Below are positions 1 through 33,058 of a stretch of DNA of 33,058 nt, one piece after another (positions within the stretch are counted from its first letter, which is position 1; the number at the start of each line of letters is the position of its first letter). The notes below the pieces were generated by a model, which saw only the letters and a program-made list of their open reading frames with translations, was not told the DNA's origin and ran no database searches. The translations under genes and the position numbers were made by a program. This stretch comes from Brachyspira sp. G79 (GTDB lineage Bacteria; Spirochaetota; Brachyspiria; Brachyspirales; Brachyspiraceae), in the NCBI RefSeq assembly GCF_002379365.1, contig NZ_JQIU01000008.1, forward strand, positions 411,936 through 444,993. Direction: 5' to 3'.

Positions 1-393
1 TTAGAATATTTTGACAAAGCATTAGAATTAGACAAAAATTATTCAAAGGCATATTATAATAGAGGTATATCAAAAGTTAATTTAAAATTATATGAAGAAG
101 CTGTAAATGATTTTTATAAGGTTATATAGTTAGAACCAAAAAATTTTAATTCTTACTTTCGACTAGCTTATGCTAAGCTAAAATTAAAATTGTATGAAGA
201 AGCAATAGAATATTATGATAAATATTTAGATTGTGATAATATATCAAATGAGGTGTATTTTTATAGAGGATTTGCTAAATATAAATTGTCAGATTATAAA
301 AATGCAGTAAAAGATTTTGATAAAGCTGATAATAATATTAAAGTTATTGTATTAAAAATGATTTCAAAAATTAAGTCTATATTAAAAAAATAA
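1..393 (+). pseudogene. TPR-repeat protein, 3' part, interrupted by an in-frame TAG
   Basis: The reading frame is open from base 1 to the TAA at 391-393 except for a TAG at 127-129. Both sides of that TAG read as tetratricopeptide repeats in the same frame: before it, residues such as YYNRGISKVNLKLYEEA; after it, LEPKNFNSYFRLAYAKLKL, then YEEAIEYYDKYLD and YFYRGFAKYKLSDYKNA. The TAG falls where TPR proteins usually have a Glu, Gln or Lys before LEP, so a single base change from GAG, CAG or AAG explains it. The gene starts outside the window. Restart downstream is possible only from a TTG at 190, with no good ribosome binding site seen. TPR proteins are protein-protein interaction scaffolds; no specific partner can be named. 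A sequencing error at the TAG is the alternative to true decay. Confidence 0.75.
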
Positions 394-426
394 AAAAGCG
401 AAAGATTTTTTTAATCTTTCGCTTTT
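394..426. terminator. Bidirectional rho-independent terminator
   Basis: A perfect 14-bp stem (394-407 with 413-426) with a TTTTT loop begins directly after the TPR gene's TAA. The stem holds a GCGAAAGA core flanked by A-runs on one side and T-runs on the other, so it can end transcription in both directions. It separates the converging TPR gene (+) and chemoreceptor gene (-). Confidence 0.88.
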
Positions 427-440
427 AATTTTATTAAATA

Positions 441-2600
441 TTAAAATGATTCAAAACCATCTGAAGTATCTTTAGAAGTATCAAATGTATTTCCAAACTC
501 ATTATCTTTTACAGTTTTTGAAGAAACCTGCGGTGTTATTTTTTCCTCATGATGTTTTTTTATAGGGCTTTTCAATTCAGGTCTTTTTAATTCTGTTCTT
601 TCAGAGGAGCTTGGAGATTTAGAAGCAGAACTTGATTTTGAGGCAGCAGGTTTATTTTCCTGAACAGCTTTAGAATCAGTTGTAGGAGAAGATTTTTTTC
701 TTTCTACTTTTGTGATGTTCTTTTTAACATTACTTCCTCTTAATTTGAAAAATTCCATAGCAGTTACCAATTCTTCCGCTTGTGAGAATAAAGCTTCAGA
801 AGCAGCTGTAGATTCCTCTACTAAAGCAGCATTTTGCTGAGTAGTCATATCCATTTGAGTAATAGCTATATTAACTTGATCGACACCAGCCTGCTGTTCC
901 ATAGCTGTAGAACTTAAATCCTGCATAATTTTAGCAGTTTCTTCTATTTGAGCTCTCAAGTTTTGGAATATTTCTTTTGATTCTCTTGCAGTTTCAGTAG
1001 CAGCAGCAATTTTCTCTTCAGAATCAGCAACCAAAGTAGTAATATCTTTAACAGAAGTTTGGGTAGTTTGAGCTAAGTTTCTAACTTCAGAAGCAACAAC
1101 AGCAAAACCTCTTCCTTGTTCTCCAGCACGTGCAGCCTCAACAGCAGCATTAAGAGCAAGTATGTTAGTTTGGAATGCTATATCTTCAATTATTTTTGTA
1201 ATAGCACTGATTTTTGAACTAGATTCATATACAGCTTCAATATTCTGAGTACTTTCTTCGATAATTCTTCCAGCTTCTTCAATAGCCTTTTTAGAATTAA
1301 TCATCATGTTATTACCTTCTAGAGTATGTTCAGCAGAAGATTTAATTGTAGAAGCAATCTCTTCCATAGATGAAGCAGTTTCTTCAAGTCCTGAAGCCTG
1401 ATTTTCTGTTCTGTTTGATAAATCTATATTACCTTGTGCCACTTCATTAGCAGATGCTTTTACTGTATAGGCACTGTCATATACTATTCTTACCTTTTCA
1501 TTTAATTGATCCAATATATTTATTAAAGCAAGAGCTATTTCTCCAAACTCATCTTTTCTGTTTTCAAATCCAGGAGGTGTAGACCAGCTAAGATCACCTT
1601 TTGAAAGACTAGTTAAATCTACAGCAAGAAGATGCAGGATAGTAGTTATTTTGCTTATATAGAATACTATAACTATAGAAGCTATAATAAGTATTGCTAT
1701 TGTACCAATAACAGCATATTTTTTCATAGTGTTTATATGAGCAAATAATTCGTCAGATTCTATACTCATAACAACAGTCCAGCCTGATACAGGTTCTTTA
1801 TAAAAAGTAGCTATAGAGTCTTTACCATTGAAAGGAGATTTAAACTCATAATATCCAGATTCATTTGCAACTGCATATTGTATATAATCAGCATTTCTTA
1901 AAACTTCACTTCTTACATGTGATGGAACAGGGTCAGCTATAATCCATCTTTCAGGGTCTACAATAAATGGGTGTCCAGTATTTCCAAATTTTACAAGATT
2001 TAATTCTTTATCTATAAATCCTAGCCAATCTATCATTGTTGATATAGCACCAACTACACTTCCAGCTGAGTTTTTTATAGGAGAGAAAACTTTTACTACA
2101 TATTTAGTATTGTCAGCAGGTGAAAGATCTACTGTAGAAAGTACAGCAGATTGACCAGCCATAACCTTTTGCCATAATTCCATTCCGCTAAAATTTCTTG
2201 TACTTGAAGAATTAACTATTTTTCCATCTAAACTATCAGCTACAACATTACCAGTAGAATCTAATACTACAATACCCTCTATATTACTATTATTTGATAC
2301 AACGCTTTTAAGACTGGTTTCAAGAACAGCTCTATTTTCTGGTGTTCTATCTTGAAGAAATGTAATTAATTGTGGATATCCTCTGCTTATGGCTTCAGAT
2401 GTATATATAGATTGTTCTAACCATACATTTATCATTCTTGCATATACTTTAGTAGTAGATTCAAATCCAAATATAGCAGAACTTCTAATACCTTGAGAAC
2501 CTATCCTAATAAGAAGTGTAACCAATATAATTGTCATTACAGTAACAAGCAGCATTACGAAAAAAGGTATTTTTACCTTCAAGGATTGCAATTTTCTCAC
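441..2600 (-). CDS. Methyl-accepting chemotaxis protein with double-Cache sensor
   Basis: Transmembrane chemoreceptor of about 719 residues that senses a small ligand outside the cytoplasmic membrane and controls the CheA kinase. There is a first membrane helix at about residues 11-33, an extracellular Cache-type domain to about 290, a second helix at about 293-317, a HAMP linker, then a long methyl-accepting coiled coil. The conserved signalling tip (EDIAFQTNILALNAAVEAAR, then GRGFAVVASEVR) lies at about 468-508. A Ser/Lys/Pro-rich tail of roughly 80 residues ends in GFESF, resembling the tethering pentapeptide that CheR and CheB bind in other bacteria. The start chosen is GTG at 2600, seven bases after a GGAG; the upstream TTG at 2606 is only one base from that GGAG. 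It has its own promoter and appears monocistronic. Ligand unknown. Confidence 0.93.
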   Translation of the reverse strand: MRKLQSLKVKIPFFVMLLVTVMTIILVTLLIRIGSQGIRSSAIFGFESTTKVYARMINVWLEQSIYTSEAISRGYPQLITFLQDRTPENRAVLETSLKSVVSNNSNIEGIVVLDSTGNVVADSLDGKIVNSSSTRNFSGMELWQKVMAGQSAVLSTVDLSPADNTKYVVKVFSPIKNSAGSVVGAISTMIDWLGFIDKELNLVKFGNTGHPFIVDPERWIIADPVPSHVRSEVLRNADYIQYAVANESGYYEFKSPFNGKDSIATFYKEPVSGWTVVMSIESDELFAHINTMKKYAVIGTIAILIIASIVIVFYISKITTILHLLAVDLTSLSKGDLSWSTPPGFENRKDEFGEIALALINILDQLNEKVRIVYDSAYTVKASANEVAQGNIDLSNRTENQASGLEETASSMEEIASTIKSSAEHTLEGNNMMINSKKAIEEAGRIIEESTQNIEAVYESSSKISAITKIIEDIAFQTNILALNAAVEAARAGEQGRGFAVVASEVRNLAQTTQTSVKDITTLVADSEEKIAAATETARESKEIFQNLRAQIEETAKIMQDLSSTAMEQQAGVDQVNIAITQMDMTTQQNAALVEESTAASEALFSQAEELVTAMEFFKLRGSNVKKNITKVERKKSSPTTDSKAVQENKPAASKSSSASKSPSSSERTELKRPELKSPIKKHHEEKITPQVSSKTVKDNEFGNTFDTSKDTSDGFESF

Positions 2601-2626
2601 TTTCAAACTCCAACGATTTTTCGATT

Positions 2627-2651
2627 ATGTTAAAAAATAATATATTAACAT
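2627..2651. promoter_or_regulatory. ATGTTAA-N11-TTAACAT inverted repeat
   Basis: Seven-base arms ATGTTAA (2627-2633) and TTAACAT (2645-2651) flank 11 bases in the untranslated leader of the chemoreceptor gene. The same arms recur in other intergenic regions here. Function is not known; an operator is a guess. Confidence 0.3.
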
Positions 2652-2654
2652 TCT

Positions 2655-2685
2655 TATATAATAACAATATTTTTTATGAAGTCAA
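2655..2685 (-). promoter_or_regulatory. Promoter of the chemoreceptor gene
   Basis: On the minus strand TTGACT (2685-2680) is followed after 16 bases by TATTAT (2663-2658), or after 19 bases by TATATA (2660-2655). It lies about 55 bases upstream of the GTG start. A pair of ATGTTAA/TTAACAT arms (2627-2651) lies just downstream of the -10. Confidence 0.6.
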
Positions 2686-2746
2686 GATATATTTTTTACA
2701 TAGCATATAAATTATCGTGAAAATACTACTTATTTTTTAAAAAAAA

Positions 2747-3427
2747 TTACATTTTTTTATATTCGGCTTCGCTTTTCCTTACATATAAGGGTAGAAGAGA
2801 AAATACATTATCAAATTTTTTATTTGATGATAATTTTATAGTTTTTGACGCTTTTATGATGTTGTATGAATTATCTAATTTGTTTATATTATAATTTTTT
2901 AAATTTTCTATGAAAAAGTCATAATTTTTTGAAAATCCATCTCCGCATAAAGTGATATTTTTATCTGAGGTTTTGATAGAGTTAATTATATCTATAAACT
3001 GCTGATAGGTGAGGTCGGCATTTTCTGTTATTTTTTCGTTATTATTATATATATTGGCATAAACGCTGCCTTTTCTGGCATCTATCATAGCTGCTTTTAT
3101 ACCTGTTTTTTCAGATATATTTTCATATAAAGTTTCTAAACTTGAAATTCCAACTATAGGTATGTTTTTTGCATAGCATATAGTTTTTATTGTGGCAAAT
3201 GCTATTCTTAAGGCTGTAAATGAACCTGGACCTATACCTAATGCTATATATGATATATTATCTAATGTTAAGTTGTTATCAGTTAAAAAATTGTGAAGCA
3301 CTGGTAGTAGCTCTTCATTATGGTTTTTTACATTTTCTTTATTGTATTCTATTATAGAATTATCTTCTTTTTGAATAGCTATGGAAAAGCTAGTAGATAC
3401 TGTATCGAATGCTAGTATATTTCTCAT
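2747..3427 (-). CDS. tsaB: tRNA threonylcarbamoyladenosine biosynthesis protein TsaB
   Basis: Inactive ASKHA-fold paralogue that forms the scaffold of the TsaB-TsaD-TsaE complex adding threonylcarbamoyl to A37 of ANN-decoding tRNAs. At 226 residues it matches the usual family length. Family hallmarks are the N-terminal LAFDTVSTSFSIAI strand pair and the glycine-rich stretch GIGPGSFTALRIAFATIK at about residues 64-81, followed by VGISSLETL. The C-terminal PLYVRKSEAEYKK is also typical. Its ATG overlaps the TGA of the upstream DUF327 gene by four bases (ATGA), so the two are translationally coupled in one operon. Confidence 0.93.
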   Translation of the reverse strand: MRNILAFDTVSTSFSIAIQKEDNSIIEYNKENVKNHNEELLPVLHNFLTDNNLTLDNISYIALGIGPGSFTALRIAFATIKTICYAKNIPIVGISSLETLYENISEKTGIKAAMIDARKGSVYANIYNNNEKITENADLTYQQFIDIINSIKTSDKNITLCGDGFSKNYDFFIENLKNYNINKLDNSYNIIKASKTIKLSSNKKFDNVFSLLPLYVRKSEAEYKKM

Positions 3428-3891
3428 GACATTAAATCTAATACTAATCCTTTAAGACGCATTACCTTATTTGCTATGGCTATATGGTTTTTCTGCTCTG
3501 TCATAATTAATTTATATAATGAATCAAGTTCTTCATTAATTTTTGAAACAACCTGATATTCACGTCCTCTTCTCATATATGATGATACTATTCTTATCCT
3601 GTAGGCATCTTTTACTAATTTGTCAGTTAATGATCTTATTAAGTCTCTGAATTTTTGAAAGTCTTTTATATTGGCACTTTTTTCTAGTAGGTTTCCAGCA
3701 TCGTATATTTGTCTTTTTAATTCGTCTAATTCATAAGAGTATCTTTTTATTTCTTTTTCTTCTTCAAGCATTGTAGCAAATGGAGATGATGATACAGCTA
3801 CTTTCATAGATGAAGCCATTGAAGCATCTTGAGAAGTCATAAGTATACTATTTAAATTCATCTCTCTGTTTCTTCTGTCTTGAACTCTCAT
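3424..3891 (-). CDS. YaaR/DUF327 family protein
   Basis: A 155-residue soluble, strongly helical protein, recognised as the DUF327 (YaaR-like) family from its length, charged helices and the segment around residues 95-120 (DAYRIRIVSSYMRRGREY). The family is widespread in Firmicutes and spirochaetes, with no settled function. The ATG at 3891 has a GGAG eight bases upstream; a second Met at residue 11 is possible but lacks such a site. It is the first gene of the operon with tsaB and diverges from the yggS gene. Confidence 0.8.
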   Translation of the reverse strand: MRVQDRRNREMNLNSILMTSQDASMASSMKVAVSSSPFATMLEEEKEIKRYSYELDELKRQIYDAGNLLEKSANIKDFQKFRDLIRSLTDKLVKDAYRIRIVSSYMRRGREYQVVSKINEELDSLYKLIMTEQKNHIAIANKVMRLKGLVLDLMS

Positions 3892-3936
3892 TTATTTTTT
3901 CTCCATAATTTCAAAATTAAATTAATTAAATGTATT

Positions 3937-3951
3937 ATGTTAACTTAACAT
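3937..3951. promoter_or_regulatory. Perfect palindrome ATGTTAA-C-TTAACAT
   Basis: Seven-base perfect arms around a single C, in the 244-bp region between the divergent DUF327/tsaB operon and yggS, 46 bases upstream of the DUF327 start. Its position fits an operator for the DUF327 operon. The arms match those near 2627, 9527 and 25222. Confidence 0.4.
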
Positions 3952-4076
3952 GAAATCAATAAAATATCAATATACTATAAATCGTATTTTTATTATTTTG
4001 CTTTACTATTTTATTTATTGTTAATATATGTATTGTTATTTAGTGTTTTTATAAAATTGTGGTTTATTGTAGTTTA

Positions 4077-4103
4077 TTGAAAAAAAATAAAAAGATTTAT
4101 AAT
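4077..4103 (+). promoter_or_regulatory. Possible promoter of yggS
   Basis: TTGAAA (4077-4082) and a perfect TATAAT (4098-4103) with a short 15-base spacer, 33 bases upstream of the ATG at 4136. The rest of the 3892-4135 intergenic region is AT-rich without other convincing signals apart from the palindrome at 3937. Confidence 0.5.
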
Positions 4104-4135
4104 AAAACAAGGTATTTATTTGCAGGCGTTTTATT

Positions 4136-4852
4136 ATGAACAGAGATGAAATTTTAAAAAGATATAATTTGATAGAAGATAATATTAACAGAGTAAAAGA
4201 GAAGTATAATATAAATTATGATGTAAGTTTGGTAGCGGTAAGTAAATATTCTTCTATTGAAACAATAAAAGAGTTTTTATCATTAAACATAGACTTGCCA
4301 TTGGGAGAGAGTAAGGCACAGAGTTTGAGAGATAGGGTAGGGGAGATAGGTAAAATAAAAGACAATGTAAAATGGCACTTTATAGGACGCATACAAAGCA
4401 ATAAAGTAAAATATATAGTAAGATATGCAGATTTGATACAGAGTGTAGATTCTATAGAGATAGCAGAATGTATAAATAAAGAGGCATTAAAAAATAATAA
4501 AATACAAAATATACTGCTTCAGTTTAATATAAGCGATGAAGACCAGAAGGGCGGATTTACGGCAGATGACTATATATGGGTATATGAGAATATTATCAAA
4601 ATGCCTAATGTATCAGTAAAAGGATTAATGGCAATAGGAAAAGACACAGAGGATACTGCTATTATAGAGGAAGAATTCGAGCGTCTTAACATAATATATA
4701 AGGAAATAAATAAAAAATATAATAACGCTTTATCAATTCTTTCTATGGGTATGTCATCTGACTATGAGCTAGCCATAAAGCATGGTTCAAATATGGTTAG
4801 AATAGGCAGCAGCTTTTTGGGCAATTTTTTAAATATTTTTGATTTTTCATAA
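4136..4852 (+). CDS. YggS family PLP-binding homeostasis protein
   Basis: Cytoplasmic pyridoxal-phosphate-binding protein of the YggS/PLPBP family (alanine-racemase-like barrel without racemase activity), which buffers PLP and affects amino-acid metabolism. Evidence: the PLP lysine in LVAVSKYSS (Lys37), WHFIGRIQSNKVKYI, the QSVDSIEIA strand, LMAIG, and the C-terminal phosphate-binding segment LSMGMSSDYELAIKHGSNMVRIGS. At 238 residues it is of usual length. The usual GENY/GENR loop reads GESK here. The ATG at 4136 follows an AGG about nine bases upstream. Only 21 bases separate its stop from hsdS copy 1, so this promoter may also transcribe that hsdS. Confidence 0.92.
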   Translation: MNRDEILKRYNLIEDNINRVKEKYNINYDVSLVAVSKYSSIETIKEFLSLNIDLPLGESKAQSLRDRVGEIGKIKDNVKWHFIGRIQSNKVKYIVRYADLIQSVDSIEIAECINKEALKNNKIQNILLQFNISDEDQKGGFTADDYIWVYENIIKMPNVSVKGLMAIGKDTEDTAIIEEEFERLNIIYKEINKKYNNALSILSMGMSSDYELAIKHGSNMVRIGSSFLGNFLNIFDFS

Positions 4853-4873
4853 TGTAATTAGAGGTTTTAAATA

Positions 4874-4921
4874 ATGAAAAAAAATCAAAAAGAATGGCAG
4901 GAAGTTAGGCTAGGGGATATA
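4874..4921 (+). repeat. Inverted repeat N (hsdS 5' end), copy 1
   Basis: 48 bp starting at the hsdS ATG, matching 11774-11821 in opposite orientation with one mismatch. Inversion here would exchange complete hsdS genes between the two loci. Confidence 0.85.
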
Positions 4922-6124
4922 GTATATTTCAATCCTACAGAAAAACTGATAAAAGGTAACAATTATAAAAAAATATCTATGGATTGTTTGATACCAAAAA
5001 CAAGAAAAATAGAAAATTATGAAATTAATATATTTAATGGAGGATCAAAATTTAGAAATGGAGATACTTTAATGGCGAGAATTACTCCATGTTTAGAAAA
5101 TGGAAAAACTGCACAAGTATCTATATTAGAGGAAAATGAAATTGCTTTTGGTTCAACAGAATTTATAGTTTTAAGAGAAAAAGAAAATATTAGTGATAAT
5201 AATTTTATATATTATCTTTTTAATACAGATTATATAAGAAACATAGCAATAAAATCTATGACAGGTACATCAGGACGCCAAAGAGTTCAAGAAGATGTTT
5301 TAAAAAATCTTATTATAAAACTCCCGCCGCTGGAAGAACAAAAGAAAATCGCCTCCATACTCTCATCGCTTGACGACAAAATCGAACTCAATAACCGTAT
5401 GAATAAAATACTTGAAGATATGGCACAGACTATTTTTAAGGAATGGTTTGTCAATTTCAACTTTCCTAACGAAGAGGGCAAACCATATAAAGATAGCGGC
5501 GGCAAGATGATAGAAAGCGAGCTAGGGAATATACCAGAAGGCTGGAAAGTTGGTATTATCAAAGATATATCTAAAGAAGTTATATGCGGTAAAACTCCTC
5601 CAACTAAAGACGAAGAAAATTACGGTGATTATATGCCTTTTATAACAATACCAGATATGCATAATAATACTTTTATAATAAAAAGTGAAAGGTATTTATC
5701 GAATAAAGGAGTTAATACTCAAATAAACAAAACTGTACCTGAAAATAGTATTTGTGTTAGCTGTATAGCAACTGTTGGGCTTGTTTCTTTAACTTCTGAA
5801 AATTCACAAACTAATCAGCAGATTAATACAATAATACCAAAAAAAGATATAAGTTCTTATTGGGTTTATTTCTATATGAAAAATATATCTAATATTATTA
5901 TTAATTATGCATCTGGAGGAACTACAACTTTAAATTTGAATAAATCATTATTTGAGAAAATTAATATAATCATTCCTGAAATTTCTATTTTAGTTACATT
6001 TAATAACAATATAAAATCTATATTTGACATGATTAAATCTAATCAAATAGAAAACCAGAAACTTGCTTCTATTCGCGATACGCTATTGCCTAGGCTTATG
6101 AGCGGGGAGATTAGGGTCAAATAG
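4874..6124 (+). CDS. hsdS: Type I restriction-modification specificity subunit HsdS (copy 1)
   Basis: DNA-recognition subunit of a type I restriction-modification complex (416 residues): target-recognition domain 1 at about residues 17-147, central conserved helical region at about 148-226 (KLPPLEEQKKIASILSSLDD, then MAQTIFKEWFVNFNFPN), recognition domain 2 at about 227-390, and the distal conserved ending NQKLASIRDTLLPRLMSGEI. Each recognition domain reads one half of a bipartite site. The first 16 residues, the central region and the C-terminus match copy 2 at 10550-11821, whereas both recognition domains differ. A GAGG lies nine bases before the ATG. It follows yggS rather than hsdM, so it may be a storage copy or a weakly expressed alternative subunit. 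Confidence 0.95.
   Translation: MKKNQKEWQEVRLGDIVYFNPTEKLIKGNNYKKISMDCLIPKTRKIENYEINIFNGGSKFRNGDTLMARITPCLENGKTAQVSILEENEIAFGSTEFIVLREKENISDNNFIYYLFNTDYIRNIAIKSMTGTSGRQRVQEDVLKNLIIKLPPLEEQKKIASILSSLDDKIELNNRMNKILEDMAQTIFKEWFVNFNFPNEEGKPYKDSGGKMIESELGNIPEGWKVGIIKDISKEVICGKTPPTKDEENYGDYMPFITIPDMHNNTFIIKSERYLSNKGVNTQINKTVPENSICVSCIATVGLVSLTSENSQTNQQINTIIPKKDISSYWVYFYMKNISNIIINYASGGTTTLNLNKSLFEKINIIIPEISILVTFNNNIKSIFDMIKSNQIENQKLASIRDTLLPRLMSGEIRVK
5315..5550 (+). repeat. Inverted repeat M (hsdS central region), copy 1
   Basis: 236 bp covering codons of about residues 148-226. It aligns without gaps to the reverse complement of 11139-11374 with nine mismatches (about 96% identical). Inversion here would swap recognition domain 2 between the two hsdS genes. 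Confidence 0.92.
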
Positions 6125-6252
6125 TTTATTTATGAAGTTCTTTCACTCAGTGATACATACAGGCGTCATAAAGAAGTGGAGGCACGACTGTGTACTTCGG
6201 AGAGCTAGTCCACACAATTAATAAATAAAATTAGTTTTGAAACAATTATATT
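6050..6252 (+). repeat. Inverted repeat C (hsdS 3' end plus downstream), copy 1
   Basis: 203 bp running from the last 25 hsdS codons into non-coding DNA. It aligns without gaps to the reverse complement of 10422-10624. Only 6076 (a synonymous third-position C/G) and 6246 (T/G) differ. Conservation of the non-coding half argues for recent gene conversion or inversion rather than protein selection. Confidence 0.95.
6189..6216 (-). repeat. 28-nt TGTGTGGACTAGC element, copy in repeat C (1)
   Basis: On the minus strand: TGTGTGGACTAGC, four variable bases, CGAA, one variable base, TACACA. The ends TGTGT and ACACA are inverted. A diverged third copy stands at 15427-15454, outside the hsdS locus, so this is a dispersed sequence rather than part of hsdS. 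Confidence 0.6.
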
Positions 6253-6329
6253 CCTGCCTCAATGACAAAATGCTAAATTAAAATTAAATAATTTATTTGA
6301 CTTTATATAAAATAAATATACACTATATA

Positions 6330-6342
6330 CTATACAGTATAG
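6330..6342 (+). promoter_or_regulatory. CTATAC-A-GTATAG dyad overlapping the hsdR ribosome binding site
   Basis: A perfect six-base inverted repeat around one A, whose right arm runs into the AGGAG (6341-6345) preceding the hsdR ATG at 6354. It could be an operator or a small hairpin limiting hsdR translation. Upstream, TTGACT at 6297 has no -10 at proper spacing, so the hsdR promoter is not assigned. Confidence 0.35.
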
Positions 6343-6353
6343 GAGTCTTATTT

Positions 6354-9300
6354 ATGAAAAAGTATATGCACGAAAGTGATTTTGAAGTAACCGTTATTGA
6401 GATGATTCAAAACCTTGGGTATGAATATTATTATGGCGGGGACATCAGAGAAAATTTTCCCTCTATGAATAATACCAAAAATGTTGTTATTACTGAAGTA
6501 TTATATGACGCTCTTAAAAAAATTAACCCCAACGTTTCAGATAAGGCTATTAATGAGGCTATAAGAAAAATTACTAATCTTGAAGAAATTAATTATATAG
6601 ATAAAAACAAAACCTTTCAAAAATATCTCTCATTTGGAATAGAGGTTAATTATTTTGATAATGAAAATAAAGCAACATACATAAAATTAGCTGACTATGA
6701 CAATATAGAAAATAATTATTTTTATGTTGTTAATCAGCTTGTTATTATAAATATTGATAATAAAAGACCTGATGTAATAATATATTTAAATGGTATTCCT
6801 CTTGTTGTTATGGAGTTTAAAAATCCTGTTGAAGATTCTGAAACTATAGACGATGCATATTTGCAGTTAAAAAACTATATGGAGAATTGGATACCTAATC
6901 TTTTTTATTATAATGCTTTTTGTGTTATTACTGACGGCGTGAGGGCAGAAGTAGGCACTATTACCGCTGATAAAAGCAGATTTATTTCTTGGAAGAGAGA
7001 AAGCGAAGATATTGATATTATAGAGAAAAATGCTGATTTAAACAAACAGTATAAAACTTTAATTAATGGAATGCTTCAAAAAGAAAGATTTTTAAATATT
7101 CTTCATTATTTTGTTTTTTATGTGCAAAGTGGAAAAAAAGAAGGATTAAAAACATCTAAAATATTAGCAGCATATCATCAATACTTTGCTGTTAATAAAA
7201 TAATTAAAAATGTAAAAAAGGCATATTCAGATAAGACAACAAAAGCAGGTATTGTTTGGCATACCACAGGCTCTGGCAAATCTTTTACTATGCTTATGGC
7301 AGCAAAGGTTATATCTCAAGGTTTGTATAATCCTACAATAGTTATAATTACAGACAGAACAGAATTGGACGATCAATTATTTTCAACTTTTTCAAGTGCT
7401 ATAGATACATATTTAAAACAAACACCAAAGAAAATAGAGTCCAGAAAAGAACTTGTAAAAGAGTTAAAAGATATTAACGAAGGCGGTATAATATTTACAA
7501 CTCTTCAAAAGTTTGAGAGCTATGATAAGGCATTATCAAAAAGAAGTAATATTGTTTTAATTGTAGATGAGGCACACCGTTCGCATGACCTTGAAAAGTC
7601 TAAAATAGAAAAAGGACAAATAAAATATAATATGTCCAAATATATTAATGACGCTTTCCCCAATGCCATAAAAATAGGTTTTACAGGTACTCCTATAGAA
7701 AAAGAAGATAGAAATACAAGAGATGTTTTTGGGGATTATATTGATATTTTTGATATAACACAGTCAGTTGAAGATAATGTAACAGTGCCTATATATTATG
7801 AGGGTAGGGTAAACTATTTAAAACTTGATGAAACTAAATTAAAAAAAGCTGATGAAGAATACAGAATAATGCTTGAAAATAACGAGGCTTCAGAAGAGGC
7901 TATAGAAAAATCCAAAAAAGAACTCTCAAAAATGGATGCTGTACTAGGTTCTGATGCTGCAATAGATACTTTATGCAAAGATATAGTAGCACATTATGAA
8001 AAAAGAAAAAGTGTACTTATAGGAAAGGCATTTATAGTGGCATATTCGCGTCCTATAGGAATAGAAATATATAAAAAAATATTAGAGCTTAAACCAGAAT
8101 GGGAAGGCATGATAAAACCCGTAATGACTAGCACAAATAAAGACCCTGCAGATTGGGGTAAAATACTTGGAAGTAAATCATACAGAGAAAATTTGGCAGT
8201 TGAATTTAAAGATAAAACTTCAAACTTTAAAATAGCTGTGGTTGTAAGTATGTGGCTTACAGGTTTTGACGTTCCAGAGCTTGACACAATGTATATATAT
8301 AAGCCATTGGCAGATCATGATCTTATGCAGACAATATCGAGAATTAATAGGGTTTGCAAGGATAAAGATTCTGGGCTCATAGTTGATTATATAGGTATAG
8401 CTAATAATCTTAAAAAGTCTATGAAAGCATATACAAAAAGAGATAAAGAAAATTATGGTAATATGGATATAGCAAATACTGCATTACCAAAGTTTAAGGA
8501 TATTATTGCCCATATTAGAAATATTTTTAAAAATACTGATTATTCCAACTTTTACACTTGTTCAAGTACAGAAAGGTTAGAGCTTATAACTAAATTAGCC
8601 GATTATGTGTTTTCATTTGAAGAAAACGAAAAAAATGATTTTTTAGATAAGGCATCTGCATTAAAAAAAGCGGAAGCATTATGCAGAAGTATTATTTCAA
8701 GAGAAGAATCTGCAGAAACAGCATTGTATGAAGCGGTTAAAGTAATAATAACTAAAATGCAAAGTCATCAGAAATTATCATTAAGAGAGATTAATCAGAG
8801 AATAAATAAAATACTTGAAGGAAGTATACAAAGCGAAGGTATTATGAATATATTTGACGGCGAGAAGGATTCTAAAGATATATCTTTATTTGATAAAAAA
8901 TATTTAGCGTCTATTGCCAATATGAAGTATAAGAATATAGCATTAGAGGTATTAAATAAATTATTGAATGATAAAATAAAAGCATATTTAAAAGTAAACA
9001 TAATACAGTCCAATATGTTTTCAGATAGAATGAAAAAAATAATGGAAAAATATAATAATAAGGCCATAGATAATATAGAGGTAATAGATGAGCTTTTAAA
9101 TCTTGCTAATGACTTGGACAACCTAGAAAAAGAAGCAAAAATTTTGGGACTTACAAATGAAGAGAAAGCTATATATGATGCTATATGCAGTCCTATGAAT
9201 AATGGTTATAATAAAGAAGAAATAAAGAACATGGCTAAGGAATTGGCATTAATAGTGCAAAAGAACTCTGAAGATATAGATTGGCAGTATAAGGAATCTA

Positions 9301-9431
9301 CAAAGGCAAAAATGAAAATGGATATAAAAAGATTTTTGAAGCTGCATAAATATCCCAAAGAAAAAGAAAATGAGGCATTGGATAATATATTAAAACAGGC
9401 AGAGAATTACGCATCATTAAAGTACAGCTAA
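6354..9431 (+). CDS. hsdR: Type I restriction enzyme endonuclease/translocase subunit HsdR
   Basis: Motor and nuclease subunit (1,025 residues) that translocates DNA at unmethylated sites with HsdM and HsdS and then cuts it. The nuclease motif is PDVIIYL followed by VVMEFKNP (Asp at about 140, Glu-x-Lys at about 154-156). Helicase motifs are Walker A HTTGSGKS at about 303-310, DEAH at about 405-408, FTGTP, and the QTISRINRV motif VI. Length is normal and no break is seen. The start is ATG at 6354, eight bases after AGGAG; an in-frame TTG at 6297 lacks a binding site. The gene lies between the two inverted hsdS copies, opposite in orientation to hsdM, so its orientation would flip with inversion. 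Confidence 0.96.
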   Translation: MKKYMHESDFEVTVIEMIQNLGYEYYYGGDIRENFPSMNNTKNVVITEVLYDALKKINPNVSDKAINEAIRKITNLEEINYIDKNKTFQKYLSFGIEVNYFDNENKATYIKLADYDNIENNYFYVVNQLVIINIDNKRPDVIIYLNGIPLVVMEFKNPVEDSETIDDAYLQLKNYMENWIPNLFYYNAFCVITDGVRAEVGTITADKSRFISWKRESEDIDIIEKNADLNKQYKTLINGMLQKERFLNILHYFVFYVQSGKKEGLKTSKILAAYHQYFAVNKIIKNVKKAYSDKTTKAGIVWHTTGSGKSFTMLMAAKVISQGLYNPTIVIITDRTELDDQLFSTFSSAIDTYLKQTPKKIESRKELVKELKDINEGGIIFTTLQKFESYDKALSKRSNIVLIVDEAHRSHDLEKSKIEKGQIKYNMSKYINDAFPNAIKIGFTGTPIEKEDRNTRDVFGDYIDIFDITQSVEDNVTVPIYYEGRVNYLKLDETKLKKADEEYRIMLENNEASEEAIEKSKKELSKMDAVLGSDAAIDTLCKDIVAHYEKRKSVLIGKAFIVAYSRPIGIEIYKKILELKPEWEGMIKPVMTSTNKDPADWGKILGSKSYRENLAVEFKDKTSNFKIAVVVSMWLTGFDVPELDTMYIYKPLADHDLMQTISRINRVCKDKDSGLIVDYIGIANNLKKSMKAYTKRDKENYGNMDIANTALPKFKDIIAHIRNIFKNTDYSNFYTCSSTERLELITKLADYVFSFEENEKNDFLDKASALKKAEALCRSIISREESAETALYEAVKVIITKMQSHQKLSLREINQRINKILEGSIQSEGIMNIFDGEKDSKDISLFDKKYLASIANMKYKNIALEVLNKLLNDKIKAYLKVNIIQSNMFSDRMKKIMEKYNNKAIDNIEVIDELLNLANDLDNLEKEAKILGLTNEEKAIYDAICSPMNNGYNKEEIKNMAKELALIVQKNSEDIDWQYKESTKAKMKMDIKRFLKLHKYPKEKENEALDNILKQAENYASLKYS

Positions 9432-9526
9432 TTGGGTATTGCGGATATATAGCAGCTTATTAAAATTACAGGTATTCAATAAATAAAACCAAAAAATAAT
9501 AAATTTATATTCCGATAATGTATATT

Positions 9527-9542
9527 ATGTTAACTTAAGCAT
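9527..9542. promoter_or_regulatory. Imperfect ATGTTAA/TTAAGCAT palindrome
   Basis: ATGTTAAC followed by TTAAGCAT, a near match of the palindrome at 3937 with one inserted G. It lies just past the stop of the small minus-strand gene and about 95 bases past hsdR. No U-run follows, so it is not an obvious terminator. Confidence 0.25.
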
Positions 9543-9543
9543 G

Positions 9544-9648
9544 TTATTTTTTTATAGACTTTATTATGATATTGATAATAAACCCGATAATAAAGAATAT
9601 AACTATCATCATGCCAATAGATACTAAAGGGTTTCCCTGATTTTCCAT
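9544..9648 (-). CDS. 34-residue single-span membrane peptide
   Basis: A short open frame from ATG at 9648 to TAA at 9544. The peptide starts MENQGNPLVS, has an uninterrupted hydrophobic stretch of about 19 residues (IGMMIVIFFIIGFIINIII) and ends KSIKK. Two signals support it as a real gene: AAGGA seven bases before the ATG, and a good promoter (TTGACT, 18 bases, TATAAG at 9710-9681). The small polar N-terminus and lysine tail predict one membrane helix with the C-terminus in the cytoplasm. Function unknown: a small membrane-protein partner or a type I toxin-like peptide are both possible. It lies in the segment between the inverted hsdS copies. Confidence 0.65.
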   Translation of the reverse strand: MENQGNPLVSIGMMIVIFFIIGFIINIIIKSIKK

Positions 9649-9680
9649 TTTTTAATCCTTAAAGTTATTAAGTTCTTATA

Positions 9681-9710
9681 CTTATAATAAATAAAAAATT
9701 AAAAAGTCAA
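9681..9710 (-). promoter_or_regulatory. Promoter of the 34-residue peptide gene
   Basis: TTGACT (9710-9705), 18-base spacer, TATAAG (9686-9681) on the minus strand, 33 bases upstream of the ATG at 9648. It diverges from the lipoprotein promoter at 9746. Confidence 0.68.
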
Positions 9711-9745
9711 TACCTAATATTTATACAAGCAATTTTCATTAACAA

Positions 9746-9774
9746 TTGAACTTTTTTATATATTATAGTATAAT
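9746..9774 (+). promoter_or_regulatory. Promoter of the small lipoprotein gene
   Basis: TTGAAC (9746-9751), exactly 17 bases, then a perfect TATAAT (9769-9774), 41 bases upstream of the ATG at 9816. Confidence 0.72.
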
Positions 9775-9815
9775 CTGTCATTAATAAATAAAAATAAAAT
9801 TACGGATATGCACTA

Positions 9816-10343
9816 ATGAAAAAAATAACACTTTTTTTAATATTAAGTTTAATAATTATATCATGCAAAAATGACGGCGGATCTATATACGCTATGGAGA
9901 AAAGATATAAAAATTTTTTGAATATACTTCCAACTGATATAAGGAATGACTATACTTTAGAATCTGATAAATACGGTAATATGTATAAAGAATGGATTAA
10001 TGAGTTTAACACTTGGACAGATAATATACTAAATACGGAAGTGCAAAGAGAAAAAGAAATATCATCAAGAATAACACCAGACAAGATAGAATACGCACTT
10101 GAAACTTTAACAAGCAAAGACTATGAGAGAAACTTGCCTGTAGATCTTATGTCTAAAGTAAAGGCACATACAGATGAATTATCATTAAAAATAGAAGAAT
10201 TAGAAAAAGATGAGTCTTTCTCTAATAGTATGATAAAACTAAAAAAAGATGAAGCTGTAGAAAACTTTACAACAAAAGACACTATATTTTACTATGTATG
10301 GAACTATTTAATAACAATAGAAAGACCAAGACGTTTTCAGTGA
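9816..10343 (+). CDS. Small lipoprotein of unknown function
   Basis: A 175-residue protein with a classical lipoprotein signal: two lysines, a hydrophobic stretch and the lipobox IISC with Cys17 as the predicted lipidated residue. The mature part is charged and mostly helical, with no recognised domain. It has its own promoter and lies between hsdR and the decayed hsdS scrap, inside the segment bounded by the inverted hsdS copies, so it is probably a passenger rather than a part of the restriction system. The ATG at 9816 follows a GGA about nine bases upstream. Confidence 0.78.
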   Translation: MKKITLFLILSLIIISCKNDGGSIYAMEKRYKNFLNILPTDIRNDYTLESDKYGNMYKEWINEFNTWTDNILNTEVQREKEISSRITPDKIEYALETLTSKDYERNLPVDLMSKVKAHTDELSLKIEELEKDESFSNSMIKLKKDEAVENFTTKDTIFYYVWNYLITIERPRRFQ

Positions 10344-10351
10344 TATAGCTT

Positions 10352-10390
10352 TTAATTATTTAGCCTAATCTCCCCTATCAATAAGCTAGG
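10352..10390 (-). pseudogene. Decayed 3' end of a third hsdS
   Basis: Read on the minus strand, 13 codons give PSLLIGEIRLNN and a stop, resembling the PRLMSGEIRVK ending of both intact hsdS genes. The DNA match is clearest at CCTAG and GGGGAGATTAGG. Only about 31 bases separate it from the end of inverted repeat C, and no recognition domain is left. It suggests that a tandem hsdS once stood here and was lost by deletion. Confidence 0.6.
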
Positions 10391-10421
10391 CGTATAGAAA
10401 TAATTTTTTAATTTTCTATAT

Positions 10422-10624
10422 AATATACTTGTTTCAAAACTAATTTTATTTATTAATTGTGTGGACTAGCTCTCCGAAGTACACAGTCGTGCCTCCACTT
10501 CTTTATGACGCCTGTATGTATCACTGAGTGAAAGAACTTCATAAATAAACTATTTGACCCTAATCTCCCCGCTCATAAGCCTAGGCAATAGCGTATCCCG
10601 AATAGAAGCAAGTTTCTGGTTTTC
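10422..10624 (-). repeat. Inverted repeat C, copy 2
   Basis: Reverse-complement partner of 6050-6252, differing at two positions in 203. It holds the last hsdS codons and about 128 bases of conserved non-coding DNA. Confidence 0.95.
10458..10485 (+). repeat. 28-nt TGTGTGGACTAGC element, copy in repeat C (2)
   Basis: Identical to the element at 6189-6216 in opposite orientation, and 23 of 28 positions identical to 15427-15454. Confidence 0.6.
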
Positions 10625-11821
10625 ATAAAAATTGTTATTTACTTTTTCTATTATAGAATTAAATATTTTAGTTGATAGTTTTAGAATTACTTTTTCTGGA
10701 ACTATAATATTATATTTTTTTAAATCCATCATTCTTATTCCTCTCTGTACACTTCCGCTAGACATATTTAAAGCATATTCTTGCATTCTATTATCTAATA
10801 AATTTAAATATAAATATTCTGGTGTTATGATATCATTAGCTCTCATGGTAAATATAGATTCGCTTATATTCCAATTTTTTACATCTTTATTTATCAAATG
10901 TACTCTTCCGATAGTACCTATACCTGAAAATAATAAATCATTTTTTCTTAAATCCGAACGCTTATTAATTTTTTTTATTGCTTCATCATTAATTTTATCA
11001 CATCTATTGTCTAAATATATTTGATTATTATTCATATTTTTTATTGTTACATAATAGTTATTTCCTTCACCTAATTTGAAATTTTTTCTAGGATTTAAAC
11101 CTGTTGTAAATTTTATTAATAAATTATCTAAAGCCATGACTTTCCATCCATCTGGTATATACCCTAGCTCGCTTTCTATCATCTTGCCGCCGCTATCTTT
11201 ATAGGGTTTGCCCTCTTCATTTGGAAAGTTGAAATTGACAAACCATTCCTTAAAAATAGTCTGTGCCATTTCTTCGAGTATTTTATTCATACGGTTATTG
11301 AGTTCGATTTTCTCGTCAAGCGATGAGAGTATGGAGGCGATTTTCTTTTGTTCTTCCAGCGGCGGGAGTTTTATTTTTATATTGTATAAATCACTTGGTT
11401 TTATAGAAGGATATGTTGATACACTTTGTTCTGCTATCATTTGTAAATAGTTTGTTATATCATCTTGTATTATATTATAATATATAAAATATTTATCTGC
11501 TATATCTTCTTTTACTTTAATAGTAATAAATCCTGTAGATACTATCATATTATCAACATAATTTTTTATAATACCATAATGTTTTTGAATGGGTCTGACA
11601 GTTGAATAGATAATATCACCAATATCTACTTTTCTTTTTGCTCTACTTGGTATATTATGTATAGGAATTTTTTGGATATTATCTATTATTCCTTTAGTAA
11701 TGTTTCCAGTATCTAAATAATTTATATAAGTGTAATTATCAGATTTTTGTAAAATATTAGAATTAATATCTGATATATCCCCTAGCCTAACTTCCTGCCA
11801 TTCCTTTTGATTTTTTTTCAT
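10550..11821 (-). CDS. hsdS: Type I restriction-modification specificity subunit HsdS (copy 2)
   Basis: 423-residue specificity subunit with the same layout as copy 1: shared N-terminal MKKNQKEWQEVRLGD, recognition domain 1 at about 17-160, shared central region (LPPLEEQKKIASILSSLDEK, KEWFVNFNFPNEEGKPY), recognition domain 2 at about 240-395, shared ending LASIRDTLLPRLMSGEI. Both recognition domains differ from those of copy 1, so it should read a different bipartite DNA sequence. It is the last gene of the minus-strand hsdM-hepT-mntA-hsdS series, 90 bases after mntA, so it is the copy most likely to be expressed with HsdM. AGGAG stands upstream of the ATG at 11821. Confidence 0.95.
   Translation of the reverse strand: MKKNQKEWQEVRLGDISDINSNILQKSDNYTYINYLDTGNITKGIIDNIQKIPIHNIPSRAKRKVDIGDIIYSTVRPIQKHYGIIKNYVDNMIVSTGFITIKVKEDIADKYFIYYNIIQDDITNYLQMIAEQSVSTYPSIKPSDLYNIKIKLPPLEEQKKIASILSSLDEKIELNNRMNKILEEMAQTIFKEWFVNFNFPNEEGKPYKDSGGKMIESELGYIPDGWKVMALDNLLIKFTTGLNPRKNFKLGEGNNYYVTIKNMNNNQIYLDNRCDKINDEAIKKINKRSDLRKNDLLFSGIGTIGRVHLINKDVKNWNISESIFTMRANDIITPEYLYLNLLDNRMQEYALNMSSGSVQRGIRMMDLKKYNIIVPEKVILKLSTKIFNSIIEKVNNNFYENQKLASIRDTLLPRLMSGEIRVK
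11139..11374 (-). repeat. Inverted repeat M, copy 2
   Basis: Reverse-complement partner of 5315-5550; 236 bp without gaps, nine mismatches. Confidence 0.92.
11774..11821 (-). repeat. Inverted repeat N, copy 2
   Basis: Reverse-complement partner of 4874-4921; 48 bp, one mismatch, ending at the hsdS start codon. Confidence 0.85.
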
Positions 11822-11911
11822 TACTTAAAAAACTCCTGCTGTTATTGTACAAAATCTATGTTATATCAATTCTTTAATGTTTCGAGATTTAAAGACATAG
11901 CCTATCCTATT

Positions 11912-12208
11912 TTAATTAAGCCTATTATAAATTATTTTACCATATTTTTCTATATTGTTTTTTAACTCTTCATTGTTTATATCATTATGGCTTATTACAT
12001 CAAATTTTAAAAGAGTTTCTAATTCTGAAAGCTCTTCCTTCAAACGCTCGCAAAAAAGAAAATCAAAATCACCTATTACAGATAAATCTATATCCGAATT
12101 ATATTTTTCTCTGTTTTCTGCCCTAGACCCAAACAGTATTATTTTTTCTATTTCTTTATGAGATTTAAAAATATTGTTCATATCATAAAGAAGTTTTTCA
12201 TCTATCAT
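11912..12208 (-). CDS. mntA: MntA-type minimal nucleotidyltransferase antitoxin
   Basis: A 98-residue minimal nucleotidyltransferase. The catalytic signature GSX10DXD is complete: Gly27-Ser28, then Asp39 and Asp41, within ILFGSRAENREKYNSDIDL. In characterised HepT-MntA pairs this protein neutralises the HEPN toxin by adding AMP groups to a tyrosine next to the toxin's active site. It follows the HEPN gene by 14 bases on the same strand and lies between hsdM and hsdS. The product is named from motifs and gene pairing. Confidence 0.88.
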   Translation of the reverse strand: MIDEKLLYDMNNIFKSHKEIEKIILFGSRAENREKYNSDIDLSVIGDFDFLFCERLKEELSELETLLKFDVISHNDINNEELKNNIEKYGKIIYNRLN

Positions 12209-12222
12209 ATATAAAACCGCTC

Positions 12223-12642
12223 TTATAATTTATTTACAAAAAAGTTATGCAAATCTTCTAAAACATTTAAATAATCATTTTCTATTTTTATTATGACTTC
12301 TTTAAATCTTGCAAAATCATAAGTATGAGAAAGCAAATTCCTGCTTATCATCATATCTATAAAAATACTAGGTTCTTTTATTATACCCGCAGAGTATGCC
12401 TCTTTAAACACATTTCTTGCTGTAATATCTATGTTATTTAAATTTCCGCTATATTCTAAATAATCTTTTAATGTTTTCCATGCCAGTTCATAGGTATATT
12501 CAAATCTTTGTATAACGCCTTCCTGCTCCAATATTGATAATTCTTCAATTTTTCTTTCTTTAAATACACTATTTAATAATTTATAAGCCTTACTAAAATT
12601 ATTAAACCTTTGTTTCCAGCGTATATTTTCATTTAATTCCAT
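12223..12642 (-). CDS. hepT: HepT-type HEPN toxin (HI0074 family)
   Basis: A 139-residue all-helical protein of the HI0074 nucleotidyltransferase-partner family, here assigned as HepT. The HEPN ribonuclease motif RX4HXY is intact: Arg101, His106, Tyr108 in SRNLLSHTYD. Tyr108 corresponds to the residue AMPylated by MntA in studied systems. The family segment FEYTYELAWKTLKDYLE is also present. Its ATG (12642) overlaps the last 14 bases of hsdM, and an AGAGG lies nine bases upstream inside hsdM, so it is translationally coupled to the methyltransferase gene. The coupling suggests a link between restriction and toxin control, but this is inference. Confidence 0.88.
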   Translation of the reverse strand: MELNENIRWKQRFNNFSKAYKLLNSVFKERKIEELSILEQEGVIQRFEYTYELAWKTLKDYLEYSGNLNNIDITARNVFKEAYSAGIIKEPSIFIDMMISRNLLSHTYDFARFKEVIIKIENDYLNVLEDLHNFFVNKL

Positions 12643-14125
12643 ACCCTATTTCCTCTAAATTATCCTTTATACTCTTTTCTAGCTTTCTGCTTTCTCTGAA
12701 ACATTCTTCAAGCTCTTCTGTTAGTGTTTTCATTTTAGAATTAAAATCTTCTTCTTCGTTATTTTCTTCTTCAAGTCCTACATAGCGTCCAGTTGTGAGT
12801 ATATAATCTTCTTTGGCTATTTCATCTATACTTACACTTTTGCAGTATCCTTTTATATCTTTATATCCATTGCCTTTCTGCCAATTATGAACAGTTTTTG
12901 CTATTGCTTCTATATCTTCATCATCTAATACCCTTTGAACTCTGCTTTCCATTCTTCCATAATTTCTTGCATCTATAAAAAGCACATTTCCTTTCTGTTT
13001 TTTATCCTTATTCAAAAACCATAATGAAACAGGTATCTGAGTCGATATAAATAATTGAGTTGGAAGAGATATTATACATTCTATTAAATCATCTTTTATC
13101 ATATTCTCTCTTATCCCCCCCTCTCCCGATGTTTGAGTAGAAAGAGATCCGTTTGCAAGTACAACCCCAGCTTTCCCTTTTTTTGATAATTTGGATGCAA
13201 TATGAGAAAGCCAAGCATAGTTTGCATTTCCAGCTGGAGGAATACCCCATTTCCATCGATAATCATCTTTTAGAGCATCACCTCCCCAATCTGACATATT
13301 AAAAGGAGGATTAGCCAATATATAATCAGCTTTCAAATCACTATGTAAATCTTCAAAAAAAGTATCAGCATTTTTATCTCCCAAATTACCATCTATACCA
13401 TGTATTGCTACATTCATATTGCAAAGTTTCCAAGTTGTGGGATTACTTTCTTGTCCGTATACTGATATACTATTTACACTTTCAGAATGTGCCTCTAAAA
13501 ATTTTGCACTTTGTACAAACATTCCACCGCTTCCGCAGCAAGGGTCATATACTCTGCCCTTATAAGGTTCTAATATTTCTACTAAAAGTTTAACTATTGG
13601 TGATGGCGTATAAAACTCTCCGCCTCTCTTTCCTTCGGCAGTTGCAAATTGAGATAAAAAATATTCATACACATTTCCCAATATATCTTTTTTATTTTTA
13701 TTCACTATTTTTATATTAGAAAATAAATCTATTATCTCCCCTAGCCTTCTCTTATCAAGTTCTGGTCTGCTATAGTTTTTAGGAAGTATATCTTTCAATT
13801 TTTTATTACTTTCTTCTATTTCCAGCATGGCATTATCTATAATAGAGCCTATTTCATCAGAACGTGCTTTTGAGGCTATATACTTAAATCTTGATTTCTC
13901 AGGCAAATAAAATATATTTTTTTCACTATATGCTTCAGCCTCATCTTGCAAATCAAATCCTTCTTTTACAAGCTCATTATATCTTATTTCAAATTTATCA
14001 GAAATATATTTTAAAAATACAAGCCCAAGTATTACATGTTTATATTCAGAAGCATCAATATTTCCTCTTAATTTATCAGAAGCTGCCCATAATTCCTTTT
14101 TTATATCATTGTCATTTGAACTCAT
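12629..14125 (-). CDS. hsdM: Type I restriction-modification DNA methyltransferase HsdM
   Basis: Adenine-N6 methyltransferase subunit (498 residues) that protects host DNA and forms the core complex with HsdS. The N-terminal helical domain covers about residues 8-140. The S-adenosylmethionine motif DPCCGSGGMF is at about 193-202 and the catalytic NPPF at about 271-274. The start is ATG at 14125, giving MSSNDND, with AGGGAG ten bases upstream. An in-frame upstream TTG at 14194 is the -35 box of the gene's own promoter and cannot be the start. It is the first gene of the hsdM-hepT-mntA-hsdS series and diverges from the LacI-type gene. Confidence 0.96.
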   Translation of the reverse strand: MSSNDNDIKKELWAASDKLRGNIDASEYKHVILGLVFLKYISDKFEIRYNELVKEGFDLQDEAEAYSEKNIFYLPEKSRFKYIASKARSDEIGSIIDNAMLEIEESNKKLKDILPKNYSRPELDKRRLGEIIDLFSNIKIVNKNKKDILGNVYEYFLSQFATAEGKRGGEFYTPSPIVKLLVEILEPYKGRVYDPCCGSGGMFVQSAKFLEAHSESVNSISVYGQESNPTTWKLCNMNVAIHGIDGNLGDKNADTFFEDLHSDLKADYILANPPFNMSDWGGDALKDDYRWKWGIPPAGNANYAWLSHIASKLSKKGKAGVVLANGSLSTQTSGEGGIRENMIKDDLIECIISLPTQLFISTQIPVSLWFLNKDKKQKGNVLFIDARNYGRMESRVQRVLDDEDIEAIAKTVHNWQKGNGYKDIKGYCKSVSIDEIAKEDYILTTGRYVGLEEENNEEEDFNSKMKTLTEELEECFRESRKLEKSIKDNLEEIGYGIK

Positions 14126-14165
14126 TTTATTTAAACTCCCTATTATAGATTGATGAATAGTAATA

Positions 14166-14194
14166 AATATACTTAAAAAATAGAATTTTGTCAA
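14166..14194 (-). promoter_or_regulatory. Promoter of the hsdM operon
   Basis: Perfect TTGACA (14194-14189), 17 bases, TATATT (14171-14166) on the minus strand, 41 bases before the hsdM ATG. Confidence 0.78.
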
Positions 14195-14247
14195 AATATA
14201 ATTTAGTTATATAGTTTTTATATAATTAAAAATTATAATAAAAATAT

Positions 14248-14276
14248 TTGACATAAAAAAATAAAATCATTATATT
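14248..14276 (+). promoter_or_regulatory. Promoter of the LacI-type regulator gene
   Basis: Perfect TTGACA (14248-14253), 17 bases, TATATT (14271-14276), 35 bases before the ATG at 14311. It stands back to back with the hsdM promoter. Confidence 0.75.
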
Positions 14277-14310
14277 ATGTTTATAAAATTAAATAAAATA
14301 GGATTTTAAT

Positions 14311-15345
14311 ATGGCCACTATAAGAGAAATAGCCAAACTTGCAGGAGTTTCAATAGGAACTGTTGATAGGGCTTTAAATAACAGAGGACGTATTGATCCT
14401 GAAGTTGAACAAAAAATACTTGATATTGCTAAATCATTAAACTACAAGCCAGATAAAATAGCTAAATCTCTTGCCATAAGAAAAAAGAAATTCAAAATAG
14501 CTGCTGTACTCAATACTTATAATAATGTGTTTTTTGAAGATGTTATAAAAGGTATAGAGATTGCAGGAAAAGAAATAGAAGAGTTTGGAATGTCTGTTAT
14601 TATAAAACGCTGTAAAGATTTTGATGCGGATAATCAGTTAGAACTTATAGATGATGCTGTAAAAGAAGGTGCTAATGCTATGGCAATAGTTGCTATAAAT
14701 GATAATAGAGTTATAAACAAAATATCAGAGCTTCATCATAATAATTTTCCTATAGTGCTTTTAAACTCTTTTGTAAATAGTAATGATTGTATAGCATATG
14801 TTGGCTGTAATTATGATTTGGCAGGAGAGATAGCAGCTTCTCTTTTAAATATTATATCTAATGGGAATCCTATTAATTTACTTGTATTTTCTAATAATTT
14901 TAATAAAATGCTTGGTAATAAAAAACGTGTTGATAGTTTATCAAACAGACTTAAAATGGATTATCAAAATGTCATGCTTCAGTCTATAATAGAAATGGAA
15001 AAAGATAACAATCTCAATTTTGATAAAAGTAAGTATAATTTATTGAAATATAATGATACAGATATAGTTATATGTCCAGGAGCAGAAACTAGTAAATATG
15101 TTATAAATGCCATTAAAGAATTAGGGCTTTATAATAAAATAAAAATTATAACATATGATTTTTCGGAAGTTGTAAAAGAAGGACTTTTGGACAGAGGTAT
15201 TATAGCTTCAATAACACAAAATCCAAAAGAACAAGGCTACAGAGCAATAAAAGTTTTATTTGAATATTTACTTACAAAAACTATACCAGATAAAAGATAC
15301 ACATATATAGAAACACAGGTAATATTCAGAGAAAATTTATTATAG
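14311..15345 (+). CDS. LacI family transcriptional regulator
   Basis: A 344-residue DNA-binding regulator. Residues 2-25 (IREIAKLAGVSIGTVDRAL) form the LacI-type helix-turn-helix, followed by NYKPDKIAKSLA as the hinge helix. Residues from about 60 on form a periplasmic-binding-protein-like sensor domain, typical of binding a sugar or similar effector. An AGGA lies seven bases before the ATG, and it has its own promoter. It is the only obvious DNA-binding regulator in the window and converges on the transport operons at 15584-24568, so it is the natural candidate regulator of the shared promoter box upstream of them. The effector cannot be named. Confidence 0.9.
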   Translation: MATIREIAKLAGVSIGTVDRALNNRGRIDPEVEQKILDIAKSLNYKPDKIAKSLAIRKKKFKIAAVLNTYNNVFFEDVIKGIEIAGKEIEEFGMSVIIKRCKDFDADNQLELIDDAVKEGANAMAIVAINDNRVINKISELHHNNFPIVLLNSFVNSNDCIAYVGCNYDLAGEIAASLLNIISNGNPINLLVFSNNFNKMLGNKKRVDSLSNRLKMDYQNVMLQSIIEMEKDNNLNFDKSKYNLLKYNDTDIVICPGAETSKYVINAIKELGLYNKIKIITYDFSEVVKEGLLDRGIIASITQNPKEQGYRAIKVLFEYLLTKTIPDKRYTYIETQVIFRENLL

Positions 15346-15426
15346 CATTCTATATTAATTATTTATTTTTAATTGTATCTAAACAATTATAGTTTGTCAA
15401 AAAATAAATTTTTAAATTTTAGTATT

Positions 15427-15454
15427 TGTGTGGACTAGCCATACGAAATACACA
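15427..15454 (+). repeat. 28-nt TGTGTGGACTAGC element, diverged copy
   Basis: TGTGTGGACTAGC, CATA, CGAAATACACA; 23 of 28 positions match the elements at 6189-6216 and 10458-10485. It lies 82 bases after the LacI-type gene. Its CCATACG can pair with CGTATGG at about 15499-15505. Confidence 0.5.
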
Positions 15455-15479
15455 CTTAGTATTATTTTTATACTTTCAC

Positions 15480-15531
15480 TTTCGCCGCAGGCGTACAGCG
15501 TATGGTTCTTTTTGCGGCGGGAAAAAGTTGA
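15480..15531. other. GC-rich structured intergenic element
   Basis: In the 238-bp gap between the converging LacI and ATPase genes, this short stretch is much richer in G and C than its surroundings. It contains the small hairpin CGCC-GCA-GGCG, then GCCGC and GCGGC arms about 25 bases apart. No U-run follows on either strand, so it is not a clear terminator. It may belong to the same dispersed intergenic repeat as the 28-nt element just before it. Confidence 0.35.
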
Positions 15532-15583
15532 ATAAAAAAAATTGACAAACTTAAAAATTTTTAGTTATGTACTAATAAGTATT

Positions 15584-16336
15584 TTACCACCATTTTATAA
15601 GTTCTGTTATCTCTTCTCTGTATTCAACAAATTTAGGATCAGCAATATTTCTAGGGTGCTGCAAATCTATATGTATTTCTTTTTTTATAGAAGTAGGTTT
15701 ATTAGTCAATACCAAAACTCTTTCTCCTAAATAAACTGCTTCCTCAATATTATGTGTAATAAATATTATGGTAGTTCCCAAAGTTTTCCATATATTTAAA
15801 AGTTCGTCTTCTAATTTAAATCTCAAAGATACATCTAACTGTCCGTAAGGCTCGTCCATTAAAAGAAGTTCTGGTTCTACAGCAAATGCTCTAGCTATAA
15901 CTACTCTTTGAAGCATACTAGCAGATAGTTCGCTTGGATAAAAATTTCTAAACTTTTCAAGCCCTACCATTTTTATAACCTTATCAGACCTTTCATTTAT
16001 TATATCCTGAGGAAGTTTTTTTATTTTTAATCCGAATTTAATGTTTTCTTCTACTTTAAGCCAAGGCATAGTAGAGTATTCCTGAAATATATATGCTATA
16101 TCATGTTTTTTCAAATCTACATGTTCGCCGTCTATTCGTATAGCCCCGTAGGTTGGTTTATATAGTTTAGTAAGGCTGTTTAAGAATGTAGTTTTACCGC
16201 ATCCTGTAGGACCTACTATACATAAGAACTCACCTTTCATAACATCAAATGATATATCATTTAAAACCAATAAATCTCCGAATTTTTTTGTAAGTCTTGA
16301 AACTTTTACTTTAACTTCTCTAGTATCATTTGTCAT
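15584..16336 (-). CDS. NitT/TauT-type ABC transporter ATPase, degenerate signature motif
   Basis: ATP-binding subunit (250 residues) of the importer encoded by this operon, working at the inner face of the membrane. Walker A GPTGCGKT (42-49), Q-loop Gln85, Walker B LLLMDEP (Asp161, Glu162) and the switch His195 (FITHNIEEA) are intact. The signature motif, normally LSGGQ or LSGGM, reads LSASM (137-141), which should weaken the ATP site it helps form. Last gene of the operon, 18 bases after the first ATPase gene, with AAAGGA seven bases before the ATG. Sequence alone cannot separate sulfonate, nitrate or other substrates. Confidence 0.9.
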   Translation of the reverse strand: MTNDTREVKVKVSRLTKKFGDLLVLNDISFDVMKGEFLCIVGPTGCGKTTFLNSLTKLYKPTYGAIRIDGEHVDLKKHDIAYIFQEYSTMPWLKVEENIKFGLKIKKLPQDIINERSDKVIKMVGLEKFRNFYPSELSASMLQRVVIARAFAVEPELLLMDEPYGQLDVSLRFKLEDELLNIWKTLGTTIIFITHNIEEAVYLGERVLVLTNKPTSIKKEIHIDLQHPRNIADPKFVEYREEITELIKWW

Positions 16337-16354
16337 AAGTATATCCTTTTAATG

Positions 16355-17113
16355 TTATAGAGTTGTATCCATATTGTCATTTATTTCATTTCTAATTTTT
16401 AAGAAATTAGGGTCTGTTAATTTTCTAGGTCTTGGTAAATCTATAATATATTCTTTTTTTACAATTGTAGGACAATTTGTAAGAAGTATTATTCTATCAC
16501 CTAAATATACAGCTTCTTCAATATTGTTAGTAACAAATACAACAGTTCTTTTTTCTTTCTGCCAAATTTTTTCAATTTCTTCTTCCATCATATACCTTGT
16601 TTGTGCATCCAAATGTCCGAAAGGCTCATCAAGAAGCATTACAACTGGTTCATTGCAGTAAGCCCTCGCTATACCTACTCTCTGCCTCATACCTCCTGAT
16701 AATTGATTAGGATAACTATTTTCAAATCCATTAAGACCTACTAAATCTATATAATATTTGGCTTTTTCTCTTCTTTCTTTTTTTGGTATGCCTCTTGCTC
16801 TAGGACCGAACTCTACATTTTCCATAACGGTTAAAAATGGAAATAAAGCTGTAGTCTGATATACAACCCCTCTCTCAGGGTGCGGTGCTGTTACCTTTTT
16901 GCCATTAACTACTATATCAGAGTCTTCAGATGTTTCTAGTCCTGCTATTAAATTTATTAATGTAGTTTTTCCGCATTGACCTGGTCCGAATAATACCACA
17001 AATTCATTTTCTTTAACTTCAAGGCTAATATCTTTTATGACTTCTTTATATCCATGTTCGCTGAAAAATACTTTATTTACATGATTCATTTTTATAATAG
17101 TTTTATTTTCCAT
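16355..17113 (-). CDS. NitT/TauT-type ABC transporter ATPase, switch His replaced by Asn
   Basis: Second ATPase (252 residues) of the same importer. Walker A reads GPGQCGKT (43-50), Q-loop Gln86, signature LSGGM (138-142) is intact, and Walker B is VMLLDEP (Asp162, Glu163). The switch histidine, expected in FVTHDIEEA, is asparagine here: FVTNNIEEA (Asn196), a CAC-to-AAC type change. Combined with the LSASM of the partner ATPase, this puts both defects in the same composite ATP site. The ATG at 17113 has AGG seven bases upstream, and 18 bases separate the gene from its neighbour on each side. Confidence 0.92.
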   Translation of the reverse strand: MENKTIIKMNHVNKVFFSEHGYKEVIKDISLEVKENEFVVLFGPGQCGKTTLINLIAGLETSEDSDIVVNGKKVTAPHPERGVVYQTTALFPFLTVMENVEFGPRARGIPKKERREKAKYYIDLVGLNGFENSYPNQLSGGMRQRVGIARAYCNEPVVMLLDEPFGHLDAQTRYMMEEEIEKIWQKEKRTVVFVTNNIEEAVYLGDRIILLTNCPTIVKKEYIIDLPRPRKLTDPNFLKIRNEINDNMDTTL

Positions 17114-17131
17114 AATACAACCTAATTAATT

Positions 17132-17926
17132 TTATATTCCTGTGGAATTCCAAATAGTTAATCTTTTTTCTATATATCTCATTAAAGAAGATAATAATAA
17201 ACCAACTATACCTATAGTTATCATACCAGCTAAAACCTGAGGAATATTTGCTGTATCAGACCCTCTTATTATAACCCAGCCTACACCTGCAAATGAACTA
17301 ACCATTTCAGCAGCTAATACACCCATCCAGCTTACGGAAAAACCTACCTGCATACCATTAAATATTTGAGGCACTGAAGCTGGAAGTATAACATTCAAAA
17401 ATATATCTCTTTCATTAGAGCCAAGCATTCTAGCAGCACCTATTAGAATAGGATTAACCTGTGAACTTCCTGCATAAGCATTCAAAGTAACATTAACGAA
17501 AGTACCAATAAATATTATAAATATTTTTGGAACCTCCCCTATTCCGAACCAAAGTATAGCCATAGGTATCCAAGCTATAGGAGGTATTTGTCTGAATACT
17601 TCAAAAAATGGTCTTACTACAGCTCTTACATATTTATTTACTCCCATAGATATACCTAGTATAATTCCTGTTACAGCACCTATTGCAAAACCTGCTAATA
17701 CTCTGAATATACTTATTAGTACATGTCCCAATATGGTTTGCTGACCTATATTATGGTTTATACTCCATATTAAAAATTTAAATACTTCTAATGGTTTAGG
17801 TGTAGTTATTTTTATAGGGGTATAAGTTGTTAATAATTGCCATACAATTAAAAATCCTGCTATGGATATGATTGCCCAAATAGGTTTTTCAAAATCGGAT
17901 AATTTAATTCTTTTTTTATCTTTCAT
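17132..17926 (-). CDS. NitT/TauT-type ABC transporter permease (second)
   Basis: Integral membrane channel subunit (264 residues) of the BPD_transp_1 / SsuC-TauC type, with about six membrane helices. The cytoplasmic coupling region that docks on the ATPase is ERDIFLNVILPASVPQIFNG, followed by the conserved AAEM. It is preceded by the other permease gene by only 12 bases and has AAGGGG five bases before its ATG. Two distinct permeases plus two distinct ATPases predict a fully heteromeric transporter. Confidence 0.92.
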   Translation of the reverse strand: MKDKKRIKLSDFEKPIWAIISIAGFLIVWQLLTTYTPIKITTPKPLEVFKFLIWSINHNIGQQTILGHVLISIFRVLAGFAIGAVTGIILGISMGVNKYVRAVVRPFFEVFRQIPPIAWIPMAILWFGIGEVPKIFIIFIGTFVNVTLNAYAGSSQVNPILIGAARMLGSNERDIFLNVILPASVPQIFNGMQVGFSVSWMGVLAAEMVSSFAGVGWVIIRGSDTANIPQVLAGMITIGIVGLLLSSLMRYIEKRLTIWNSTGI

Positions 17927-17938
17927 AAATACCCCTTA

Positions 17939-18772
17939 TCATCTCTTAACAAATTTCTTCTCTAAATATCCTAACCCCACTGATAGAATAGCACCTACTG
18001 CCCCTATTGTAAGCATACCAACTATTATTAAATCAGCTCTGGCTAACTGTCTATTTAATTGTATCATAAATCCTAAACCTCTGCTTGCAGCAAGCATTTC
18101 AGCAGCACATAGAGAAGTCCAAGAAGCCCCCAATGATACTCTGAGTCCTGTAAATATATAAGGCAAAGCTGTAGGTATGGCAACTTCTTTAAGCATTTGT
18201 CCTCTTGAAGCTCCAAAAGTCTGAGCAACCCATAGATGTACCTGTGTAGTGGCTTTTATTCCGCTGTATGTATTAATAACGCAAGGTACAAATGCAGACA
18301 TAAATACTATTGCTGATTTTGCTCCCAATCCTATACCGAACCATAATATCATCATAGGTATCCATGCTATAGTAGGTATTGGTCTTATAAGGTCGAATAA
18401 TGGAGTTGCTACTAAATTAAATTTTTTAAACCAAGCCATACATATGCCAAGCGGTATTCCTATAGCAGCACCTAAAAAATAACCAGTTAATGCCACTTGT
18501 AAAGAGGCTAATATATGCTGGAATAATGTACCATTATCTGGTGCTTTGTTTGTAAGTTTATAAATAAAGGATTTAAAAACTGTATAAGGACTTGGAAGAG
18601 AATATGAAGGAAATAATTTAAATACATCTGTTATTAACTGCCATATTATAAGAAATATTACAACAGATATTACAGATATAATAAAAAATTTATTTCTCTC
18701 TCTTTTTTTATTGGCTATGACGATTTTTTCTTTTTCTTTAAGTGAGGAATTAATTATTATATTCTCTTCCAT
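17939..18772 (-). CDS. NitT/TauT-type ABC transporter permease (first)
   Basis: 277-residue membrane permease, same family as the next gene. A charged cytoplasmic N-terminus of about 27 residues precedes the first helix. The coupling motif is RGQMLKEVAIPTALPYIFTG, followed by LCAAEML. AAAGGA lies nine bases before the ATG at 18772. The gene lies 27 bases after the binding-protein gene. Confidence 0.92.
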   Translation of the reverse strand: MEENIIINSSLKEKEKIVIANKKRERNKFFIISVISVVIFLIIWQLITDVFKLFPSYSLPSPYTVFKSFIYKLTNKAPDNGTLFQHILASLQVALTGYFLGAAIGIPLGICMAWFKKFNLVATPLFDLIRPIPTIAWIPMMILWFGIGLGAKSAIVFMSAFVPCVINTYSGIKATTQVHLWVAQTFGASRGQMLKEVAIPTALPYIFTGLRVSLGASWTSLCAAEMLAASRGLGFMIQLNRQLARADLIIVGMLTIGAVGAILSVGLGYLEKKFVKR

Positions 18773-18799
18773 TTTATAAAGTCCTTTACAATTATATTA

Positions 18800-19843
18800 T
18801 TAATTCAATGCTTTATTTAATAATTCAGTATCTACATTTTTATCAACAATAGGAAGTTTATCTTCTGTAATAAGTGATTGGCTTGCAAAGAAGTCAGCAG
18901 TTACTCTTACAGAATCCCCTATTTTTATATTTTTAATTTCTTCTGTAGTAACAAAAGGACGAGTGGCTACTTCAGACTGACATGCTTCTATAGTAGAGCT
19001 TGATCCGTTTTTTGTATACCAATTTAATAATTCTTCTGCTGCCATATTAGTATCAGCTTGTAATGCATCGCATGCTTCTAAGAATGCTTTAATATATAAA
19101 ACTATAGTATCTTTTTTATTATTAAATGCTTCATCTGATACTATTATTGAGTCAAACTGAGGTATATTTAATGTAGTTAAACTAGAAACTATTTTCATTC
19201 CGTCAGCTTCAGCAGAAAAAGAAGTAGGAGGATTTAAGGCAGCAGCATCTATTTTTTTTGCTTTTAATGCTTGATATGCCTGAGGGAATTCCATATGAAC
19301 TATATTAACAGTGTTAGGATCAACATTTATAGCTCTTAACCAATGTATAACATTTAAATGAGATATTGTTCCAGTAGGTACAGCTATAGTTTTACCTTTT
19401 AGTGTAGCAGCATCTCCGTAAACTTCGGGAAAGTCTTTATTAACACCTTTTACAGTTAAAATGTCAGAATCTGGATTAACTAATACTTCTATTCCGCCTT
19501 CAGAGTGTCCTATATCAGCAACAACATGAGCATTATAATTAGCTAAAGAATAAACAGAAGCAGCACTTAAAGTACCAACTTCCCATAAACCAGCACCTAA
19601 TGCTTCATTCATAGGACCGCCTGATGGGAAATATACAGTTTCTATTGTAAAACCATATTTTTGATCCAATTTGTTATTTATCATATACTCAATAGGTACA
19701 GAGTTTAAAAACGGCATTACAGCTACTTTTAATGTTTTGGCATCTCCAGAAGATGATGAGCTTTTATTAGCACATGAGGCTAATATGAACAAACTTGTAA
19801 CTGCAATTAATAGCGTAATAATAAATTTTAATGTTTTTTTCAT
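18800..19843 (-). CDS. NitT/TauT-type substrate-binding lipoprotein
   Basis: Membrane-anchored substrate-binding protein (347 residues) delivering ligand to the two permeases. It has a lipoprotein signal with lipobox LASC (Cys24) and a Ser-rich linker. The mature protein follows the NMT1/SsuA-like fold: LKVAVMPFLNSVPIEYM at the start, LKGKTIAVPTGTISHLNV in the middle, AYQALKAKKIDAAALNPP in the second lobe. Such proteins bind sulfonates, nitrate, pyrimidine precursors or related small anions. The sulfatase gene 41 bases upstream makes a sulfur-containing ligand plausible but unproven. Strong AAGGAG before the ATG at 19843. Confidence 0.9.
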   Translation of the reverse strand: MKKTLKFIITLLIAVTSLFILASCANKSSSSSGDAKTLKVAVMPFLNSVPIEYMINNKLDQKYGFTIETVYFPSGGPMNEALGAGLWEVGTLSAASVYSLANYNAHVVADIGHSEGGIEVLVNPDSDILTVKGVNKDFPEVYGDAATLKGKTIAVPTGTISHLNVIHWLRAINVDPNTVNIVHMEFPQAYQALKAKKIDAAALNPPTSFSAEADGMKIVSSLTTLNIPQFDSIIVSDEAFNNKKDTIVLYIKAFLEACDALQADTNMAAEELLNWYTKNGSSSTIEACQSEVATRPFVTTEEIKNIKIGDSVRVTADFFASQSLITEDKLPIVDKNVDTELLNKALN

Positions 19844-19884
19844 TTTTATTATCTCCTTAAATAATATATATATTTAAATAAAAA

Positions 19885-21306
19885 TTACCAACTAGCATAT
19901 CTTTTATTTAGAGGGTCGCTACATTCTATCATCTTATGACACATTTCAAGAAGTAATTTATTTTTTATATCGTCATACTCCTTATTGAAAAATAAATTAT
20001 TAGTTTCATTTATATCTTTTTCTAAATCATATAATTCTCCATATTCTTCATTCAAAAATATAGAAAGTTTGTATTTTTTAGTTCTGTAAGTTTTTATAAA
20101 TATTCCTCTGTCATGAGCATCATAAGTAACAATAGCACCTTTTTTGTATGTTTTTTCTTTATCTTTTCCTGTAAGTATATCTTTTATGCTATGACCTTGT
20201 ATACCATACGGTACTTCTTTTCCTATTAATTCTAATACCGTTGGCACTATATCTATATTTTCTATTATCTCATCACTTTTATTCTTTATAATATCTTTTC
20301 CGTAGAATAGTAAAGGAGTTTTTATGAGGCAGTCATACATGAAAGGACCTTTTCTTAATAATCCGTAATCCCCTAAATATTCTCCATGATCACTTGTAAA
20401 TATTATTATTGTATTATCCCATTCATTTTTTTCTTTTAATTTATCTATAATTCTACCTATCTGTGCATCTATAAAACTAATCATACCATAATATAGTTTT
20501 TTTATCTCTTCAATTTCTTTTTCTGAATAGTTATGTTCTTCGCCTCCTCCAGGCCAATATCCTCTATCTCCTTGTTTGGTTAGATATTCTGGTCTTTTGC
20601 TATCTAATTTTAATTTGCTGTTAAGTTCTTTAGGTTTAATATCTTTATAAATATCATAATACTTTTTTATAGGGTCAAATGGGTGATGAGGGTCTACAAA
20701 ACTAACCCACATAAATAACGGTTTATCAAAATCAAAATTATCCATTTCATCTATTGCTTTTTGAGCTGTCCAATAAGTTTGATGTAATTCTTCTTGTATA
20801 GAGTTAATTCCATCTTTTCCTTTACCAGTTTCCAAATTGCATCCATGACTATTGGCAAAGTCTAAATATTCACCTTGTTTATCATCTTCTGTTATATGGG
20901 TAATATCAAATCCAAAATATGTTTTATCTTTTTCTCTTACTCTGTCTCTTTTAGGAACATATTCGAATTCCCAGTTAAGGTTTTTGAGCTGTGGTCTGAA
21001 ATGCATTTTTCCAGAAGCTATATTGAAATAACCTTCCTTTTTTAGGTGATCTGCCAATGTTATTTCTTCTTCGTTTAATTCTGTACCTATATTCCAAGCA
21101 CCTGTATTCATAGGATATCTTCCAGTAAATATTGATGCTCTTGATGGCGTACATACAGGACTAGAACAGAAAGAATTGGTAAATACGCTTCCATTTTCTG
21201 CTAGTTCATTTAATACTGGAGTTTTTACTTCTTCGTTGATATAGCCTATAGAATCAGCCCTCATTTGGTCTGCTGTTATTAATATAATATTGGATTTTTT
21301 ATTCAT
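19885..21306 (-). CDS. Cys-type sulfatase, predicted cytoplasmic
   Basis: 473-residue hydrolase of the type I (formylglycine) sulfatase family, which cleaves sulfate esters. The modification motif CXPSR is present as CTPSR, with Cys52 expected to become formylglycine. Metal ligands are Asp13 near the N-terminus (LITADQMR) and the Asp-His of FTSDHGEYLGDYG. Other family signs are FTGRYP, ASGKMHF and SFVDPHHPFDP. The protein begins directly with the catalytic fold and shows no signal peptide or lipobox, so it should act in the cytoplasm on an imported ester. No maturase (anSME or FGE) is in the window. It opens the operon that continues into the NitT/TauT-type importer and has its own promoter. 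Exact substrate unknown; other members of the alkaline phosphatase superfamily are a weaker alternative. Confidence 0.92.
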   Translation of the reverse strand: MNKKSNIILITADQMRADSIGYINEEVKTPVLNELAENGSVFTNSFCSSPVCTPSRASIFTGRYPMNTGAWNIGTELNEEEITLADHLKKEGYFNIASGKMHFRPQLKNLNWEFEYVPKRDRVREKDKTYFGFDITHITEDDKQGEYLDFANSHGCNLETGKGKDGINSIQEELHQTYWTAQKAIDEMDNFDFDKPLFMWVSFVDPHHPFDPIKKYYDIYKDIKPKELNSKLKLDSKRPEYLTKQGDRGYWPGGGEEHNYSEKEIEEIKKLYYGMISFIDAQIGRIIDKLKEKNEWDNTIIIFTSDHGEYLGDYGLLRKGPFMYDCLIKTPLLFYGKDIIKNKSDEIIENIDIVPTVLELIGKEVPYGIQGHSIKDILTGKDKEKTYKKGAIVTYDAHDRGIFIKTYRTKKYKLSIFLNEEYGELYDLEKDINETNNLFFNKEYDDIKNKLLLEMCHKMIECSDPLNKRYASW

Positions 21307-21328
21307 TTTTAATCTCTTTTATAATTGC

Positions 21329-21368
21329 GTGTACTGTAACATATATATCTATAGTATAGTAAATAAAT
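21329..21368 (-). promoter_or_regulatory. Shared promoter/operator box, sulfatase copy
   Basis: 40 bp identical at 38 positions to 24606-24645 (differences near positions 15 and 21 of the block). It spans the end of the promoter spacer, the TATACT -10 box and about 24 bases beyond, including ATGTTACAGTACAC around the expected transcription start. Such length of identity is more than two promoters need, so a common DNA-binding regulator is inferred. Confidence 0.7.
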
Positions 21369-21381
21369 CTTTGATTGTCAA
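21353..21381 (-). promoter_or_regulatory. Promoter of the sulfatase-ABC operon
   Basis: TTGACA (21381-21376), exactly 17 bases, TATACT (21358-21353), 47 bases upstream of the sulfatase ATG. Confidence 0.78.
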
Positions 21382-21456
21382 TTTTTTTATTAAATATTTT
21401 TTATTTTATTATTTGTATTGAATAAATTTTAATAAGAATTGATGATATTATGTTAT

Positions 21457-21497
21457 AAAGCCTATATTCATACTATATAACCATGAATATAGGCTTT
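21457..21497. terminator. Hairpin terminator after the sugar-importer operon
   Basis: A perfect 15-bp stem (21457-21471 with 21483-21497) with an 11-base loop, 34 bases past the stop of the last sugar-permease gene. The U-run is short on the minus strand, so termination may be incomplete. It separates the sugar-importer operon from the sulfatase promoter. Confidence 0.72.
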
Positions 21498-21530
21498 TCA
21501 AACTAATTAATTTTATAATAATGTTATTTA

Positions 21531-22328
21531 TTACTCTTTTACAGCTCCTCCCATAAGTCCTGATATAAAATATCTGCTTGAGAATAGGAATGCTATCAAA
21601 ACAGGTAATACAGCAAAAATGGCACCAACCATAATCTGACCATAATCTATACGTGTGTCGCCTTTTAATACAGAAAGTGCTACAGGCAGAGTATACATAT
21701 TTTCTGAATTAAGTATTATTAAAGGCCAAGTAAAATCGCTCCATTGTCCCATAAATATATATATTCCTAAAGCAGCAAGAGATGGTATCATAAGGGGCAT
21801 TACAATTTTAAATAAAATATAAATTTCGCTTGCTCCATCAAGTCTTGCGGCTTCTATTAATGCATCTGGAATACTTAAAAAATTCTGTCTCATCAAAAAT
21901 ACTCCAAATGCTCCAGCCAAACCCGGGAGGATAAGTGCTATATGCGTATTTTGAAGATTAGCAAAAGTCATCATTCTATATAATGGTATCAATCTGCTGT
22001 AGACAGGTATCATCATAGATAATAATACACATGTAAACAAAAAATTTTTGCCTTTAAAGTCAAATTTTGCAAATGCATATCCAGACAATGAACACAATAA
22101 AAGATTTAATACAGTAAATATTATAGATACTTTTATAGAATTGAATAAAGCTGTCCATATTGGAATTCTATTATTTAATGAATGTAAATTTTCAAAAAAA
22201 TAATTACCAAAAAATATAGGTGGTGTATTCATAAATATTTCACCAGAGCTTTTAGTTGCTGCTACAAACATAAAATAAACAGGATATATACTAAAAAAAG
22301 CACCTATTGATAGAAATAGATATAACAT
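21531..22328 (-). CDS. Carbohydrate ABC transporter permease (MalG-like)
   Basis: 265-residue inner-membrane permease of the CUT1 sugar importer type, with about six helices. The coupling motif EAARLDGASEIYILFKIVMPLMIPSLA is typical of MalG-like proteins (about residues 157-183). The start is uncertain. ATG at 22328 has no ribosome binding site. The site expected for this gene, GGAG nine bases before an ATG at 22357 that overlaps the upstream permease stop, opens a frame that ends after six codons because of a run of seven A (22345-22351). Eight A would join it to this frame and give MNKKKKIVTIMLYLF. Either translation uses the weak start, or the run of A varies in length or was misread. Confidence 0.88.
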   Translation of the reverse strand: MLYLFLSIGAFFSIYPVYFMFVAATKSSGEIFMNTPPIFFGNYFFENLHSLNNRIPIWTALFNSIKVSIIFTVLNLLLCSLSGYAFAKFDFKGKNFLFTCVLLSMMIPVYSRLIPLYRMMTFANLQNTHIALILPGLAGAFGVFLMRQNFLSIPDALIEAARLDGASEIYILFKIVMPLMIPSLAALGIYIFMGQWSDFTWPLIILNSENMYTLPVALSVLKGDTRIDYGQIMVGAIFAVLPVLIAFLFSSRYFISGLMGGAVKE

Positions 22329-22349
22329 TATAGTAACTATTTTCTTTTT

Positions 22350-23210
22350 TTATTCATTATTCTTATCTCCTAATTTTAATTGTAAGAATGTTAATGAGCC
22401 TACAATTAAGAGTATTATAACAGATATTGTGGCTGCATATGTCATATTTAATGAAACAAACGCCTGATTATATATATAAAGTCCTAAAGTCATAGTTCCA
22501 TTATTAGGACCTCCATTTGTAAGCAAAAATGGTTCGGTGAAGAGATTTAAACTTCCTATTGTAGACATTATAGAGGTAAATAATATGATTGGTTTTAATG
22601 AAGGAAGAGTTACATATACAAATTTTTGCCAAGAATTTGCTCCATCTATTGTGGCAGCTTCATAATAATCTTCTGGTATATTCTGCATTGCAGCAAGAAA
22701 CAATATCATATTATAACCTGTCCAACGCCAAGAAACTACTATTATTATGAGTATTTTTGCAGGTATAGATTGCTTAAGCCAAGGTATAGCATCTATACCA
22801 AATAATGACAATATGTAATTTACTACACCTCTGTCTTGAAATATTAAAAGAAATATCATGCTGTAAGCTACAGCATCTACTAGTACTGGAATAAAATATG
22901 AGGCTTCAAAAAAAGATTTTAATTTTTTTATACCTCTATGAATTATACTTGCTAATAACGTTGAACTAATTAGCATTATAGGCAATCTTATTATATAGAA
23001 AATGAAAGAGTTTATAATCGCTGCTCTAAATACAGAGTCTCCAAAAAGTCTTTGGTAATTCTTTATTCCATTAAATATAAACTCTCCTCTTTTCTGTGTC
23101 ATAAAACTTAAAATAATAGTTTCTATGAAAGGCCAAAAATTGAATAGTACTAAGGTTATTATAACTGGTAATGACAGGTAAAAACCAAACATTCTATAAC
23201 TTTTTTTCAT
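22350..23210 (-). CDS. Carbohydrate ABC transporter permease (MalF-like)
   Basis: 286-residue permease of the CUT1 sugar-importer type, partner of the MalG-like protein. It starts with a short basic segment and a membrane helix (FYLSLPVIITLVLFNFWPFI). The coupling motif is EAATIDGANSWQKFVYVTLP at about residues 182-201. AGGAA precedes the ATG at 23210, 32 bases after the binding-protein gene. No matching ATPase gene lies in the operon, so a shared MsmK/UgpC-type ATPase encoded elsewhere is expected. Confidence 0.93.
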   Translation of the reverse strand: MKKSYRMFGFYLSLPVIITLVLFNFWPFIETIILSFMTQKRGEFIFNGIKNYQRLFGDSVFRAAIINSFIFYIIRLPIMLISSTLLASIIHRGIKKLKSFFEASYFIPVLVDAVAYSMIFLLIFQDRGVVNYILSLFGIDAIPWLKQSIPAKILIIIVVSWRWTGYNMILFLAAMQNIPEDYYEAATIDGANSWQKFVYVTLPSLKPIILFTSIMSTIGSLNLFTEPFLLTNGGPNNGTMTLGLYIYNQAFVSLNMTYAATISVIILLIVGSLTFLQLKLGDKNNE

Positions 23211-23242
23211 ATTATTTCCTAATTACCATATGCTAATCTTTT

Positions 23243-24568
23243 TTATTTTATTATTTTTGATAACTCTAAGCCTGAATTATTTTTTAATTGTTCAGCAGTG
23301 TCTTTTAGTATTTTTTCTGGATCAGCCATATCATTAATTATAGCTTGATATGCTGATTCCATAAGTGTTTGAGCTTCAGATGTAAATTCAGAATATTTGG
23401 CAACTAGAGGCATTGATTTACTTAATTCAGGTATTAATTCATTAAATCCTTTACCAAAATAAGGATCTTCTTCATAAAATTCTTCCTCATCATAAACAGG
23501 TGTATACGCTGGTAAAAGACCGTATTTTTTGAAAGCCATCATTTGATTTTCTACACTTAGTATAGCATTTTTAGCAAATTCTAATGTAGCTGTTTGTTTT
23601 ATAGGGTCTCCAACATTTATTATAGATCCGCCAGCTCCTCCCCATATAGATGTTTTTGGCTGACCTTCTTCTAATACAGGTAAATAAGCCGCTTTCCATT
23701 TACCTTTCATTTCAGGAGCCTGATCTTTTAAAGTTCCTCCCCACCATATTCCATAAGGAATAGTTGCTATATCATCAGTTTTTGAAGCTCTTATAGTACC
23801 AGTCCAGTCTGTTGTATCAAAAGCGATACCTTCTTTAACAAATCTCTGTAAAAGTTTAGCAGCTTCTATACCAGGTTTTGAATATATTGCTATATTTCCG
23901 TCTTTATCAAAGTAGTCTGTTCCTTGTTGAAGCATAACTGCTCTTATGAAAGAAGAATAACCTACAGTATAAGGGAAACCTATCATTTTGGTATTAGGTA
24001 ATGCCGCTTGTAATTTCTTACCTGCTTCTATAAAATCTTCCCAAGTTACTATACTATTAACATCAATACCTGCTTTTTGAAATAAATCTTCCCTGTAAAA
24101 TAAAACAGTAGGAGCTATACCCCAAGGCATAATTACTTGTTTTCCTGTGGAATCAAAACTTGTTGCTATTTTGGAAGGTTCTACTACATTACTCCAATTA
24201 TCAGGCATTTGATCTTTTAGATCCAAGAAATATTCAGGATATTGTTCTGTTATTAACACCATATCAGGATCTTCTATTTGAACATAATTCGGTAATTCTG
24301 AGTTTCCGCCTAAAGTAACAAATAATTTTTGTTTTAATACAGGAGGTCCTCCAAATTCTGTAACATTAACTTTGATTTTAGGATATTTTTCATTAAAAGA
24401 CGGTATTGTATCTTCTAAATGATTTGCACCTATATTCCAAGCCCAAATTTCTATAGTGGTTTCTGTTTCTGGGGTTATTTCAGTCCAAGCATTTACAGCT
24501 TCCTTTTTTTTAGAACAGGAAATTATTGCAAGTATTATAATTGTAATAGTTATTAGTTTTTTTATCAT
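23243..24568 (-). CDS. Sugar ABC transporter substrate-binding lipoprotein
   Basis: 441-residue extracellular solute-binding protein, family 1 type. The signal peptide ends in the lipobox IISC (Cys18), placing the mature protein on the outer face of the cytoplasmic membrane. The mature sequence has family hallmarks: TTIEIWAWN early, FNEKYPKIKVNV, VIMPWGIAPTVLFYREDLFQ and VTWEDFIEAGKKL. The start is ATG at 24568, seven bases after GGAG; the longer frame to 24619 lies over the promoter-proximal leader and would spoil the signal peptide. First gene of the sugar-importer operon. Sugar not identifiable from sequence. Confidence 0.93.
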   Translation of the reverse strand: MIKKLITITIIILAIISCSKKKEAVNAWTEITPETETTIEIWAWNIGANHLEDTIPSFNEKYPKIKVNVTEFGGPPVLKQKLFVTLGGNSELPNYVQIEDPDMVLITEQYPEYFLDLKDQMPDNWSNVVEPSKIATSFDSTGKQVIMPWGIAPTVLFYREDLFQKAGIDVNSIVTWEDFIEAGKKLQAALPNTKMIGFPYTVGYSSFIRAVMLQQGTDYFDKDGNIAIYSKPGIEAAKLLQRFVKEGIAFDTTDWTGTIRASKTDDIATIPYGIWWGGTLKDQAPEMKGKWKAAYLPVLEEGQPKTSIWGGAGGSIINVGDPIKQTATLEFAKNAILSVENQMMAFKKYGLLPAYTPVYDEEEFYEEDPYFGKGFNELIPELSKSMPLVAKYSEFTSEAQTLMESAYQAIINDMADPEKILKDTAEQLKNNSGLELSKIIK

Positions 24569-24605
24569 AATAAAACTCCTTAAATATGCGTATTTATAAT
24601 AATGA

Positions 24606-24645
24606 GTGTACTGTAACATGTATATTTATAGTATAGTAAATAAAT
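24606..24645 (-). promoter_or_regulatory. Shared promoter/operator box, sugar-importer copy
   Basis: 40 bp with 38 positions identical to 21329-21368, in the same location relative to the promoter: -10 box TATACT, then ATGTTACAGTACAC at the expected transcription start. Confidence 0.7.
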
Positions 24646-24658
24646 ATTAAATTGTAAA
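24630..24658 (-). promoter_or_regulatory. Promoter of the sugar-importer operon
   Basis: TTTACA (24658-24653), exactly 17 bases, TATACT (24635-24630), about 60 bases before the ATG at 24568. Confidence 0.72.
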
Positions 24659-25210
24659 TTTTTTATTAAATATTTTTAAGTTTATGTTTTTATATATCAT
24701 AACTGTTCTAACTTTATAGTTATATTATTAGTTCTATTGTAATTTTATATAGGGTTTTGCTGATACTCTGCATACTTATGTTTCCAAGTTATTTTGTATC
24801 TGAAGTAAGATATCTGTGTTGTCATTATATACTATATAAACTATATGCTTAGAGAAATATTATATATTTATATATTATTTGCATAATGTTATTTTACATT
24901 AAAAAACAATAATATATAAAAAATCACTGTAAATAAAAGCTATAATATATATTTTTGATATTAACTGTAATAAAAAAACAAAATTGCAGCACTTATATTG
25001 TTTGTAATAGATTTTGAAACAAGCCTTAAATTATATTATTAATTTTTGATAGTTATATTATTCTGAAATATTTATATAGATTATTGTTTATATTATAATG
25101 ATAAGTATTATATTATATTATAATAGAAGAGAATACAATTATAATTTATTAAAAAATTTTATTTTTTCTCAAATTTTACTATACGCAGAAATTAAAACCT
25201 GCAAACACTA
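24659..25210. other. Long AT-rich intergenic region, no gene recognised
   Basis: About 550 bases between the divergent sugar-importer and coiled-coil promoters. It is extremely AT-rich, with stops in all frames. No RNA gene, riboswitch, strong terminator or short gene with a ribosome binding site was found by eye. Confidence 0.55.
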
Positions 25211-25239
25211 TTGACATATACATTAACATAATATAGAAT
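25211..25239 (+). promoter_or_regulatory. Promoter of the giant coiled-coil gene
   Basis: Perfect TTGACA (25211-25216), 17 bases, TAGAAT (25234-25239), 33 bases before the ATG at 25273. Confidence 0.75.
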
Positions 25240-25248
25240 TATGTTAAT
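25222..25248. promoter_or_regulatory. 11-bp perfect inverted repeat over the promoter
   Basis: ATTAACATAAT (25222-25232) and ATTATGTTAAT (25238-25248) are exact reverse complements around five bases. The repeat covers the spacer, the -10 box and the expected transcription start, the classic place for a repressor site. It contains the same TTAACAT/ATGTTAA arms seen at 2627, 3937 and 9527. Confidence 0.55.
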
Positions 25249-25272
25249 ATACTATACTTGCGGAGTTTTTAC

Positions 25273-28200
25273 ATGAACCCTGTTCTTCAATTAATACTAA
25301 CTTTTGTTGTACCTCTATTACTTATCGGTATTTATAGCGTAATCAATAGGAAAAAAAATTATAATGATAATAATTTTAATGATATGTTTGCCGAAGAGAA
25401 AGCTGTTTTGGAAGGTATTGTAGAAGAGAAAATTTCTGAGGTTAGAGATAATGCTATAGATTTGGAAATAGCAGTTAAAAAAGCTGGTTTTATAAGCAAA
25501 TCTATGGAAGAAGATCTAGCTAAACTAAATAAAAGGATAGAATCATATAAAGACTATAAAGCCGCAGTTTCGCAGTATCAGGAACAAGTTGATTCTCTTG
25601 AAGAGGCTTATTTAGAAATACTTAATAAAGTAGATACTGTACTAAAAGAGCGTAATACTATAGAAAAAACTTATAAAAGAATATCTGATGTTAAGGCTAA
25701 AATGTCAGAATTAGAGAAAAATGTAGGATCTATACAGGATAAATTAATAGAATCTTATAATTCTAAATTAAATGAGTTTGAGAGTGAACTTTATAAGAGG
25801 TTTGATGCCCTTACAACTAATTTATTAGCTAGAGATGCTCATTACAGTACTATGGCAGAACAGGAAAAAGAAAAAATATCTGCTCTTACAGAAGAATTCA
25901 AACTTCATGTTGCCAAAAAAGAAGAATTATTTACAAATCAGCTTACTCAGCTTGCTGAAAGAACAGCTCGTCATAATATAGAACAGCTTGCAGAACTATT
26001 TGAGAAAGGAAGAGATGAGCTTATAAACAAATATTCATCATTTGCTGATGAAATTGATGTTAAATCTAAGGATATAGAAAACCGTTATGAAACTTTAAGC
26101 CAGTCTAAAGACGGACTTGAAACAGAATTAAATAATTTAAGAGATACTATACATGACAGATTAAACTCTATAACAGAATCAAGTGTGTTAGAGTTCCAAG
26201 ATGAAATGGAAAAAACTAAAGAAATGCTCTACTCTACCCTAAAAGAGGGTCTTGAAAAAATAAGTATGGACAGAGAAGAGTTTTTGGATTCTATAGAGCA
26301 AAAAGCTCATTCTTTGGAAAAATCTATAGATGATATAAAAGATAAAGCTGATTATATAAGCAAAGATTATGCTGAGAAAGCTCATCAGTTGGAAAGTGAG
26401 TTTTCAGTATTAAAAGACGATATAAATAACAGATTTATAGCAGAAGTTGAGAATTTCTCTAATCATATAAAAAATGTTCTTGAAAATGAAGATGACGGTG
26501 TTATAACTCTTTACAGAAACAAAACTAAAGAACTTAATGATTTAATCATATCTATAGATGGTATGAGCGAAGAAACTATGCTCAGAGCTGAAAGCAGATT
26601 TGAAGATATTGTTAATGACATAGATAAATTAAAAGATGATATCTTAACAAGAGCTCAAGATGATATGGAATATTCTATAGATAATGCTAGAAGTTCTTTA
26701 ATAGCTGAAATTAATGAGCTTAGAAATGATGTTGAGACAGAAACTAACCTTTTAAAAGATAAAATAGATGAAACACATTATCAAACTTCTGAAATAATAT
26801 CTATACTTAATAATAAACAGGAAGAAATACTTGATTCTTTAAGCCTTCAAAAAGAGTACTTGTATAAAGATTTAGAAACTCAGGCTAATGATAGAGTAAA
26901 TGAAATAGAAAAGTTGTTTGCAACTGTTAAAAATGAGTTAGAAGAAAATATCAATACATACATAAAAAATACATCTTCTGATTTAACTGCCATTGATGAA
27001 AAATTGTCAGGTTTAAAAGAGCAGTATGATAAAGCCTCTTCTGATATAGATACTTTAAGCAGAGAAACAGAATCTAATATAAAAGACAATATAGAAAAAC
27101 GTTTGGAAATATTAGAAAAAACTTCAGTAGAAATTAACGGATTGGTAAACAGAGCCAATGAAAAACTTGATGTTGGTATGAAAGATGCTGAAGACAGGAT
27201 AGATGGCATTAAAAAAGAAATATCCGATTACAGCGATGCATATATAGATAGTTTGAAATCTCATTTAAAAAATGTTTTAGATGATTATGAACAAACTAAA
27301 ATGAAGGCTATAACTGATAGTATAGACTCCGTTATAAGTCAGGTTGATGAAAGTGAAAAAAGACATGATGCATTAATGAGTAGCATAGAAAATTCTTTAA
27401 ATGATTTTAGAAATAAAGTAGATGCTGCTGTAGATGAAAATATAAAATTCAATGAAGAAACTAAAAAAGAAGTAGCTGATATGCTTCATGATGAACTTCG
27501 TCAGGCTACAGATTCATTTGATACTCTTTTAAATGAAAAAAGAGAAAGTATGAATAAAATAAAAGATGAAATTGAAGACATCTTGCATAGAGTTGAAAAT
27601 GGAAGAGATGTATTTGAACGTACAATAAATAAAGTATATGAAAATGCTGAAGATAAAGAAAAAGAATTAATGTCTGATATAGAAGATAAATATAATTCTT
27701 TGGATAAAAAAATTGACGGTGTATTAGATGAAAGAAGAGCAGATTTGAATGCTATAAGTGCAGAATATCATGCTATGCTTGAGAAGTATTCTAATAATCT
27801 AAAAGATGATTATGAAGAATTAAAACATCATGCTTCTTTAATGACAGATGAATATAAAATGCGTATAGAAAATCTAGGTGAAAGAATCAATGAAATAATT
27901 GATAATGCTAATAATATGCAGTCTGTTGTTGATGCCAAAACAGGTGAAATGGATTCTTATATAGCAGATAAAAAAGATGAAATAGCTAAAAGAACAGAGA
28001 CTATATTCGGAAATATAGAATACGATACTTCTAAAAAATTAGATGAGCTTAAATCATTAATAGATAATGCTATAGCTAAATACCAAGATGAAATAAAAGA
28101 AATAGAAACTTATAGACTTGAAGAAAATAAAAGTATTATAGAAGATGTAGAAAATATAGGTGCTGGTATAAGAAAAGATTATGAGCAGTATACTAATATG

Positions 28201-31200
28201 CTTGAAGAGCTTTATAATAAAGAAAAAACTTCTTTAAATGAACATGTTAATACTTTGAAAGATGAGATAGAAAAAGCAAGAGAAGAATCTGAAGCTAAAC
28301 ATCTTACTAATGAAGCTAATTATATAGACGATTATTTGAATAAAGCCTCTTCAAAAATAGATGAAGAGGTTAATCGCCTAAATGAAGAGCTTAATGATTC
28401 ATTCAATACATTATACAGTGGTTTTTCTAAAATATTAGCTAAGATAAGAAAATCTAATCATAAAAAAGCATTGCAGTCTATTGCTAAAATTAAAAAACAT
28501 GCTGAAAAAGTTATATCTAATACAGCAGCAGAAGTTAGAGACAGTCTTGGTCTAACATTAGAAGATTTGAGAAATGAGTTTATATCATTAAAAGATAATG
28601 TTGATGATAAATTAAGAGAACAGGCAGATAAATTAATATCTAATAATGAAAATGTGCTTGCTATATTAGATGATCATGAAAGCAGACTAGAGAAAATAAA
28701 TGATATCTCTAATATCATAGAAAATATAAAAGAAACTTTATCTGAACAGATAGATGAATTGAAATCTAATATTTCAGACAGTAATGAAGATGTTAATAAC
28801 AGAATGGAAGAAATTAAATCTTCTTTAATAGACAGGGAAGAATTAATAAACTTACATGACAGTGAAAGAGAACTTCTTAAAAATCAGATAGAAGATATAA
28901 AAGAAGAATTTGAACTATTTAAAGATAATATAGTAAGAACTAATGAAGTAGAGATACCAGCCCTATTTGATGAAGAAAAAGAAAGAATAGAGAGAATGTT
29001 TGATGAGTTTAGTAAGAACCTTCTTATGAGGATTACTGATAACGAAAGTGATATACATTATATAAAAGATGTATTATCTGAAGAGAGAAGTCATTTAATA
29101 TCTCAGATAGAACTTTTAAGAAGAGATGTTGATGATATAAAAGATGATAATACTGTAACTGTTTTATCAGAAGAAAAAGCTGTTCTTGAAAACTCTTTAA
29201 CTGCTTTAAGAGATGATTTTGATAAAATAATTGATTTGGAAAAAGATTTTGTTTCTCTTAAAAACAGAATGGAAGGTATTGACAGCGGATTAAAAGATGA
29301 TGTTAAAGATTTATCTGATAAATTAAAAAGTTTTAGAGATAACTTAGAAGAAAAGATAGAAAAAGATTCAAATGGTCTTTATAAAGACATAGAAAATCTT
29401 AATAAAAATTTTGAGACAGTTAGAAACAATATGTCCGATTTATTGGATAGAGATGAAGTTGAGTCATTAATTAATAATGAAAAAGAAAGATTAAACTCTA
29501 TATTTGAAAGTTTAGTTTCTAATAATGAAGATTTTAAAGACAGATTAGAAAAACGCATATCTTATTTTGAAGATGTATGGTCTGATAATACTAGAATAAA
29601 AAGTATATATGCTTCAGATATAAGAGAGGAAGTTGAAAATATAAGAAAAGAAGCTGATATTAAATATGATAATCATATAGCTCAATTAAAAGAAAAAATG
29701 AAATCAATTGAAGAGGATATATATGATTGGAAAAATGGTAATTTGAATACTTTGCTTGCTCAGTTAGAAGATGCAAGAAAAGGAATAGAAAGCTTTATAG
29801 ATACTTCTGAAGGTAAGAAAAATCAATTCTTAATCGATATGCTAAGCAGTATAGAAAATAAAGAAAGTGAAATATATTCCCGCATAGATGAGAAGATATT
29901 GAATGCTGAAAATAAACTTTCTGATATAGATGAAAAATTAAATAATGCTATAGGCAATAGTCTTGAAAGTATTCATAATAGAATAAATGAATCTGTTGCA
30001 AAATATGATGAAGAGATAAAAAGAATAGAACATCATAGAGCAAATGAAGCTGAAGATTTAATATCTGATATGGAGGATTTGGGTAACAGTATACGCGAAG
30101 ATTATGAAGAATATTCTATAATGATAGATAAAATTTATGAAGATGCTGTGGCAGAATTAGAAACTCATCTTGATAATATTAAAAAAGAAATAGAAAGAGC
30201 AAGAGCTGAATCTGAAGAGAAACATTTGTCTAATGAAAAAAATTATATAGATGATTATTTATTAGATTATTCTGAAAAAATAGAAGCTCATGTTAATGAT
30301 AAATTGAGTATATTAACTGAAAGTAAAGCTCAATTAGATGATATGATAAAAGATTCATTCAGCACTCTTAATGCTAATTTGAATGATACTATATCTAAAT
30401 TTAATGAAGAAGCAAACACTCAAATATACTCTGTTGTTGAAAGATTAGAGAGAGAAGCAGCAGCAAGATTGTTTAGCGAGCAGAAATATATGTCTGACTT
30501 GGAAGAACAATTAAGAGCTATAAGTGCAAAAATAGATAATGAACTTTATCATATCTCTTCTAAATTAGACAGTGAAATATCAGATGTGAAAACAAAATAT
30601 AAAGATTTGAGTACTGACTTTGACGAAGCATTAGATATGATAAAAAGCTCTATTCTTGATAGAGATGAGCTTATGGAACTTCAGTCATCAGAAAAAGAAC
30701 TTTTATCTGAACAAATGGAAACTTTGAGAACAGATTTTGATACTTTCAAAGATGAATTGTTAAAAGCTAATGAAGAGGATATCCCTACCCTATTTAATGA
30801 AGAGAAACAAAAGATAGAAAAAGCATTTGAAGATTTTACTACTGCTATACTTGATAGAATGGTAGATTCTGAAAATGATATTAATAATGTAAAAGATGCT
30901 ATATCAGAAAATAAATCTTCTTTCTTAGAAAAAGTTGAAAATATTAAAAGAGATATAGAAGCAATAAAAGAAGATAATACTATAGCCCAGCTTGCTTTAG
31001 ATAAACAGTCTTTAGAAGATTCTTTTAATGCTATAAAAAATGATTTCTCTAAATTAAATGATTTAGAAAATAATTTTTATCATTTAAGCGACAGACTTGA
31101 AGATTTCCAATTGAAAGTTGCAGCGGATAATGATAATTTATTTGAAAATATAGACAGTATCAAAAGTAGTATAAAAGATTCTATAGACAAATCTTCTGAA

Positions 31201-33058
31201 CTTGATGATAAATTTACTTCAATAAAAGATAATGTATTTACTGTATTAGGTAAAAATGAAAATATAGAAAATATGTTTGCTGATGAAGTAAAAAAATTAG
31301 ATGAATTATTTAATAACTTCAAAACTGATAATGCTGAGTTTAGAAGCAGATTAGAAAAACGTATTGATTATTTTGAGGATATATGGTCTGACAGCAGCAG
31401 AATAAGAAGTTTGTATGCAGCTGATTTAAGAGATGAATTAGACAGCATAAAAGCAGAAACTGAAGTTAAATTAGAAAATTATCTTAATGATCTAAATGAC
31501 AGAATAGAAGCTATTAATAATGATGCATCTTCTTGGAGAGATGAATATGTTAGTGATTTCAAAGAAAAAATTGACTCTCTTGATAAAGATATATCAAGCT
31601 GGAAAGATGTACGCATTAATGAGCTTTTAGAACAGTTGGAAAAAGCTAAAGAAAATATTAATAGTTATTTAGAATCTTCTGAAGGTAAAAAAGAAGAGTT
31701 ATTATCTGATATACTGTTAAAAATAGAAGAGAAAGAAAACTCTATCTACGGAAAAATAGATAGCAAGATAGAAGAGATAGAAAATAGATTGTCTGTAGTA
31801 GACAGCAAAGTATCAGATGATATAGCCAGAGGTTTGGAAGAAGTACAGTCTATAGTAAATAATGCTGTAAACAAATATGATGAAGAGATAAAAAATATAG
31901 AACATCATAGATCTGAAGAAAGTTCTAAATTATTAGAAGATATACAATCAGGTTATGATTATTATTCTAAGCTTATAAATAATACTTATAAAGATTCCTT
32001 GTCTTCTTTATCAGAGTACACTAATAGAATTAAAGCAGAAATAGAAAAAGCTAGAAAAGAAACAGAGACTAAACATCTTAATAATGAAAAAAATTATATA
32101 GATGAGTATTTAAAAGAATATTCATTGAAGTTGGATAATCAAGTTAATGAAAAAATAAATGTTTTAAATGATACTAAAAGTCAATTAGATGATATGATAA
32201 AAGAATCATTTAATACTCTTAATAATAACTTGAATGAAGCTGTAATTAAGTTTAATGAAGAAGCTGACATGAAAATTAATGCTACTCTTGAAAGATTAGA
32301 AAGAGATGCTTCAGAAAAATTATTAGACTATAATAATTATGTTGCTGAGTTAGAAGACAGTTTAAGAGTTCTTAATTCTAAAATAGATAATGAGATATAT
32401 AATGTATCATCAAAACTTGATAGTGAAATATCTGATATGAAAAATAGATATAAAGAGCTTAGTATAGATTTTGAAGAATCATTGGATATGATAAAAAGTT
32501 CTATACTCGACAGAGATGAACTTATGGATTTGCATACATCTGAAAAAGAACTTTTATCAAGTAAAATAGATGAGATTAAAAATGATTTCAATATTTTGAA
32601 AGAAGAAGCAATCAGTGCAGGAAAAGAAGATATACCTGCTCTATTTGATGAAGAAAAACAAAAAATAGAAAATGCTTTTGAACAGTTTACTAATGCTTTA
32701 TTGTACAGAGTAAATAATTCTGAAAATGATATTAATCATCTTAAAGATGCATTATCAAATGATAAACTTTCATTATTAGAAAAAATAGATAATTTAAAGT
32801 CTGAAATAAGAACTTTAAAAGAAGAGGATAAAGTAAATAGATTGGCATTAGAAAAACAGGCATTAGAAGAGTCTTTTAATACTATAAAAAATGATTTCTC
32901 TAAATTAGAAGATTTAGAAAATCATTTGCATGAATTAAAAAATAACATGTATATTTCAGATGTTAATTTGAAAGATGAAGTTGCTAATTTATCTAGTAAA
33001 TTTGCAGATATTGAAAACAAAATAAATGAAAATAATGACTATATAGAAAGAAATATAA
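25273..33058 (+). CDS. Giant membrane-anchored coiled-coil protein (partial, runs off the window)
   Basis: An open frame of 2,595 complete codons with no stop, cut by the window edge. The ATG at 25273 follows GGAG by about nine bases. Residues 4-22 form one membrane helix (VLQLILTFVVPLLLIGIYSV) followed by RKK, which predicts a short outside N-terminus and the whole remaining protein in the cytoplasm. The rest is almost entirely Glu/Lys/Asp/Ile/Leu-rich helix with heptad-like spacing, as in a very long coiled coil. From about 28081 on it is built of repeated units of about 600-640 residues. It may belong to the family sometimes annotated as SpiroCoCo spirochaete coiled-coil proteins, but this was not tested. 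A structural role in cell shape, filament anchoring or envelope spacing is a guess. Confidence 0.9.
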   Translation, partial: MNPVLQLILTFVVPLLLIGIYSVINRKKNYNDNNFNDMFAEEKAVLEGIVEEKISEVRDNAIDLEIAVKKAGFISKSMEEDLAKLNKRIESYKDYKAAVSQYQEQVDSLEEAYLEILNKVDTVLKERNTIEKTYKRISDVKAKMSELEKNVGSIQDKLIESYNSKLNEFESELYKRFDALTTNLLARDAHYSTMAEQEKEKISALTEEFKLHVAKKEELFTNQLTQLAERTARHNIEQLAELFEKGRDELINKYSSFADEIDVKSKDIENRYETLSQSKDGLETELNNLRDTIHDRLNSITESSVLEFQDEMEKTKEMLYSTLKEGLEKISMDREEFLDSIEQKAHSLEKSIDDIKDKADYISKDYAEKAHQLESEFSVLKDDINNRFIAEVENFSNHIKNVLENEDDGVITLYRNKTKELNDLIISIDGMSEETMLRAESRFEDIVNDIDKLKDDILTRAQDDMEYSIDNARSSLIAEINELRNDVETETNLLKDKIDETHYQTSEIISILNNKQEEILDSLSLQKEYLYKDLETQANDRVNEIEKLFATVKNELEENINTYIKNTSSDLTAIDEKLSGLKEQYDKASSDIDTLSRETESNIKDNIEKRLEILEKTSVEINGLVNRANEKLDVGMKDAEDRIDGIKKEISDYSDAYIDSLKSHLKNVLDDYEQTKMKAITDSIDSVISQVDESEKRHDALMSSIENSLNDFRNKVDAAVDENIKFNEETKKEVADMLHDELRQATDSFDTLLNEKRESMNKIKDEIEDILHRVENGRDVFERTINKVYENAEDKEKELMSDIEDKYNSLDKKIDGVLDERRADLNAISAEYHAMLEKYSNNLKDDYEELKHHASLMTDEYKMRIENLGERINEIIDNANNMQSVVDAKTGEMDSYIADKKDEIAKRTETIFGNIEYDTSKKLDELKSLIDNAIAKYQDEIKEIETYRLEENKSIIEDVENIGAGIRKDYEQYTNMLEELYNKEKTSLNEHVNTLKDEIEKAREESEAKHLTNEANYIDDYLNKASSKIDEEVNRLNEELNDSFNTLYSGFSKILAKIRKSNHKKALQSIAKIKKHAEKVISNTAAEVRDSLGLTLEDLRNEFISLKDNVDDKLREQADKLISNNENVLAILDDHESRLEKINDISNIIENIKETLSEQIDELKSNISDSNEDVNNRMEEIKSSLIDREELINLHDSERELLKNQIEDIKEEFELFKDNIVRTNEVEIPALFDEEKERIERMFDEFSKNLLMRITDNESDIHYIKDVLSEERSHLISQIELLRRDVDDIKDDNTVTVLSEEKAVLENSLTALRDDFDKIIDLEKDFVSLKNRMEGIDSGLKDDVKDLSDKLKSFRDNLEEKIEKDSNGLYKDIENLNKNFETVRNNMSDLLDRDEVESLINNEKERLNSIFESLVSNNEDFKDRLEKRISYFEDVWSDNTRIKSIYASDIREEVENIRKEADIKYDNHIAQLKEKMKSIEEDIYDWKNGNLNTLLAQLEDARKGIESFIDTSEGKKNQFLIDMLSSIENKESEIYSRIDEKILNAENKLSDIDEKLNNAIGNSLESIHNRINESVAKYDEEIKRIEHHRANEAEDLISDMEDLGNSIREDYEEYSIMIDKIYEDAVAELETHLDNIKKEIERARAESEEKHLSNEKNYIDDYLLDYSEKIEAHVNDKLSILTESKAQLDDMIKDSFSTLNANLNDTISKFNEEANTQIYSVVERLEREAAARLFSEQKYMSDLEEQLRAISAKIDNELYHISSKLDSEISDVKTKYKDLSTDFDEALDMIKSSILDRDELMELQSSEKELLSEQMETLRTDFDTFKDELLKANEEDIPTLFNEEKQKIEKAFEDFTTAILDRMVDSENDINNVKDAISENKSSFLEKVENIKRDIEAIKEDNTIAQLALDKQSLEDSFNAIKNDFSKLNDLENNFYHLSDRLEDFQLKVAADNDNLFENIDSIKSSIKDSIDKSSELDDKFTSIKDNVFTVLGKNENIENMFADEVKKLDELFNNFKTDNAEFRSRLEKRIDYFEDIWSDSSRIRSLYAADLRDELDSIKAETEVKLENYLNDLNDRIEAINNDASSWRDEYVSDFKEKIDSLDKDISSWKDVRINELLEQLEKAKENINSYLESSEGKKEELLSDILLKIEEKENSIYGKIDSKIEEIENRLSVVDSKVSDDIARGLEEVQSIVNNAVNKYDEEIKNIEHHRSEESSKLLEDIQSGYDYYSKLINNTYKDSLSSLSEYTNRIKAEIEKARKETETKHLNNEKNYIDEYLKEYSLKLDNQVNEKINVLNDTKSQLDDMIKESFNTLNNNLNEAVIKFNEEADMKINATLERLERDASEKLLDYNNYVAELEDSLRVLNSKIDNEIYNVSSKLDSEISDMKNRYKELSIDFEESLDMIKSSILDRDELMDLHTSEKELLSSKIDEIKNDFNILKEEAISAGKEDIPALFDEEKQKIENAFEQFTNALLYRVNNSENDINHLKDALSNDKLSLLEKIDNLKSEIRTLKEEDKVNRLALEKQALEESFNTIKNDFSKLEDLENHLHELKNNMYISDVNLKDEVANLSSKFADIENKINENNDYIERNI
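28081..33058 (+). repeat. Tandem coding superrepeat of about 1.8-1.93 kb
   Basis: Units begin near 28081, 30007 and 31879 (the last incomplete). Each carries the same landmarks in the same order: E-I-K-x-I-E then KHLxNExNYIDxYL; a DRxELMxLxxSEKELL segment (near 28840, 30660, 32511) leading to IPALFDEEKxxIE; RLEKRIxYFEDxWSD (29544 and 31348, 1,804 bases apart); and TSEGKK followed by IYxxID. The units are diverged but clearly related. Units 2 and 3 are closest to each other. Confidence 0.75.

Follow-up and report, generated by a model that had tools for sequence, protein, structure and literature searches.

The window, a 33,058-nt stretch of the Brachyspira sp. G79 genome, carries a type I restriction-modification locus with the gene order, along the + strand, yggS (+), hsdS1 (+), hsdR (+), a 34-aa micro-ORF (−), a lipoprotein gene (+), hsdS2 (−), an MntA-like gene (−), a HepT-like gene (−), hsdM (−) and a LacI-family gene (+). 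Full-length Pfam and PADLOC matches identified intact hsdR, hsdM and hsdS genes in this one locus. The hsdR gene (6354–9431, +) encodes 1025 aa with HSDR_N, SWI2_SNF2 and T1RH-like_C domains (PADLOC REase_I, E=1e-274), and hsdM (12629–14194, −) matches N6_Mtase (E=4e-112) and HsdM_N, its real start probably lying near 14120. Further tblastn matches to hsdR at 26–33 kb of the window reflected coiled-coil similarity and were disregarded. The two hsdS genes differ in their recognition domains (TRDs) and lie on opposite strands: hsdS1 (4874–6124, +; 416 aa, TRD1a and TRD2a) has two PF01420 matches (E=1.8e-43; PADLOC Specificity_I, E=5e-106), and hsdS2 (10550–11821, −; 423 aa, TRD1b and TRD2b) matches PF01420 with E=3.9e-31. 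Both proteins are intact, each with two Methylase_S domains, and a profile search of the 3.29-Mb genome returned HsdS1 and HsdS2 as its only PF01420 proteins.

The left boundary of the locus is a yggS/PLPBP-like gene (Ala_racemase_N, E=5e-18; 4136–4852, +) that also adjoins the locus in relatives. It ends 21 bp upstream of hsdS1, which is probably transcribed from yggS. At the right boundary lies the LacI-family regulator (14311–15345, +), conserved in relatives. An antitoxin-like MntA-type nucleotidyltransferase (11912–12208, −; PF18765, E=1.7e-18) and its HepT-like partner (NTase_sub_bind; 12223–12642, −; PF08780, E=2e-34) separate hsdM from hsdS2, and hsdM itself lies outside the invertible segment. 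Each hsdS is likely the last gene of its own operon, yggS-hsdS1 on one side and hsdM-HepT-MntA-hsdS2 on the other. Between hsdS1 and hsdS2, as originally noted, lie hsdR, the micro-ORF and the lipoprotein gene. The micro-ORF (9544–9648, −), with one predicted helix, adjoins the lipoprotein gene and is conserved in the relatives G008 (97%) and G002 (70%). The lipoprotein gene (9816–10343, +) is the ancestral neighbour of yggS and is here inverted together with hsdR. A putative hsdR promoter, recognized by consensus match (TTGACT-16-TACACT; 6297–6324, +), is kept in relatives and lies inside the invertible segment; because it is conserved and moves with hsdR, expression of this gene may be possible whichever way the segment lies.

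Three inverted repeat pairs, whose coordinates, lengths and mismatches were recovered exactly on recomputation, link the two hsdS genes. The 5′ repeat (4865–4937, +, and 11758–11830, −) has an exact core of 48 bp with one mismatch (4874–4921 and 11774–11821). The central repeat (5315–5550, +, and 11139–11374, −) spans 236 bp with nine mismatches, and the terminal repeat (6050–6252, +, and 10422–10624, −) spans 203 bp with two mismatches, comprising the last 75 bp of hsdS and 128 bp of non-coding DNA. Inverted repeats therefore both precede TRD1 (48 bp) and separate TRD1 from TRD2 (236 bp). In a repeat search these pairs were the top three of the window (255 nt at 94%, 203 nt at 99% and 73 nt at 89%); the remaining inverted pairs in this AT-rich sequence reached at most 46 nt at ~71–87%, except for a 90-nt pair at 71% inside TRD1. 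The three pairs are far beyond chance. The terminal repeat contains an identical run of 169 bp and the central repeat one of 62 bp, both long enough for ordinary homologous recombination. In the central repeat, the nine mismatches leave no longer identical stretch, which may lower its rate of exchange, and the 48-bp 5′ repeat, absent on one side in the relative G004, is a weak substrate for homologous recombination. The shared non-coding tail had no Rfam match, and its predicted fold was not unusual (z=−0.3).

All four TRDs differ, with 57–59% DNA identity in non-matching comparisons, and each has a close counterpart in another genome. TRD1a (4934–5308, +) and TRD2b (10625–11149, −) share 94.1% and 89.0% DNA identity, respectively, with the HsdS gene of G024, and TRD2a (5540–6049, +) and TRD1b (11375–11761, −) share 88.8% and 88.1% with that of G002 (Brachyspira alvinipulli). 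HsdS of the window thus pairs 1a with 2a and 1b with 2b, that of G024 pairs 1a with 2b, and that of G002 pairs 1b with 2a, so that the genus contains all four predicted pairings, joined at the central repeat. In a four-gene tree G002 and G024 group as close relatives, and their yggS-side hsdS genes hold complementary pairings, which fits a whole-gene swap in one two-gene locus, although only one hsdS copy remains in G002 and two contigs each carry part of the G024 locus. The original prediction of four possible HsdS proteins needs amending: as both hsdS genes are full length and each ends its own likely operon, four proteins are possible, but as two alternative pairings of two proteins each.

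We compared the locus across 26 genomes, the closest named relatives found being B. alvinipulli ATCC 51933 and an uncultured Brachyspira MAG; the orientation of the lipoprotein gene relative to yggS was readable in 19. The two genes were convergent in 16/19 genomes, some of them without any restriction locus at this position. Codirectional genes occurred only in the window genome, G004 and G002 (3/19), in all of which hsdR lies 3′ of the yggS-side hsdS. G024 likewise has hsdR 3′ of the yggS-side hsdS, its lipoprotein gene falling off the contig. G007 represents the opposite state, with hsdM-HepT′-MntA′-hsdS-hsdR as one canonical operon and the lipoprotein gene in ancestral orientation, and three further genomes (G009, G022 and G025) retain only 3′ relics of hsdR in the same ancestral orientation. 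Between the lipoprotein gene and yggS, G010 and G005 carry decayed hsdS head and tail relics, G007 a faint hsdS head relic and G008 an orphan hsdS, which makes an hsdS on the yggS side, opposed to the hsdM operon, an old feature of the clade. Fitch parsimony on the four-gene tree gave three flips. In the lipoprotein tree, however, the G004 gene grouped with the window's clade, unlike G004 yggS, so that the G004 cassette was probably transferred; a reading of three independent inversions was lowered on this ground to at least two flips, the safer statement.

Alternative arrangements were thus found between species, both as TRD pairs (G024 and G002) and as hsdR/lipoprotein orientation (G007 and others). 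They provide direct evolutionary evidence that the hsdR-lipoprotein segment has inverted over evolutionary time. An identical arrangement in all relatives would have spoken against an invertible locus; at species level the arrangements differ, and the reading of an invertible locus whose central repeat re-pairs TRDs is supported by the flipped hsdR-lipoprotein segment, both recombinant pairings and homogenized repeats across species. What this comparison shows is inversion and exchange over evolutionary time, between species.

The repeats themselves retain traces of exchange. G004, a single-contig genome with the same layout of two opposed hsdS genes, has an 839-bp inverted repeat in which mismatches are confined to the edges and 797 bp, including the complete TRD2, are identical in both copies. 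Central repeats share 96% identity within the window genome and 98% within G004, compared with 91–93% between genomes, a pattern indicating that they undergo concerted evolution. The 797-bp identity in G004 and the terminal repeats of the window (201/203 identical positions) point to recent exchange. In the window, a dispersed genomic repeat of ~108 bp lies between the hsdS tail and the hsdR promoter (approximately 6137–6244, +), with a second copy at 10430–10537. It has 36 matches in its own genome, and alignment showed the insert to be absent from G004, G002, G024, G020 and G007. Tail and dispersed repeat next to hsdR were apparently copied together to the lipoprotein side, where a relic of an older hsdS 3′ end (10358–10397, −), also present in G008, adjoins the lipoprotein gene. 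The draft assemblies G020 and G024 have contig ends inside the hsdS head, immediately beyond the central repeat, or within a HepT′ start that occurs on both sides (53-nt overlap). Such contig breaks are expected from duplicated or mixed arrangements, among other possible causes.

We consider it likely that the window holds a complete type I locus of the inverting kind, in which a single HsdM and HsdR are served by two full-length, opposed hsdS genes and recombination inverts the DNA between them. Inversion at the central repeat would exchange TRD2, turning {1a-2a, 1b-2b} into {1a-2b, 1b-2a} and changing both methylated and restricted motifs. Inversion at the 5′ repeat would place each whole hsdS gene in the other's transcription unit, that of yggS or that of hsdM, and inversion at the terminal repeat would turn hsdR and the lipoprotein gene alone, leaving specificity unchanged. 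With three nested repeat pairs, eight arrangements would be possible. As an active switch, the locus would depend on general homologous recombination via the 203–236 bp repeats, on expression of both hsdS genes and on switching frequent enough to create epigenetically mixed populations. In agreement with the original prediction, no recombinase gene was evident in the window, and a genome search located no tyrosine or serine recombinase within ~350 kb. The seven tyrosine recombinases of the genome all lie at least ~350 kb from the locus or on other contigs, serine recombinases are absent from the genome, and the locus thus has no linked recombinase of the HvsR or creX type; recA is present. With no recombinase within ~350 kb, the most plausible guess is that exchange occurs by general recombination at the long repeats. 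A RecA route would itself be a guess, because long-repeat switching in the spnIII system of Streptococcus pneumoniae was RecA-independent (PMC6620402). Only tentatively, and with considerable doubt, do we propose the full picture of a Brachyspira switch that works without a dedicated recombinase, by general recombination among up to eight arrangements, with two co-expressed HsdS proteins, an exchanged pair of motifs, and hsdR and the lipoprotein gene moved between two transcriptional contexts.

The opposed genes may recombine only rarely, on the scale of species divergence, providing new specificities for selection and no phase variation within populations. We give this slower shuffling a somewhat less than even chance: the evidence for inversion is all between species, the copies of the central repeat differ by nine mismatches, and a dedicated recombinase was not found nearby, yet the perfectly identical 797 bp in G004 and the near-identical tails of the window suggest recent exchange, and the assembly breaks of G020 and G024 at hsdS heads, central repeats and the duplicated HepT′ are as repeats or mixed arrangements predict. 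The identical TRD2 copies in G004 result from conversion rather than simple inversion, and in the window tail and dispersed repeat were apparently copied one way. The hsdS copies might trade patches by gene conversion while the segment seldom changes orientation, but this reading is unlikely, as the hsdR-lipoprotein orientation changed in at least two lineages.

A recombinase acting in trans at a short site inside the repeats, like HvsR of Mycoplasma pulmonis, would fit a 5′ repeat that, at 48 bp, is short for homologous recombination, and seven tyrosine recombinases are encoded in the genome. The nearest of these is ~357 kb away, serine recombinases are missing, and the footprints in G004 and the window are long tracts rather than short fixed sites, which together make this reading very unlikely. 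Horizontal transfer moves TRDs as well and, as a point against the main reading, could unite 1a with 2b or 1b with 2a in the absence of intrachromosomal inversion. The G004 lipoprotein gene, and probably its cassette, derives from the window's clade, and the window and G024 share 94% identity in TRD1a compared with 78% in yggS. That the pairings arose when a second hsdS or new TRDs were acquired horizontally, with repeat similarity reflecting mere coding conservation, nevertheless strikes us as highly improbable, since it leaves unexplained the inverted lipoprotein gene, the shared 128 bp of non-coding DNA and the higher repeat identity within than between genomes. An inverting locus of two opposed hsdS genes remains our preferred reading.

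Inverting type I systems are already known, and the Brachyspira locus is a new example with an unusual layout. In Mycoplasma pulmonis, the hsdS genes flank other hsd genes in opposite orientation. Inversions between these hsdS genes change specificity (PMC9465063, PMC11062135) and are catalyzed by the tyrosine recombinase HvsR (PMC4948785); the Brachyspira locus differs in having no linked recombinase and an invertible segment that excludes hsdM but includes a host lipoprotein gene. Inverted duplicated hsdS genes occur in 3.9% of REBASE type I systems (PMC7394358). The inverting loci of that survey, such as that of Streptococcus suis, resemble the present one in that repeats precede the 5′ TRD and separate the two TRDs and that four HsdS proteins are possible, but many carry an integrase gene and were scored on one expressed hsdS locus (PMC7394358), whereas the Brachyspira hsdS genes lie ~4.4 kb apart across hsdR, each with its own upstream genes. 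The main text of the survey mentions neither Brachyspira nor spirochaetes (PMC7394358). In Streptococcus pneumoniae, spnIII/cod/ivr (SpnD39III) similarly shuffles TRDs through inversions between repeats that measure 15, 85 and ~300–333 bp, and exchange at the long repeats continues without the linked recombinase CreX (PMC6620402, PMC4948785). Unlike the Brachyspira locus, spnIII has three hsdS genes, only one functional in place and the others serving as sequence donors, and a linked creX/psrA gene. By its sequence organization, the Brachyspira locus meets the structural definition of inverting type I loci, and it is set apart from known ones by two complete hsdS genes that sit on separate presumed operons and flank hsdR and a host lipoprotein gene, by the external position of hsdM and by the lack of a linked recombinase.

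Brachyspira includes pathogens of pigs, birds and people, and phase variation is little studied in the genus; our literature search found no paper on Brachyspira hsdS and no shuffling type I system described for it. Within the genus, a single locus survives in either orientation and with either set of TRD pairings, alongside decaying relics, and so documents well, in nature, the origin, homogenization and loss of inverting hsdS loci in the absence of a dedicated recombinase. Beyond the genus, most relatives of this HsdM are encoded in ordinary M-S-R operons. In a survey of 80 such loci, constrained by short contigs and the use of a single probe, hsdS central regions on both strands occurred only in a Methanobrevibacter MAG (L132) and a Bacteroidaceae MAG (L139).

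The locus of the Brachyspira genome G008 lacks both hsdM and hsdR; the hsdS that lies there, flanked by yggS and the lipoprotein gene, is an intact orphan (L069:5688-6833). Across the genus, HepT/MntA-type gene pairs of two unlike kinds adjoin hsdS at this locus, and the side they occupy varies by species, being that of hsdM in some and that of yggS in others (window 11912-12642; in relatives, L063:9643-11107, L067:6300-7039, L079:2013-2734 and L073:8907-9625). In genome G018, such a pair is still found beside yggS in surroundings without restriction genes. Outside the genus, hsdS central regions in opposed orientation adjoin relatives of the window hsdM in MAGs of Methanobrevibacter (L132) and Bacteroidaceae (L139).

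The repeat copies by the hsdS1 and hsdS2 tails (6137-6244 and 10430-10537) belong to a dispersed repeat with the core CTAGTCCACACAATTAATAAATAAAATTAGTTTTGAAAC, which recurs at 15418-15454 and some 33 times elsewhere in the genome (36 matches). The repeat matched no Rfam family, and its fold showed nothing unusual. A separate, GC-richer dispersed element (AAAAATGCAGTCTTTTTG...GGGGCAAAGCCCTGC) was observed near hsdR in genomes G004 and G007 (L063:7480-7550; L067 about 8380-8450, upstream of hsdR).

Adjoining the lipoprotein gene, a minus-strand micro-ORF (9544-9648) encodes a one-helix product of 34 aa, sharing 97% identity with its relative in G008 and 70% with that in G002. Farther along the window, long repeats spaced 1.83-1.92 kb apart lie within a coiled-coil-rich coding sequence (28229-32945), an internally duplicated large protein gene or array.

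Follow-up and report, generated by a model that had tools for sequence, protein, structure and literature searches.

A short open frame resembling the membrane anchor of YajC lies beside a dif-like site in Brachyspira

Introduction

Does a 34-codon open frame in the spacer between hsdR and a lipoprotein-like gene of Brachyspira sp. G79 encode a peptide, and where could such a peptide have come from? The first-pass annotation of the window (the whole stretch of 33,058 nucleotides analysed here) had proposed a small membrane-peptide gene with its own promoter and a lysine-rich end, lying between inverted copies of hsdS, and had named type I toxins and regulators of membrane proteins as possible roles. 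Two main facts were missed there, namely the resemblance of the peptide to YajC and the presence of a dif-like site 8 bp downstream. From sequence comparisons, we put at about even the chance that the frame is a genuine small gene, one that can be dispensed with and that encodes the membrane-anchor helix of YajC standing alone. Comparisons within the genus used 26 Brachyspira genomes (21 good ones), among which G000 is Brachyspira sp. G79, G008 is B. innocens, G006 B. hampsonii, G002 B. alvinipulli and G003 B. catarrhinii.

Results

The frame and its surroundings

The minus-strand frame at 9544-9648 has the 34-residue product MENQGNPLVSIGMMIVIFFIIGFIINIIIKSIKK, whose best 19-residue stretch reaches a hydropathy of 3.01, and AAGGA precedes its ATG with a 7-nt spacer, which confirms the membrane-peptide frame as first described. 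Its placement between inverted hsdS copies was equally borne out, the arms of these copies being 99% alike over 203 nt and 94% alike over 255 nt (Table 1). Divergent from the peptide frame stands a lipoprotein-like gene found in 22 of the 26 Brachyspira genomes and in 20 of the 21 good ones. Between the second hsdS and hsdM lies a nucleotidyltransferase/NTase_sub_bind pair, which we take to be toxin-antitoxin-like.

Table 1. Features around the peptide frame (window positions; strand left empty where none is given)
Feature	Position	Strand	Basis
hsdS	4874-6124		profile/frames
Left arm of 203-nt inverted repeat, spanning the hsdS 3' end	6050-6252	+	repeat comparison
hsdR	6297-9431		profile/frames
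dif-like site, TATTCCGATAA-TGTATA-TTATGTTAACT (arm on the XerC side, centre, arm on the XerD side, named as in E. coli dif)	9508-9535	+	28 bp
Conserved T-tract by the XerD-side arm; encodes Lys-Lys-stop of the peptide on the minus strand	9544-9556	+	sequence
Mini-YajC: putative stand-alone YajC-type transmembrane peptide, 34 codons	9544-9648	-	frame, likeness to YajC
Shine-Dalgarno AAGGA, 7-nt spacer to ATG	9656-9660	-	sequence; rarity on short frames
Promoter-like TTGACT-18-TATAAG	9681-9710	-	sequence; not above chance
Divergent lipoprotein-gene promoter, TTGAAC-17-TATAAT	9746-9774	+	recognisable by eye in closer relatives
Lipoprotein-like gene, divergent from the peptide	9816-10343	+	lipoprotein signal by eye
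Right arm of 203-nt inverted repeat, spanning the second hsdS 3' end	10422-10624	-	repeat comparison
Second hsdS	10550-11821	-	likeness to first hsdS
Nucleotidyltransferase and partner	11912-12642	-	nucleotidyltransferase and NTase_sub_bind matches
hsdM	12629-14194	-	profile/frames

Likeness to YajC

The peptide aligned locally to the YajC of its own genome with a score of 72, the maximum among 2000 shuffles being 41. Its residues 4-25 are 64% identical to that protein, and the shared core, (G)xPLVSIGMMxxIFxIxxF, is the transmembrane entry, with GNPLVSIGMM-type residues common to both, so that the peptide carries a transmembrane segment of the YajC kind. Across 12 core codons compared with seven YajC genes, 9-11 residues agree and of these only 5-7 use the same codon; this divergence at kept residues favours an old duplicate under protein-level conservation over a recent DNA copy, on a count of only 12 codons.

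YajC is known as an accessory subunit of SecDF (PF02699), and the peptide differs from it in that it has 34 residues, lacks both the RPQ motif and the cytoplasmic domain (the frame ends after IIIKSIKK, where the genome's own YajC goes on LLIRPQKQQQKK), and does not stand beside secD, its neighbours being hsdR, the dif-like site and the lipoprotein gene. The PF02699 profile found no match to it at E <= 0.5 (curated cut-off 28.2 bits), and gave 3e-20 for the YajC frame of G018. By profile and by architecture the peptide is thus not a YajC family member, and its sequence is that of a truncated variant. The genome itself holds one YajC over the cut-off, at G000:C8:1940840, followed by a frame that is SecD-like by eye.

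Searching the phylum (296 genomes, E <= 0.01) gave matches in 27 genomes, 26 of them Brachyspira. These comprised the peptide with its copies in G008, G002 and G010, and YajC-like frames of 124-163 codons (PF02699, applied to the G000 and G018 frames, matched both, and the others were judged by eye); the remainder were two frames, one of 72 codons in G003 and one of 305 codons in G174, the latter a weak match. A 67-residue protein of G003 joins a signal-like start to the same truncated YajC segment, and it is encoded on the minus strand between frames that look by eye like DNA methyltransferases. Nothing usable for the peptide came from the Pfam, NCBIfam, PHROGs and PADLOC profiles, no solved structure matched it at E <= 10, no entry of the phage and plasmid collections matched it in protein mode at E <= 1, and among the papers listed by a literature search on small proteins of Brachyspira none named the genus. 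A weak match in the own genome (C9:54246, 41%) was dropped as unrelated by eye.

Conservation, loss and selection

Conservation in related genomes with a synonymous bias had been proposed as a check on the peptide, and the outcome was divided; the result named beforehand as refuting it, a frame that close relatives do not conserve, holds in part. Among the 22 lipoprotein-bearing genomes, the 34-codon frame is kept in two (G000 and G008), and G002 has a frame of 31 codons. It is broken in four: by a 28-nt deletion in the close sister G010, two small deletions in G005, an ATG-TAA in G018 and a larger loss in G006. G004 has it mostly deleted, and in 14 no recognisable trace was seen by eye. The synonymous bias did appear between G000 and G002, which over 30 codons differ by 8 synonymous and 10 non-synonymous changes (dN/dS 0.22; binomial p 0.015; Fisher p 0.007 on rounded site counts) and have 10 of the 18 differences in third positions (p 0.043), a test of 18 differences between two copies only. 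G000 and G008 differ by just 1 synonymous and 1 non-synonymous change, too few to tell.

We placed these states on a tree of 21 of 22 genomes (G012 is missing), for which the lipoprotein part was lacking in G011, G014, G016 and G017 and the yajC part in G001 and G003. Because good support is limited to 6 of its 18 inner branches and the bootstrap did not settle, we drew on it for two groups only, G000/G008/G010 and G004/G005/G006, and the labels of broken, deleted and no-trace rows were assigned by eye. Intact and broken copies share one group (G000, G008, G010), so loss was recent at least once, and breaks fall in at least three separated places of this weakly resolved tree.

The pattern invites the reading that the frame is a relic: part of yajC would have been duplicated, and the copy, which once coded for protein, would now drift, open in two close species by recency only and held in place between the dif-like site and the lipoprotein promoter. 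That 5 of the 8 traceable genomes have it broken or mostly deleted, in those separated places of the tree, speaks for such drift, as does the better conservation of both flanks; the synonymous bias of G000/G008 against G002 and the Shine-Dalgarno sequence kept in G000 and G008 speak against it. We regard this relic as a serious possibility, though one that we would not bet on. The preferred reading, a dispensable YajC-type helix whose gene is possibly decaying now, draws on the likeness to YajC with its diverged codons, the synonymous bias, the truncated segment in the G003 protein and the strong Shine-Dalgarno sequence described below; against it count these losses, the small number of differences behind the selection test, the lack of a PF02699 match, and the altered Shine-Dalgarno sequence and absent promoter hexamers of G002.

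Translation and transcription signals

We compared the frame with short frames from 40 stretches of 20 kb of its own genome (800 kb), taking those with ATG and 28-60 codons that lie wholly outside stop-to-stop frames of at least 100 codons (n = 142). A strong Shine-Dalgarno sequence (AAGGA, AGGAG or GGAGG, 4-16 nt upstream) precedes 6 of these 142, the peptide frame included, and since so few comparable frames have one, the ribosome site exceeds chance and is a meaningful signal; two of the other five frames resemble, by eye, ferredoxin and ribosomal protein L34. This Shine-Dalgarno sequence is kept in G008, G010 and G018 and altered in G002 and G005.

The promoter fared less well. The hexamers claimed for it are present on the minus strand (TTGACT at 9710-9705, 18 nt, TATAAG at 9686-9681), but they do not exceed chance. 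Simulating a 440-nt stretch 500 times under a Markov model gave a mean of 0.6 sites per strand that match in 10 or more of 12 positions, and 45% of the simulations held at least one, against two observed on each strand; a dedicated scan of 9400-9900, which requires a final T and so leaves TTGACT/TATAAG off its list, found 5 promoter-like sites with 6.0 expected. Both hexamers are absent in B. alvinipulli, and the -35 hexamer is absent in G010.

Could the frame then be open merely by chance in an AT-rich spacer, its hydrophobicity a product of T-rich codons on the minus strand? A strongly hydrophobic stretch occurs in 29 of the 142 short intergenic frames, which together with the chance-level promoter fits such an origin, but a likeness to YajC far above same-composition shuffles, the strong Shine-Dalgarno sequence and the traceability of the frame in B. 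alvinipulli make it improbable.

Least probable is a type I toxin, a hydrophobic peptide silenced by antisense RNA: the size (34 residues, LdrA having 35 according to PMC12643268), the single hydrophobic helix, the lysine end and the report that overexpressed YajC counteracts LdrA (PMC12643268, 2025) would suit it, but the suggestion found no support, with no Rfam match at gathering score (9380-9850 gave only a human lncRNA family, E 0.37, below the cut-off and taken as chance), nothing unusual in the fold of the peptide mRNA (z -0.65), promoter-like sites at chance, a full copy present just once per genome, nothing terminator-like nearby and a peptide that resembles a housekeeping Sec subunit. 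The LdrA paper ties YajC to small membrane peptides and says nothing about the Brachyspira peptide.

A dif-like site past the stop codon

In the spacer that separates hsdR from the lipoprotein gene, conservation is better than in the peptide frame at two places, the lipoprotein promoter and a block past the stop codon that holds TATTCCGATAATGTATATTATGTTAACT (9508-9535), 8 bp beyond the stop. This sequence shares 22 of 28 positions with E. coli dif and 22 of 28 with B. subtilis dif (reference sequences from PMC3025954), an identity that is weak by itself, the sampled 800 kb containing one other 22/28 match to E. coli dif. With as many as 2 mismatches allowed, it occurs in 23 of the 26 Brachyspira genomes and in all 21 good ones, with a reversed-pattern control at 0 of 26. 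The 23 matches are exact; a reversed control at 3 mismatches also hits 16 of 26 (hand count), and within this AT-rich genus only exact matches therefore count. In 22 of the 23 genomes the site is single, G001 having one exact and two 2-mismatch sites, and in G011, G012, G014, G016 and G019 it is retained away from the lipoprotein gene. Sister genera carry the arms as well, around other centres: when 3 or fewer mismatches are allowed, 53 of the 172 genomes from outside Brachyspira match (reversed control 12 of 172).

The likeness to dif lies in the 28 bp with two 11-bp arms and a 6-bp centre, and in genes that the genome carries. Scanning 4 of the own genome's 7 tyrosine-recombinase frames gave one XerD over the NCBIfam cut-off and an XerC-like gene for which XerC is the best match, below the cut-off (286 of 335 bits), and FtsK gamma is present (2.2e-29). 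GC skew, as a sign of the replication terminus, was examined in three genomes. In G010, where we split the circle by hand near 2.1 Mb, the stretches are positive in 8 of 10 cases before and negative in 9 of 10 after, the sign changing close to the dif-like site, but the last 20 kb before the split are already negative. The pattern is less clear in G009, where 9 of 11 are positive before and only 4 of 9 negative after, and in the own genome, where 9 of 13 are positive before and, of the 22 that follow as far as 2.0 Mb, 12 are negative. We propose that 9508-9535 is dif-like, a candidate chromosome-resolution site of Brachyspira that is known here from its sequence; it is a neighbour of the peptide and distinct from it. 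A term look-up found no 'dif' in the main text of the Brachyspira genome papers checked and no 'Brachyspira' in the main text of a large dif survey (PMC3025954), and a literature search combining dif, Brachyspira and XerC gave a sole match that, by its title, concerns a Proteus plasmid.

The block of dif-like site and lipoprotein gene lies, relative to its flanking genes, in one orientation in G000 and G002 and in the opposite one in G005, G008 and G010. The idea that inversion between the hsdS copies would harm dif by reversing it was dropped by argument, as GC skew about the terminus is the same from either strand. For B. pilosicoli, rearrangements with symmetry about the origin or terminus have been reported (PMC3532143). 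A plus-strand frame of at least 2600 codons (25258-33057) runs off the window, and in G008, where this frame exceeds 3100 codons, the DNA matching it begins no more than about 300 bp from the dif-like site. In G001, imperfect dif-like sites form pairs in opposite orientation at G001:C1:137679-137886 and 696210-696423 (184 and 192 bp from start to start), one of them amid genes that by eye resemble sugar-biosynthesis genes; these pairs are reminiscent of Xer-targeted mobile modules.

The dif-like site also bears on the lysine-rich end of the peptide. At 20 of the 23 sites (all but G001, G012 and G016), six or more consecutive T are found no further than 25 nt from the XerD-side arm, and T-runs on the other side occur at 0 of 23. 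The Lys-Lys-stop noted at first is indeed present, but because the T-tract that encodes it also flanks the dif-like site in genomes without an intact peptide, which make up most of those 20, this end belongs to the flank of the site and is not specific to the peptide. A conserved site adjoining a short frame can in this way mimic conservation of the frame's end.

Discussion

For the reading that we place at about even, a genuine but dispensable copy of the YajC anchor helix, the course of events could be as follows. The copy would be old, its codons having drifted with the helix-entry motif unchanged, and its gene sits with the dif-like site on one side and the divergent lipoprotein promoter on the other. 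The peptide would be translated and inserted as a single helix of the inner membrane, where it may dock at the place taken by the helix of YajC, on SecDF or on an RND-type pump; we infer this docking because, according to a review, the sites at which YajC and AcrZ bind AcrB are similar (PMC10710835). Acting there, the peptide would be a weak modulator or competitor whose loss does no harm. The peptide could in this respect be likened to single-helix transporter modulators of the AcrZ type, as a tiny and presumably single-helix inner-membrane protein.

A bolder version, which we hold to be rather unlikely, is that YajC and the free anchor helix compete for SecDF or an RND pump, the helix being a natural dominant modulator derived from the Sec machinery, and that, with the Lys-Lys-stop shared with the XerD-side flank, gene and dif-like site evolve as one block.

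If the frame is translated, Brachyspira would possess a protein reduced to the helix of YajC, and with it a test of whether the helix alone acts on SecDF or on efflux pumps. The dif-like assignment, for its part, gives the genus a concrete candidate for its site of chromosome resolution.
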